This document shows, piece after piece, positions 1-52,874 of a stretch of 52,874 bases of DNA; the stretch's first letter is position 1; each line of letters starts with the position of its first letter. The notes beneath the pieces were generated by a model, which was not told where the DNA came from, searched no databases, and saw nothing but the letters and a program-made list of their open reading frames with translations. Source of the stretch: Candidatus Schekmanbacteria bacterium (GTDB lineage Bacteria > CSSED10-310 > JACPHN01); the NCBI GenBank assembly GCA_016188575.1, contig JACPHN010000120.1, forward strand, positions 1-52,874, written 5' to 3'. A program made the translations under genes and the position numbers.

Positions 1-538
1 CGTCGCGCAGGCCGATCAAGGCCAGCGATTGCGGAAACTGGCGCGGCCGGTCCGGGTAGCCGTCCCGAAGCTGCCGGAGCACGGAGATCAGCGACTCGTC
101 GTAGAGCGCGTCGATTTCGTCGAGGAAGAGCACGACCGGCAACGGAGAGCGCTCGGACCAGCACCGCAAGAGCTCGTTGAGGCGGCTCGCGCCGCTCAGC
201 GACATGTCGAGCGCGCCGGGGCGAAGCGCCTCGGGTAGTTGCCGATGGGCCTGGCGAACGATCGACTCGCACACTGCCGTTACCGCAAATTCGACATCTC
301 CGCCACACGGCTGCGCCGTCTCGCAGCTCGCGTGCACGGCGGCGCAGGCGCCTTCGCGCACCAGCGTCTCTGCGAGGGTGCGAAAGCAGGTTGTCTTGCC
401 GCTCTGGCGCGGTGCGTGGATGACGAAGTAGAGCTGCTGCTCGATGAGCCCGCGCACCTCGGGGAGGCGCTTCTCGGGTGGCAGCATGTAATGCATATCC
501 GGCTTGCAAGGCCCGGCGGTGTTGAAGAAGCGGCCCAT
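1..538 (-). CDS. AAA-family ATPase, 5' part (runs off window)
   Basis: The reading frame is open from an ATG at 538 to the window edge, about 179 codons, so the C-terminal part is missing. A Walker A motif APRQSGKTT lies near residue 45, and a Walker B motif VVLFLDEID lies near residue 140, followed by a sensor-like stretch ending LALIGLRD. This matches stand-alone AAA-like ATPases of the ExeA / AAA-like domain type that are frequent in deltaproteobacteria. The substrate is unknown, and the missing C-terminus would normally decide the subfamily. It is divergent from the M16 peptidase genes, with 424 bp between them. The ATPase fold is well supported; the biological role is not. Confidence 0.82.
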   Translation of the reverse strand, partial: MGRFFNTAGPCKPDMHYMLPPEKRLPEVRGLIEQQLYFVIHAPRQSGKTTCFRTLAETLVREGACAAVHASCETAQPCGGDVEFAVTAVCESIVRQAHRQLPEALRPGALDMSLSGASRLNELLRCWSERSPLPVVLFLDEIDALYDESLISVLRQLRDGYPDRPRQFPQSLALIGLRD

Positions 539-962
539 TATGCGTGTCTCCGGAGTAGCTTCGGGAGGCGACCAAAGCCAATATAGCGTCGCCGCCGGCT
601 CGGGGCCAGCGATGCCGCTCCGAATCCACCGCCTGTCCAAATGCGGGCCGTGCAGAAAGCGCATCGACGATGGTCGACGGCACCCCCTCGAGGTGGTCAA
701 AGACAGGGGTGAACAGGTACGTGGCCGACGGCGCCACCAGGTGTTCGCCTGGCGCTGCTACCTGGCGATGCTCGACGCAGAAGCTGCGGCCCGACGGGTT
801 CGCAGCGCCGTAGCTCTTGACAGGCACGGTGGCGACAGGTATCGTTGCTCGGCATATCTCGCTGGACGCCCGCCCGTCCTTCGCTCACCGGCCGCTGCGA
901 GGCGCTCTCCGCGCTCGGCGCGGCGCGGAGCTCTCTATCCACTCTGTCTTGGGAGCGCGCTC
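539..962. other. Divergent intergenic region
   Basis: This 424-bp stretch separates the minus-strand ATPase from the plus-strand peptidase pair. An open frame continues upstream of the peptidase into this region, but it is rich in Arg, Gly and Pro, ends just before a clear signal peptide start at 963, and looks like GC-driven spurious coding. I see no RNA gene or repeat. Promoters for both genes should lie here, but none stands out. Confidence 0.5.
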
Positions 963-2744
963 ATGAGAACACGACTCCGGTTCGTGGCTGCAGCAGGTCT
1001 CCTCTGGCTGCTCGCATCGGCACCCGCCGTGCCGGCGCAGGAGGCCAAGCTGGCCGTAGAGGAGCATACCCTCAAAAACGGCATGCACTTCCTGTTCGTC
1101 GAACGGCACCAGACGCCAACCGTCAGCGGCGGCTGGGCAGCCCACGTCGGTTCCGCCAACGAGACCTATGGCCAGACCGGTATTGCGCACCTCTTCGAGC
1201 ACATGATGTTCAAGGGCACGACGACGGTCAACACCAAGGATTTCGCGAAGGAGCGGCCCATCATGGAGAAGCTCGACGCAGTGCGCGCCGAGCTCGCCGC
1301 CGAGTATGAGAAAGTGCGCGCCGCCAAACGCCTCGGCGAGTTCGAGGGCGAAATCTATGATCCCGAGAAGGAGACACCCCGAATCAAGGAGCTTCGCGCC
1401 CAGCTCAAGAAGCTGCAAGACGAACAGAGCGCACTGGTCGTCAAGGAGGAGTGGGACGGTATCTACGAAGGCCAGGGTTCCTCGAGCAAGAACGCCTTCA
1501 CCACCAACGACGTCACGGTTTATATCGTCAAGATCCCGGCCAACAAGCTGGAGCTCTGGTTCTGGATGGAAAGCGAGCGCTTGCGCGACGCCGTGCTGCG
1601 CGAATTCTACGCGGAGCGGGACGTCGTCCGCGAGGAGCGCCGGATGCGCGTCGAATCCGATCCCACCGCGGCCTACGACGAGCAGTTCGAGGCGATGTTC
1701 TGGACGGCGACTCCCTATCATCATCCGGTCATCGGCTGGCCCGCGGACGTCGAGTCGATCAGCCGCGAGCAGGGCGAGGCCTTCTTTTCCACGTACTACG
1801 CGCCAAACAACCTTACCGGCGTCCTCGTCGGCGATTTCGATCCCAAGATCGCCCGCGAGCTCGCCGAGAAATACTTCGGCCGCCTGCCCCGCGGCCAGAA
1901 AGTCCCACCCGTGATCGTCACCGAGGAGATCGAGCAGCTCGCGGAACGGCGAATGGCGGCCGCCGCCGACACCAATCCCAAGGTCTTCGTGCGCTGGCGC
2001 ACCGTTCCCGCGATCCACAAGGACAGCGGCGCCTTCAAGGTTGCCGCGGGTCTGCTGCAGGGCCGCGCGGGACGGCTCTACAAGTCGCTCGTCGAGGAGC
2101 AAGGCATCGCGACCGGCGAACCGGGCGCGAGCGCCGGATGGCCGCAGCGCCTCGGCGGGTATATGGAGCTCGATGCGGAGCTGGCGGAAGGTCACGGCCA
2201 CGCGGAGATCGAGGCTGCCCTGCTCGCGGAGATCGAAAGGCTGCGCACGGTGGCCGTGGGCGAGCAAGAGCTGCAACGCGTGAAAAACCAGACGCTCGCC
2301 GACTCCTATCGCCGGCTCGAGGACAGCTTCTACCTGATGATTCAGCTTGCCTACTTCGCCGGGCTTGGCGACTGGCGTTTGCTGGAAACATCGACCTCGC
2401 GGGTGCTCGCCGTCACCGCTGAGGACGTGCTGCGCGTCGCCGCCGCATATCTTACGCCCGAGCGGAAGAACGTCCTTTGGTACAGCCGCAAGGCGGGTGC
2501 ACCTGAGGATCCAGAGCTCGCGGGGCTCGACGCCAGGGGGAAAGGATTCGTCAAACAGGCGCTCGCGCAGCTCGAGGCCATAGCGGATGCCACACAGCTC
2601 GCCAAGGCGGTCGAGGAGCTCCGCAGCATGGGGCAACAGGTCCCCGCGGAGATGAAACCCGCCGTCGACATCGCGGTTCGGCGCGGGGAAGAACGTTTGA
2701 AGAAACTACAGGCAGCGACCTCTTCCGAGGAGGCAAAGCAATGA
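963..2744 (+). CDS. M16 family zinc metallopeptidase, catalytic subunit
   Basis: This is a secreted 593-residue insulinase/pitrilysin-family peptidase. A signal peptide covers residues 1-25 and ends VPA-QE. The zinc-binding motif HLFEH sits at residues 76-80, and the downstream glutamate region VVREERRMRVESDP supplies the usual third ligand. A charged, probably coiled-coil insertion (about residues 95-165) separates the motif from the ASTS-like substrate region; similar insertions are known in bacterial M16 proteins. I chose the ATG at 963 because the signal peptide starts there, although the frame is open further upstream. The stop overlaps the next start (ATGA), so the two M16 subunits are translationally coupled and probably form the usual active/inactive heterodimer in the periplasm. 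Confidence 0.93.
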   Translation: MRTRLRFVAAAGLLWLLASAPAVPAQEAKLAVEEHTLKNGMHFLFVERHQTPTVSGGWAAHVGSANETYGQTGIAHLFEHMMFKGTTTVNTKDFAKERPIMEKLDAVRAELAAEYEKVRAAKRLGEFEGEIYDPEKETPRIKELRAQLKKLQDEQSALVVKEEWDGIYEGQGSSSKNAFTTNDVTVYIVKIPANKLELWFWMESERLRDAVLREFYAERDVVREERRMRVESDPTAAYDEQFEAMFWTATPYHHPVIGWPADVESISREQGEAFFSTYYAPNNLTGVLVGDFDPKIARELAEKYFGRLPRGQKVPPVIVTEEIEQLAERRMAAAADTNPKVFVRWRTVPAIHKDSGAFKVAAGLLQGRAGRLYKSLVEEQGIATGEPGASAGWPQRLGGYMELDAELAEGHGHAEIEAALLAEIERLRTVAVGEQELQRVKNQTLADSYRRLEDSFYLMIQLAYFAGLGDWRLLETSTSRVLAVTAEDVLRVAAAYLTPERKNVLWYSRKAGAPEDPELAGLDARGKGFVKQALAQLEAIADATQLAKAVEELRSMGQQVPAEMKPAVDIAVRRGEERLKKLQAATSSEEAKQ

Positions 2745-4240
2745 CAAGGCGGGCTCGGATTCTGATCGTTGTAACCCTGTCGCTCAGCGGTGTCGTCTCC
2801 GTATCCGGGGCCGGCGAGATCCCTGACCGACCCGAGAAGCTGGTTTTCAAGCCGCTCGAATATACCCCACCAGCAGTCGGTGACGCGCGCTTTCAGCTCA
2901 CCAACGGCATTCCCGTGTTTGCGGTCGAGGATCGCCAGCTCCCGCTCATCACTCTGACCATGCTCATTCGCGGCGGGCGATTGCTCGAACCCACGGGCAA
3001 GGAAGGCGTCGCGGCGCTCACGGGCGCGGCCTGGCGCAAGGGTGGTGCCGGCGACCTCGACGCGCGGGCGTTCGACGAAAAGCTCGACTTTCTGGCGGCC
3101 GAGCTGTCGACTACCTTCGAGGACCTTACGGGGACCGTCCGCCTGAACGTCCTGTCAAAGGACTTCGACCAGGCGCTGGCGCTGCTGGTGGATCTCGTGC
3201 AGCGGCCGCGATTCCAGGAGGACCGCTTTGCGCTCGAAAAGACCGACCAGATTCAACTGCTCAAGAAGCGTAATGACGATTCGTTTGAGATCCAGAGGCG
3301 GGAGATCAACCGCCTCTGGTGGGGCGATGAGTACTGGCGGAACCGGCTGCCGACGCAGGCGTCGATTGAGGCCATCACGGCGGCGGATTGCCGTGCCTTT
3401 CTCGCTCTCCAGCTCGGGGCAGACAACGTCACGCTGGCCCTGGCCGGCGACTTCAATCGCCAGGAAATGGAGCAGAAGCTGAATGGCGCCTTCGGGTCGC
3501 TCGCCAGGCTCGCCTCCCCAGTGCTGCGGCCACCGCGCCCGGAGCACGCCCCTGTGCCGGGCGTCTACATGGTGGACAAGCCCGACTTCAACCAGGGCGG
3601 GGTGGTCATTGGCCATCCGTCGGTGGAGGAAGGACACCCCGATGAGCTCGCGCTGCGCGTGTTGCAGGAAATCTACGGGATGGGCGGAACGTCACGGCTA
3701 TACCTGCGCATCCGCGCCGCCGAAGGCCTCGCTTATTCGGCGTATTCGCGCTTTACCCTGCCACTCGGGGGCATGCCGGGGGCGTTTGTTATTTCCTTCC
3801 AGTCGAAATCGAGCACCTGTATTCGCGCAACGCAAATTGCTCGGGAAGAGCTGAAGCGAATCCGCGAAGAGCTCGTGAGCGACGAGGAGCTCAAGCGAGC
3901 GAAGGCGTCACTCATCGAGACACTGCCGGACTCGTTCGAATCGCCGGAAGTGACGGCGAAGCTTTTTGCGCAGGGCGAGCTGCTCGGCAGGCCGGCGGAG
4001 TACTGGTCCAGCTACGCGGAAAAAGTGCGCGCCGTGACCGCAGAAGAGGTGCTCAAGGCGGCGGCGGCACACATGAAGCCCGAGACGCTGGTGTTCCTCT
4101 ACGTCGGCAACACGGCGGACATTCGCGGTGGCCATCCCGATCATGCCGGAGCCATCGAGGACTTCGGTCCGATCACCATGGTGCCGCTTCGCGATCCGCT
4201 CACACTTGCGGAGCCCGCGGCCACAAGTGCCGCGCATTAG
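2741..4240 (+). CDS. M16 family peptidase-like protein, non-catalytic partner
   Basis: This 499-residue secreted protein is homologous to M16 peptidases but lacks HxxEH: the corresponding segment reads LTGAAWRKGGAG. A signal peptide is present (hydrophobic stretch ending VSVSGAGE). The C-terminal M16 domain is well conserved (GMGGTSRLYLRIR, then EGLAYSAYSRF). In paired M16 systems such a protein supplies the arginine/tyrosine-containing half of the active site to the zinc-bearing partner. The overlap with the upstream gene by ATGA strongly implies a complex. No transcription terminator with a T-run follows. Confidence 0.92.
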   Translation: MTRRARILIVVTLSLSGVVSVSGAGEIPDRPEKLVFKPLEYTPPAVGDARFQLTNGIPVFAVEDRQLPLITLTMLIRGGRLLEPTGKEGVAALTGAAWRKGGAGDLDARAFDEKLDFLAAELSTTFEDLTGTVRLNVLSKDFDQALALLVDLVQRPRFQEDRFALEKTDQIQLLKKRNDDSFEIQRREINRLWWGDEYWRNRLPTQASIEAITAADCRAFLALQLGADNVTLALAGDFNRQEMEQKLNGAFGSLARLASPVLRPPRPEHAPVPGVYMVDKPDFNQGGVVIGHPSVEEGHPDELALRVLQEIYGMGGTSRLYLRIRAAEGLAYSAYSRFTLPLGGMPGAFVISFQSKSSTCIRATQIAREELKRIREELVSDEELKRAKASLIETLPDSFESPEVTAKLFAQGELLGRPAEYWSSYAEKVRAVTAEEVLKAAAAHMKPETLVFLYVGNTADIRGGHPDHAGAIEDFGPITMVPLRDPLTLAEPAATSAAH

Positions 4241-4433
4241 CCGCGCCGCGTCGCTGCCGGCGAGGCGCTGCCGGGGTCGAGGCGGGGGTACCGGAGGTAT
4301 TCCGCCCCGCCGCCCCGCCGCCGGGCGGAGGGTCGCTTGCCGGCGCGTTCCGGGCCGCGCGCACGACGAGCGCGGCGAGTGCCAGGCAGGCAAGCAGGCC
4401 CGAAAAGAGGAGGATTCGCAAGAACGTCAGCAC
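4200..4433 (-). CDS. Possible small membrane protein
   Basis: A short minus-strand frame starting at a GTG (4433) encodes one hydrophobic helix (LRILLFSGLLACLALAALVV) followed by a Pro/Gly/Ala/Arg-rich tail. Its 3' end overlaps the end of the M16 partner gene on the opposite strand by about 40 bp. The hydrophobic helix argues for a real single-pass protein; the weak ribosome binding site and compositional bias argue against it. A longer start at 4484 is possible. Confidence 0.28.
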   Translation of the reverse strand: MLTFLRILLFSGLLACLALAALVVRAARNAPASDPPPGGGAAGRNTSGTPASTPAAPRRQRRGAANARHLWPRAPQV

Positions 4434-4620
4434 GTTTGTGGTCCAGGATGGGGTAGTGCACGGTGCACGACACCTGAATAGCAAGGGTCGTGCCAGACCT
4501 TGAATCCACCACCTGCTCGGAGTCGACGCGAGGGCGAGACGTGTGTCTTTTCGTCGCCGCTGTTTTTGCTGCGAGCTTGCAGCAAACGCGCGCGGACCTC
4601 GGCAGCCGACGCGGTTATCC
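4241..4620. other. Intergenic region between convergent units
   Basis: This 380-bp region lies between the end of the M16 pair (plus) and the end of the acyltransferase gene (minus). Apart from the weak small-membrane-protein frame reported separately, I see only GC-rich inverted segments near 4280-4330 (GGCGGGG and CCCCGCC blocks) that could form a hairpin. I see no RNA gene. Confidence 0.4.
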
Positions 4621-5631
4621 TCACCTCATCGCGCCGGCATTCACCACGTACACGGCCACCGTAGTCGGCCCCGGCTCACCCCACCGGCGTTTGTAGGCCA
4701 TGGGTTGTCCGAGGTCGTAGCTGGTCAGTCCGGCCTCCACCAGCCAGGCGATCATCCGCATCTGCAGCAGGTTGCCCAGTGCCAGCGCGCGCCAGCGATC
4801 ATCGAAGCTGAACTGCAAGCCGCGATACAGGCTGCCGCGAAGGCCTCCATAGATATACCCGACGTCTGCTTCGTCGAGCCGGGCAAAGATCAAGCGCAGC
4901 CGGCTGCGCGCCACCAGGCGCGCGATCATCCTCGCGTAGAACCGCCTCATCGCGCCGCGGTTTACGCCGCGCCCCGCCAGTCCCTTCCAGCTCCGCGCTT
5001 CGATGGCATTGATACGCTCCAGAAGCCCCGCAACTTCGCCGGCGCGCGGGTCGACGATGCGCTCAAACCTGACGCCTGCACCGGCGGCTGCACGTTCCGC
5101 ACGCCGCAGGCCCTCGCGGAATTTCGCCGTTCGCCGCGCCAGGTATCCGTCCACGCCGCCCTCCAGCGCCGCGACGTAGCGCTGCATGGGCGGTCCGACG
5201 GCAACGCGCAAGCCCGCCGGCGTCCGGTGCAGCAGGTGCAACAGCAGCGCCGAGTGCGCCGGGATTCCGGGGAGCACGCCGAGCTGCCACTGCGGGCTCC
5301 GCGCCGCCAGGTCCGCGAAAAACCCATCCACCAGCGCGGCGACATCGCCGCCCAGAAAGGGACACGCAAACCCCCACAAGCACTCGAGCGGTTCGATCAC
5401 CGGTCCGAACCGCTCGTCCGGCCGCACCGCCAGGCACAAGAATCCCTCCCCGACGCGACGAATCCAGGTCTCGCGACGCGCCTGCAAGGTCTCGTGTGCG
5501 GGCGCTACCCAGTCCAGCGAGGAACAGAAACGATCGATCTCCGGACTCGCGTCGACCGCGCGGTCGACCTCGGCTTCCGCGGCCAAGAGCTCCGCGTAGC
5601 TCACCTCCCGAGGCAGCGTCCCTCCCTCCAC
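4621..5631 (-). CDS. FemAB/BioF2-like (GNAT-fold) acyltransferase
   Basis: This 336-residue protein resembles the CelD/BcsL (GNAT_6, BioF2-like) acetyltransferases often found in exopolysaccharide clusters. The conserved core runs from YLARRTAKFREGLRRAERA to the C-terminal FSFDDRWRALALGNLL and YDLGQPMAYKRRWGE segments. It probably transfers an acyl group to a surface polysaccharide or its precursor in the cytoplasm. The start is a GTG, 13 nt after the sugar transferase stop, so it is likely co-transcribed with 5645-8438. The exact substrate cannot be read from the sequence. Confidence 0.78.
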   Translation of the reverse strand: MEGGTLPREVSYAELLAAEAEVDRAVDASPEIDRFCSSLDWVAPAHETLQARRETWIRRVGEGFLCLAVRPDERFGPVIEPLECLWGFACPFLGGDVAALVDGFFADLAARSPQWQLGVLPGIPAHSALLLHLLHRTPAGLRVAVGPPMQRYVAALEGGVDGYLARRTAKFREGLRRAERAAAGAGVRFERIVDPRAGEVAGLLERINAIEARSWKGLAGRGVNRGAMRRFYARMIARLVARSRLRLIFARLDEADVGYIYGGLRGSLYRGLQFSFDDRWRALALGNLLQMRMIAWLVEAGLTSYDLGQPMAYKRRWGEPGPTTVAVYVVNAGAMR

Positions 5632-5644
5632 GTCGCTATCGGCC

Positions 5645-7054
5645 TCAGCCTTCCGGCGACGGGCCCGCGGTCACGATCCGCTTGACCGTCTCTGCAATCA
5701 GCCGGAGGTCCAGGAATATCGAGCGGTTCAGAATGTAGGCCAGGTCGTGCTTGAGCTTGTTCTGCGGGCTGGTCTGGTAGAACCCACGCACCTGCGCCAA
5801 TCCTGTCAGACCGGGTTTGACCATGAGCCGCTGCCCGTACCCGGGAATTTCCTGCAGGTATCGCTCGACAAATGCCGGACGCTCGGGACGCGGGCCGACA
5901 AAGCTCATCTCTCCGCCGAGGATGTTGACCAGTTGCGGCAGCTCGTCGAGCCGGTAGCGGCGCAGGAAGCGGCCAATTGCGGTGACGCGGGCGTCTCCCT
6001 CGCTGCTCAGCGTGGGGCCGCTAGCCACTTCGGCATCCGGGCGCATGGTGCGGAACTTGAGCATCTCAAACGCCTGCCCCCGGTACCCGGTGCGCTCCTG
6101 ATGGTAGAGGACGGGGGAACCCGAGGAGACGCGGACAGCGGCGGCAACCAGGAGCAGCACGGGGGCCAGAGTGACGAGCAGCGCCGCGGCGAGGACGACG
6201 TCGAACAGCCGCTTGGCGCCGAGCTCAAGCGCCGAGGCTGGCTCCGGCAACACCTGAATCAGCGGGATGTCCTTGAGCAAAGTGTGATTCATTCGCCCGA
6301 TCAGAATCTCGAAGCAACTCGGTACAATCGACAGGCGCGTGCCCAGTGCGTTGTTGCGGGTCAGCTCGTCGACCAGGTGGTCCTGCCACGACGGCGGTTC
6401 TGCGAGGATCACCTCGTCGATCTGCTGCGCGCACACGACGCTCAGAATGTCCTCCTTGTCGCCCAGCACCGGTGCACCCTCGACGCTGGTTTCGGGAGCG
6501 GGCTTGTGGCCATTGAGCACGCCCACGACCTCGAATTGCCGTCCGGGAAAGCTCCGCAGCTCGTTCAGGATCTCCCGCGCCTCGGCCCCGGAGCCGACAA
6601 TCAACACGCGCCGTCGCCCGATTCGCTGCCGCAGGCGGTCGCGCACAACCGTGCGGAAAAGCAACACACCGAGCATGTTCAGGGCGCCATGCAGCAAGAA
6701 AATCGACCGTGGGAAGTTGGGATTCTGAACAAAGTAGTAGAATGACACCAGCGCGGTCATTTCCAGGAAAAGAGCGGCAACGACGCGCCGCGGGACGTTC
6801 CAGACCGGCCACCTCCAAAAGTAGTCGTAGAGCCCAAAAGCGTACAGGAGGCTGACCTGCAGACAGCCGACCACCCACAGATAGTGCTCGACGACATCGA
6901 AGCGACTGGCCGGAAGCAGGTCGGCGGCGAGCCCCCCGAAGGTCGTGACGGAGCGCAGGCGGAACGCCAGCAGGTAGGAGCCGAAAGCGATCAGCAGGTC
7001 ACCGGTAATCAGGAGCAGGACGAGGAGGCGAGGGTGGCGCAGCGGCTCACGCAC
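5645..7054 (-). CDS. Polyprenyl glycosylphosphotransferase (sugar transferase)
   Basis: This is a membrane initiating transferase for exopolysaccharide or O-antigen synthesis (WbaP/WcaJ/EpsE-like), which moves a sugar-1-phosphate onto undecaprenyl phosphate. The N-terminal half has four to five membrane helices and a CoA-binding-like Rossmann segment (RRVLIVGSGAEAREIL). The C-terminal bacterial sugar transferase domain carries KRLFDVVLA, FEMLKFRTM, RYRLDELPQLVNIL, GEMSFVGPRPERP and KPGLTGLAQV, all hallmark motifs. I prefer the GTG at 7054, which has a GGAG seven bases upstream; a GTG at 7084 is also possible. Either start overlaps the upstream GT2 stop, so the genes are coupled. Confidence 0.93.
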   Translation of the reverse strand: MREPLRHPRLLVLLLITGDLLIAFGSYLLAFRLRSVTTFGGLAADLLPASRFDVVEHYLWVVGCLQVSLLYAFGLYDYFWRWPVWNVPRRVVAALFLEMTALVSFYYFVQNPNFPRSIFLLHGALNMLGVLLFRTVVRDRLRQRIGRRRVLIVGSGAEAREILNELRSFPGRQFEVVGVLNGHKPAPETSVEGAPVLGDKEDILSVVCAQQIDEVILAEPPSWQDHLVDELTRNNALGTRLSIVPSCFEILIGRMNHTLLKDIPLIQVLPEPASALELGAKRLFDVVLAAALLVTLAPVLLLVAAAVRVSSGSPVLYHQERTGYRGQAFEMLKFRTMRPDAEVASGPTLSSEGDARVTAIGRFLRRYRLDELPQLVNILGGEMSFVGPRPERPAFVERYLQEIPGYGQRLMVKPGLTGLAQVRGFYQTSPQNKLKHDLAYILNRSIFLDLRLIAETVKRIVTAGPSPEG

Positions 7055-8168
7055 GATCGGACTCCGAGAAGCGCGGTGCGGCACTGCGGTCCTGGCGCGC
7101 CAGGCGGCGGCGCGCGAGCATTACCAGCGCCTCCTGCCGCAGGCGGATGGCGGCCAGCACCAGCGCTCCTGCGAAGCGCGATCGCCGGCGCAACAGGTGC
7201 TTGCGAAAATACCTCGCCATCGCGTCGTGTCCGGCGCGAATCGAGGCAATCGGCCGGGCGCCGCGGCTGACGCCGCGCTTGTGAACGACAAACGCGTGGG
7301 GTATTGAAACCACTCTCCAGCCCGCGTTTCCGGCGCGAAAACAGTAGTCGAGATCCTCTCCGAAGATGAAAAAGCCGTCATCCAGGTAGCCCACGTCGGC
7401 CAGCACCTCGCGGCGAATGACCATCGCCGCCCCGCTGACCGCGCCGACGGGTTCCGGCTCGCGCGGCGGACGCGGGGCGTGCAGCCTTGGATCGCGCCAG
7501 TCCGCGGGCACCGGGAGCTCATATGGCACGAAATGCCCCGGGAAAAGCTGGGGCAGACCGAGCAAGGCGATGACGCTGGCCAGCGGCGAGGGCAGAGCGC
7601 GGCGGCACGGCAGTTGCAGCGAACCGTCGGGATTGATGACGCGGGCGCCGGCGATGCCGATGGACTTGTCCCGGTCGAGGCGGTCTGCAAGCTCGCGGAG
7701 ACATCCCGGCAAGAGCTGGGCGTCGGGATTGAGCAGCAGGATGTAGCGGCCAGAGCTGAACCGCACACCGGTGTTGACGGCCGCGGCGAAGCCGCAATTC
7801 GCCGGCATCTCCAAAAACCGCGTTGCCTGCGGCGCGGAATGGAGCGTCTCGGCGGTGTGATCTTTCGAGTCGTTGTCGACGACGATGACTTCGACCTGCG
7901 ATGCGGCAAGGTGACCCGCGTCGCCGGTAGTTTCGGCAGCGACGGACTGCAGGCAGGCGAGTAGATCGGGGAGGCAGCGATAGCTCACGATGACGATGGA
8001 GAAAACCGGCGCGGGCGCGGCGATCGGGGCATCAGGCGCGGCCGCGCGCGCATCGCCCGGCGCCGCCTTCGCCACGCTGTACGGCGCGGCTTCGGCAGCC
8101 GAGCGGGCCGCGCGAGAAGTAAGAAGAAGTGTGCTCGTTGCGGTTATCTTGGCACCCGGCGCCGCCAT
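7047..8168 (-). CDS. Family 2 glycosyltransferase (rhamnosyltransferase-like)
   Basis: This is a cytoplasmic GT-A fold transferase of 373 residues. The nucleotide-sugar site is visible as FSIVIVSYRCLPDLLACLQS, VEVIVVDNDSKDHT and ILLLNPDAQLLPG, and the acceptor region is DDGFFIFGEDLDYCFRAGNAGW, which is typical of WbbL/rhamnosyltransferase-type GT2 enzymes. About 50 Ala-rich residues precede the domain. An AGAGAGG ribosome site lies eight bases before the ATG. It sits between a small membrane protein gene and the initiating sugar transferase, so it likely extends the same surface glycan. Confidence 0.92.
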   Translation of the reverse strand: MAAPGAKITATSTLLLTSRAARSAAEAAPYSVAKAAPGDARAAAPDAPIAAPAPVFSIVIVSYRCLPDLLACLQSVAAETTGDAGHLAASQVEVIVVDNDSKDHTAETLHSAPQATRFLEMPANCGFAAAVNTGVRFSSGRYILLLNPDAQLLPGCLRELADRLDRDKSIGIAGARVINPDGSLQLPCRRALPSPLASVIALLGLPQLFPGHFVPYELPVPADWRDPRLHAPRPPREPEPVGAVSGAAMVIRREVLADVGYLDDGFFIFGEDLDYCFRAGNAGWRVVSIPHAFVVHKRGVSRGARPIASIRAGHDAMARYFRKHLLRRRSRFAGALVLAAIRLRQEALVMLARRRLARQDRSAAPRFSESDRA

Positions 8169-8183
8169 GACGGCGTCCTCTCT

Positions 8184-8438
8184 CTAGGGAGCACTGGATC
8201 TGGGAACTGTCTGCCGCTCGAGCTCGGCGAGCTGTTGGCGCCGGACGTCGACGTCTTGCTGGGACGCCGCGATCCGGGTCCTGATGGCGGCAATCTCTCG
8301 GTCCTGATGATGAATGACCGAAAGGAGGTAGGAAATGGGTGCCACAGCAGCGACCACGAGCGCGACGACGACCGCTCGGATGTGCCGCGCCGGCAGGCGG
8401 CGCACGCCAGCGCCCGCGGCGCCGAGAGGTTTCTTCAC
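8184..8438 (-). CDS. Small single-pass membrane protein with coiled coil
   Basis: An 84-residue protein starts at GTG 8438. It has a basic N-terminus, one membrane helix (about residues 22-42, VVVALVVAAVAPISYLL) and a coiled-coil tail (DREIAAIRTRIAASQQDVDVRRQQLAELERQ). The topology resembles FtsL/DivIC-like or polysaccharide-export accessory proteins, but I cannot assign a family. It is the first gene of the minus-strand glycan operon, 15 nt upstream of the GT2. Confidence 0.65.
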   Translation of the reverse strand: MKKPLGAAGAGVRRLPARHIRAVVVALVVAAVAPISYLLSVIHHQDREIAAIRTRIAASQQDVDVRRQQLAELERQTVPRSSAP

Positions 8439-8466
8439 GCCCCACGCTCCCGCTACAAGGGGTTCT

Positions 8467-8496
8467 TTGGTTTACTCGCTCGCAAGGAGCTACTAT
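8467..8496 (+). promoter_or_regulatory. Possible sigma70 promoter for ldcA-like gene
   Basis: TTGGTT, an 18-bp spacer and TACTAT lie 48 bp upstream of the LD-carboxypeptidase start in the divergent intergenic region. It is AT-richer than its surroundings. The match is modest, so this is only a candidate. Confidence 0.28.
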
Positions 8497-8543
8497 AGTA
8501 GCGCTCTGCAGGTGAGGAATTCAACGCCCGTGGAGATGAGAAC

Positions 8544-9524
8544 TTGGAGCTCGCGATCCGACAAGGCGCGCTCGCGTGTCCGCGCCCGTTGCGAAACGGT
8601 GACATGATTGGCGTCGCGGCGCCAGCGGGTCCCGTGGACACGATGCCGCTGGATCGCGGGATTCTCGAGCTGGTTCGCTCGGGATTCCGGGTGCGCGAGG
8701 GCGCCGCACTTCGCCACCGCACGGGGTTCTTGGCGGGCTCCGACATCGCGCGCGCGACCGACATCAATCAGATGCTCAGCGATGCCGAAATCCGCGCCAT
8801 CTTCCTGGCGCGCGGCGGTTACGGCTGCCACCGCCTCTTGCCGATCATCGATTGGGAGGTCCTCGCCGCCACCCCCAAGATCATCATGGGAGCCAGCGAC
8901 TGCACTGCGCTGCTGTGCGGCGCCGCCGCGGTCGCACGCGTCGTCACCTTTCACGGGCCGATGGTCGCCGGCGCGCTGGGGCGGGGGGAAGGCGCGGTCG
9001 CGAAGTTCTTGCGGGAGGACGGCTGGCTGCTCCAGACACGCTCGGAATCGCGCGTCGCCGAGGAGCACCCTGAGGTCTTTGCGGCTGCCAATCGCAACCG
9101 TCAGGTCATTCGCGAAGGCGAAGGCGAGGGAACGCTCATGGTCGGCTGCCTGGCGCTATTTGCCGGCCTCGTCGGTACGCCGTACTTGCCAGACCTGCGC
9201 GGCGCCGTTCTGTGCGTGGAGGATGTCAACGAGCAGCCGTTTCGGCTCGACCGCATGGTCCAACAACTGCGCCTGGCCGGGCTGCTCGACGGCCTGAGCG
9301 GGCTCGTCGTGGGCAGTCTTCTCGGCTGCGGCACTCCCGGCACGCGCCCGTCGGCTCTGGACGTCTTCACCGAAAATTTTGCCACGGCCCCCTACCCCGT
9401 CGTCGCCGGCTTTCCTTTCGGTCACGCCTTCCCGGCTCGCTGCGCACCGTTCGGAGCGCGCGTTCGGCTCACCACCGCACCGCCCGCCGTCCACCTTCTG
9501 AGCTGGCCCGTCGACGCACAATGA
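8544..9524 (+). CDS. ldcA: LD-carboxypeptidase (peptidase family S66)
   Basis: This 326-residue enzyme should cleave the L,D bond of murein tetrapeptides during cytoplasmic muropeptide recycling. The family layout is clear: GDMIGVAAPAGPVD at the N-terminus, the ARGGYGCHRLLPIIDW segment, the nucleophile region GASDCTAL with Ser118, the glutamate region CVEDVNEQPFRLDRM, and the histidine region FPFGHAFPA. The usual GYSD tyrosine is alanine here. No signal peptide is seen, consistent with the cytoplasmic LdcA group. The start is taken as TTG 8544 with a GGAG ten bases upstream; the first in-frame ATG would cut into the domain. Confidence 0.9.
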   Translation: MELAIRQGALACPRPLRNGDMIGVAAPAGPVDTMPLDRGILELVRSGFRVREGAALRHRTGFLAGSDIARATDINQMLSDAEIRAIFLARGGYGCHRLLPIIDWEVLAATPKIIMGASDCTALLCGAAAVARVVTFHGPMVAGALGRGEGAVAKFLREDGWLLQTRSESRVAEEHPEVFAAANRNRQVIREGEGEGTLMVGCLALFAGLVGTPYLPDLRGAVLCVEDVNEQPFRLDRMVQQLRLAGLLDGLSGLVVGSLLGCGTPGTRPSALDVFTENFATAPYPVVAGFPFGHAFPARCAPFGARVRLTTAPPAVHLLSWPVDAQ

Positions 9525-9555
9525 CGCTGGCCACCGTCCGCCGCGACACGCGGTA

Positions 9556-9721
9556 AGGACCCGTAACGAAATAACTGTGTCAAGCACCGAGGCCGAGCGA
9601 GAAGGCCGCTTTCGAGGAACGACGACGAAGCGTATCAAGGGAGCGATACGGTGAGGAGGAGAGACGAAGCCGGCGGCCTTCGCAGCCGGCCGAATGCAAC
9701 AGCTATTTCGTTACGGGTCCT
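9556..9721. mobile_element. MITE-like element, 166 bp with 23-bp terminal inverted repeats
   Basis: The outer 18 bases AGGACCCGTAACGAAATA are exactly inverted at the two ends (9556-9573 and 9704-9721). The match extends to 23 bp with one mismatch (9556-9578 and 9699-9721). The interior is non-coding and purine-rich, with secondary palindromes such as GCCGGC...GCCGGC near 9670-9690. Flanking bases do not show an obvious target duplication. It lies between the convergent ldcA and ptsN genes. A strong bidirectional terminator is unlikely at this arm spacing; a non-autonomous transposable element fits best. Confidence 0.7.
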
Positions 9722-9730
9722 AAAGTCGGG

Positions 9731-10195
9731 CTAGGTCGTCTCCTCTTCCGCGTCTGCGACCACCCGGAACATCTGCTCGGCGCTCCCGGCGTCGCGCAGT
9801 CGTTCCACGAGCTTGGCCTGCTTGACCATGCGGGAGATTCGCGCGAGCAGCTTGACGTGCTGCCCCCGAGCATCAAGCGGCGCCACCAGCAGAAACACCA
9901 GATACACCGGCTGCTCGTCCAGCGCCGCGAACTCGACCCCGCCCGGCACTCGGCCCAGCCCCACGAGAATACCGCTGACGTCCTCGCTCGTCGCGTGAGG
10001 AATCGCGATCCCACTCCCGATACCCGTGCTCATGAGCTGCTCGCGCTCCCAAAGCTTCTCCATGAGCTGCTTCTTCGCCCTGACGTCGCCGGTAGCGTGC
10101 AGGCGGTCCACGAGCTGCTGCAGGACGTCGCGCTTGTCCTTGGGGTGCAGGTCGAATTCGATCCAGTCCAACTTGAGATAGTCGGTTAGTTTCAT
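9731..10195 (-). CDS. ptsN: PTS IIA-like nitrogen regulatory protein PtsN
   Basis: A single EIIA-Ntr domain of 154 residues starts MKLTDYLKLDWI. The phospho-acceptor histidine is in GSGIAIPHATSED, and the family pattern continues with EFAALDEQPVYLVFLLVAPL and HVKLLARISRM. EIIA-Ntr proteins relay the phosphorylation state of the nitrogen PTS to potassium, carbon and envelope regulators. The frame is open upstream, but the domain begins exactly at the ATG at 10195. It lies 31 bp downstream of an NtrC-family gene on the same strand, so the two are probably co-transcribed. Confidence 0.92.
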   Translation of the reverse strand: MKLTDYLKLDWIEFDLHPKDKRDVLQQLVDRLHATGDVRAKKQLMEKLWEREQLMSTGIGSGIAIPHATSEDVSGILVGLGRVPGGVEFAALDEQPVYLVFLLVAPLDARGQHVKLLARISRMVKQAKLVERLRDAGSAEQMFRVVADAEEETT

Positions 10196-10226
10196 GCTTG
10201 TGCGTGCTCCGCGGAGCTCGGGCGCC

Positions 10227-11633
10227 TCAGCGATCGTTCGAGATCCCGTAGCGCTTGATTTTCCGGTGAAGGCCTTCGCGAGATTCGCCGATTTCCTTTG
10301 CCGTCTGCGTGACGTTGCCGCTGTTCCGATCGAGCGCCTCGGCAATGAAACGCTTCTCGAAGCTTTCCAGCAGCACCTGACGGGCCGCTTTCATGTCGAG
10401 ATTGCCGTCGGGAAGGTTGATGACGAAGTCCCGCGATTCACCCTTGATGTGCGGCGGCAAGTGGTGCACCTCGATCACCCCCGTGCTTGTGAGAATGATG
10501 AGCTGCTCGAGTAGATTCTCGAGCTCACGCACGTTGCCCGGCCAGTCGTAGCGCACGAGCTGATCGAGCGCCTCGGGAGCAAACCGCAGGTTTTTCCCCT
10601 TGTCGTTGTTGAACTTCTTGAGGAAATGATCGACGAGCATGGGGATGTCGGTGCGCCGCTCGCGAAGCGCCGGCAGATAGATGGGCACGACGTTGAGCCG
10701 GTAATACAGGTCCTGACGAAAGCTGCCGTCGCGGATCGCCGCCTCCAGGTCGCGATTGGTCGCGGTAATCACGCGCGCCTCGACCGCTACAGAAGTGGTC
10801 GAGCCGATGCGCTCGAATCGCCGCTCTTGCAGCACCCTCAGGAGCTTCACTTGCAGCTTCGGAGACAGGTCGCCGATTTCGTCGAGAAAGACCGTGCCGC
10901 TGCCCGCCGCTTCGAACTTCCCAATCTTGCGCCGATACGCATCGGTGAAGGAGCCTTTCTCGTAGCCAAAAAGCTCGCTTTCCAGGAGCGTATCCGGGAT
11001 CGCGGCGCAGTTGATCGCGATGAAGGGCCGGTCCTTGCGCGGGCCGTTGTAGTGGATGGCGCGCGCGACGAGCTCCTTGCCGGTGCCGGAGTCACCGCGA
11101 ATGAGAACGGTGACCTGCCCATCCTCGACGACCTTTTCCATGCGACGAAAGACAGCTTCGAGCGCCGGCGAGGTGCCGATGATCGTGTCGAAGCTGAAGC
11201 GATGCTCGATCTCCCGCCGCAGCGTCTTGTTTTCCGCGGCGAGCCTGCGATTTTCCTCGGTGAGCGCCCGCTGCTCCAACAGCCGGGCGACCTTGACCTC
11301 GAGCTCGTCGATCGAAAACGAGTCGCCTTTGGTAATGAAGTCCTGCGCGCCGACGCGCATGGCCTCGACCGCCTTCTCGATCGTCCCATACCCGGAGACG
11401 ACCAGCGCCAGCGTGTCCGGTGCGACCTCGCGGATTTTCTTCAGCAGCTCGATACCGTTCAGCCCGGGCATTTCCAGGTCGGTAATGACCAGATCAAACG
11501 GCCGCTTGAGCAGCAATTCCTCGGCCTTGGCACCGTCCGGAGCCTCGGTTACCTCGTACCCTTTGCCGCGCAGCGCCAGACCGATGCCCCTGCGGATTCC
11601 TCGGTCGTCGTCCACGACGAGTATGCTGCTCAC
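10227..11633 (-). CDS. Sigma-54-dependent response regulator, NtrC family
   Basis: The order is receiver, AAA+ and Fis-type DNA-binding domains. The receiver has ILVVDDD and the phospho-site in DLVITDLEMPG. The AAA+ domain has Walker A GDSGTGKE, Walker B GTVFLDEIGDL, the arginine finger region RQDLYYRLNV, and a sigma-54 contact loop reading GSFTDA instead of the consensus GAFTGA (Phe and Thr kept). The C-terminal helix-turn-helix is NVTQTAKEIGESREGLHRKIKRYGI. The GTG at 11633 is preferred because GGAGGGAA precedes it; a GTG at 11669 would add 12 residues. No sensor kinase gene is adjacent. Confidence 0.93.
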   Translation of the reverse strand: MSSILVVDDDRGIRRGIGLALRGKGYEVTEAPDGAKAEELLLKRPFDLVITDLEMPGLNGIELLKKIREVAPDTLALVVSGYGTIEKAVEAMRVGAQDFITKGDSFSIDELEVKVARLLEQRALTEENRRLAAENKTLRREIEHRFSFDTIIGTSPALEAVFRRMEKVVEDGQVTVLIRGDSGTGKELVARAIHYNGPRKDRPFIAINCAAIPDTLLESELFGYEKGSFTDAYRRKIGKFEAAGSGTVFLDEIGDLSPKLQVKLLRVLQERRFERIGSTTSVAVEARVITATNRDLEAAIRDGSFRQDLYYRLNVVPIYLPALRERRTDIPMLVDHFLKKFNNDKGKNLRFAPEALDQLVRYDWPGNVRELENLLEQLIILTSTGVIEVHHLPPHIKGESRDFVINLPDGNLDMKAARQVLLESFEKRFIAEALDRNSGNVTQTAKEIGESREGLHRKIKRYGISNDR

Positions 11634-11841
11634 CTTCCCTCCCGTGTTGCGTTGCGGAGCTTCACCCACTGTGGCAACCAGATTACACTAGGCTTCCGGG
11701 TGGCGTCAAGCGGGTAGAGAATCCCCGCGCGCGGTGCTAAGAGCAGTGCGCAGCGTGAGATGCAGCTCCAGGGTCGCCAAACTCGCCGCGGCAGCGCCGG
11801 AGATTTGGGCGCAATGACCTTTTTCTGGGCAGAGGATCGCC

Positions 11842-12273
11842 ATGCAGGTTCCCAGCTTTGTCATTGTTCTCGTCGTCGGATTCGTCACCATCCTGTGCGT
11901 CGTCGGCTTCGCCCTGGCCGGGTTCGTGCTCAGCGTCCGCAGCTCCGGCGCCTGGAAGCTGGCCACGAGCTACGCGCGCATGCACCCCTACATTCGGCGC
12001 AAGGTGGGTGGAGTGCGCGGCTTCGGCCTGTTCCCGGCGGGGCAAATTCAGGTTCAGGGCACCGGCGGCGAGGCGGAGTTTGGCATCAAGGTCAAGGGCG
12101 AGCTAGGCGAGGCAAGGCTGTTCGTGCGCGTCACCAAGGCCATGGGCGAGTGGCACCTGCAGCAGGCGACTTGCGAGGCGGCGGGCGAGCGCATCGTGCT
12201 ACACGGTCCGCCGATTCCGGGGCCCGAGCCGCCGCGCGATGCGGCGCGCCCTCCGGGTGCGGCGCCCTCTTGA
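11842..12273 (+). CDS. Coa1-like single-pass membrane protein
   Basis: This is a 143-residue protein with an N-terminal membrane helix (residues 5-30). The following domain resembles the cytochrome oxidase assembly factor Coa1/Tim21-like fold seen in bacteria: a helix (SGAWKLATSYARMHPYIRRKVG) and then beta strands (GQIQVQGTGGEAEFGIKVKG, ARLFVRVTKAMGEWHL). A Pro-rich tail ends the protein. A ribosome site AGAGG lies before the ATG. There are no oxidase genes nearby, so a role in respiratory complex assembly is inference from the fold only. Confidence 0.66.
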   Translation: MQVPSFVIVLVVGFVTILCVVGFALAGFVLSVRSSGAWKLATSYARMHPYIRRKVGGVRGFGLFPAGQIQVQGTGGEAEFGIKVKGELGEARLFVRVTKAMGEWHLQQATCEAAGERIVLHGPPIPGPEPPRDAARPPGAAPS

Positions 12274-12357
12274 CCTGACGGGCACGATCAGGCGCTGCGG
12301 GGCGAATCAACTACAGAAATGCGGAAGCGGTGAGGCGGTGAGCGGAGAGGAGAGAAC

Positions 12358-13674
12358 ATGGGCCATCTGGGTCATCTGAAGGAGGAGTACGACGCGCTCT
12401 TGGGGCGGCTGAACGCCGGTCCCGTAGGCTTGCCCGAGCCGACGGATCAGCGGGCACTGGAGGGCTGGCGGGAAATCCTGGAGATCTTCTACCGCCCCGA
12501 GGAGGCAGCGCTCGCGGCGCGCATGCCGATGCGGCCCGAAAGTTTGGAGAAAATCGCCGCCCGGGTTGGCGAGCCCGCCGCGACCCTCAAGGTGCGCCTG
12601 GACGCCATGTGCGAAAAGGGGCTGGTCATGGACCTCGTGCACCCCGAGACCGGCCGCGTCAAGTACCTGCTGGCGCCACCCGTGGTCGGCTTCTTCGAGT
12701 TCTCGATGATGCGCGCGCACGACATGTTTCCGAAAAAACGCGTGGCAGAGGCGCTGGATGCCTACGCCCACGGTGATCCGGCATTTGCGCGCGAGGTGTT
12801 CGCGCACGAAACCGTAATCGGCCGCGCCATGGTGCGCGAGGAGCACGTTCTCGGCGAGCTCCTTCCCGACGTGCTCGACTGGGAGCGCGCGACGGCTCTC
12901 ATTGAAAACGCCCGGACGATCTGCGTCTCGCTGTGCTACTGCCGGCACGAGGCCGAGCATCTCGGGCGGCGCTGCGATGTCGCGGTGGAAACCTGTCTAT
13001 CGCTGAACGGCGGTGCCGACTTCGTCAGTCGACGCAACTTCGGCCGGGGCATCGAGCGCAGCGAGGCCATGGACATCCTGGCGCGCGCCAAGGACGATGG
13101 ACTCGTACAAATCGCCGACAACGTGCGCAACCAGCCCGCCTACATCTGCAACTGCTGCGGCTGTTGCTGCGGGCAGCTCCGCGCCATCAACGACTACGAT
13201 CTGCCGGCGGTGAACCCGAGCGGGTTTCAGCCCCGGCACCAGCCGGAAAACTGCAAGGGCTGCTCGCGCTGCGCCCGCGCCTGCCCCATCGCCGCAATCG
13301 CCATGGTGCCGGAACGAGCCGGCTCCCGCCGCAAGAACGAGCTGCGCCCTCGCATTGACCTCGACCGCTGCATCGGCTGTGGCGTGTGTACCGCCGCCTG
13401 CCGCAAGGACGCACTGCAGATGGTGCGGCGCGAGCGGCAGCCCCACGTGCCGCGCAACGCCGTGGAACGTAGTGTGCGTCAGGCGTTGGAGAAGGGCCGG
13501 CTCGCGCACCTGCTTTTTGACGAGGGCTCCAGCCGCGGCAGCGCCTTCCTCAATCACGTGGTCAGGGCGCTGACGGCGCTGCCCGGCGCCGAGCGCCTGC
13601 TCGCGCAGGAACAGGTGCGCTCGCGTTTCGTCGACTTCGCGCTGCGCACCGTGCGCGACCCGACGGGCGGCTAG
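12358..13674 (+). CDS. 4Fe-4S dicluster protein with N-terminal winged helix
   Basis: This 438-residue cytoplasmic protein has a winged-helix-like N-terminal part (about residues 60-105). A central cysteine-rich region follows, with CVSLCYCRHE, a later CDVAVETC, and a dense CNCCGCCCG cluster. Two ferredoxin motifs come next: CKGCSRCARACP and CIGCGVCTAACR. The combination suggests an electron-transfer or redox-sensing protein; similar ferredoxin-like proteins occur in anaerobic deltaproteobacteria. A strong ribosome site, GGAGAGGAGAG, precedes the ATG. I cannot name its partner. It follows the Coa1-like gene by 84 bp and may be co-transcribed with it. Confidence 0.85.
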   Translation: MGHLGHLKEEYDALLGRLNAGPVGLPEPTDQRALEGWREILEIFYRPEEAALAARMPMRPESLEKIAARVGEPAATLKVRLDAMCEKGLVMDLVHPETGRVKYLLAPPVVGFFEFSMMRAHDMFPKKRVAEALDAYAHGDPAFAREVFAHETVIGRAMVREEHVLGELLPDVLDWERATALIENARTICVSLCYCRHEAEHLGRRCDVAVETCLSLNGGADFVSRRNFGRGIERSEAMDILARAKDDGLVQIADNVRNQPAYICNCCGCCCGQLRAINDYDLPAVNPSGFQPRHQPENCKGCSRCARACPIAAIAMVPERAGSRRKNELRPRIDLDRCIGCGVCTAACRKDALQMVRRERQPHVPRNAVERSVRQALEKGRLAHLLFDEGSSRGSAFLNHVVRALTALPGAERLLAQEQVRSRFVDFALRTVRDPTGG

Positions 13675-13998
13675 GGAGTCGTTCGCCCGCGCACCGCGCG
13701 GGCGCGGTCGCGCCCATGGAGGCCTGCGTCGCGGCGTATTCGGGCAAAGATCGGTCCAATATTTGCATTCCTCGGGCACCGTAGAGCGCGAAGCACAGCC
13801 GCCTGAGCCTGGCCCGGGCGGCTGCTTGTTCTTCTCGCGCCGCTCGCGGAGGGGGGTCTAGCGCGGGAGAAGATCGCACGGGGCACCTGTCGTGCGGCTA
13901 TCGTCGAATGGCATGAAGTTTGCTTGGGACCGAGCGCACAGCCGGTTCGCGGCCCGCCCGCTGCCGGAGCTCATCATCATCCAAGCACGGAGCACTCC
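13675..13998. other. Intergenic region, 324 bp
   Basis: This stretch holds one strong hairpin near its left end (reported separately). Short minus-strand frames across it are Arg/Ala/Pro-rich with no start signals. A frame of the downstream gene extends back to 13924, but the signal peptide starts at 13999. Nothing else is recognised. Confidence 0.4.
13684..13704 (+). terminator. GC hairpin after the iron-sulfur gene
   Basis: CGCCCGCGC and GCGCGGGCG form a perfect 9-bp stem with a 3-base loop, starting ten bases after the stop codon of the iron-sulfur gene. There is no U-run, so it may act as an mRNA 3'-end stabiliser rather than a true intrinsic terminator. Confidence 0.45.
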
Positions 13999-15090
13999 AT
14001 GACACCCATTCATCCTCTGGCCCGGCGACTCAAACACGGGGCCGCAATCTCTCTTCTACTTCTTCTGATAGCGGCCGTCCCGGACAGCGTCTTCGCGGGC
14101 TACTTTCCTACGGCATCTCAAGTGCACATCGCGGACTTCGATGGGGACGGCATCTCTGACGTGCTCTACCCAACCGGCGACGTGAACCGAGGATTCGAAA
14201 TTTCCTGGAGCGGCAGAGACGAGCTCGTCACCTGGATCAACCTCGGAGAATTCACCCAGTGGAGCCTCACTCAGTACAACAAGTACGGCTTCGGAGACTT
14301 CGACGGCAACGGCACCGAAGACGTATTCATGATGTACTACGACGATTGGTACATTTTCTACAGCAACGGAAGGTCGACTCCAAGTTTTTATCAGGTTCGG
14401 CGAAGCCTGGATTCCGCCATTGAAGGAATATGGGTGCTTGGATTTGGAGAATTCTACAAATATGCGGACGAAGATCCGGAACATCCAAGGACTGACGTAA
14501 TGTGGTTTTCCAAGAGCACTACTAATGGTTGGCAATACTGGAGAAACACTGGGACAAAGGATACCAACGCTTTTGCCGGACGATATGCACTGCAAAGCGG
14601 CGCCTATACGCAGTTCGAGAAGAAATATTACGAGCTACAAGATTTCGACGGCGACGGATATACAGACATCTTTTATGCCGACGGCTATGACTGGTGGATC
14701 GCCGATAGCGGGCGATATTGGCAAAACGTGCGTGATAATGTAAGCAAGAAAATAGACGTTCTCGGCTTTGGTTACTTCAACGCCAATCCTCTCAATCCTC
14801 CCGCTATCGACATCATGTGGTTCACGGGAAGCTCGGGCTGGATGTGGTGGAAAGGCACAGGCAATATAAATGCATGGAACAGCGGCTTCTCCGGTTACTA
14901 TTATCTGTACAACGACGATAAGACAGATACGGATAGCTGGGATTATGCTGGTTTTGATAAGACGCAGTACAACTCAGGCGATTTCAATGGAAATGGCCTG
15001 ACGGATATTTTCTATTCAGACGGGAAGTACTGGTACGTCAAATACGACGAGGCGGATTGGTGGCAACGGATCAACGGCTACGACTGGTAG
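13999..15090 (+). CDS. Secreted FG-GAP/VCBS-repeat protein
   Basis: This 363-residue protein has a signal peptide (LLLLLIAAVPDSVFA-GYF). At least four calcium-loop repeats follow: DFDGDGISDVLY, DFDGNGTEDVFM, DFDGDGYTDIFY and DFNGNGLTDIFY. Such repeats fold as beta-propeller blades in cell-surface proteins. It is rich in Tyr, Trp and Asp with no catalytic domain visible, so a surface binding or structural role is likely. I chose the ATG at 13999 because it opens the signal peptide. The second half of the gene is clearly richer in A+T than its neighbours, which hints at transfer or relaxed selection. Confidence 0.85.
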   Translation: MTPIHPLARRLKHGAAISLLLLLIAAVPDSVFAGYFPTASQVHIADFDGDGISDVLYPTGDVNRGFEISWSGRDELVTWINLGEFTQWSLTQYNKYGFGDFDGNGTEDVFMMYYDDWYIFYSNGRSTPSFYQVRRSLDSAIEGIWVLGFGEFYKYADEDPEHPRTDVMWFSKSTTNGWQYWRNTGTKDTNAFAGRYALQSGAYTQFEKKYYELQDFDGDGYTDIFYADGYDWWIADSGRYWQNVRDNVSKKIDVLGFGYFNANPLNPPAIDIMWFTGSSGWMWWKGTGNINAWNSGFSGYYYLYNDDKTDTDSWDYAGFDKTQYNSGDFNGNGLTDIFYSDGKYWYVKYDEADWWQRINGYDW

Positions 15091-15118
15091 TTGTTGAAAG
15101 GAGTCCGGCGAGGCGGGT

Positions 15119-15132
15119 GCGCGAGCTCGCGC
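15119..15132. terminator. 14-bp perfect palindrome between convergent genes
   Basis: GCGCGAGCTCGCGC is a perfect palindrome flanked by partly complementary G and C runs. It sits between the FG-GAP gene (plus) and the hydrolase gene (minus). It could be a bidirectional terminator hairpin, though no T-run follows on either strand. Confidence 0.3.
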
Positions 15133-15158
15133 CCCGCGCCGCCCACGAGCCTGGGCGC

Positions 15159-16145
15159 TCAGCGGCTGGGCGGTGGGTTGGCGAGAAACTGTAAATAGTG
15201 CGCTGCGGTCTCCTCCGGGCGCTCGATCATGGGCAAGTGGCCGCAGTGCTTCATGATGACCGTTGCCGAATGGCGCAGGCCGCGCGCGAACAGATCCGCT
15301 CCGGAAACGTGCAGGACGCGATCGTTGTCGCCCCAGAGAATCAGCGCGGAAACACCGATTTCAGCGAGCTGCGGCGCGATCGGCGCACTGCTTTGGTGCA
15401 CGTCGGCCCAGATCTTGGCGTTGAACGGCCGCGCCTCCGCGGCCTTTTCGCCGAAGTAGCGCCGGACAGGCCGGGGAATGAACGGCGGCTCTTCGAAGAC
15501 GAGCGACAGAAAGCGGTCGAAATCGCCGCGGGAAGATACCAGCAACGGCTCCTTGCCGTGCTCGCGGAGCACCTCGGCATCGCTGCGCACGGGCGATTGC
15601 ACGCCACCCGGAGCAAACAGGCCAAGGGACGCCACGCGCTCGGGGTGGAGCAGAGTCAACTTGACGGCGATGTGGCCGCCCATGGAGTTGCCGACCAGAT
15701 GCACGGGAGTGCGCAGGCCGAGCGCGTCCAGGAAATGGGTGAGGCGTTCGGCCTGCGACGTCACGTCGTAATGCTGATCGGGGTTTTTCGAGCTGTCGCC
15801 GAATCCCGGGAGGTCGGGGGCAACGATCAGCACCGCGGCCGGAAGGTGGCACGCAAACCGCGTCCAGTTGTCCTTGTCGCCGCCAAATCCGTGAATCATC
15901 ACGATGGGGGGTGAGGATCCGGGCCGGGCCGGGTCTCCCGCCATCAGGTACGCGATCTCGTCGCCGTCGACGCGGATGGTGGCTCCTCGCAAGCCGGCCC
16001 GGGCACGCTCGATGCAGCGGAAGAGACCGAAGTAGATCTCGGGGCGAAACCGATACGTCCCCACCGCGCAGAGTGTCAGGAAGATGGCGGCGGCGATGGC
16101 GATCCGCCTCCGGGGTGGATTTCTCTTGCCTTGCGGCGCCTTCAT
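15159..16145 (-). CDS. Membrane-anchored alpha/beta hydrolase
   Basis: This 328-residue protein has an N-terminal anchor helix (about residues 14-30). The alpha/beta hydrolase fold follows: oxyanion region MIHGFGGDKDNW, nucleophile elbow GNSMGG, acid in LILWGDNDRVL and histidine in KHCGHLPM, so the catalytic triad is complete. The substrate is unknown; lipase/esterase or haloperoxidase-like activity are all possible. Its start overlaps the pilD stop by ATGA, implying co-translation with the prepilin peptidase. Confidence 0.87.
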   Translation of the reverse strand: MKAPQGKRNPPRRRIAIAAAIFLTLCAVGTYRFRPEIYFGLFRCIERARAGLRGATIRVDGDEIAYLMAGDPARPGSSPPIVMIHGFGGDKDNWTRFACHLPAAVLIVAPDLPGFGDSSKNPDQHYDVTSQAERLTHFLDALGLRTPVHLVGNSMGGHIAVKLTLLHPERVASLGLFAPGGVQSPVRSDAEVLREHGKEPLLVSSRGDFDRFLSLVFEEPPFIPRPVRRYFGEKAAEARPFNAKIWADVHQSSAPIAPQLAEIGVSALILWGDNDRVLHVSGADLFARGLRHSATVIMKHCGHLPMIERPEETAAHYLQFLANPPPSR

Positions 16146-17005
16146 CGCGGCGGCCCTCCGGTGGCGCGCATGGCGCTCTCCACCATGATGTCGCTCAGGT
16201 GAAAATAGGCGGCGATGATCACGTCGCCGAAGAGCAGCGCGGTGAGCGCCCCAAGGGCAAGAAACGGACCGAACGGCAGCACCGCGTGCCGGCCTTCACC
16301 GCGCGCGATCACCAGCGGCGTGGCAATCAGCGTCCCGAACAGGGAGCCGAGAAAGAGCGTGAGCAGTACCCCCTGCCAGCCGATGAAGGTACCGATCATA
16401 CCGAGGAGCTTGACGTCGCCAAGCCCCATTCCTTCGCGACCGGTGAGCAGGAGGTATCCATACGCGATCGCGAATAGGCCGCCAGCGCCGGCGACGAGAC
16501 CCAGTGCGCTCTCCGCAAGCGTGACCTCATAGTTGCCAGCAAGGCGCGCCGGTAGCACGGGTCCAAGGGCGGCCAGCGCCAGGCCGACGGCGATCCCCGG
16601 CAGGCTGATGCGGTCCGGAATGATCTGATGGTCGAGGTCGATGTAGGTGATTACAAGCAACGCGGCCGCGAAGACAAAATAGGCGCCATAGGCGAAGGTC
16701 GGGCCGTAGCGGACCATCAACGCGAGGCTGAGGACGGCCGAGAGGAGCTCGACTATGAAGTAGCGCGGGCTGATCGCCGTCCGGCATTTCGCGCAACGCC
16801 CACGCAATACTATATACGAGAGCAGCGGCACGTTGTGATACGCGGGAATCAGCGCGCCGCACGCCGGGCAGGCCGACCGCGGGCGAACAATCGAGAGGTG
16901 CAGCGGCAGGCGATAAATGCAGACATTCAGAAAGCTGCCGATGACGGCGCCGAAGAGGAACGCAAAAACGCGAATCAGGGACTCCGGCTCGGGAAGAAAC
17001 GCCAT
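16142..17005 (-). CDS. pilD: Prepilin peptidase / N-methyltransferase (A24 family)
   Basis: This 287-residue polytopic inner membrane enzyme removes the leader from type IV prepilins and type II secretion pseudopilins and N-methylates the new N-terminus. The N-terminal methylase domain has GSFLNVCIYRLP and the zinc-type cysteine pairs CPAC and CAKC. The two catalytic aspartates are in DLDHQIIPDR and GLGDVKLL. I place the start at ATG 17005 with a CGGAG site upstream. No pilin genes are in this window, so its substrates must be encoded elsewhere. Confidence 0.95.
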   Translation of the reverse strand: MAFLPEPESLIRVFAFLFGAVIGSFLNVCIYRLPLHLSIVRPRSACPACGALIPAYHNVPLLSYIVLRGRCAKCRTAISPRYFIVELLSAVLSLALMVRYGPTFAYGAYFVFAAALLVITYIDLDHQIIPDRISLPGIAVGLALAALGPVLPARLAGNYEVTLAESALGLVAGAGGLFAIAYGYLLLTGREGMGLGDVKLLGMIGTFIGWQGVLLTLFLGSLFGTLIATPLVIARGEGRHAVLPFGPFLALGALTALLFGDVIIAAYFHLSDIMVESAMRATGGPPR

Positions 17006-17038
17006 CTGCAAGCTCCGGGATAACGCATGGTGAGGCTG

Positions 17039-18289
17039 CTAGCTTAGCGGCCGCGGCGGGCTGAGGTCAACACCGCCTGAGCCCACCGCCTGTTCACAGC
17101 CGGTAGCCTCGCCTGGCCCCCGAGCGCGGCGCCGCACGGGGTCTTCCTCCTTCAGGCGCTTCCTCGCGGCTTCCAGCAAGCGATAGACCTCCTTGTTCTG
17201 CTTGTCCCCTTTTTCCGGGTGACTGGCATCCACTTCCGGATGGAGGACATACAGGATGCTGATGTTGGTTTTCGGCAATCCCTCGACCCCGCCAAAGGCG
17301 TACTCGAGCTCCTTGCTCAGACCCAGGTCATCTCGCCCCCGGGTGGGCTTGGCCACGCGGCGGGGCCCGGGCACCCACAACGGCCAGTCATCGCCGATCC
17401 CGACGCGAATCTCGCCGACAACGCTGCGTGGAGCGAGATCAGCCAGCCGCTTCACGACCTTGTTCTTGTCGAGCGCTCGGGCATCCGGTTCAAGGCCGAA
17501 CGTGATGATCGACACGCGCTTTTCGGCAAGTTTCGTTAGCAAACTGTCCGCCTCGCGGGAATAGTTGTCGTGCTTGGGATCTCGCAGATACCACAGGCCG
17601 GCTTTTACCAGGAGTGGTGTGTTGTGGAAGTTCGTTTGATACATGTCCACTACCTTCAACGAAAACTCTTCCCATAATCGCGGATTCCAGCCTGCTTTCT
17701 TTAGCGCCATTGCTCCTCCTTTACTTGGCTGCGGCTTTACGTTGCCTATATGTCCGATACCAGGCATTATGTACCAAATTCGTGTTTCTCCGGAATAACG
17801 GTCTGAAATCTTCTTTATGAACTTCTCGTATTCATCAAGGTATTTGTTATCCCAAACCATAGGCACTGATATTTTCGCCTTTTTTGAAGCTCCTCCTCCA
17901 GAGAATGTGATTCTTCGAACACCATTGTCGTATAGCCAGGCGGGCGTGGGCTGGTCGGTCGGGCTTTGCCCATAGGTAGAAAAGGCGAAAACAATGCCTT
18001 TGTTCAGCTTCTTGGCGATGGCCAATAGTCTGTCCATTTCCGAGAAATTGTATTTGCCGGCTTCTGGTTCGAGCTCGGACCATTTCATCGACACAATGGC
18101 GGCGTCGATCAGCGGATGTCTCATGAAGTATTCAGCGTCCTGCCCTCGCTGCTGCTGCGGAAGACGAAGGTAGAGCCCCGCCTTGTTTTCGTGCTGCTCA
18201 GACCAGGACGCGCCGGATTCCGCCCGCGCGTGCGCTCCCCAAGAAACGAGGACAATGCCCAGAGATACCGTCAGACGTCTCGCCAGCAT
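17039..18289 (-). CDS. Secreted glycoside-hydrolase-like TIM barrel protein
   Basis: A signal peptide (residues 1-23, ending HARAE) is followed by a barrel resembling GH42-type beta-galactosidases: VSMKWSELEPEAGKYNFSEM, IVFAFSTYG and TPAWLYDNGV are typical strands. The position where the acid/base residue would be expected reads IMPGIGHIG, with no Asn-Glu pair, so catalysis is uncertain. The C-terminal third is basic and does not look like the barrel. The ATG at 18289 has GGGGAG upstream. The middle of the gene is visibly AT-richer than its flanks, similar to the FG-GAP gene on the other side of pilD. Confidence 0.65.
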   Translation of the reverse strand: MLARRLTVSLGIVLVSWGAHARAESGASWSEQHENKAGLYLRLPQQQRGQDAEYFMRHPLIDAAIVSMKWSELEPEAGKYNFSEMDRLLAIAKKLNKGIVFAFSTYGQSPTDQPTPAWLYDNGVRRITFSGGGASKKAKISVPMVWDNKYLDEYEKFIKKISDRYSGETRIWYIMPGIGHIGNVKPQPSKGGAMALKKAGWNPRLWEEFSLKVVDMYQTNFHNTPLLVKAGLWYLRDPKHDNYSREADSLLTKLAEKRVSIITFGLEPDARALDKNKVVKRLADLAPRSVVGEIRVGIGDDWPLWVPGPRRVAKPTRGRDDLGLSKELEYAFGGVEGLPKTNISILYVLHPEVDASHPEKGDKQNKEVYRLLEAARKRLKEEDPVRRRARGPGEATGCEQAVGSGGVDLSPPRPLS

Positions 18290-18362
18290 TTGGCTCCCCT
18301 CTCCATGACCTCGACCGTCTCGATGCGTAACGCCGATAGCCATCGTAGTGGATATCGGTCCG

Positions 18363-21300
18363 TCAGTGGAAGTCCCGCCGCTGGGCTCGGCCGATGGATT
18401 CCGCGGTGCCGAGCGACCCCGCCGTCCATTCGGCGAAGTCCGCACCGATCATACAGATCGCCCCATCCTGGTACTCGATCGCGCCAGCCGCGACCAGCAA
18501 GAACGCATGGCGCAGCGTTGGCCGGTGTTTTTCGTAGATCTGGGGGTTGACGATCACGTCGAGCATCCCGGTCTCGTCCTCGAGCGTCAGGAAGGTAAAC
18601 CCTTTTGCCGTCGGCGGCCGTTGCCGGAGCAGGAGCACGCCGGCAACGCGGCAGGCGGTCCCGTGCTGAACCTCCACCGCCTGAGCCACCGTAATGACCC
18701 CACGCGCCGCGAGCTCGTGCCGAAAAAACGAGGTCGGCCAGTGCCGCGCGGAATGGCGGCCATAGGTGAAGTCTTCGATCCATTCCTCCGTCGGAGTCAT
18801 GGCGGGCAGCGCCACGCCATCGTCCGCGAGTGGCGACAACGGCAGCGCCGGCTGGTCGCGCAGCGCTTCTACCGCCCACAGCGCCGCACGCCGCTTGCCG
18901 CCAAAACAGGAAAACGCCCCGAGCAAGGCCAGGCGCCGCAATAGCGCACGTGGCAGCTCGGTGCGTGCGGCGAAGTCGGCGAGCGATCGATATGCGCCCC
19001 GTTGGCGCTCCCCTTCGATGCGCTCGCGGTGCGCGGGTCCCATGCCCACGACGCAGCGCAACCCGGCGCGCAGCCGCCCCGGGCACGGACCCACGACCTG
19101 CCAGTCCCACGCTGAGGCGTTGACGTCGAGCGGCAGCGTCTCGATGCCGTGCCGCGCGGCATCCGCCACGATCGACGCCGGCGCGTAAAACCCCATCGGC
19201 TGTGAGCTCAGCAGTCCCGCGGCAAACTCCGCTGGATAATACCGTTTCAAGTAGGCAGACACGTACACAAGCAGTGCGAACGACGCGGCATGTGATTCCG
19301 GGAATCCGTAGTCGGCAAACGATTCAAGCTGATTGGCGATTTCCGCCGCCGCGCTTGCCGGTATACCGCGCGCCGCCATGCCCCCCAGGAGCGCGCCGTG
19401 CAATGCCGCCATCCGCGCATGGGAGCGCTTGTGCCCCATCGACCGGCGCAGCTCGTCGGCCTGCGCGGGCGTGAATCCCGCCGCGACAATTGCCACCTTC
19501 ATGCCCTGCTCTTGAAAGAGCGGCACGCCCAACGTCCGGTGCAAGATGGGTGCGAGCGATGGGTGAGGCACGGTGACCGGCTCCTTGCCCGCGCGACGAC
19601 GCAAGTAGGGGTGCACCATGTTTCCTTGAATCGGACCGGGACGAATCAACGCCACTTCCACGACCAGATCGTAGAATGTCCGCGGCCGCAAGCGCGGCAG
19701 TGTGTTGCGCTGCGCCCGCGACTCGATCTGAAAAACGCCCACCGTGTCCGCCGCGCACATCATCCGGTAGACTTCCGGATCGTCGTAATCGAGCTCCTCC
19801 GGCGCGATTCGATGCCCGTACCGCGCGGCGATCAGATCGATCGTCTTGCGGATCATCGTCAAAATGCCAAGCCCCAACAAGTCGATCTTGACCAGCCCGA
19901 CTTCTGCGGCATCATCCTTGTCCCATTGAATGACCGAACGCTTCGGCATCGCCGCGTTCTCCACGGGCACGACTTCCCCCAACGGACGCGCGCTGACCAC
20001 CATTCCCCCTACGTGTATGGACAGGTGGCGGGGAAACCCGATGATCCTCTCCGCCATCGCCATCCAGCGCGAAAACACCTCCTGCGGCGGCCGCGCCCCC
20101 GGGGCCAGCTCGCTTGCCAGAATCGCCGCGAGATCCTGCTCGCGGTCCCGCCCCCACCCATCCACTGTCTTGGCCGTACGATCCACCTCCGATAACGGCA
20201 CCCCGAAGACCTTGCCGACCTCGCGCACCGCGAGCCGCTGGCGATACGAAATCACCTCGCACACGAGCGCCGCGTGGTCCCTCCCGTAGCGCTCATACAC
20301 ATACTGAATCACCTCTTCTCGGCGCTCGTGCTCGATGTCGATGTCGATATCGGGCGGTTCGTTGCGGGCCTCGCTCAGAAATCGCTCGAACAGCAGGTCA
20401 AGCCCCACCGGATCGACCGCCGTTATCCCGAGCGCGTAACACACCACCGAATTCGCCGCGGATCCCCGCCCCTGCGCCAGGATGCCGCGCTCCTGGCAAA
20501 ACCTGGCAATGTCCCACACGATCAGAAAGTACCCGGCAAGCTGCAGCTTCTCGATCACCGACAGCTCGTGACCCAGAAGCTGCCGGTGCCGCTCGGACAG
20601 GCGCCTCCCGTAGCGGCGGCGGGCGCCTTCCTGAGCGAGATCCTGCAGGAGCTCCTGGGGCGTTTTTGCGACCGGGAGCGCGAAACCCGGCAGCCGGTAG
20701 TCGATATCCGCCAGCTCGAACTGGCAGCGCTCCGCAATCTCCACGGAGGCCTGCAGCGCCTCTGGGTAGGCGCCGAAGCGCCGCGCGATCTCTGCGCGCG
20801 GCTTCAGATCGAATTCATCGTTGGGCAGCAACCGCGGCCCCGCGGCCGCCAGCGTCGTGCGCTGCCCGATCGCCCGCAACACATCGTGCACCTGCCGGTC
20901 CGCTCGCTCCAGATAGCGCACGTCGCCCGTGACGACAAAGCGCGCGCCGAGACTCCGTCCCAGCGCCCGCAACCACTCCCGAACCTCCCGCTCCTGCGGC
21001 ATCAGGTGGTCCTGAAGCTCGAGGAAAAAGCGGTCGCGGCCAAACGCTTCGTACAGCGCCCCCGCCACCGCGCGCGCCTCCCGCTCACCGCACAATAACG
21101 ACGTCACACACCCTTCCAGCCCTCCCGACAGCACGATCAGCCCGGCTGTCGACGCCGTCAGGTTCGCCAGCGCCACCGCCCCCTGTCCCTTGGCCGCGGC
21201 CAGCGACCCGCGCGTGATCAGACGCGACAGCGTCCGGTATCCCTCGGCATTCTCGACTAGCACGACGATGCTGCCCCCCCCCTCCATCGTCAGCTCCGCC

Positions 21301-21491
21301 CCAACGATCCCGTGCAAACCCACCTTCCTCGCCGCCGTGAGAAACCGCACGATGCCATAGAACCCATTGCGGTCGGTCAGCGCGAGCGCGCTGTACCCGC
21401 GCTCCGCACCCGCCTCCGCCAGCTCTTCCGGATGCGCTACCGCGTCGAGAAACGTGAAATTGGAATGGCAGTGAAGCTCGGCGTACTCCAT
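18363..21491 (-). CDS. dnaE2: Error-prone DNA polymerase III alpha subunit DnaE2 (ImuC)
   Basis: This is a 1042-residue C-family polymerase of the translesion DnaE2 group. It opens with the PHP domain (YAELHCHSNFTFLDA). The catalytic aspartates are in PPDIDIDIEHERREEV, and QGRGSAANSVVCYALG and ESHAASFALLVYVSAYLKR are hallmark polymerase-core segments. The C-terminus has an OB-fold (GVLLLRQRPPTAKGFTFLTLED), and the beta-binding tail is short, as expected for DnaE2. It normally works with ImuA and ImuB in SOS mutagenesis, but neither gene is adjacent here. The ATG at 21491 coincides with the predicted transcription start of a good promoter. Confidence 0.96.
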   Translation of the reverse strand: MEYAELHCHSNFTFLDAVAHPEELAEAGAERGYSALALTDRNGFYGIVRFLTAARKVGLHGIVGAELTMEGGGSIVVLVENAEGYRTLSRLITRGSLAAAKGQGAVALANLTASTAGLIVLSGGLEGCVTSLLCGEREARAVAGALYEAFGRDRFFLELQDHLMPQEREVREWLRALGRSLGARFVVTGDVRYLERADRQVHDVLRAIGQRTTLAAAGPRLLPNDEFDLKPRAEIARRFGAYPEALQASVEIAERCQFELADIDYRLPGFALPVAKTPQELLQDLAQEGARRRYGRRLSERHRQLLGHELSVIEKLQLAGYFLIVWDIARFCQERGILAQGRGSAANSVVCYALGITAVDPVGLDLLFERFLSEARNEPPDIDIDIEHERREEVIQYVYERYGRDHAALVCEVISYRQRLAVREVGKVFGVPLSEVDRTAKTVDGWGRDREQDLAAILASELAPGARPPQEVFSRWMAMAERIIGFPRHLSIHVGGMVVSARPLGEVVPVENAAMPKRSVIQWDKDDAAEVGLVKIDLLGLGILTMIRKTIDLIAARYGHRIAPEELDYDDPEVYRMMCAADTVGVFQIESRAQRNTLPRLRPRTFYDLVVEVALIRPGPIQGNMVHPYLRRRAGKEPVTVPHPSLAPILHRTLGVPLFQEQGMKVAIVAAGFTPAQADELRRSMGHKRSHARMAALHGALLGGMAARGIPASAAAEIANQLESFADYGFPESHAASFALLVYVSAYLKRYYPAEFAAGLLSSQPMGFYAPASIVADAARHGIETLPLDVNASAWDWQVVGPCPGRLRAGLRCVVGMGPAHRERIEGERQRGAYRSLADFAARTELPRALLRRLALLGAFSCFGGKRRAALWAVEALRDQPALPLSPLADDGVALPAMTPTEEWIEDFTYGRHSARHWPTSFFRHELAARGVITVAQAVEVQHGTACRVAGVLLLRQRPPTAKGFTFLTLEDETGMLDVIVNPQIYEKHRPTLRHAFLLVAAGAIEYQDGAICMIGADFAEWTAGSLGTAESIGRAQRRDFH

Positions 21492-21497
21492 GCGCGT

Positions 21498-21526
21498 TAA
21501 TTAGGCGAAAATAATACGAAAGTCAA
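21498..21526 (-). promoter_or_regulatory. dnaE2 promoter, probably leaderless, with a repeated CGAA element
   Basis: On the minus strand TTGACT (21526-21521), a 17-bp spacer and TAATTA (21503-21498) form a near-consensus sigma70 promoter. The expected start of transcription falls on or next to the A of the dnaE2 ATG at 21491, so the mRNA would be leaderless. The spacer holds the direct repeat TTCG-N7-TTCG (CGAA at 21506-21509 and 21517-21520 on the plus strand). This spacing resembles that of the alphaproteobacterial LexA box (GTTC-N7-GTTC) and would block polymerase if bound. Confidence 0.55.
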
Positions 21527-21645
21527 GGTGCCGTTTAGGGATGAACGCCCACTTGTCCAGGACGCGCAGTCGCGGTAGGTAGACAGGAGCAGCGCCGCAC
21601 CCCAACCACCAGTCGTCTCCTCCACCACCGCAGGCGAATCGGATC

Positions 21646-22161
21646 GTGAGCTGGACGTCGATCAAGAATGCCCTCAAGCTCATCGTCGGCTGGCCGTGCC
21701 TCGTGCTCGGTCTGCTCGGGGCGAGCATCGAGATCCCCAGTCGAAACCCCGCGGGCATTGCCCTGGCGATGCTGGTCATGGCGTGCGGTGCGGGGCTGCT
21801 GCACAGCGGCCACCAGGGTCAGTTGCGCGAGCCGCGGCGCGGTGCCGAAATCCCGGAACGCTCCGCGCCGGGCACCGCCGGACCAGGGGGCGCGCGGCCC
21901 GCGGGCGGCGGCAGCCCGCGCGGCTCGTCCGGCGCGGCCAGCCTCGATTTCATGATCCTGCAGGCCGCCGAAGAACGCGGCGGAGCGCTCACGCTCGCCG
22001 CCGCCGTGCTCGCCACCGGCAAGTCGGTGGCCGAGATCAAGACGGCGCTCGAGCAGCTCGTCGCAGCGGGAGTCGCGGAGCTGGACGTCCTGGAGGGCGG
22101 TGCCTACACCTACCGCTTCCCGGGTCTGGGCCCTGCGGACGCGACATCACACCGAGGCTGA
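21646..22161 (+). CDS. Two-helix membrane protein with C-terminal winged-helix-like domain
   Basis: A 171-residue protein from a GTG start. Two membrane helices (about residues 10-28 and 35-52) are followed by a Gly/Pro/Arg-rich linker. The C-terminal domain of about 65 residues (LDFMILQAAEERGGALTLAAA, IKTALEQLVAAGVAELD) looks like a small helix-turn-helix or winged-helix fold. The family is not recognised. It is divergent from dnaE2 with 154 bp between, so the two may share a regulatory region. Confidence 0.6.
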   Translation: MSWTSIKNALKLIVGWPCLVLGLLGASIEIPSRNPAGIALAMLVMACGAGLLHSGHQGQLREPRRGAEIPERSAPGTAGPGGARPAGGGSPRGSSGAASLDFMILQAAEERGGALTLAAAVLATGKSVAEIKTALEQLVAAGVAELDVLEGGAYTYRFPGLGPADATSHRG

Positions 22162-22202
22162 CAACGCCGAGGGATCGTGCCGCCCTGCCTCCCCTGCACG
22201 AC

Positions 22203-22718
22203 TTATCGCGCGCCCACCAGGAACTGCCGCAGCCGCGCGATGGTGTCCGGCCGGTCGATGGACGTGGAGAAGACCTCCCCAGTGATGCCGAGCTCGCCCA
22301 GCAACGCGCGGACACGCGCCTCGTCAGCATCGGCAAGATCGATCTTGGAAATGACCCCCACGACCTGCATCGGGTAAATGCGGAAGAGACCGGGCGGCAA
22401 CTTGAGATCGAAGCAGTTGGCGGGGTGCACGTACAGCGCGGTCCGGATGGTGCTCATGGTCGCGATGAGCGCGGTGTAGTAGCGGGGATTGTCGAAGTAC
22501 TCACCCGGCGTGTCGACCGTGCAGGCATCGTGGTACTCGAGGCAGGCGGTTTTCAGGACCGCTCCCGACTGCCCCAGGAGCGCGTTGAACAGGGCGCTCT
22601 TGCCGGCGCCGACGGCACCCACGACGATGAAGTCGCGCGGTGCGATCGACCCGTCCGGAGCGGCCACGGGCTCCGTCCTGGCTTTCCCAGGTTGGAGGGC
22701 CAAACGCTCGCCGCTCAC
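22203..22718 (-). CDS. EutP/PduV-family GTPase-like protein
   Basis: This 171-residue P-loop protein has a Walker A GAVGAGKS, the family signature DTPGEYFDNPRYYTALI and the specificity motif SKIDLAD (NKxD-like). These closely match EutP/PduV proteins, which are associated with ethanolamine and propanediol microcompartments. No shell or enzyme genes of such compartments are present here, so it appears to be a stand-alone member with an unknown role. It starts at GTG 22718, with about 30 extra residues before the P-loop. Confidence 0.77.
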   Translation of the reverse strand: MSGERLALQPGKARTEPVAAPDGSIAPRDFIVVGAVGAGKSALFNALLGQSGAVLKTACLEYHDACTVDTPGEYFDNPRYYTALIATMSTIRTALYVHPANCFDLKLPPGLFRIYPMQVVGVISKIDLADADEARVRALLGELGITGEVFSTSIDRPDTIARLRQFLVGAR

Positions 22719-23016
22719 TGTGGACGCTCCTGGTTCTGGATGTCTTGCTTGAGGACTTCCCCACCGAGAACGGCGAAGGATCGGGGCCGAATCCCATGAA
22801 AGACGTCGGAACTGGTATCAAGTCTTCGTGCATGACCGTTACCGCTCGCCATGGACGTGACGATCAGGTTGCCTTTCTCCGGGCTCGCAATCCGCCCGAA
22901 CGCGGTGCTGCTCTCCGTATCTGTCCCGTCACCTGGCTCGCTGCTGATGTTCGTCCCCCGCGGCGTCACCTCCGCTGCCCCGAGCTCGCGACGGTGCGCC
23001 CGCGGCCGCACGCGCC

Positions 23017-23412
23017 TCACCTGTGCCCGGGATCGCGGTGAGGCACGCAGACGACGGAGCTGGCGCCGTCCGCTCGGCGAGGGGACAGATCGGGGACACC
23101 ACCCAGTGCCTCGACAGCTCTCTCGAAGCTGACGAGTCGTCGTATGAGAGCGTTGTACCGAGAGTGAGCGTCCCGTCCGTAGCGGTCCTCGAGCCATTCG
23201 TACAGCCGGTGCTCGGGCGGTGTCCCCCCGCAGGCGCGAGCAACGGACGCGGGTACGACGAAACCCAGTCGGCGGAGGCGAGGCGCGCCGACGAGCAACA
23301 GCAGCGCCGACGCGGTGTCGATCCCGCGCTCGAGGTCCTCGATGCCGTCGCGAATCCACTCGGCTCCAGGGAGCTCGATTCCTCGCGCCATCACGGGCTC
23401 CTCGGCGGTCAT
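23017..23412 (-). CDS. Uncharacterised protein, partner of adjacent nucleotidyltransferase
   Basis: A 131-residue soluble protein, helical by pattern, with notable segments WIRDGIEDLERGIDTASALL, APRLRRLGF, EHRLYEWLED and HSRYNALIRRLVSFERAVEAL. I do not recognise a named family. Its ATG overlaps the stop of the nucleotidyltransferase-like gene (ATGA), so the two are translated together as a cassette. The compact organisation resembles toxin-antitoxin or similar stress modules. The C-terminal 20 residues look poorly conserved in composition. Confidence 0.68.
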   Translation of the reverse strand: MTAEEPVMARGIELPGAEWIRDGIEDLERGIDTASALLLLVGAPRLRRLGFVVPASVARACGGTPPEHRLYEWLEDRYGRDAHSRYNALIRRLVSFERAVEALGGVPDLSPRRADGASSVVCVPHRDPGHR

Positions 23413-23957
23413 GGGTCGTCCCGTCCGAGCTCGCGCGCGCCGGCGACTGCTCGCTCGACCTTGCTGCGGAAAATCGCCGGGTCGAGCGCCGGGTAGCGCA
23501 CGAGATCAGGCTCGATCCGGCTGAAGAGCTCGAGGAGCTTTTCCGCAACGACCAATCCCTCGCGAAAGAACGCCTTCACATCCGTTACATCCTGAGCGTG
23601 CCCTCGTTCGATTTTCGCTAACACTTGTGCGTAGAAGTCATAATGGAAGAAAGCCAGAAGACCATGCGTAGTTATGAGCTCGCTCCGCGCGCGCCAGTCT
23701 GGAAGAGCGGGAATGAAATCCTGAGGCGAAGCCAGCTCGACGTTCATCGCCAGCTCTTTTTTCAACTCGGGAATTGCCGCAAACAGCTCTGGGAGATCTG
23801 GTTCGAAGCGGATGTCGATGTCGATGGTTTCCTGGCGCCATCCCTTCAACACGGCCGTCGCGCCTCCCGTCAGGTAGACACGTCCGCTGCTGCGGGCCGC
23901 GTGCCCCAGCCGCCGCATGAGCTCTCGAACTCGACTGGCGTCCACGTTGTACCGCAT
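23409..23957 (-). CDS. Nucleotidyltransferase-fold protein (DUF6036/MNT-like)
   Basis: A 182-residue protein with the nucleotidyltransferase hallmark GG followed by DxD: YLTGGATAVLKGW, then ETIDIDIRFEPD. C-terminal helices contain AQDVTDVKAFFREGLV. Proteins of this kind (DUF6036, MNT and AbiEii-like families) often act in two-gene toxin-antitoxin or abortive infection modules, where they transfer nucleotides to a partner or to tRNA. I prefer the ATG at 23957, preceded by AGGG, over the TTG at 23978. It is first in a two-gene operon with the 131-residue protein. Confidence 0.77.
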   Translation of the reverse strand: MRYNVDASRVRELMRRLGHAARSSGRVYLTGGATAVLKGWRQETIDIDIRFEPDLPELFAAIPELKKELAMNVELASPQDFIPALPDWRARSELITTHGLLAFFHYDFYAQVLAKIERGHAQDVTDVKAFFREGLVVAEKLLELFSRIEPDLVRYPALDPAIFRSKVERAVAGARELGRDDP

Positions 23958-24358
23958 CTGCCCTAGTCTATCGCGCAATCGTCGCTGGCGTCGAGCCCGA
24001 AGTCCAGCCTGGCCGCGACCTTCGTGATCGGCGGAATGCCGGGTGACGCTCCTTCACAAGTGTCGCAGGTGTCCCCTCCCGGCCCTCTCCGCAAGCGCGG
24101 GGAGGTGAGGTGAGGCGCCGCATGCCACGCGCCTTGCGCTCGCCAGGGTGCAAAGCAGATTTGGCCGACGCCAACACTTCGGAGGGGTGGGGTCCCGCTG
24201 GCGCCAGCCCCGGAGCGCTGCTACAATGGGGCCTCCCCCTGGCTCGGCTGGCGAAACGCTGCGGTCAGTTCTGATCGCCCGCCCTGTGACCTGGACACAG
24301 CGCTCGGCGCGGGTTGCCCGGCGGCATGGCCAGCGTGTGACACTTGGAGTTGAGGAAG
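23958..24358. other. Divergent intergenic region with a palindromic repeat
   Basis: This 401-bp region lies between the nucleotidyltransferase cassette (minus) and trxB (plus). Around 24073-24110 is an imperfect palindrome (CCTCCC, CTCCGC, AAGC, GCGGGGAGG) of the kind often dispersed as REP-like units in GC-rich genomes. A Shine-Dalgarno GAGGAAG lies just before the trxB ATG. I see no RNA gene. Confidence 0.45.
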
Positions 24359-25285
24359 ATGGCACACCACCGCATCGTCATACTTGGTTCCGGCCCGGCG
24401 GGACTGACCGCCGCACTGTACTCCGCTCGTGCCAACCTGGCGCCCCTGGTGCTTGCGGGAGCTCAGCCCGGCGGACAGCTCACAATCACCACCGAAGTGG
24501 AGAACTTTCCCGGCTTCCCGGAAGCGATTCTGGGTCCCGAGCTGATGGAGGCGATGCGCCGCCAGGCGGAGCGCTTCGGCGCCGAGTGCGTGCACCTGGA
24601 CGCCCTGTCGGTCGAGCTGTCGCGGCGGCCATTCGCGATCGAGACCGGCAATGGCGATCTGTCGGCCGACGCCTTGATCGTCGCCACCGGCGCTTCGGCA
24701 AAAATGCTGGGGCTGCCGTCCGAACAGCTTCTCATGGGCTATGGCGTTTCCGCTTGCGCGACCTGTGACGGTTTCTTTTTTCGCGGCAAGGAGCTCGTCG
24801 TGATCGGCGGGGGCGATTCGGCGCTCGAGGAGGCTCTGTTTCTGACGCGGTTTGCCACCCGGGTCACTCTGGTGCACCGCAGGGACCAGCTCCGGGCTTC
24901 GCAAATCATGCAGGAGCGGGCCATGAAGAACGACAAGATCGGCTTCGTGTGGGATTCGACCATCGATGAGATCGTCGGCACCAAGGACACCGGCGTGACC
25001 GGAGTGCGGCTGCGCAACGTGAAGACGGGCGAGGCCACACACTTTCCCTGCGGCGGCGTGTTCGTGGCCATCGGCCACCGGCCAAATACGGCGTTCTTGA
25101 GCGGACAGCTCGAGCTCAACGGAGCGGGCTACATCGTGGTGAAAAAGGGAACGCAAACAAGCGTTCCCGGCGTTTTCGCAGCGGGCGACGTGATGGATCC
25201 CAACTATCGCCAGGCGGTCACCGCCGCGGGCATGGGTTGCATGGCCGCGCTTGATTGCGAACGCTACCTCGCGGCGCAGGAGTGA
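24359..25285 (+). CDS. trxB: Thioredoxin reductase
   Basis: This 308-residue FAD/NADPH flavoprotein reduces thioredoxin in the cytoplasm. The FAD site is [18 protein letters not shown] with [16 protein letters not shown]. The redox cysteines are in [11 protein letters not shown], the NADPH site is [15 protein letters not shown], and the C-terminal FAD contact is [24 protein letters not shown]. All hallmark motifs are intact and the length is normal. The ATG at 24359 is preceded by GAGGAAG. The stop overlaps the GTG of the next gene. Confidence 0.96.
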
Positions 25286-27153
25286 CGACGTCCGTGGCCA
25301 GCAGCTCGCGCTTGATGGGACGCGCGCGGCGCGCCATGGTGGCTATTTTGGCAGTGGTCGCGGTGCTCGCGATGGGCAAGGCACCAGCGGTGGCGCGGGC
25401 GCTTCCCGACGAGATCGTGCCACTCGACCAGGTGCGTCCCGGCGATCGCGTTACCGCCACGACCGTGTTTCGCGGCACGGAACCGGAAACGTTCGAGGGC
25501 GAAGTTCTGGGAATCTGGCGCGACTTCTACCCAAAGCGCCCGATCATACTCGTCCGCTTCTCCGGCGACCTCATTACCCGCACGGGCATCGCCGCGGGCA
25601 TGAGCGGCAGCCCCGTGTACCGGGGTGACCGCCTCGTCGGTGCCATCGCCTACAAGGTGAGCGCATTTCCCAAGGAACCGGTGGCCGGAGTGACGCCGAT
25701 CGAGCAGATGCTAGGAGAGGTTCGCGTTCCCGCCCCGGAGGCCGCCGCCAGCCCGCGCGCGGTTCGCCCCACGCCCGCGCCGGTGTGGAACCGGGCTGAT
25801 GTTGCCCCGAAAGCGATTGCCGCGATCAAGATCCCGCTTCAGGTTGCCGGTCTGCATCCGTCCGCTGTGACCATGCTGGCGGGCCGGTTGGAACGTTCGC
25901 CGTTTCAGGTCATGACAGAGCCCGCGGCGCCGGCCGCCGCCGGCGGCGGCTTCCCGAGCGCCAGCCCACTGGCTACCGACGGGCTTCCGCACGTAGAGGG
26001 CGCGGCCATCGCCCCTGGCGCCCCGATTGCCGCGGTGTTGGCCAGCGGCGATATTCACATTGCGGCCACGGGCACCGTCACCCGCGTGGACCGAGGCCGA
26101 GTCTTCGCCTTCGGCCATCCCTTCTTGTACCAGGGGCCGACAAGCGTGCCCATGGCACAGGCGGAAATCGTGACCACCCTCGCGGACCTCTACTCCAGCT
26201 ACAAGGTCGCCAACACGGGAAGGATCGTCGGCACCCTGGACTCGGACGGCCTGACAGGCATCTCGGGCACGCTCGGTCAGGCGCCGCCGATGATTCCGGT
26301 CGTCGTTACGGTGTCGCGCGGTGGCCACGTCAGCGATGTGCTCCGCGGGGATGTTCTGAACAACCGCGTGCTGACGCCTTCGATCGTCGGTTCCGTGGTC
26401 GTTAGCGGCCTCTACTTCGAGCCACAATATACGGACTATGCAAGCGTGACCATGCGCGCGAAGCTCGTCCTGAACGACGGTCTCGAGGTGGAGCGCCGCC
26501 AGGTCTACTCGGCGCTAGACCCAAATCCGACGCCGGCCGCCCTCCGTGTGGCCGGTGATATCACGGCGCTGTTTGGCGCCCTCTACGACAATCCGTTTAC
26601 GCCCCCGCACATTGTATCCGTGGACGTGCAGGTGGCCGTGGACACCGCGCCGCAACAGGTCCGCGTTCTCGACCTGCGGGCCGCAACCGCACAACCGCGA
26701 GCGGGCCGGTCATTGCGCCTGCTCCTCGAGACGGTGGCCTACCGCGGCGAGCGCCACGTAACTCCCGTGACGTTCACCCCCCCCGCCAACCTGTCTGGCA
26801 CGGCGATTCGCATCTGGGCGGGATCTCCTTCAGCCCTCTCGGCGGCGGGGCTGCGCATCCAGCCGACCGGTGCCGAATGGGATGGGGCGCGCAGCCTGGC
26901 AGACTTGGTCGAGTCCTTGTCGCACAGCCTTGCGGATGACGAAGTGCTCTTGGTCCTCGCCTCCTCCGCGCCCGACGCCCTCGTCAGAAACCGCTTCATG
27001 CCCCGCTTGCCAGTCTCCATGGCGGCATTTTACGCGGCGACTCCGAATAGCGCCGGCACGCCGGGCGGACGTTCCGCTGCAGTGGTCGCCAGGGTGCCGA
27101 TGCCCGGAATCCCGATAGAAGGCGCGGCCTTCGTCGCCGTCGATCTCAAGTAA
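25282..27153 (+). CDS. Secreted SpoIVB-like (peptidase S55) protein
   Basis: A 623-residue exported protein begins at a GTG overlapping the trxB stop. A signal or anchor helix (about residues 17-35) precedes an S55-type domain with [19 protein letters not shown] (candidate nucleophile Ser108) and GVTPIEQML, as in SpoIVB peptidases. A further segment [28 protein letters not shown] also occurs in this family. The rest is beta-rich and uncharacterised. Sporulation genes are absent here, so the substrate is probably another envelope protein. It is followed at 29 bp by a large secreted protein that may work with it. Confidence 0.8.
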
Positions 27154-27182
27154 CCGCCCACCTCGCCACAGGATCGCACGTC

Positions 27183-29636
27183 ATGCACCACGTAGCACGC
27201 CGCGCCCGGATTCGCGCTCTGTCGCTTGCCGTCCTTTCGTTCCTGGTCGCGGCCGACGCCGCGGCAGGCGGCACCGAGTGGGCCGTGCACGATACACCGG
27301 CGCAGCTTGCAGCCGGGGACCTGGACGGCCTGGCGCTCCAGGATCCCGGACGCCTCGTGCTCGGGCCCGAGGTGAAGCAGCTCGCGCAGGTGGATGACGC
27401 CAACCTGTGGGCGGTGGCCTCTTGCGCCGACGGCACCATCTACACGGGAACCGGGGCGGACGGCCGCCTGTACCGGCTCGATCCAGGCAAGGCCGAACCC
27501 GTGCTCGTCAAGGACTTTGCGGAGCCCGCCGTGCAGGCGATCGCTACCGATTGCGGAAAGAAGCTGTACGTGGCGACGAATCCCAATGGCCGCGTGTACG
27601 AGCTCGCACTCGCCAATGCCGCCGCGGCCTCCGTAGTGTTCGACCCGGAGGAGACGTACGTCTGGGATCTTGCGCTGGACGCAAAAGGATCGCTGCTAGT
27701 GGCAACGGGCGACGTGGGACGGATCTATCGGGTGGTTGCGGGCAAGTCTCCCGAAGTCGTGCTGGACAGCGGTGAAGCGCATGTGCTGCGGATGGCGCTG
27801 GGGCCAGGCGGAGATCTGTTCGCGGGGACCGCCGACCGCGGCTACGTTTTCCGAGTCAGTCCCGCTGGGGAGCGCTTCGTGGTCTGGGACTCCCCGTTCA
27901 GCGATGTCGTGGACCTGGCGGTGCGGAGCGACGGAACGTTGGACCTCGTGACGACAGGAAAGAAGGAGCCGCCGGCCGCTGGTGGGCCGGGTGCCGGTGG
28001 GCGTGGCGCGCCAGGCGCCGCATCCAGCTCGGCCGCGGTCACACCGTCCTACTCGGAAGTCGTCGTGGTCGAGGCGAAGCCTGAGCCGCACGCTATCACC
28101 GCCGCGCCCCCGGCGGCCGTGGGTCCCGCGGTGGGCGATCGCGAGGGACCGGAGCCGGCGGAACACGAAGGCGAGAGTCCGACCCCAACGGGCGCGGGAG
28201 CGGAGGGGTCTCCCGCAGGCGAGGAGAGCGGCGCCGCCACCGAGACAGCACCCGCGGCCGATGACGCGGCGGCCGGCTCGCCGGTCTTCGACGTGCCGGC
28301 CACGGGAGAGGCACCGACCGGAGAAGGACGGGTCCAAACGATGGCCGCGGAGGCACCCGGACCCGTCAGTGAAGGAAGCGCGGTCGTGCGCATCCACCCG
28401 GATGGTGCTCCAGAGCGATTATGGTTGACAGCGGATGAGCGACTGCACAGTTTGGCGCTGTTTGGCGACGACGTGCTCGTCGGTTCCGGCGCCAAAGGCC
28501 GCATCTACCGGGTTGCCAGCGGTGAGGCCGCGTCGGTGCTCGTGGAGGTAGGCGGCGCCGCGGTGCCGGTTCTCCGCGGGGCGGGGAAGCGCATCTTCGC
28601 GGGCGCGAATGACGCGGCTCGGGTTTTGGAGATCCTGCCGAGCCACAATCGCACCGCTACCTATCAGTCGGCACCCATCGACGCCGGCGTCCACGCCCGC
28701 TGGGGGCGCATGGTGTTGCGCGCGGAAACTCCGGGAGAATCGACGCTGCGGTTGCGCACGCGGTCCGGCAACAGTCGCGAGCCGGGCGAGCTCTGGAGCG
28801 CATGGCGAGAGCTCGCCGAGGGCGGCGTGATTCAGAGCCCGCCGGCGCGGCTGATGCAATACGAAGCGTCGTTCACGGCGGATGCCAAGGGTGTCGGGCC
28901 GACGCTCTGGCGCGTCGAGGTGGCCTACGTGCCGCTCAACATGCCGCCCGAAATTCGGTCCGTGGAGGTTCTCGCGCCTGACCTCATCCTCGAGCAACTC
29001 CCGGCCCAGCCGATGACCGTGCGCCCGAACCGCACGGGGGCGGTACCGCAGACAAACGTCATGATGCCCCAATCGCGGGAAGTGCCGATGGCGGGAATGC
29101 GCGCCGCGCGCTGGGATGCCGCCGACCCGAATGGCGACGTGCTGCGCTACACGGTCGAGCTGCGCGCCGAGAGCGAGGACGCCTGGCGGACGTTGGCGAC
29201 CGACGTTGAGCGCACTTTCTTGAGCTGGGACACCGCTACCATCGGCGACGGCAAGTACACTTTGCGCGTTACCGCCAACGACGCGGACAGCAATTCGGCC
29301 GCACGCATGAAGTCGACCTCCAAGCTCAGCGCGCCCTTCGTCATCGATCTGTCGCCGCCCCGGCTCACGACGCCTGCCGTGACCCTTGATGGACGTGAGG
29401 CGGCGGTGCGGTTTCGCGCCGAAGACGGGACCAGTTTCATCAGCCGCGCCGGCTACACGGTCGACGGCGGACCCTGGGTTTCGCTCGAACCTCGCGACGG
29501 CGTTTTCGACCAGCTCGACGAAGAGCTCGCCTTTGCGGTCAAGCTCGCCCCTGGGAAACACACGCTTGCGCTCTCCGCAATCGACCGAGCGGAAAATGTG
29601 GCGACGACCAGGCTGCTCGTGACGATCGACAAATGA
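27183..29636 (+). CDS. Large secreted beta-propeller-like protein with low-complexity linker
   Basis: An 817-residue protein with a signal peptide (residues 1-28). Residues 60-270 hold short repeats such as GTIYTGTGADGRLYRLDP, KLYVATNPNGRVYEL, LLVATGDVGRIYRV and DLFAGTADRGYVFRV, i.e. propeller blades. A long Ala/Gly/Pro/Glu-rich linker (about 270-400) interrupts them, and a further blade (VLVGSGAKGRIYRVASG) follows. The C-terminal half holds beta-sandwich or Fn3-like segments (LRYTVELRAESEDAW, GKYTLRVTANDADSNS). It is probably an extracellular or periplasmic scaffold. It is likely co-transcribed with the S55 protein. Confidence 0.78.
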   Translation: MHHVARRARIRALSLAVLSFLVAADAAAGGTEWAVHDTPAQLAAGDLDGLALQDPGRLVLGPEVKQLAQVDDANLWAVASCADGTIYTGTGADGRLYRLDPGKAEPVLVKDFAEPAVQAIATDCGKKLYVATNPNGRVYELALANAAAASVVFDPEETYVWDLALDAKGSLLVATGDVGRIYRVVAGKSPEVVLDSGEAHVLRMALGPGGDLFAGTADRGYVFRVSPAGERFVVWDSPFSDVVDLAVRSDGTLDLVTTGKKEPPAAGGPGAGGRGAPGAASSSAAVTPSYSEVVVVEAKPEPHAITAAPPAAVGPAVGDREGPEPAEHEGESPTPTGAGAEGSPAGEESGAATETAPAADDAAAGSPVFDVPATGEAPTGEGRVQTMAAEAPGPVSEGSAVVRIHPDGAPERLWLTADERLHSLALFGDDVLVGSGAKGRIYRVASGEAASVLVEVGGAAVPVLRGAGKRIFAGANDAARVLEILPSHNRTATYQSAPIDAGVHARWGRMVLRAETPGESTLRLRTRSGNSREPGELWSAWRELAEGGVIQSPPARLMQYEASFTADAKGVGPTLWRVEVAYVPLNMPPEIRSVEVLAPDLILEQLPAQPMTVRPNRTGAVPQTNVMMPQSREVPMAGMRAARWDAADPNGDVLRYTVELRAESEDAWRTLATDVERTFLSWDTATIGDGKYTLRVTANDADSNSAARMKSTSKLSAPFVIDLSPPRLTTPAVTLDGREAAVRFRAEDGTSFISRAGYTVDGGPWVSLEPRDGVFDQLDEELAFAVKLAPGKHTLALSAIDRAENVATTRLLVTIDK

Positions 29637-29656
29637 GCGCCGCAAGCTGCCGCGCG

Positions 29657-29905
29657 CTACTGAAGATAGCGCTCTGCAAGACCCTTGGCGGTGTCCGAAG
29701 CGTACACCTCGCCACCCAGATCGTGAATGACCTCCACGATAGGCTCCATCGCCGCGTCGATCTTGTCGGCAATCTCCTCGTCCTCTTCGGCGACCAGGTC
29801 CGCGACCAGATCGAGCGTGGCGAGAACGCCATTGAGTATCGCGATCAGTTCGCGCTGATCCATACTGCCCTGGACGAGCTCCTCTTCCGGCTCGAGCTCT
29901 GACAT
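29657..29905 (-). CDS. Small acidic protein of unknown function
   Basis: An 82-residue, strongly acidic, all-helical protein (ELEPEEELVQGSMDQRELIAIL, DLVAEEDEEIADKIDAAMEPIVEVIHDL). There is no membrane helix and no recognised domain. A good ribosome site (AGGAGAG) precedes the ATG at 29905. It is convergent with the propeller gene at a distance of only 20 bp. Confidence 0.65.
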   Translation of the reverse strand: MSELEPEEELVQGSMDQRELIAILNGVLATLDLVADLVAEEDEEIADKIDAAMEPIVEVIHDLGGEVYASDTAKGLAERYLQ

Positions 29906-30044
29906 CGAATCTCTCCTGTCGCTGTGGCACGCAATCGCAGGAGAAATACCCTACTGGCGACGGCGCCCAACGTCAAGAGGTTGACAGGAGCGAGTGGTCA
30001 AGCCGCGCGGTATCGCGACCGATTAACGAGCATGGGGGTACGTC

Positions 30045-31070
30045 ATGTTGAATGTCATCAGCGACCGCGTCGTCATGGTAACCGGGGGCACGGGCTCGAT
30101 CGGCCGCGAGATCGTTCGCCAGTGTCTGGCCGGCGGCGCCCGGGTGGTGCGGATCTACAGCCGGGACGAGCACAAGCAGGAACAGCTTTCTCGGGAGCTG
30201 TCGGAAAGCGCAAATGTGCGCTTCTTGCTCGGTGACGTGCGCGATCGGGAGCGGCTGTGGCGGGCCATGGAAGATGTGGACATCGTCTTCCACGCCGCGG
30301 CCCTGAAGCACGTCCCGGCCTGTGAAAACAACCCGTTCGAGGCCGTGAAGACCAACGTGCTGGGAACACAGAACGTGATCGACGCGGCGCTGGCGTTCAA
30401 TGCGCTGCGCGTCGTCGGCATCAGCACCGACAAGGCCGTGAGCCCCAACAGCACCATGGGAGCCACCAAGCTGCTGGCGGAGCGGCTGCTGCTCTCTGCG
30501 CACCTGTACCGCGGCAAGCGGCGGACGACCTTCACCTGTGTGCGCTTCGGGAATGTGCTGAACTCCAACGGTTCGGTGATTCCGGTCGTGCGCGACCAGA
30601 TCCTGAAGGGCCGGCCCGTTCAGCTTACCGATGAGCGCATGACGCGTTTTTTTCTGACGATCCCGCGAGCTGTCGAGCTGGTCATCCGGGCGGCGTCGCT
30701 GTCCGAGGGCGGAGACACGTTCATCTTGCGAATGCCCGCCGTGCGCATCGCCGACCTCCTCGCGGTGCTCGTCGAGGAGATCGCGGCACAGGCCGGCATT
30801 GCTCCTCCCGGGATTGTCGCCGGCAGGGCCCGCCCGGGCGAGAAACTGCACGAGGCGCTGCTGACACGCGACGAGGCCGAGCGCGCCGTTGACCTCGGCG
30901 AGCTCATCGCCATTCCCTCGTGGTGGTGGAAGGGGGAGACGCCGTATCTCGGCGGCACGCCCGTTGGCCAGAGCGTGTACAACTCGGCCCAAGCGCCATA
31001 CTTGCCGATCGCCGAGATCCGACGGCTCGTGCGCTCGATCGGTAGCGGCGGCGAGTACTGTCGTGAGTGA
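30045..31070 (+). CDS. Nucleotide-sugar 4,6-dehydratase, soluble WbpM/CapD-type
   Basis: A 341-residue extended short-chain dehydrogenase. The NAD site is VMVTGGTGSIGREIV. The catalytic segment reads STDKAVSPNSTMGATKLLAE, with Met in the usual Tyr position, as in the Ser-Met-Lys triad of WbpM/CapD-type UDP-GlcNAc 4,6-dehydratases. The RFGNVLNSNGSVIPVVRDQI and ERMTRFFLTIPRAVELV segments are typical. Unlike WbpM it lacks the N-terminal membrane half. It feeds deoxy or nonulosonic sugars, and the next two genes overlap or nearly overlap it, including a NeuB-type synthase. Confidence 0.9.
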   Translation: MLNVISDRVVMVTGGTGSIGREIVRQCLAGGARVVRIYSRDEHKQEQLSRELSESANVRFLLGDVRDRERLWRAMEDVDIVFHAAALKHVPACENNPFEAVKTNVLGTQNVIDAALAFNALRVVGISTDKAVSPNSTMGATKLLAERLLLSAHLYRGKRRTTFTCVRFGNVLNSNGSVIPVVRDQILKGRPVQLTDERMTRFFLTIPRAVELVIRAASLSEGGDTFILRMPAVRIADLLAVLVEEIAAQAGIAPPGIVAGRARPGEKLHEALLTRDEAERAVDLGELIAIPSWWWKGETPYLGGTPVGQSVYNSAQAPYLPIAEIRRLVRSIGSGGEYCRE

Positions 31071-32139
31071 TCGACTTACCCTGCTCTGCACCAGCGTGGG
31101 ACGCCGCGTCCCACTGATGCGCGCCTTTCGCGAGGCTGCCGCGGCCCTCGAAGTCGAGCTTCGCCTCATCGCCATCGCCAGCGATCCGCTCTGCGCTGGT
31201 TTCCATCGCGCTGACCTGTCGAGAATCGTCCCCACGGTCGAGTCCCCCGCATACCTGCCGGTCGTTGCCGAGCTCTGCGCAACCGAGCGCGTGGACGTCG
31301 TCCTTCCAACACTGGACGAGGAGCTCGCGCTGTGGGCGGCGCTGGCTTGGGGCCGCGAGCACGCTGGGGAGCTCCCCATCGCGTTTGGACCGGCGGGCTC
31401 GCCGGCGGCGGTCGGTGCGGTGCGCGTGATCATCTCTCCACTGGAGGCGGTTAACGCTTGCCTGGACAAGCTCGCGCTCGCCGCCGCGCTCGAGCGCTTG
31501 CGCATCCCGACTGCGTCCACGGCGATCTTCGACCCCACGGCCGTGACGCGATTCGCGACCCCGCCGATCGGCTACCCTTTCATCATCAAGCCGCGGCGCG
31601 GCAAAGGCAGCCTCGGGGTGTTTCGCGTGTGGTCGGAAGCGGATCTGGACTATTTCGCGAATACGGCGATGCCGCGGTTGCTTTCGTCGGGAATCGGGCG
31701 CGCCGGATTTATCTGTCAGGAGATGCTGAAAGGCCAGGAGTTCACGCTTGACGTCCTGTGCGACCTGATAACCGGCGAGCCGCTGTCCGTGGTGCCGCGG
31801 CTGCGCTTGACCGTGCGCGCCGGCGTCAGCGACACGGGGAGAACGGTTCGCGATCAACGTCTGGTAGAAATCGGGGCGACGACTGCGAGATCGCTCGGCA
31901 TCATCGGCCCCGCCAACATTCAGGGCTTCGTGCGCGATGACGGCCGGATTGCGCTTACTGAGGTCAACCCCCGGTTCTCCGGCGGGATCCCACTGACCAT
32001 CGCCGCGGGCGGCGACTTCCCGCGCTGGCTGCTGCAGATGCTGCGCAGTGAGCAGCTCGCGCCGCGACTCGGTGTCTACGAGGGAGTGACGATGGTGCGG
32101 TATGAGGAATCGCTGTTTGTGAGCAACACGGAGGAGTGA
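31063..32139 (+). CDS. ATP-grasp enzyme (CarB/PylC-like)
   Basis: A 358-residue ATP-grasp ligase. The N-terminal preATP-grasp domain begins LTLLCTSVGRRVPLM. The ATP-binding loop is FIIKPRRGKGSLGVFRV, and magnesium ligands lie in EVNPRFSGGIPLTIAAGG. Such carbamoyl-phosphate-synthase-like proteins are common in surface glycan clusters, where they join an amino or carboxyl group to a sugar or amino acid. The GTG start at 31063 overlaps the dehydratase stop. It sits directly before a NeuB-like gene, so a role in decorating a nonulosonic acid is plausible but not shown. Confidence 0.85.
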   Translation: MSDRLTLLCTSVGRRVPLMRAFREAAAALEVELRLIAIASDPLCAGFHRADLSRIVPTVESPAYLPVVAELCATERVDVVLPTLDEELALWAALAWGREHAGELPIAFGPAGSPAAVGAVRVIISPLEAVNACLDKLALAAALERLRIPTASTAIFDPTAVTRFATPPIGYPFIIKPRRGKGSLGVFRVWSEADLDYFANTAMPRLLSSGIGRAGFICQEMLKGQEFTLDVLCDLITGEPLSVVPRLRLTVRAGVSDTGRTVRDQRLVEIGATTARSLGIIGPANIQGFVRDDGRIALTEVNPRFSGGIPLTIAAGGDFPRWLLQMLRSEQLAPRLGVYEGVTMVRYEESLFVSNTEE

Positions 32140-32144
32140 GGGCG

Positions 32145-33125
32145 ATGGCCTGGACAAACCTGGGACGGACCACGCTGATCGCGGAGGCGGGCCTGAATCA
32201 CGACGGATCGCTCGCGACTGCGCTCCACCTCGTTGGCGCGGCGGCGATTGCGGGCGCGGACGCAGTCAAATTTCAGACCTTCCGAGCGGATCGCCTGGTG
32301 GCGCGGCGCCGCCCCGAGTGGGAGCTGTTTCGGCAGTGGGAGCTGCCCCCGGAGGCCTGGCGCGAGCTCGCGCGGGAAGCAGCGCGGCTCGACCTCGAGC
32401 TGATGTCGACGCCGTTCGACGAGGACAGCCTGGCGCTCCTGGTCGATCTCGGCGTCAAACGCATCAAGGTCGCCAGCGGCGATCTGACGTATCTGCCCCT
32501 GCTGCGCGCCGTTGCGCACACGGAGCTCCCTGTCCTGCTGTCGACGGGAATGAGCGGTCTCGGCGAGATCGAGCAGGCGGTGAGCTGCCTGGAGGAGTCC
32601 GGTGCCGGCGAGATCACGTTGCTCCACTGCGTCAGCGCCTATCCTTGTCCGGCGCCCGCGCTGAACTTGCGGGCAATGGACACACTGCGCAGCGCGTTCG
32701 GCTTGCCCGTCGGTCTGTCCGATCACACCCTCGGCACGGCGGCGGCGGTGGCTGCGGTCGCGCGGGGGGCAGTGGTTGTCGAGAAGCACTTCACGCTCGA
32801 CCGCGGCGCTCCGGGTCCCGACCATGCGCTGTCGCTCGATCCCGAGACCTTTCGCCAGCTCGTGAACGACGTTCGCTTCGTCGAGGCCGCGCTTGGAGAC
32901 GGCCGAAAAGCCTTGCAGGCGTGCGAGGAGCCGTCGCGGCGCTTTGGGCGGCGGGCGCTGCACGCGTCGCGCGACCTCCCCGCCGGGCACCGGCTCGAGC
33001 TGGAGGATTTGGAGGCGCTGCGGCCCGCGGACGGGTTGCCGCCGCAAGCGCTGTCCGTCGTCGTCGGCCGGAAGCTGCGGCGGGCACTGATCTCGGGGGA
33101 ACCCGTGACCTGGGAGGACGTCTGA
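32145..33125 (+). CDS. N-acetylneuraminate synthase family protein (NeuB/SpsE)
   Basis: A 326-residue enzyme of the sialic, legionaminic and pseudaminic acid synthase family, which condenses a hexosamine derivative with phosphoenolpyruvate. The family motifs are LIAEAGLNHDGS, GADAVKFQTF, KVASGDLTYLPLL, LHCVSAYPCP, GLSDHTLG and EKHFTLDRGAPGPDHALSL. The C-terminal SAF (antifreeze-like) domain follows (RRALHASRDLPAGHRL). I prefer the ATG at 32145 with GGAGGA upstream; a GTG at 32136 is also possible. Which nine-carbon sugar is made cannot be told, because the cluster lacks obvious NeuA or NeuC genes here. Confidence 0.92.
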   Translation: MAWTNLGRTTLIAEAGLNHDGSLATALHLVGAAAIAGADAVKFQTFRADRLVARRRPEWELFRQWELPPEAWRELAREAARLDLELMSTPFDEDSLALLVDLGVKRIKVASGDLTYLPLLRAVAHTELPVLLSTGMSGLGEIEQAVSCLEESGAGEITLLHCVSAYPCPAPALNLRAMDTLRSAFGLPVGLSDHTLGTAAAVAAVARGAVVVEKHFTLDRGAPGPDHALSLDPETFRQLVNDVRFVEAALGDGRKALQACEEPSRRFGRRALHASRDLPAGHRLELEDLEALRPADGLPPQALSVVVGRKLRRALISGEPVTWEDV

Positions 33126-33139
33126 GGAGGCGCGGCACC

Positions 33140-34312
33140 TCAGGCGCGAGTGCCGCCGCGTGCCGACTCCAGGCGCCGTCCGATGTCGATGGCGCGCAGG
33201 ACCTGCTCCGTGCAGTCCGCCAACCTGTGAGCCGCACCCGCGGCCGCGCTCGGGCCAGGCGCGGCGCTGTCCGTCAGGCCGAAGCACGCCGAGAACGGGC
33301 AGTCCGCGAGCGCCGCGAACCCTTCCTCGAGCGAGCCGCAGATGGCGATAACCGGCACCGCGGGGTCCAGGCCACGGGCGCGCCGCGCAACGGCGACCGG
33401 TAGCTTCCCCGCAAGGCTCTGGTGATCCAGGCGGCCCTCGCCGGTGAGCACCAGGTCGGCCGAGCGGGAGTGGTCGTCAAAGCCGCAGGACTGCATGGCG
33501 AGCTCCGCTCCGTCGCGAAGCATGGCCCCAGCGAAGGCGGCGAGCCCGGCGGCGGCGCCACCACCGGCACCGCCGCGCGGGAGCGCCGCGATGTGCACGC
33601 CCACATCGCGTGCGACCAGTCGTGCGAGGTTTTCGAGGCCCCACTCCAGCCGCGCGACATCCGCTTCGCCGGCGCCTTTCTGCGGAGCGAACACGCGCGC
33701 GGCCCCCTCTGGCCCGACGAGCGGATTGCGCACGTCGCAGGCGGCAGTGACCGTCACGTCGCGCAGCCGCGGATCCAGGCCCGCGGTGTCGATCGCGCAT
33801 ACCTTGGCCATCGCGCTTCCGGACGGCCGTAGCGGCTTACCCAGCGCATCCAGAAATCGCGCGCCGAGCGCCACCGCGATTCCCATGCCGCAATCCACGG
33901 TGGCGCTACCGCCGATGCCGACGACGATCCGCCGCGCTCCGAGAGCGAGCGCGGCGAGCAGGAGCAGCCCGGTGCCCAACGTTGAGGCGGCACAAGGGTC
34001 TCGCTCCGCTGGCGCGACCAGCGCGAGGCCTGAAGCCTCTGCCATTTCGACGACGGCGACAGCGCCGCGCTCGATCATACCCAGGCGCGCACGGATTTCG
34101 CGGCCTCGCGGGTCGACCGCAGGGTGCGCGTGGACCTCACCGCCCTGAGCGCTGACCAGGCAATCGAGAAACCCCTCGCCCCCATCGGACATCGGCAGTG
34201 TCGTGATCTCTGCCCGCGGCTGCGCCCGCTGGACGCCCTCCCGCATCGCGGCGCAGGCGTCAGGCCCCGAGAGGGTGCCCTTGAAGCTGTTCGGAGCGAT
34301 GAGGATCTTCAT
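33140..34312 (-). CDS. Glycerate kinase (type I, GarK/GlxK family)
   Basis: A 390-residue enzyme that phosphorylates glycerate, usually to 2-phosphoglycerate. It starts KILIAPNSFKGTLSGPDAC and continues with PMSDGGEGFLDCL, VEMAEASGLALV, GIGGSATVDCGMGIA, AACDVRNPLVGPEGAARVF, FAPQKGA and LVLTGEGRLDHQSLAGK, all characteristic. The frame is open 88 codons further upstream, but the domain begins at the ATG at 34312. It is convergent with the NeuB gene (14 bp apart) and 43 bp downstream of a glycosyltransferase on the same strand. Confidence 0.94.
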   Translation of the reverse strand: MKILIAPNSFKGTLSGPDACAAMREGVQRAQPRAEITTLPMSDGGEGFLDCLVSAQGGEVHAHPAVDPRGREIRARLGMIERGAVAVVEMAEASGLALVAPAERDPCAASTLGTGLLLLAALALGARRIVVGIGGSATVDCGMGIAVALGARFLDALGKPLRPSGSAMAKVCAIDTAGLDPRLRDVTVTAACDVRNPLVGPEGAARVFAPQKGAGEADVARLEWGLENLARLVARDVGVHIAALPRGGAGGGAAAGLAAFAGAMLRDGAELAMQSCGFDDHSRSADLVLTGEGRLDHQSLAGKLPVAVARRARGLDPAVPVIAICGSLEEGFAALADCPFSACFGLTDSAAPGPSAAAGAAHRLADCTEQVLRAIDIGRRLESARGGTRA

Positions 34313-34355
34313 GAGATAGCTGGCGGCGGCGGTGCGTGCACGGGTTGTTTTCTCG

Positions 34356-35504
34356 CTACTGCCCTCGGATCGCGCTCCGTACCGCCCGTGTTGCGAGCAA
34401 CCGCGCGATGTGCACCGCTTCGAGAGATGCCCCCGCTGACCGGAGGCGGAGCACGGGGAGGCGCGCGACCCACGCGGCGGCTGACCGCGGCAGCCCGAGA
34501 TCGCCGGCCAGGGCCGCGAGGCATCTCGCGATCTCGCGCGCTGGTGTGATCCCGGCGCGCGCGGCCTCTCCCGCAAACCGGAGCGCTCGCAGGTAGTAGA
34601 GATGGCGCACGAGGCCTACAGCCTCGCCGTGCTCGCCCGCCGTGCATTGCAGCTCGGACAGGCCGATGGCGCCAGCATCCCGCACCAGGTAGCGAGCGTG
34701 CTCCGCGGCCGACGGCGCGAGCCGCGACGCGGTGAGCAGGCAGCCGGCCGTGAAGGCGAGGAGCCCCTCGGTGCGACGGCCCGCCGGAAAGCTCGGGTGG
34801 CGGCCAAGCGCCGCTCCCACGCGCTGGTGCATGAGGCGATCGTGGGCGAGCTGGCGCGGGACATCGGCGCTCATGCTCTGGCCGTGCCGCCGATAGTAGA
34901 CCAGCGCCCCGCCGTCATACCGCGGCGCATGTCCGAGCAGCGCGGCGCGGAACCAGTAGTCATGATCCTCGCAGGCGCGCAGCGACACGTCGAAATCCCC
35001 CACGGCATCGGCCACCGCCCGCCGGATCAGGAAGGCGTTCGGCGGCGCGATGTTGAGGAAACACAGGTGCGCGTCGAGCGCGGTCCGAAACAGTCTCCAC
35101 GAGCCTCTGGCCGGCTGGATTCGCCCGCGGCCGCTGACGCCCAAAAACCACCGATGGCGACACACCGCCACCGAGCAACTGGGATCTGCCTGCAAGAACG
35201 CGAGCTGCCGGCCGAGAGCCCCCGGCCCCAGCAGGTCGTCCGCGTCGAGAAAGAGCAGAAAATCGCCGCTCGCCGCGCGCATGCCGCGGTTTCTCGCCGC
35301 CGACAAGCCGGCATTCTCCTGATGGACGTAACGGACAGCGGCTCCGTAGCGGTGGGATACCGCCTCGGTATCATCGGTCGAGCCGTCGTCCACGATGACG
35401 ATTTCGACGTTTCGCTCGCCCTGATCGAGGACGCTCTGCACCGCGTCGCCAAGGAAGCGCGCGTAGTTGTAGCACGGAATGATGATGGAAACCCGGTCGG
35501 CCAT
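34356..35504 (-). CDS. Family 2 glycosyltransferase
   Basis: A 382-residue GT-A transferase: VSIIIPCYNYARFLGDAVQSVLDQ (shown in part), VEIVIVDDGSTDDT, NAGLSAARNRG and the DxD motif FLLFLDADDLLG. An alpha-helical C-terminal half has no recognised domain. Of two possible starts, the ATG at 35522 lies inside the end of the adjacent insertion sequence, so I take the ATG at 35504 (ADRVSIIIPCYN). The insertion element ends about a dozen bases upstream, so the original promoter or 5' region of this gene may have been displaced. Confidence 0.9.
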   Translation of the reverse strand: MADRVSIIIPCYNYARFLGDAVQSVLDQGERNVEIVIVDDGSTDDTEAVSHRYGAAVRYVHQENAGLSAARNRGMRAASGDFLLFLDADDLLGPGALGRQLAFLQADPSCSVAVCRHRWFLGVSGRGRIQPARGSWRLFRTALDAHLCFLNIAPPNAFLIRRAVADAVGDFDVSLRACEDHDYWFRAALLGHAPRYDGGALVYYRRHGQSMSADVPRQLAHDRLMHQRVGAALGRHPSFPAGRRTEGLLAFTAGCLLTASRLAPSAAEHARYLVRDAGAIGLSELQCTAGEHGEAVGLVRHLYYLRALRFAGEAARAGITPAREIARCLAALAGDLGLPRSAAAWVARLPVLRLRSAGASLEAVHIARLLATRAVRSAIRGQ

Positions 35505-35525
35505 GGTTCCTGCGATTGACATCCT

Positions 35526-35543
35526 CTCCGGCCTGAAGGCCGA
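35526..35543. repeat. Right-end hairpin core, 18-bp direct copy at 36775-36792
   Basis: The 18 bases CTCCGGCCTGAAGGCCGA occur twice in the same orientation: within the tnpB right-end hairpin here, and at 36775-36792 beyond the predicted left end. The second copy may be the remnant of another insertion of the same family, or a guide-RNA-type structure left behind. Confidence 0.6.
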
Positions 35544-35557
35544 GAGATTCCTGGGGA

Positions 35558-36658
35558 CTAAGCCGCAACCGGCTTGATAGCTCCACAGGCAGACAGGGCT
35601 TGCCCAGCCCCCAAGACATTCTTAGCGGCGTTGAGATCGGCGTTCTCGCTATGCCCGCATTGGACGCAGCGGAACACGGCCTGGCTAGGCCGGTTCTCCG
35701 CTGCTGTGTGACCGCAGGCGCTGCAGCGGCGCGACGTATCCCGTGGCGGCACCAAGAACAAGGTGCCACCGAGCCACCGCAGCTTGTAAGCGAGCTGGCG
35801 CTGAAACTCGTACCAGCCTTGATCCAGGATCGCCTTGTTAAGGCCGCTCTTGGCCTTGACGTTCTGGCCAGGGTCTTCGGTCGTTCCCTTGGCAGAGGCG
35901 CTCATGCTTGCGATCTTGAGGTCTTCCAAGAAAACCGTTGCGTGGGTTTTGTTGGTTTCGCGTCTTGAGTTTGGAGTTTCGAGCTCGAAGAGGGTGAACT
36001 CTTCAACTCGAAACTCGAAACTAGAAACCCGAAACTCAAAGCTGTCGAGTGGTTCGACGACTTCGCCGTCGGAAAACGTGACGAACCGGGCGATGCCCAT
36101 GTCGCCACCGACTTCGGTCTTCAAAGGATGAACCGGCTCGGCAGCGTCGCGTTCCGTCTGGATCGAAACGTACCAATGTTCACCGCGGCGAGAAACGGTG
36201 ATCACAGCGGGCGTTCCCACAACAGGCCGGCTGTCGCGATAGCGGACCCAGCCGACCTTGGGAAGGAACACGCGACCGCTCTCAAGCTTGAGCTGCTTCG
36301 GATCGGGGTAGCGGAAGGAATCGAGGTCGCGGCCTTTCTTCTTGAACCGAGGCATTCGTTTCGCGCTGGTCTTTGAAAGGCCATCGCGCAAAGCCCGGCT
36401 GAGGTCGCGGAGGGTCTGCTGTTGGGTGTGCACGGGGCACTCAGCGAGAAAGGCGGTAGCCGGGTCGTGGCGCCAAACCGTGAGCAGCGCGCACAGTTCC
36501 GCATACCCGAGCAGCTTCTCGCCTTGCTTGAGACGCTCCTGCTGAAGGGCAAGGGCACGGTTCCAGACGAAGCGCACACAGCCGGCAACGCGGCGCAGTA
36601 GTTGCGTGATTGCCTGGTTGGTTTTCAGTCTGTATCTGAACGCCTTGCGGATGACCAT
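35558..36658 (-). CDS. tnpB: TnpB (OrfB) RNA-guided nuclease with internal replacement
   Basis: A 366-residue TnpB. The N-terminal helix-turn-helix region (KAFRYRLKTNQ) and wedge parts are normal. RuvC residues are present: Asp in EVGGDMGIARFVTF, Glu in TVFLEDLKIASM, Asp in SENADLNAAKNVL. The zinc finger has CSACG and CVQCG. Between RuvC-I and RuvC-II the usual helical segment of about 55-60 residues is replaced by about 30 residues of repeat-derived sequence (SFEFRVSSFEFRVEEF and following), still in frame. The catalytic residues remain, but the missing helices make activity doubtful. The ATG at 36658 is preferred over a TTG at 36667. Confidence 0.9.
   Translation of the reverse strand: MVIRKAFRYRLKTNQAITQLLRRVAGCVRFVWNRALALQQERLKQGEKLLGYAELCALLTVWRHDPATAFLAECPVHTQQQTLRDLSRALRDGLSKTSAKRMPRFKKKGRDLDSFRYPDPKQLKLESGRVFLPKVGWVRYRDSRPVVGTPAVITVSRRGEHWYVSIQTERDAAEPVHPLKTEVGGDMGIARFVTFSDGEVVEPLDSFEFRVSSFEFRVEEFTLFELETPNSRRETNKTHATVFLEDLKIASMSASAKGTTEDPGQNVKAKSGLNKAILDQGWYEFQRQLAYKLRWLGGTLFLVPPRDTSRRCSACGHTAAENRPSQAVFRCVQCGHSENADLNAAKNVLGAGQALSACGAIKPVAA
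35951..36040. repeat. Simple inverted/tandem repeat block inside tnpB
   Basis: About 90 bp made of GAAACTC / GAGTTTC units in both orientations: a run of AACTCGAAACTCGAAACTAG type on the right, GAGTTTGGAGTTTCGAG on the left, with a central inverted pair GAAGAG...CTCTTC. It can fold on itself and interrupts conserved tnpB sequence without breaking the frame. Comparable minisatellite-like units are common between genes in some bacteria but rare inside conserved genes. Confidence 0.75.
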
Positions 36659-37344
36659 GAACGACAATATAGCGCTCTCTTATGAGCGATGCAAGTGCCA
36701 CGCGCCAATGCATCGAGCAGCAGCAAACTCCGGACTAGGAAGAGAGAAGAGAGAAGAGAAGAAAGAGCGCCTGACTCCGGCCTGAAGGCCGAAGCTTGCG
36801 GCGCGAGACCGGGTCAGACTTGGGCACCGGCGAGCTCGGCCGAAGCGCCCTCCTTGATGCCGCCAGATCGTATCGCCGCGCTGCCGGAACAAGAAATAGG
36901 CGTCGGGCTGTTACCTTGCCGCCCGATGGCCGCCAACGCAACAAGCAGAGTCCTCGACGGCACCGGTTTCTTTGGTGATAATGAAGCCAGCGCGGCGCTG
37001 CTCGTTGGCAGTTGGCGAGGAGCCGCGGACGGTGGTAGTGGCGACGTGAAGGTCAGTGAAGTAGGCCTGGTCTTGGGCGAAGAGCCGCCGGACGACGTAA
37101 GAGTCGGCGGTGGTTCTGGCGGAGCGAGCGAGTCGGATGGCGGTGGCTTCGTGGGCGAGTAGGCGGCTGAATGGTGCGCCGAGCTGGCCCCAACTCGCCG
37201 AGCGGGTGCCGGTGCTGACTTCCGCGGTGGCGTTGTCGCCTGCTGCACGAGGCGTTGGTGCACGCGAGCAGGCTGCTCGAGTGGTCATTTCTGGACCTTT
37301 TGCGCTATCCTCAAGCCAGGCACGCCGCACGAAAGGAACCGACC
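36659..37344. other. Long region without a convincing gene
   Basis: This region of about 690 bp lies between tnpB and the DUF29 gene. It contains the insertion element left end, a purine-only tract (about 36738-36767, GA repeats), the second copy of the right-end hairpin core (36775-36792), and a minus-strand frame of about 125 codons (36911-37288) with a plausible ATG but no recognised domain. A plus-strand frame (36689-37162) is Gly/Ala/Ser-rich and probably spurious. It looks like a junkyard of insertion remnants. Confidence 0.45.
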
Positions 37345-37803
37345 TTGAGCAGCACCGCGATTCGAGAACGCATTGCCTACGACCAAGATTTTTTCGCCTG
37401 GACGCAAGCCACCGCGGACGCGTTGCGCCAAGGCCAGCTCGATGGCCTCGACATGGAGCATCTTGCGGACGAGATCGAGAGCATGGGCAAACGCGATCGC
37501 CGCGAATTGCTGAGCCGTCTCAGCGTACTCCTGGCTCACCTGCTCAAGTGGCAATTCCAAAGCGAGCATCAATCCCGCAGTTGGCGGCTGACGATTGGCG
37601 AGCAGCGGCGCCAGATCACCGAGCTGCTCAAGGACAGTCCCAGCTTTGGCCGCCTGCTTCCCGAGATGCTGCCAGGTGCGTACGAGGACGCACGAGAGCG
37701 CGCGTTGCTCGAAACAGGCTTGAGTGATACGGAGTTGCCGGTCATGTGCCCGTATCAGCTCGTGGACGTACTCGCCGCCGATTTCCTGCCGCAGAACAGC
37801 TAG
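37345..37803 (+). CDS. DUF29 family protein
   Basis: A 152-residue protein with the DUF29 pattern: AYDQDFFAWTQATADALRQG, LDMEHLADEIESMGKRDRREL, LLAHLLKWQFQSEHQS and SWRLTIGEQRRQI. The function of the family is unknown; it is abundant in cyanobacteria and scattered elsewhere, often near mobile DNA. I take the start as TTG 37345 with AAGGA seven bases upstream, because the family domain starts there. The neighbouring insertion remnants fit a mobile context. Confidence 0.85.
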   Translation: MSSTAIRERIAYDQDFFAWTQATADALRQGQLDGLDMEHLADEIESMGKRDRRELLSRLSVLLAHLLKWQFQSEHQSRSWRLTIGEQRRQITELLKDSPSFGRLLPEMLPGAYEDARERALLETGLSDTELPVMCPYQLVDVLAADFLPQNS

Positions 37804-38122
37804 ACTGCGCACCGCAGCGGTCAGGAACGCCGGGGGCGATTAGGAATGGCGCAACAACGCGCTCGCGCCCCTGCTCACCGCAGCCTGCGGCGGGAAGAAG
37901 TGTAAAGGACGATACCGGACATTCGGCCGACGCCGGAAATCCGGATGCGATCGGATGCCGAGAGAGAGCTGTCGTGAGCAGACATCGGAGCTTTCTCAAA
38001 AAAGAGCCCGGCTCGACATCAGGTCGAGCCGGGCGATCTCACCGCAGCGAGAAAGTCTCGCCGATCCTTGGGGCGGGTCCGTCTCGGCCCCGACCACGCC
38101 GCCGTTCGCTCCTGTGGGACAG
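37804..38122. other. Intergenic region between convergent genes
   Basis: This 319-bp stretch between the DUF29 gene (plus) and a secreted-protein gene (minus) contains the strong minus-strand terminator at 37998-38034. The remainder (37804-37990) shows no gene or repeat that I can support. Confidence 0.5.
37998..38034 (-). terminator. Rho-independent terminator of the 38123-38836 gene
   Basis: On the minus strand, GCCCGGCTCGAC (38034-38023) and GTCGAGCCGGGC (38017-38006) form a perfect 12-bp stem with a 5-base loop, followed by TC and a run of six T (38003-37998). It lies about 90 bp after the stop of the minus-strand gene and is the clearest intrinsic terminator in the window. Confidence 0.9.
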
Positions 38123-38836
38123 CTAGTTCTCCATCTCGATATACATCACGCCCGGGTCTTGCTGGATGTATCGCACCACGAAGTCATCGCCCCGGGTAAC
38201 CCGAGTGCCGAATTCCGTCTGGCTGATGGCCGAGCAACCACGGCGATCCATGAAGACGGTGGCCATGGTCTTGGCGCGATCGCGGACCCAGGTCAGGTAC
38301 TGGTTGCGCCAGGCCGCGGAGCTGCTGATGGCGCCGGTGTCGAGCCCGGGAGAGTACACGGCGACATTGACGAGCTCGAGCGCCGGCAAGCCCCGTAGGT
38401 CGTTTTCAGGGCACGCGAACCGCAACTGCCCCGCGACGCCGCCCTCGCTGCCCACCGTACCCAGGTCATCGAAGCGCACCGCGACAATTGTCCCGCCGCC
38501 ATTACGGCCGAGCGAAATCTCGGATCCGACCGCCTTGGAGTAGCTGACGATGCCATGGTCGCCTTCGAAGACCGCGATCCCGGGGTCGCTCGAGCAGAAG
38601 AGCACGAGGGCGTCGGAGAGGACTTCATTGGCACCGCGCGAGACGTCATTGCCGTCGAGATCGGTGAACGTTCCCTCGGCGAGCTGGAACTGCTCGGCGG
38701 GCGCTACAGGGGAGCTCGGTGGGAGCGCGAAGTAGGCGCCGTGGTCGCCGGACGGGCACTCGACAAGGACGTCCTTGGCGAATGCGGGCGAGGCACAGAG
38801 CGCAAAGGCGAACAGGGCAGCGGCGATACGTTTCAT
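38123..38836 (-). CDS. Secreted protein of unknown function
   Basis: A 237-residue protein with a classical signal peptide (ALFAFALCASPAFA-KDV). The mature part is beta-rich with two blocks (FQLAEGTFTDLDGNDVSRGANEVLSD, shown as separate strands FQLAEGTF and DLDGNDVSRG, and TIVAVRFDDLGTVGSEGG). It holds three cysteines and no known catalytic motif. Transcription ends at the terminator 37998-38034. The family is not recognised; a periplasmic or extracellular location is the only safe inference. Confidence 0.75.
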   Translation of the reverse strand: MKRIAAALFAFALCASPAFAKDVLVECPSGDHGAYFALPPSSPVAPAEQFQLAEGTFTDLDGNDVSRGANEVLSDALVLFCSSDPGIAVFEGDHGIVSYSKAVGSEISLGRNGGGTIVAVRFDDLGTVGSEGGVAGQLRFACPENDLRGLPALELVNVAVYSPGLDTGAISSSAAWRNQYLTWVRDRAKTMATVFMDRRGCSAISQTEFGTRVTRGDDFVVRYIQQDPGVMYIEMEN

Positions 38837-39092
38837 GAGAGGCTCCTCGTGGCGGTGAGGGTTTCGCGTTGGTGTGACCCTTGGCGATGCAAGAGCAATG
38901 CCACGAGCGCTTCGCCCGGTGTCCCTGGCCGAGCTCCCGCGAAGATGTGGAGATCTGCTCTTTTTGGGGCGCGCTTCCGGGATGAGCCGGCGCCGCGATC
39001 TGCGGGCGGAACCCGCGCATTGGCGGCGATCAATACCGTTGTGGCGCTTACCGCCACAACGCCCGCGCCACCCTGAGCCGACGGCCGCCCGC

Positions 39093-39608
39093 CTAGCCCC
39101 CCGCGGCTCTCACCGCCCGCGGCAGATGCGATCCTGCCGCGAGCTGCGCCAGCGACTCCCCCGTTACCCGAAATACCGTCCATTCTGACATCGCGCGCGC
39201 CCCAAGCGACTCGTAGAAGTCGATGGCCGGGCGATTCCAGTCCAACACCGCCCACTCGAAACGCGGGCAGCCCCGCTCCGAGGCGATTCCCGCCACGCTC
39301 GCCAATAGCGCCTTGCCGACCCCCTGGCCTCGATACCGCTCCGAGACGTAGAGATCCTCCAGATAGACCCCCCGCCGGCCGCGCCACGTCGAGTAGTTAT
39401 GAAAAAAAAGAGCGAAACCCATCGGCCCCCCCGCGGCTTCCGCGACGAGACACTCGAATGGCGCCGGCGACTCCAAGAGTTGCTCGCGGATCACTTCCAC
39501 CGACGTTTCTACCGCTTGCGGCTCGCGCTCGTAGGCGGCGAGGTCGCGGATGAAGCCAAAGATCGTCGCCGCGTCGTCCGGGGTCGCGAAGCGAATGCGA
39601 AAGATCAT
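39093..39608 (-). CDS. GNAT N-acetyltransferase (SSAT/diamine acetyltransferase-like)
   Basis: A 171-residue acetyltransferase. The acetyl-CoA motif is RYRGQGVGKALL, preceded by the beta-4 strand YLEDLYVSERYR and followed by RFEWAVLDWNRPAIDFYESLGA. These match the spermidine/spermine or thialysine acetyltransferase branch (SSAT2-like). A strong AGGAGGT lies four bases before the ATG at 39608. It sits 125 bp downstream of the VIT-vWA gene on the same strand and could be a late member of that transcription unit or independent. Confidence 0.88.
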   Translation of the reverse strand: MIFRIRFATPDDAATIFGFIRDLAAYEREPQAVETSVEVIREQLLESPAPFECLVAEAAGGPMGFALFFHNYSTWRGRRGVYLEDLYVSERYRGQGVGKALLASVAGIASERGCPRFEWAVLDWNRPAIDFYESLGARAMSEWTVFRVTGESLAQLAAGSHLPRAVRAAGG

Positions 39609-39733
39609 CAATACCTCCTACTTTTTCGCCCATTCTACGCGCTCGGGCGCATCGCCGGCAACCGCGTGCGGCGAACCCCCTACGCTGCTTGGGCCCGTTA
39701 TCGAGCCCGCGTCGCGCAGGGGGCTCGCCACTG

Positions 39734-42193
39734 CTACTGCTCCTGAACGGCGCGATCGAAGCTCACGCCCTGCGGCACCGGCACCGGAACCGCCACCGTC
39801 TCCTTCGCCGGATCGCGCACCAGGCTGCGGGCGTCAACCGCGATGAACGACGTGTAGCGCGACATGAGCCCGAAGGCGAGCGCGAGGTCCCGGATTTGCA
39901 CCGCTGGTTCCGGCTTGCGCTGCACCAGGGCGTCGTCGGCAAGCCCCGCGAGGTGCAGGCGCGCCCAGATGTTGGCGATGGCGGGATGCTGGTCCGACGT
40001 CTTTCCGAGGTCGGTCGGAATGTCGAGCTTTTGCGGCTCACCCTGCGCCACCCCCTCGACCTGGATGCGCTGCGGACCGTTGCCGTCGTACCGGCCCGTG
40101 ACCACGACCGGCCTGCCGATGAACAGGTCGGGAAGCGTAGTAGGATACACGTCGTGAACCCGCATCTGGCCCCAGTCGATTTTCAGGTTGGTCATGGCGG
40201 CGTGACTGACGCGACTGAAGAATGCATCCATGACCGCGTCGGCCTTGTCGCCCGGGCCGAGGTACGCGGCGGCGCCGCGGCCCAGCTTGGCCAGCCGCTC
40301 GATCAGATACCGGTTTACCGACGAACCGATGCCGACGCTGAAGATCCGGCTCTCGCCGAGCAGCCGCGCGGTCTCCGCCAGAATTTCCTCTTCGTTGCCG
40401 ATGTATCCGTCCGTGAGAAAGGAGACGATGCGCAGCCGCTGTGGGTCATGCGGAAACGCCAGCGCGGCGCGGATTCCCTCGATCATCATGGTGCCCCCTT
40501 CGCCCTTCAGGGACGCGAGATATTTGAGCCCGGCCCTGAGATTGGCACGGGTCGCGGCCAGCGGGACGGGACCCAGCGCCGAGGCGTTTTGGGAAAAGCG
40601 GATGATCTGAAACGTGTCGCCCTGCCGCAGACTCCCCAGCGCACGGGCGATCGCCGCCTTCGCCTGGGTCACCGGCTCGCCGTTCATGCTCCCCGAGCAA
40701 TCCAGCACGAACACCATTTCCATCGGTCCGCGGCCCGTTTGCTCGAGCTCCGCCGGCGGGTAGAGCATCAGGGTAAAAAACCCGCCGCGTTCGTCGCGAT
40801 GGGTCAGCAGTGCGCTCTTGACGCGATCTCCGGCCACCCGATAGCGCAACACAAAGTCGCGATTGGGGATGTGGTCCGCAGGGTCGAGCGTGACCGCAAG
40901 GCGGTTGGGAGACAGATGCTTCGAGGTGATCGCATGAGTAGGGCTCGCGGCTTCCTCGATGGCGACGCCCGCGTCGATGTCGACGGCCAGCGCGATGTCG
41001 TGGCCGCTGCGCTGATCCGGGCGCAGGTAGGAAACCTCCGTGGTCTGGCCGGACGTGCCTTCGGCACCGAGCGCGACGCTGCCCACACCCCCCTTGCTTC
41101 CCGCCGGGTTGAAACGAGGCCCGACCACCATGGGGAAGGAGTACTCGAACCAGCCGTCGACGTAGGCCAGCGTCTCGAAGTAGCGGATGCTGATATCGAT
41201 GGCCTTGCCGGGCTCGATGTTCGCGACGCGCTGGGTGAAGACGTTCGGTCGCTCCTGCGTGAGCAGCGAGGCGACGTGGCCCTGGCGGCGCGCCTCCTGA
41301 TACAGGTTCTCGGCCTCCTGGCGCTCGCGAACGATGCCACGGATGCGGCGCTCGCCGACCGTCATGACGAACTCGCTAACCGCGGATAGTTGCGGCAGCG
41401 GAAAAACGTATTTCGCCTCGATGGTGTCGGTGAAGGGATTGGTGAATCGCTGCGTGACGTCTACCGCCGCAAGGTAGCCGCTGATGTGAGCGTGCACGCC
41501 GGTATGCTCCAGCGGCACCGGCACCTCCCCGGACTCGCCGGCGAGCTCCGCGAGCAACGAGCCCGTCGCGGGTTCGTCTTCGGCAGGCGTTTCCGAGGTT
41601 TTGGGCTTGCCGATGATCCAGAGCTCTTCTCCGGGAACCAGCCGCGCCACCAGATCGGTGGCCTTGGTTACTGCGCCGATTGGCTGTGCAGCAGTGGAAT
41701 CGGGCGACAGCGGTCCAGGCGAGGCCGAACGGCGACCCGGAACCACGAAGGGACGGCGCGAGCCGCCGCCATCCATGCTTGGCGACTCCGGGGAATAGCC
41801 TGTTTCCGCCCCAATCTCACTCACCTCATCGCTTGTCGAGCCAAGATCCACCCCGGAAGCCGGCTGCGCCGCGGGGTGCGTCACCGTCGACTTTGGCGCG
41901 CTCGACGGCCGCTCGACTCCTCCCGATGGCGCCCCCGACTGTTTCTTGCTCTCCGTGGTGACCTTTTTCTCTGCCTCACGAGACTCCCTTTCCCGCTGTG
42001 CCGCACGCTCACGTCGGCTCGAGCGCGACTCCTCTCCGCCGCCATAGCCTGAGGTCTCGCCCAACATCCCGTCGGGCTCGCCCGGATCGGGCGCTATCCT
42101 CTTCTTGGAGCAGGCACCTGCGCTCGCCAACACCAGGAGAACCACTGCCGCCGCCAGAGCTTTCGTACCTGCCGCGTGCCTTTCAATCTTCAT
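39734..42193 (-). CDS. VIT and von Willebrand A domain lipoprotein
   Basis: An 819-residue exported protein with a probable lipoprotein signal (Cys28 in ASAGACSKK). A charged, low-complexity region (about 35-190) is followed by a VIT domain (about 222-355, HISGYLAAVDVTQRFTNPF and YVFPLPQLSAV). The vWA domain (about 492-665) has an intact metal-ion-dependent adhesion site DCSGSMNG and the later FLTDGYIGNEE. The C-terminal segment LALAFGLMSRYTSFIAVD is typical of VIT-vWA proteins. It is the last gene of the ECF-controlled operon, overlapping the cohesin-like gene by 11 nt, and is likely a periplasmic or surface adhesion/assembly component. Confidence 0.88.
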   Translation of the reverse strand: MKIERHAAGTKALAAAVVLLVLASAGACSKKRIAPDPGEPDGMLGETSGYGGGEESRSSRRERAAQRERESREAEKKVTTESKKQSGAPSGGVERPSSAPKSTVTHPAAQPASGVDLGSTSDEVSEIGAETGYSPESPSMDGGGSRRPFVVPGRRSASPGPLSPDSTAAQPIGAVTKATDLVARLVPGEELWIIGKPKTSETPAEDEPATGSLLAELAGESGEVPVPLEHTGVHAHISGYLAAVDVTQRFTNPFTDTIEAKYVFPLPQLSAVSEFVMTVGERRIRGIVRERQEAENLYQEARRQGHVASLLTQERPNVFTQRVANIEPGKAIDISIRYFETLAYVDGWFEYSFPMVVGPRFNPAGSKGGVGSVALGAEGTSGQTTEVSYLRPDQRSGHDIALAVDIDAGVAIEEAASPTHAITSKHLSPNRLAVTLDPADHIPNRDFVLRYRVAGDRVKSALLTHRDERGGFFTLMLYPPAELEQTGRGPMEMVFVLDCSGSMNGEPVTQAKAAIARALGSLRQGDTFQIIRFSQNASALGPVPLAATRANLRAGLKYLASLKGEGGTMMIEGIRAALAFPHDPQRLRIVSFLTDGYIGNEEEILAETARLLGESRIFSVGIGSSVNRYLIERLAKLGRGAAAYLGPGDKADAVMDAFFSRVSHAAMTNLKIDWGQMRVHDVYPTTLPDLFIGRPVVVTGRYDGNGPQRIQVEGVAQGEPQKLDIPTDLGKTSDQHPAIANIWARLHLAGLADDALVQRKPEPAVQIRDLALAFGLMSRYTSFIAVDARSLVRDPAKETVAVPVPVPQGVSFDRAVQEQ

Positions 42194-42650
42194 GCGCGTT
42201 GACCCTTTCTATGGAGATGGTTGCAGGGATTGGTGTCCCTGTCGTATCGGCGGCGACCTGCAGCGCCGCCTGGAACTGCGCGGGCGAATCGCTCCGCTCC
42301 GAATAGTGCACTGACGCGACGCGGACCCGGCCGTGAGCCGGCGCGCCCGAGCTGTCGAACGCCGCCAATATCACGCGGTTTCTGCCGATCGCCTGCGGGT
42401 CGAAGTAGGGCGGCTCGGGGAAGGCGGGGGCGTCACCGCCCTCAATGCCCACGATCGCCACACCGTCGGTCTCGGACGCCACGGTGAGCTGGTAGGCACC
42501 AAGCGGCGCCGCACCCGTGTCCACGATGACGTCCATAGCGCCGAAGCGAAGCGGTCCCGAAGCCACTTGCTCCGGGCGCGTCCCGGAGTCGCAGCCCGGC
42601 TCCACCACCGCCGCGGCCGCCAGGATCGCGAGCACGTATCGTCTCTTCAT
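42183..42650 (-). CDS. Cohesin-like exported protein
   Basis: A 155-residue protein with an N-terminal hydrophobic signal ending at Cys20 (VEPGC, a weak lipobox). The rest is one beta-sandwich reminiscent of cohesin or carbohydrate-binding-2/3 folds: VIVDTGAAPLGAYQLTVASE, IVGIEGGDAPAF, NRVILAAFDSSG, GRVRVASVHY. The upstream, overlapping gene (ATGA) encodes a dockerin, so the two are a candidate cohesin-dockerin pair made together. No cellulosomal enzymes are present. The domain call is by pattern and needs profile confirmation. Confidence 0.68.
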   Translation of the reverse strand: MKRRYVLAILAAAAVVEPGCDSGTRPEQVASGPLRFGAMDVIVDTGAAPLGAYQLTVASETDGVAIVGIEGGDAPAFPEPPYFDPQAIGRNRVILAAFDSSGAPAHGRVRVASVHYSERSDSPAQFQAALQVAADTTGTPIPATISIERVNAHED

Positions 42651-43162
42651 GACCGGTCCGCTCCCTTCAGAGATACCGCGGCCAGGGCCACGACCCTCAC
42701 GTCGGCATCGTCAATGGCTTCGTCTCCATTGACGTTCAGCCGGGGGTCCGCCGCCTCACCGCGTCGGATCGCACGCGACAGTCGATAGGCGTCGAGAATA
42801 TCGACGTGCCCGTCGCCATTGATGTCGTACGCGTCGCCTGGCCGGGCCGCGAACATGCCGCCGCCGCCGCTGGCCGGCGCTCCCGCCTCGCGAACCAGCC
42901 GCGGCCCCACGCTGAGCAACAAGACCGCCGCCGCCGCCACTCCTGCCGCTGCCGCCGGCGCTATCCACCGCACCATGCGGCGCGAGAAGATCCAGGCCAC
43001 ACGGCGGTCGCGCGCCCGATCCCGGGCCGCGGCCACGATGGCTTCGTCCACTGCCGGCGGTACTGCGGCGGCTCGCGCATACAGCGCCCGCAAGTCAGCG
43101 ACGAGCTCCCTTGGAAGCTGGAGATCCGCATCCTCGTCGGTTCGATCGATTGGTTTTTTCAT
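42647..43162 (-). CDS. Membrane-anchored dockerin-domain protein
   Basis: A 171-residue protein with a cytoplasmic helical N-terminus (about 65 residues), one membrane helix (about 68-88, WIAPAAAAGVAAAAVLLLSV), a short Gly-rich spacer and a type I dockerin with two EF-hand-like calcium loops: DINGDGHVDILDAYRLSRAI and NVNGDEAIDDADVRVVALA. The topology puts the dockerin outside the cytoplasm. The cytoplasmic part resembles the small adaptor-like tails of anti-sigma proteins, but no zinc finger is seen. It starts 74 bp after the permease gene and overlaps the cohesin-like gene. Confidence 0.8.
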   Translation of the reverse strand: MKKPIDRTDEDADLQLPRELVADLRALYARAAAVPPAVDEAIVAAARDRARDRRVAWIFSRRMVRWIAPAAAAGVAAAAVLLLSVGPRLVREAGAPASGGGGMFAARPGDAYDINGDGHVDILDAYRLSRAIRRGEAADPRLNVNGDEAIDDADVRVVALAAVSLKGADRS

Positions 43163-43200
43163 CTTGCCACCTCTTGCCCATTAAGCGGCTGAGGGTGGCC

Positions 43201-43224
43201 GATCGTTCAATCGTTCAATCGATC
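43201..43224. repeat. Tandem GTTCAATC repeat between GATC sites
   Basis: Two perfect copies of GTTCAATC (43205-43212 and 43213-43220) are flanked by GATC on each side, in the only sizeable gap (74 bp) of the nine-gene operon. It could be an operator or part of an internal promoter for the dockerin, cohesin and vWA genes. Confidence 0.45.
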
Positions 43225-43236
43225 TCCCGCGCGCGC

Positions 43237-44082
43237 CTATTCGGCGCCGTAGCTGATTTCCAGCTTCCGCAGGCGCCACCCGGCAACGGCAAGCAGCGCG
43301 GCCGCGCCCACCAGCAGCGCGGGAACCGACGCGAGCGCGGATGGCGTCTCGGACACGATCGCCAGTGGCCCCTCCGCCACCGGCAGCGGCAGCAGCGCGG
43401 CCAGGTGGTGGGCGATTCCGAACCGCTTGAGAAACGGCGGCAAAATGAAGCTCACATACTCCCAGACCCAGAACAGACCCACCGCGTAGCTCGGCGTCCT
43501 GAAGACCACGCCGAACAGCAGGCACAAGGCGCCGTAGCTCAGCGCGCCCAGGACCACAATCGCGGCGTAGGCGGCCACCGCGGCCAGCCCGCTTCCGGAC
43601 AGGTGCGCCAGCGACGCCTGGCGCCCCGCCGGCAGCACGGCAAGGACGTACGAGACCACCGTCGCCGGCACGAACAGCAGCGCGGTCGCCGCTACCCCCG
43701 CCAGATACTTGCCCGCCAGCAACGCCTCTCGCCGGATGGGCGACAGAAAAGCGTAGTGCAGCGTGCGGTCGAGCACCTCGCCGCGAATCAGCGACACGAA
43801 GATTTCGCTGCAGGAGAAGTAGAGCAGCGCCTGCACGAAGAGAAGCTGAAAGATCGCATTGAATTGCACGAGATGCTCGCCCAGGCCGAAACCCGATCCG
43901 CGTGCCACGGCCACCAGCGCCAGCAGGCCGAACAGCAGCAGTGGCATCGCCGCCAGCAATGCGTAATAGATCGTTCGTTTGCCCCACAGCGTCCGCCTGA
44001 GCTCAACCGCAAAGACCTCGCCGGCGACCCGCGCCTCTCTTCGCCATTGGGTGGGCGGGAGCATGGTGGCGTGGTCCTTCAT
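43237..44082 (-). CDS. ABC-2 type transporter permease (second pair)
   Basis: A 281-residue polytopic membrane protein with about six helices (YYALLAAMPLLLFGLLALVAVA, LLFVQALLYFSCSEIFVSLI, AAYAAIVVLGALSYGALCLLFG and others) and the ABC-2 signature region RGEVLDRTLHYAFLSPIRREALLAGKY. It has no periplasmic domain. It overlaps its ATPase by ATGA. The cargo is unknown; ABC-2 permeases export lipids, glycans or drugs, or act as mechanotransmission-like complexes. Confidence 0.85.
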   Translation of the reverse strand: MKDHATMLPPTQWRREARVAGEVFAVELRRTLWGKRTIYYALLAAMPLLLFGLLALVAVARGSGFGLGEHLVQFNAIFQLLFVQALLYFSCSEIFVSLIRGEVLDRTLHYAFLSPIRREALLAGKYLAGVAATALLFVPATVVSYVLAVLPAGRQASLAHLSGSGLAAVAAYAAIVVLGALSYGALCLLFGVVFRTPSYAVGLFWVWEYVSFILPPFLKRFGIAHHLAALLPLPVAEGPLAIVSETPSALASVPALLVGAAALLAVAGWRLRKLEISYGAE

Positions 44083-45050
44083 ACGTATCGCTCGCTGCGC
44101 ACGACATAAGAGTAGAGAGCGTGGACGTCGTCGTCCATCGGCTCCACCGCCGCGATGGCCACGCGCTGCTCGAGCACCATGCGGTTGAGGTGTTGGTAGA
44201 AGGCGTCGACCTCCGCGGTGCTGACGATTACGGCCGAGCGATCCGCGGTGATCTCGGCGGCAACGATGTCGCGGCGCGCGAAAGCCTCCGCGGCGACTGC
44301 TTCGGGCCGATCGCAGCGGATGAGAATGCGCAACGGCTCGGTGGCGATCTCCGTGCGCAGCGCATGGACGTCGCCTTCCGCCACCACGTAACCGCCGTCC
44401 AGGATGACGACGAAATCCGCGATCTGATCCAGCTCGTGCAGGATGTGGCTCGAGATGAGCAGATGGCGCCCCTCTGCCGCGAGTGACCGGAACAGAGCGA
44501 TGGCGTCGGCGCGCGCCAGCGGGTCGAGCCCATTGAGCGGCTCGTCGAGCAGCAACACCCGCGGGTCGTGCGCGATCGCGTTCGCCAGCTTGACGCGCTG
44601 GCGCATGCCCTTGCTGTACCCAGCTACCCGGCGCGCGGCGGCGTCGGCGAGGCCCACACGTTCCAGGGCTTGCCATGCCAGCCGCTCCGCCACGGCGCGG
44701 CCGTGGCCGTGGAGCCGCAGATACCGGAGCAAGAACTCGAGCCCGGTTACCCCCGGCGGAAAAGAATCGAATTGGGTACAGTAGCCGACGACCCGAAACA
44801 GCTCGTCGGGCCGCTCCGGCGGTATTCCGAGCGTGCGGATCGCGCCCTGCGACGGGCGCAGCAGCCCGGTCATCAGGTTCATGATCGTCGTCTTTCCCGC
44901 GCCGTTCGGGCCCACCAGCCCCGTGGTACCCGGCGGTATGGACAGGTCCACCCTGTTGACTCCGAGCACCTCTCCATAGAACTTCGAGACGTTTTCGAAC
45001 ACGATACGGCCGTCGCCGCTGCCTTGTCCGGCCGAGCTGGGCGCAGTCAT
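44079..45050 (-). CDS. ABC transporter ATP-binding protein (second pair)
   Basis: A 323-residue nucleotide-binding protein with Walker [10 protein letters not shown], signature GYSKGMRQRVKLANAI, Walker [15 protein letters not shown] and switch histidine in ISSHILHELDQ. About 80 extra C-terminal residues (RILIRCDRPEAVAAEAFARR) form an accessory domain common in ABC-2 exporters. Start and stop both overlap neighbours by ATGA. The frame is open far upstream, but the protein begins at the ATG at 45050 within the previous gene's stop. Confidence 0.92.
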   Translation of the reverse strand: MTAPSSAGQGSGDGRIVFENVSKFYGEVLGVNRVDLSIPPGTTGLVGPNGAGKTTIMNLMTGLLRPSQGAIRTLGIPPERPDELFRVVGYCTQFDSFPPGVTGLEFLLRYLRLHGHGRAVAERLAWQALERVGLADAAARRVAGYSKGMRQRVKLANAIAHDPRVLLLDEPLNGLDPLARADAIALFRSLAAEGRHLLISSHILHELDQIADFVVILDGGYVVAEGDVHALRTEIATEPLRILIRCDRPEAVAAEAFARRDIVAAEITADRSAVIVSTAEVDAFYQHLNRMVLEQRVAIAAVEPMDDDVHALYSYVVRSERYV

Positions 45051-45916
45051 CGCACCACCTCGCAGGCGATCAGCCGCTTTCGCAAGACGAGGAGACTGGC
45101 CCCGAGAAAGACCGCCCCTGCGGTCGAGGCGCCTAGAAGACTCGGCGCCCCGGCCGCCTCCTGGGTGTGAAACAGCGCGCCCCAAAACGCTTCGGCAACC
45201 CTCGGAAGCCGAATCCAGTCGCCGGCGGTCGTGCCGTAGATGGCGTTGATCGCTTCGCCGAGCGAGGCGGAAACGATCAGGTACAGCACCAGGAGCCCGC
45301 GTGCCACCTGGCGCCGCTTGACCGCGGCGCACACCGCCAGCGAGAAGATCCCGAACAGGCCGATCCACAGCCACGAACCCACGAAAATCGCCAGTCCAAG
45401 ACCCGGATTGGCAGCGCGCCAGGCGGCCTCCGCCTGGGATACCTGCAAGACGTAAACCGCCAGACACGGTATCCAGGTAATCGCCGACCCGACCGCCGCG
45501 AGCACCGCGAGCTTCCCGCAGAGGTATTCCCACCGCGACAGAGGGCGCGACAGGTACAGCGGGATCGCGTTGTTGTACAGGTCCTGCGACAGGAGCTGTG
45601 GCGCGGCGATGATCATCGCGATCGTGGCGAAAAAGCCGGCCTGCAGGCCAAGCAGGTGGTAGAAGAAGGCCGCACCGACCTGAAGCTTTTGCGCAAGCTG
45701 CTCGATGCGCAGAAAGGACAGCACGGGCAGGTGATTGGCGAGATAGACGAGGGCGGCGGCCGCCAGCGGGGCCGTCAGACACGTCAAGAAAAACGCCAGA
45801 AAGCTGCGCCCGCGAAAGAGGTCCCGCAGGCCGTAGCGCGGAATCACGAGCAAGCGCTGCCAGTGGGCGGTGGTCGCGCCGCCGTAGACGCGGTAACTCT
45901 GGTCATACACGGCCAT
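45047..45916 (-). CDS. ABC-2 type transporter permease (first pair)
   Basis: A 289-residue membrane protein with six predicted helices, starting [13 protein letters not shown]. Landmarks are [47 protein letters not shown] (the conserved ABC-2 cytoplasmic loop, shown in part) and the final [15 protein letters not shown]. The start overlaps the upstream ATPase gene by 14 nt. It differs clearly from the second permease, so the operon encodes two distinct ABC-2 machines rather than a duplication. Confidence 0.85.
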
Positions 45917-46832
45917 CGGTGGCCTCCATCGCCTCGAGGAAGATGTCCTGCAGCGAGTCGCGCTTGTAGGAGAGCCGGCGGATTTGCACGCCACCGGCAT
46001 CCGCGAGGCGATACAGCTCGAGCATCTCGAGCCCCCCCGGACAGACCACTTTGAGCCCGTGCTTGCCCGCGTTCGCGGTGTCGTAGCCCGCCTGTTGCAG
46101 GCGCGCCGCGAACGCCTCGCGGTCTCCGCGCAGCTCGAGATCGACGAAGCGGCGGTCGGCCTGACGTTCCGCCGCGAGATCGCAGTGCCGCACGATCGCG
46201 CCATCCTTCAGCACCATGACCTCGTCGCAGCACTCCTCGACGTCGCGCAGGAGGTGAGACGAGAAAACGATGTGCACCTCGCCGGCGTCGCGAATCTCCT
46301 GAATGAGCTTGATCATGCGGCGCCGTGCCGGCGGGTCCAGGCCGTTGGTCGGTTCGTCGAGAAGCAGCACGCGTGGCGCGTGGACGATGGCCTGCGCCAG
46401 CTTCGCGAGCTGCTTCATGCCGAGCGAGTAGCCTTCGAGGTTGCGATAGCGCGTTTCGCCCAGGCCGACGTAGTAGAGCACCTCATGCGTACGTTCCAGG
46501 GCCGCCACCGGCGGCAATCCGGACATCTCCGCCAGCATCCGCACCATGCGCACCGCAGACATGCCGGCGATGAAGGCGTCATTCTCCGGCATGTAGCCGA
46601 CGATCGCGCGAAGCTCCTTGCCGTGCGTGCGGATATCCATGCCGGCAAGGCGCGCCGTGCCCCGCGACGGGGCGTGAAACCCGAGTAACGTGCGGATGAG
46701 CGTGGTCTTGCCGGCGCCGTTTGGACCGAGCAGACCGAGCGAGCGACCCGCGAGCGCGATCGTCAAGTCGCGCAGCACGGGCCGTCCGCCGAGCTCGACG
46801 CAGAGATTCTCGAGCGCGATGACTGCCGTCAT
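45903..46832 (-). CDS. ABC transporter ATP-binding protein (first pair)
   Basis: A 309-residue nucleotide-binding protein with Walker [10 protein letters not shown], Walker [15 protein letters not shown] and switch region [11 protein letters not shown]. The signature motif is unusual, reading [17 protein letters not shown] rather than LSGGQ. A C-terminal accessory domain ([20 protein letters not shown]) precedes the tail that ends DIFLEAM. The start overlaps the stop of the anti-sigma/FecR gene by ATGA, tying transport to the regulatory gene. Confidence 0.92.
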
Positions 46833-49495
46833 TGCTCAGCCATCTGCTCGGCGTGACGCGCCATGATGTCGCCCACCCCGAACAGCAGCCCCAGATTGTC
46901 GGCGAGCCCGCCGGCGCTGGTTTCCCCGCTGACGACGATGCGATCGCTTTCGACGTAGGCGACGCCGACGGACGCGGGCGTGTCCGGGCGCAACCGCTCG
47001 TAGGCCACGGCGCTGAAGTCCGTGTGCGCGCCGCGCGGCAGACGGCTCGCGAAGGCCTCGGAGCTCGCCATCGTGTGCCCGACGGCGCGGAAGCGCATCA
47101 TCTTGTCAAGCAAGGCGCGTGCGGGGACCACGACGAGATACCCGTCAACAACGGCGTAGCTCACTTCCCAATGCTCCGCCGGCCAGCTCAATTGACACAC
47201 TTCGAGCGCCTCCGAATCTGGCGCACAGGACACTGTCACCTCGCTCTTCTCTCCCGCCGCGGCAAGCGCTTCGTTTACCTGCACGACGCCGGCGGCAATG
47301 CGCGATTGTATCGTCGCGGGATGGGTGACTTCCAGGACCAGCTTCCACGCCGGCAGTGGCAGCAGCGGACCATCGACCGCGATGGCCAGCTCGCCGCCGA
47401 GCTCCGCGGCGATGCCGCGCAAGAGCTGCAGCGGTTTTTGCAGATCGCCCCAGGAGCCTGCGGCCGCGGTTGCGGCATCGGGGTGAGCGGCGGCGACGAG
47501 GCCCGCGAGATCCTCTACCATGGCCGCCGGCTGCTTCGTCAGCACGACGATCATCGTGCGGGCGTCGGCGGAGATCAGATCGAGCGACCCCATGGGTGCG
47601 GGTTCCCCGAGCCAGGACGGCAGCCCGCGCCGCTCTCCCGTGAAGGACAGGACCGCCTCGCTCTGCGCTTCACCGTCACCGTCGCTGCGACCGCGCAGGA
47701 TGACCTGGTCGACGTCGAGTAACCCGGCACGGCGCAGGACGTTTTCCAGCCGCGCCTGCGCCGCATCGCCGGCGCTCCGGGCCAGGGCCGCGTCCACGCC
47801 GCCGGCGACGTCGATGCCCACGATCCAACTCACACCCTCGCCATAGGCAGAAGCAAGAGCCGACCGATAGCGCTCCTCCGCTGCGCTCGCGGCCTCGGGG
47901 TGCGCGGCGGCCTGCGCCACGCGGCTCGCCAGCTCGGCAGAGAGGCCGGCCGCAAGCACGCCGTTGCCGGCCCAGAGGTAGACGCGCCCGGGCTCGGCGG
48001 GCAGTGCCGCCATGTTGGTATCCGCCGTGATCCGCGTGAGCGCGAGCTCCGGGCGTGCGCCACTTGCGGCAACCCGGGCGAGCACCGCGGCCAGCGCCTC
48101 CTGAAACGCCGCTTCGTCCGTCAGACGGGCCAGCACGAGCGGTTGCAAGCCGCGCTCGGGCGCCGTCTCCAGCGCGTTCACGACCGCGAAGCCGACTTCC
48201 TCACCCAGACTTCGCCCCAGACCCTCGATCGCCGTCAGGATTTGCTCGAAGGCTTCCAACTCCAGCTCGCCGCCCTGCACCTGCTGCCAGTAGGAGCGGA
48301 GCATCGCGTCCTCGGCGATGCGGTCGCGCAGGAAGCGGTAGCTCTCGCCGATGGTCTCGCTATAGTTGGGGACGGACGCGAAGGCGACCGTGCCGCTGGG
48401 TAGCAGCGGGAGGAGCTCGCTCTGATAGCGCGGCCCGGGTGCCGGCACCGCGTCTCGAAGGTCGGCTGCGAGCTCGGTCAACCGCGCCACCAGCTCGTGG
48501 TAGTCCTCCGCCTTGTCGCTCCAGGCAATGTCCTGTGCCACCGGGATGCGGGCGACGCGGTCCGCCGTGGTGACCCGCTGTCCGGGACGGACGCGCTGCT
48601 CGGCGCCGTGATGCGCGACACGCACCTCGCCCTCGATGACCGAAACTCGGCCCCCCGTGGTGCCGTGGGAGACGGAGAAAATCGTGCCGGTGACGGTGAC
48701 GAGCGCTTCCGGCGTCGCCACCCGGAGCACCCCGTCGCGCTGCTTCGCGGCCTCGACGATGATGCTGCCGCGGTCGAGCTTGATGGTCGTCTCATGAGGC
48801 AAGCGGGCCAGCGTCATCGCCGAACCTTCCCGCATCTCCACCAGCGAGCCGTCAAAGAGTCGGATGACGGCGCGCGCGCCCTTTGCGGTCCGCACCTCCT
48901 CCCCGGCCCTGACGTCCGCGCCCGAGCGCAGGCTGGTGGCGCCACGGGTGCCGGACACGCGCGCCAGCTCTCCGCGCACCAGCTCGACCGCGGCGATGTC
49001 GTCACCGCCGCCGCCGCCGTCGCCCACCCCGCGCCAGGCGCCGCGCTGCACCGCGAGCCAGCTCAAGGAGCCCACCGCGAGCAACAGCGTCGCGGCCACC
49101 GCCAGTTGTATGGCGCCAAAGCGACGGCCCGGCACCGCGGCGGCCGGTCGCCGGAGCGGCACGACCTTCGCGCCCCCGCTACCCGCCGGAGCCTCGGCGA
49201 CGGCTCGCGGCGCTAGCTCGTGCGCCCGCCGGCAGCTCGGGCAGGCGTGCAGATGGTCCCGCAACAGCAGGCGGCGGCCTTCCGAAAGCGCGCCCGCGCG
49301 CTCCAGGCCAAGCACCTCGCGAAATTGCTCGCAGCCCCCGTCCACTTCGCGCGCCGGCACGCCCAGCTCGGCGCCTATTTTCTCCCAGGATCGCGCCGCG
49401 GATCGCCGCCGCGTCGCCGTATCGACGTCATCCTCGCGCACCTGCTCGACGGCCTCGTCCAGCAGCTCATCGCTCGGATCTCTATACTCGCTCAT
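46829..49495 (-). CDS. Anti-sigma/FecR-domain membrane protein with DUF3352-like ectodomain
   Basis: An 888-residue single-pass protein. The cytoplasmic N-terminus ends in an anti-sigma zinc finger (HLHACPSC, the Hx3Cx2C pattern). One membrane helix follows (about residues 128-150, [19 protein letters not shown]). Outside lies a FecR domain ([22 protein letters not shown] in parts, [13 protein letters not shown]). The remaining 550 residues resemble DUF3352 ([41 protein letters not shown] in parts). It probably holds the ECF sigma factor at the membrane and releases it on an envelope signal. Its ATG overlaps the sigma stop. Confidence 0.87.
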
Positions 49496-50052
49496 GCTCG
49501 TTCTCCCCAAAAAAGACCCAGGTCCTTGCGCAGCTCGGCGCGGGCGCGATGAAGGGTGACCCGGACGACACTGTCCGAAGTGGCGAAGAAGGCGGCGATC
49601 TCGGGGCTCGAGTAGCCCTCGAAGTAGCGCAGGACGAACATCTGCGCTGCCCGCGGGTGTAGCCCGGCCAGCGCCGCCCGCAGCCGACCGCGCAACTGAC
49701 TGCGGTCGGAGAGCGACTCGGGAGTTGCACCGTGCCCCGTTTCAGCGGGCGGGTCGAGCTCGTCGAGCGCCACGAGGGGGCGGCGCGTGCGCGCCCTCAC
49801 GATGTCCAGTGCAGCATTGACTGCGGCGCGCCGAAGATAGGTGCCAAGATTGCCTACCTCCTGGGCCACCGGCTCCGAGGATCGCGCCAGACGCAAGAAG
49901 ACCGTCTGCACCACGTCCTCGGCATCCTCGATCCGCCCCGCGACTCGGTAAGCAGCGCGAAAGACGCCTTCGTGGTGCGCCTCGAACGCTCCTTCGAGCC
50001 ACGCCATGGCGGCGGGCGATGCGGTTTGTTGTTGTCTCACCAGTGCCAACAC
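49492..50052 (-). CDS. ECF-type RNA polymerase sigma factor
   Basis: A 186-residue sigma70-family factor. Region 2 is EGVFRAAYRVAGRIEDAEDVVQTVF, recognisable by the AEDVVQ core. Region 4 is a helix-turn-helix around MFVLRYFEGYSSPEIAAFF. I chose the GTG at 50052 because AAGGAGG lies five bases upstream; upstream frame extension is unlikely. It is the first gene of the nine-gene operon and is coupled by ATGA to its probable anti-sigma factor, so it likely drives its own operon. Confidence 0.92.
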   Translation of the reverse strand: MLALVRQQQTASPAAMAWLEGAFEAHHEGVFRAAYRVAGRIEDAEDVVQTVFLRLARSSEPVAQEVGNLGTYLRRAAVNAALDIVRARTRRPLVALDELDPPAETGHGATPESLSDRSQLRGRLRAALAGLHPRAAQMFVLRYFEGYSSPEIAAFFATSDSVVRVTLHRARAELRKDLGLFWGERA

Positions 50053-50151
50053 TCTAGCCTCCTTGCGATGAATTCTACAGAGCAAGACGGCAGCGGAGGC
50101 GGGAGCGTTAACGGCGTGCGGGCGGCGTGAAGGAAACGCTGTGAGCGGATA

Positions 50152-50187
50152 GGCGGGAGAGGTGTGACCGAGTCAACCTCTCCCGCC
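50152..50187 (-). terminator. Strong 12-bp hairpin upstream of the ECF operon
   Basis: GGCGGGAGAGGT (50152-50163) and ACCTCTCCCGCC (50176-50187) form a perfect stem; the loop itself holds TGAC/GTCA pairs. It lies 16 bp after the stop of the 50203-50886 gene and before the sigma gene. On the minus strand no T-run follows, but the stem is long enough to separate the two transcription units. Confidence 0.6.
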
Positions 50188-50202
50188 TTTGGCGTGGTGG
50201 GC

Positions 50203-50886
50203 TCAGGAGGCCGAGCCGCCACCACGGGCGTCGTCAGGAAGCAGCGAAAGCTCGGGCTCGCTTGGGTCGTAGAGAAGGTCCCCGCTGTCCGGGTCGTCGG
50301 CTGATGACACCAGCCGAGCGGGAGCGATGGGATCGCCGGACTCCGCGACCTGGTAGCCGTCCAGCGCGAGCAGGCCGATGATGGCGTCGACCCGGTCGTT
50401 GGCGATCGCTAGCCGCTCGGACTCCGGCAGCGCATCGGCGCGCTGCAGGTCCGGGAAGAGCGAGACGATCTTGCCGCCTGGTGCGGCCGCCATCCAACGG
50501 ATCGTCTCCAGCCGCTCGGCCGGGGGCCAGCCGCGAAACACCGGCGCGATGTCCGCGATGGTGTCCGCGCCCGGGACCACGGCGCCGTCGCCGTCATCGA
50601 CCTCGGTCTCCGCGGACTCGGAGATCGCGGCGATCGGAGCCAGACGCATGGCCAGCCTCATGCGCTCGCGGTGCCTCACGGCGGCCACCGCCGCGGGCCT
50701 GTCCGCACCACCGGTGCGGGCCGGATCGAGGCGGCGCTCCTTGAGCACGGAGGCGGCCGCGTCTCGTTGGTCCGACGAGGAGCCGGGAGCGGTATCCAGG
50801 GCGATACCTCCGGCCAGGGCGAGGAGCGCCGCTGCCGCGGCCAGGGCGTAGAGGACGTGCTGCTTGGTGTTGCCGATGCTGTTCAT
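50203..50886 (-). CDS. Exported or membrane-anchored protein of unknown function
   Basis: A 227-residue protein with an N-terminal hydrophobic helix (about residues 12-30, VLYALAAAAALLALAGGIAL) and an acidic, helical remainder (ERLETIRWMAAAPGGKIVSLF, ESERLAIANDRVDAIIGLLAL). The C-terminus is rich in Asp, Pro and Ser. The family is not recognised. It follows the 50915-52000 gene by 28 bp, so the two probably form an operon. Confidence 0.66.
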   Translation of the reverse strand: MNSIGNTKQHVLYALAAAAALLALAGGIALDTAPGSSSDQRDAAASVLKERRLDPARTGGADRPAAVAAVRHRERMRLAMRLAPIAAISESAETEVDDGDGAVVPGADTIADIAPVFRGWPPAERLETIRWMAAAPGGKIVSLFPDLQRADALPESERLAIANDRVDAIIGLLALDGYQVAESGDPIAPARLVSSADDPDSGDLLYDPSEPELSLLPDDARGGGSAS

Positions 50887-50914
50887 GGTGCGACTCCGGT
50901 GCGTGCGGTTCCGC

Positions 50915-52000
50915 TTACTTCTTGTACGACGTCTTGTCGAGCTTCGAATTCAGCGATCCGGAGCACTCTTGCTCGTCGTGCACCGTGAGCACGCAGTGGC
51001 CATCGCTGGCTCGAGCGCCGCACTCCCATCCACAGAAGAGCCCGTAGACGCCGGAAGTATCCGACCAGGATTCCCAGAAAGGACCACCATGGCCGACGTC
51101 GAAGCGGGAATAGGCCTTGCCGTTGGAGATCGTAACCGCGGTGGGTCGCCATCGCTCCGGCGACGGGCCGCCGATGTTGCGATCGCCGTAGGTGTTTTGC
51201 GACAACGTCAGCCATCCCCAATAGCTACTGTCGAAGGCGCCCTTGAAGCTGCCACCGCGGAAGCAGTCGCAAGTGCCCATGTAGCAAAAGTCATCTTCGT
51301 CCCCGGCGCAGGCTTCGCTGTCGCCGCTCTTGCCCGGCCAGGAGCCGTGCGCGTCCTCGTCACCGGCGACGTTCGGATAGGAAGGAGCGGAGGGATTGAT
51401 TTCGGTTTCACGCGCGGCGAGGTAGGCGCCGTCGAAGTAGTGGCTCTGGCCGTGATGATAGTATTTTCCGCCGGTCAGATACCACTTCTTGAGGTCCTTG
51501 CTTTTGACCGTGTAGACCACGTGCTCGCTGTCGCCCTGATGACCGTCCCAGCCGCCGCAGTCGTGCGGATGCAGCAGGAAGTAGGTGATGTGCACGTATT
51601 TCCACTTGCCGTCGGTCGCCGTCCACGCGACGGGGTTAGCGGTCGTGATATACGGATAGGTGCTCGTGCTCTCGAGATAGGGGCGAACCTGATAGAAGTC
51701 CTTACGGCCATAATGGAGCTGGTTGGGATTGTCGGTGTAGCTGGCGCCGGCACAGTCTTCGTCCTCATCGTAGTAGTAGCGGGGCGATACGGCCCAGGCG
51801 AGGGAATACTCCTTGTAGTTGTCCAGGCAGTCATTGTCGTCGTCATTGGCGCAGTTGGATTTTTTGAGCTCGCTGCTGAGCGTATAGACGAGGGTGGAGG
51901 CGGCGGCGGCGGGGCTGGGGAACCAGTAGAGCCCGGAGCCGACCAGGAGGGCGAGCGCCAGTGAGCGGCGGTGATGGGAAGAGCGGGCGAAAGCTGACAT
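50915..52000 (-). CDS. Secreted protein, Cys- and aromatic-rich
   Basis: A 361-residue exported protein with a signal peptide ending AAAAST. It is rich in Asp, Tyr, Trp and Cys, with possible calcium loops (CANDDDNDCLDNYKEY, DEDEDCAG) and a histidine cluster (YYHHGQSHYFDGAYLAARE). It faintly recalls Vps62-like or lectin-like folds, but I would not assert a family. The even number of spaced cysteines suggests disulfide bonds outside the cell. AGAGG precedes the ATG at 52000. Confidence 0.7.
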   Translation of the reverse strand: MSAFARSSHHRRSLALALLVGSGLYWFPSPAAAASTLVYTLSSELKKSNCANDDDNDCLDNYKEYSLAWAVSPRYYYDEDEDCAGASYTDNPNQLHYGRKDFYQVRPYLESTSTYPYITTANPVAWTATDGKWKYVHITYFLLHPHDCGGWDGHQGDSEHVVYTVKSKDLKKWYLTGGKYYHHGQSHYFDGAYLAARETEINPSAPSYPNVAGDEDAHGSWPGKSGDSEACAGDEDDFCYMGTCDCFRGGSFKGAFDSSYWGWLTLSQNTYGDRNIGGPSPERWRPTAVTISNGKAYSRFDVGHGGPFWESWSDTSGVYGLFCGWECGARASDGHCVLTVHDEQECSGSLNSKLDKTSYKK

Positions 52001-52503
52001 TTGGGTACCTCTGAAGTTGGGATATCGTTTTTGCCGGCGGACAGTTTAGACCGGCACTGGGCGTTGAGTTGCAGGGGGAATGCCAGGGGGGACGGTTGGT
52101 GGATGGCGGTGGGAAGCGGTAGTGAGCATGGCCGGGTTGGCGGCCGGCGCCTGAAGCCGTCACCGTGACGCCAGATGTCTCCTCCGCCCCGCTCACACGG
52201 CGAGCAGAATCGCCATCGGCCGCCAGCAACCCAACAGCCAAATCGTCCGAAACGCCCTTCGACATGTCCGAGCGACGACTTGTTGGCGACGAAAGGCCAT
52301 TCACGCCGGCCCGAACGGTGCCTGGTCGCCTCCCCGAGGCCATTCCGCACACGCGGATCGGCGACTTGCACGCTTCCAGCCGCGATTCGCAAGGCGCGAG
52401 CCCCCACTTGAACGCGACGAAGCATCGTTCGGACCGCTCGCTTGCCCATCGGCAGGCGCTGGAGGTACAAACGCGGGACGAAAGCAGCACTCAGGCACAC
52501 CTG
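52001..52503. other. Region without a convincing gene (5' flank and intron 3' exon)
   Basis: Upstream of the 52000 start and downstream (minus strand) of the group II intron end. Several frames are open on both strands, but all are Arg/Ser/Pro-rich without signals. The part next to 52503 should be the 3' exon of the intron; no gene product is recognisable there. A promoter for the 50915-52000 gene should lie in the low-numbered part. Confidence 0.4.
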
Positions 52504-52751
52504 ATAGGGGTAGGAAGGGCCGGTTACTCCCACGAGTTGCGCATCGCCTGGCACGCGCCCCCAAAGGCGACAGCTTGCAGTTCTCCCACGGCGAGTTGCC
52601 GGCTCGGGACACCTTTTGACAGGGATTTCGCGCCTCCGCCACGGCCTCAGGTCGCTCCACCAAGCGAATCTGCCGCTCGTTGCGCATCTCGTGGGTACTC
52701 CCGGCCCCTCCCCCCTCCGAACCCGGCGTGCGGATTTCCCGCGCTGGGCTC
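52504..52751 (-). ncRNA. Group II intron 3' end: domains V and VI
   Basis: Domain V (52751-52719, minus) starts GAGCCC, has the GAAA tetraloop within CGCGGGAAATCCGC, and ends GCCGGGTTC, pairing perfectly as the catalytic hairpin. Domain VI follows: GGAGGGGGGAGGGGCCGG (52718 downward) pairs with CCGGCCCTTCCTACCCC, leaving a single bulged A at 52511, seven bases before the predicted 3' end (TAT, about 52504). This is the expected branch point. The loop of domain VI is split by a MITE (52529-52695). The 14-nt gap from the maturase stop to domain V is typical. The 5' part of the intron lies beyond the window. Confidence 0.85.
52529..52695. mobile_element. 167-bp MITE inserted in intron domain VI
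   Basis: Terminal inverted repeats of 18 bp start CCCACGAG on both ends (CCCACGAGTTGCGCATCG and CCCACGAGATGCGCAACG read inward, two mismatches). The element is flanked by a 4-bp duplication, TACT at 52525-52528 and 52696-52699. Deleting the element and one TACT restores a normal domain VI hairpin with a short loop, which supports insertion. It is non-coding and its ends do not match the MITE at 9556-9721. Confidence 0.8.
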
Positions 52752-52765
52752 TCCAGTTGGTGGTA

Positions 52766-52874
52766 TTACCTGCGAGAGGATTGACAGGCCTCAGCATTGG
52801 CTGCGGTCAGTGAGAACAGCCCATGTTTGGCAAAGAAGACATTAGGCCAGCGGTTGTGATCGCGGCCTCGTCCA
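52766..52874 (-). CDS. ltrA: Group II intron reverse transcriptase/maturase, C-terminal fragment
   Basis: The last 35 codons of a group II intron-encoded protein, running off the window edge. The segment NRWPNVFFAKHGLFSL and the final ANAEACQSSRR match the C-terminal maturase/HNH-less ends of bacterial intron proteins (typically RWPN, FF, GLFSL, AxxxQSS). The stop TAA (52766-52768) lies 14 bp before domain V. The catalytic reverse transcriptase domain is outside the window, so whether the gene is intact cannot be judged. Confidence 0.8.
   Translation of the reverse strand, partial: GRGRDHNRWPNVFFAKHGLFSLTAANAEACQSSRR

Follow-up and report, generated by a model that had tools for sequence, protein, structure and literature searches.

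Gene order and encoded proteins

The DNA analysed here (the window) is a 52,874-nt contig assigned to a Candidatus Schekmanbacteria bacterium. Coordinates and a domain scan place nine genes, all on the minus strand, between positions 50052 and 39734 (Table 1). Adjacent genes overlap at seven of the eight junctions, the sole exception being a gap of 74 nt between permease2 and dock. From sig to vwa there are overlaps of 4, 4, 14, 4 and 4 nt, the 74-nt gap (hereafter the seam), and overlaps of 4 and 11 nt. The gene list, strand and seven overlaps given in an earlier note on this DNA are thereby confirmed. The sig start codon is GTG and is preceded by AAGGAGG.

Table 1. Genes and predicted signals of the nine-gene region, in order of decreasing position within each group
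Feature	Positions	Strand	Length	Basis or remark
sig, ECF sigma factor	50052-49492	-	186 aa	Pfam Sigma70_r2 and r4
fecR, FecR/DUF3352 anti-sigma	49495-46829	-	888 aa	Pfam zf-HC2 and FecR
ATPase1, ABC ATPase	46832-45903	-	309 aa	Pfam ABC_tran
permease1, ABC-2 permease	45916-45047	-	289 aa	weak ABC2_membrane_2, below Pfam cut-off; synteny
ATPase2, ABC ATPase	45050-44079	-	323 aa	Pfam ABC_tran
permease2, ABC-2 permease	44082-43237	-	281 aa	weak ABC2_membrane_2/4, below Pfam cut-off; synteny
dock, TM-dockerin, single-pass membrane protein	43162-42647	-	171 aa	Pfam Dockerin_1
coh, exported protein of predicted cohesin fold	42650-42183	-	155 aa	AF2 model
vwa, VIT-vWA probable lipoprotein	42193-39734	-	819 aa	Pfam VIT and VWA_3
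predicted hairpin GGCGGGAGAGGT...ACCTCTCCCGCC, without T-run	50152..50187	-		between the upstream gene and sig; read from sequence
predicted ECF promoter of core, CGTTAACGC-N15-CGTCTT	50084..50113	-		profile match just upstream of sig
predicted tail ECF promoter, TGAACGATCG-N13-GCTTAATG	43179..43209	-		profile match in the 74-nt seam

The fecR product has a zinc anti-sigma motif, a TM helix, a FecR domain and a DUF3352-type C-terminal half. The zinc motif, Hx3Cx2C (HLHACPSC), is also found in most relatives, and ECF sigma domains next to an Hx3Cx2C membrane protein are the features of a class I zinc anti-sigma pair. The FecR domain (PF04773) scores 56.7 bits, and the FecR part of the AF2 model matches PupR-type anti-sigma domains (Z 17.5 to 4m0n and Z 16.6 to PupR). 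The ECF/FecR type of regulation proposed previously is supported. A Pfam scan gave no scoring match to DUF3352 in the window fecR itself; the domain scores in 17 of 27 aligned family members. For the DUF3352 half, resemblance to TP0453 was considered (Z 9.6, with an rmsd of 4.9) and is a hint at most.

An ECF sigma gene adjoining a FecR-domain anti-sigma gene, the model of which matches PupR, recalls classical FecR cell-surface signalling for iron carriers. This reading is scarcely credible here, as fecR has a zinc anti-sigma domain at its N-terminus, the downstream genes are those of ABC-2 exporters, and no TonB-dependent receptor is found among the nine genes or the flanking proteins scanned.

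The dock protein scores 25.2 bits against Dockerin_1 (cut-off 22.9), and its external dockerin has two complete calcium loops, DINGDGHVDILD and NVNGDEAIDDAD. Both marks of a type I dockerin, the duplicated calcium loop and the Dockerin_1 match, are thus present, and the earlier dockerin call is upheld. Pfam dockerin scores fail in three of the six homologues, which counts against the model given below. For coh the AF2 model (pLDDT 80) has cohesins as its best PDB matches (VIA, Z 10.3, rmsd 2.9 over 116 residues), so a cohesin fold is predicted. This fold supports the cohesin-like assignment made before, even though Pfam Cohesin (PF00963) matches neither the window coh nor its five homologues. 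The vwa protein displays a MIDAS motif (DCSGSM), a lipoprotein-type N-terminus and the C-terminus VPVPQGVSFDRAVQEQ, with no sortase tail.

Separate occurrence of the core and the tail in other genomes

The first six genes (ECF sigma, fecR, ATPase, permease, ATPase, permease), referred to as the core, recur at 31 loci, 30 in Acidobacteriota and one in a genome labelled Deltaproteobacteria. At the fecR loci, those core genes that are present always stand in this order. Identities with the syntenic loci are 42-50% for sig, 56-64% for ATPase1 and 51-65% for ATPase2. No dockerin, cohesin-like or VIT-vWA gene is found within 10 kb of the 31 core loci, and in G089 the gene directly after permease2 is convergent. 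The core is a widespread, apparently undescribed envelope-regulated exporter operon of Acidobacteriota. In another lineage (G287) a DUF3352 protein and an ECF sigma adjoin a related ABC quartet. Among seven other genomes of the window's own phylum there is no fecR match, and all that resembles the core is a distant ABC quartet (G002). A recent transfer was considered for the core operon and rejected, the composition being native. In the ATPase tree the window copy is nested within the other core-operon loci and groups with L053 (support 89) on a long branch.

The three tail genes correspond to a different and rare cassette, which occurs five times in four genomes besides that of the window and has the order ECF sigma, anti-sigma-like transmembrane dockerin, cohesin-like protein and VIT-vWA lipoprotein. 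The full order is found in G293 (contig C287), G155, G292 and G497; in the second G293 copy (C53) the contig ends before any sigma. An ECF sigma gene is therefore beside dock at every cassette locus not cut by a contig end (four of five), whereas the window has no second sigma for the tail. The vwa tree groups the window protein with the cassette copies (support 87/84). No cassettes beyond the known ones are found near G293 and G292, and the two examined (L164, L165) of seven weaker Acidobacteriota cohesin-like matches lie in unrelated gene contexts.

Each of the two parts, of six and of three genes, is seen again in other genomes, which puts the gene order far beyond chance. The single nine-gene system proposed in the earlier note is not supported: elsewhere the core has no tail gene within 10 kb, and the tail is accompanied by an ECF sigma of its own and, in the stretches examined at the five loci, by no core genes. 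Co-location across genomes had been set beforehand as the check on that proposal, and all nine genes occur together at none of the 31 core and five cassette loci.

In an alignment with the cassette homologues the N-terminal side of dock is anti-sigma-like, and the five dock-profile matches examined outside the cassettes all proved to be zf-HC2 anti-sigma factors with an adjacent ECF sigma gene. The Hx3Cx2C motif is present in dock of L088, L089 and L090 and absent in the window, L087 and L163. The window tail thus has neither mark of a class I zinc anti-sigma pair, and since both the zinc motif and an adjacent sigma are absent, its dock may have ceased to act as one half of such a pair.

The loss of the motif in three homologues would also suit a tail that serves surface attachment only, with dock as a plain anchor, coh as an adaptor, vwa as an adhesin, and the anti-sigma ancestry as a relic without signalling. 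The many other dockerins and cohesins in the same genome, as in a surface-assembly network, fit this as well. However, the motif-less dock genes of L087 and L163 still adjoin their sigma genes, anti-sigma domains without zinc are common (PMC7406223), and each of the five loci has a cassette promoter in front of the anti-sigma-like gene. Attachment alone is thus a rather unlikely function of the tail.

The bin holds one close homologue of the cassette-type sigma, an orphan on another contig (C32), which scores 186 bits against 94.5 for the next best in the bin. No anti-sigma gene adjoins it. The tetranucleotide usage of C32 is rather atypical (r 0.69 to other own pieces, range 0.62-0.89), so the contig may be foreign to the window genome.

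Predicted promoters and the seam between core and tail

The core promoter profile was derived from 13 other genomes, with the consensus tGTTAATaa-N14-CGTyTA. The window match is the third-best site in the window with both strands scanned, and its spacer exceeds that of the relatives by one base. A conserved promoter upstream of the sigma gene is thus common to the core relatives and the window, and with this promoter defined the core regulon is directly searchable.

The cassettes have a different promoter type. At each of the five cassette loci the dockerin gene has a GAACCTTTT-N13-GCTTAA-type sequence in front of it; the pattern was noted at four of them, after which L163, the fifth, proved to have it too (rank 1 of 24,866). 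Upstream of the cassette sigma genes and the C32 sigma, inspection by eye revealed nothing convincing of this type. The seam match lies 47 nt upstream of the dock start, with place and spacing as at the five cassette loci. Among about 105,690 window positions it ranked 6, and 2 when five training sites were used. It is weaker than the cassette versions, with a -35 box that is degenerate after GAAC. The core promoter motif has no match in the seam (score -4.7), and the fold z-score of -1.1 gives no indication of a structured RNA there. The seam showed no clear terminator, so that a single transcript of all nine genes is possible in the window genome.

The open seam, together with the shared strand, the overlapping genes and the one good promoter match at the front, would be in keeping with one regulated envelope machine of nine cooperating proteins, in which the extracytoplasmic proteins dock onto the ABC complexes. 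The second promoter type matched at the seam argues against this, as does the occurrence of both parts alone with no other examined genome having all nine genes, and a single machine is considered quite unlikely.

The junction could also be an assembly error in the metagenome bin, given that the join is seen in one genome only and that the assembly is in many pieces (275 contigs), with 3.68% contamination. Such an error is very improbable, since permease2 and dock are both complete, the composition of the nine-gene region as a whole matches that of other bin contigs (r 0.85), and the seam promoter match is at the position seen in relatives.

A proposed two-module model and its relation to known systems

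The nine genes are probably two ECF-sigma modules joined head to tail in one direction, although confidence in the model as a whole is limited. In module 1, the core, the FecR/DUF3352 membrane protein would hold the ECF sigma by means of its zinc anti-sigma domain, and a signal at the extracytoplasmic half of the same protein would free the sigma. The freed sigma would then transcribe its own operon from the GTTAA(T/C)-N17/18-CGTYT promoter. The product would be a Pmt-like four-subunit ABC-2 exporter, which most likely would clear or move a membrane-active compound.

Module 2 would comprise three genes in the window and four, with its own sigma, elsewhere. Its anti-sigma-like membrane protein would display the dockerin outside, the predicted ligand being the cohesin-fold protein, and the VIT-vWA lipoprotein may be a co-expressed surface output or a partner. 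A cohesin-dockerin contact may control sigma release, with the dockerin free or occupied as the predicted switch for the cassette sigma. In the window the cassette stands behind module 1 with a weak version of its predicted promoter retained, and its sigma would likely be the C32 orphan. Since that promoter is weak and the likely sigma distant, read-through from module 1 could also feed module 2. The most specific form of this proposal is an ECF pathway switched by a cohesin-dockerin contact, in which the anti-sigma factor senses through its external dockerin a cohesin from the same target operon, and which in the window genome is cross-wired into a second ECF operon with its sigma acting from a distant orphan gene. 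This form is tentative, and it is less than probable that all of it holds.

The main known role of cohesin and dockerin domains is structural, namely to hold cellulosomes together. The domains also occur in many other bacteria and archaea, where to our knowledge they have no known use. The presence of a dockerin on an anti-sigma-like membrane protein, with the gene for a protein of predicted cohesin fold next to its own, suggests a possible role of cohesin-dockerin contacts in signalling beyond the cellulosome, and the conserved sigma/anti-sigma-dockerin/cohesin cassette gives these domains a testable signal-transduction role. The joining of the two modules offers a natural example of two stress circuits that share a direction of transcription.

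No system with the full gene set was found in the literature searched, in agreement with the earlier note. The PmtABCD operon of staphylococci resembles the core in having two genes for ATPases and two for permeases, but the core quartet is under ECF control; the PmtD model scores 21.4 bits (cut-off 220), which places the core outside the NCBIfam Pmt family. With the TIGR03788 marine sortase targets vwa shares VIT and vWA domains (476 bits over most of its length). That score is below the cut-off of 551.65 for membership, and vwa differs in its lipoprotein-type N-terminus and in having no LPXTG-like tail.

The FecR-domain fold of fecR (Z 16.6-17.5) is that of FecR/PupR signalling, from which module 1 departs by the exporter genes behind the sigma/anti-sigma pair. 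ECF/class I (ASDI) systems likewise have a sigma gene followed by an Hx3Cx2C membrane protein, with a conserved promoter before the sigma as in autoregulated systems. Here, however, module 1 has FecR plus DUF3352 as its extracytoplasmic part, and module 2 has a dockerin; the literature searched yielded neither as the external part of an anti-sigma factor. The SigI/RsgI systems of Clostridium thermocellum sense biomass through CBM, GH or PA14 modules (PMC3413522, PMC12484212). Module 2 differs from these in its external dockerin, its ECF sigma and a cassette with no cellulosome genes, and with no RsgI N-terminal domain in Pfam scans it falls outside that family. It would nevertheless work alike, through a membrane anti-sigma factor with an external sensing module.

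Distribution of the nine genes

The nine minus-strand genes and their junctions lie where the earlier note had placed them, with, in order, overlaps of 4, 4, 14, 4 and 4 nt, a 74-nt gap that separates permease2 from the TM-dockerin gene, dock, and overlaps of 4 and 11 nt. Its domain calls are correct in general but not in detail: DUF3352, which scores in 17 of 27 aligned FecR family members, falls short of the threshold in the window's own protein, and the cohesin-like protein, coh, has no Pfam match. The proposal that these genes form a single regulated envelope system was not borne out by co-location elsewhere. Within 10 kb of the core loci (sigma to permease2) there are no dockerin, cohesin or VIT-vWA genes of the tail kind, and the five cassette stretches outside the window carry no core genes.

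Past the GNAT gene, a strong terminator-like hairpin with a T tail is likely the end of minus-strand transcription. This and other features are listed in the table.

Positions of features in the window and at other loci
Feature	Sequence	Position	Strand
Nine-gene array	window	39734-50052	-
GNAT gene	window	39611-39093	
Gene upstream of hairpin	window	38836-38123	
Terminator-like hairpin	window	38006-38034	-
TnpB-like gene (HTH_OrfB_IS605, Cas12f1-like TNB)	window	35558-36667	-
DNA polymerase III alpha subunit gene (1042 aa)	window	18363-21491	-
ABC quartet with divergent ECF sigma and DUF3352-TPR genes	L028 (G287)	4105-12748	
Additional gene between FecR and ATPase1	L037	12675-13112	
Additional gene between FecR and ATPase1	L039	12726-13172	
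Additional gene between FecR and ATPase1	L044	2307-2780	
Carboxypeptidase-regulatory-like probable lipoprotein gene, between coh and vwa	L088	8703-9539	-
Orphan ECF sigma gene close to cassette sigmas	L131 (contig C32)	1672-2238	

The six-gene core

The FecR protein, used as query against 84,980 species genomes, matched 31 loci, all from Acidobacteriota bar one labelled Deltaproteobacteria. Where the genes are present on the available sequence (several contigs are short and carry only part of the core) the order is invariably sigma, FecR, ATPase, permease, ATPase, permease. The ATPases of syntenic loci are 51-65% identical to those of the window, and a two-ATPase tree places the window on a long branch within the core-operon clade (support 100). 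The gene 3′ of permease2 is visible in 20 loci and lies on the opposite strand in 10 of them, and in genome G089 the same six genes are followed by a convergent gene. An additional gene of ~150 aa, with a hydrophobic stretch, lies between FecR and ATPase1 in several loci, and the one product scanned had no Pfam match. The ATPase-permease-ATPase-permease quartet alone is more widespread, and is found in several distant lineages. At L028 (G287) the quartet adjoins a divergent ECF sigma gene, and a DUF3352-TPR protein is encoded two genes after this sigma, which independently ties DUF3352 to exporters of this type.

Upstream of the sigma gene sig, 13 relatives have in common tGTTAATaa-N14-CGTyTA, and other core loci display the variant TGTAAT...GGTCTA. 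With a profile from the 13 relatives, a site 61 nt upstream of the window sig ranks third among all window positions; its spacer is 1 base longer than in relatives. In the window FecR protein, a zinc anti-sigma motif (HLHACPSC) and a single predicted membrane helix are accompanied by a FecR domain; the model of this domain resembles PupR and an anti-sigma structure from Bacteroidota (Z 16.6-17.5). The Hx3Cx2C motif is kept in most relatives, the listed exceptions being mainly proteins cut by contig ends. The C-terminal half is alpha/beta, with weak structural matches only (TP0453, Z 9.6 at rmsd 4.9; RseB, Z 4). In the simplest mechanism, an envelope signal would free the sigma factor, which would induce the exporter. 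Its substrate is a guess by analogy with the Pmt-like gene arrangement.

The dockerin-cohesin-vWA cassette

Among hundreds of genomes searched, good-scoring coh homologues are present in four besides that of the window: G293 (two copies), G155, G292 and G497. The order ECF sigma, membrane dockerin protein, coh, VIT-vWA is found at four of the five loci. At L088, the fifth, dock is 318 nt from the contig end, too little space for a sigma gene, and an additional gene separates coh from vwa. The window VIT-vWA clusters with cassette copies (87/84), apart from lone copies of its own phylum; that of L087 is on a long branch outside both groups.

The sequence GAACCTTTT-N13-GCTnnA is found upstream of dock in four cassette loci. 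In leave-one-out scoring this putative promoter ranked first in each omitted locus; however, the motif had been spotted by eye in these loci before scoring, thus the ranks are partly circular. Locus L163, found later, is an independent test, and has TGAACCTTTT-N13-GCTTAATG at the same position (rank 1 of 24,866). The window site, also outside the training set, is TGAACGATCG-N13-GCTTAATG in the 74-nt gap, 47 nt upstream of dock, and ranks 6 among 105,690 positions when the profile is trained on four sites and 2 when it is trained on five. A stringent cassette-promoter pattern detected only this site in the own-genome sequence scanned. Its activity is uncertain because the -35 box is degraded.

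The window's own assembly has one ECF sigma near the cassette type, on contig C32 (186 bits; next best, 94.5). It is flanked by a minus-strand gene and by nap-like genes (molybdopterin oxidoreductase, ferredoxin-type), and no anti-sigma gene adjoins it. As the compositional similarity of C32 to the assembly is lower than that of most pieces (r 0.69; others 0.62-0.89), this sigma as the cassette's partner is a lead and not a result.

Three of six dock homologues display Hx3Cx2C ahead of the membrane helix (HIRTCPEC, HVKACPRC, HAAGCRRC); it is absent from those of the window, L087 and L163. Anti-sigma domains of this class often lack zinc (PMC7406223). The dock family profile, searched against 386 genomes, gave weak matches in further genomes, and all five that were opened are zf-HC2 anti-sigma factors directly adjoining ECF sigma genes. 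Basic residues precede the helix and thus suggest an N-terminus inside and a dockerin outside. The window protein has two complete calcium loops (DINGDGHVDILD and NVNGDEAIDDAD), and the first loop is degenerate in L090 and L163.

The cohesin-like call for coh is upheld by predicted structure. An AlphaFold model from five sequences (pLDDT 80) gave, by Foldseek, 26 top matches that are all cohesin modules or entries holding them, and cohesins occupy nearly all of the top 50 structural matches; VIA-align with 6kge_A gave Z 10.3 and rmsd 2.9 over 116 residues. The assembly holds 14 cohesin and 12 dockerin matches overall. Contigs C31, C138, C221, C233, C235 and C257 have large open frames with both domains together, and some of these frames on C138 end with a hydrophobic stretch and then basic residues.

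Relation to known systems

In the open-licence papers searched, where absence is weak evidence, no paper was found on DUF3352 or the core operon, nor, beyond SigI/RsgI work, on an ECF sigma or anti-sigma factor combined with cohesin and dockerin. RsgI proteins differ in that their sensors are other than dockerin or cohesin. Both modules are filed here as variants of ECF/anti-sigma systems.
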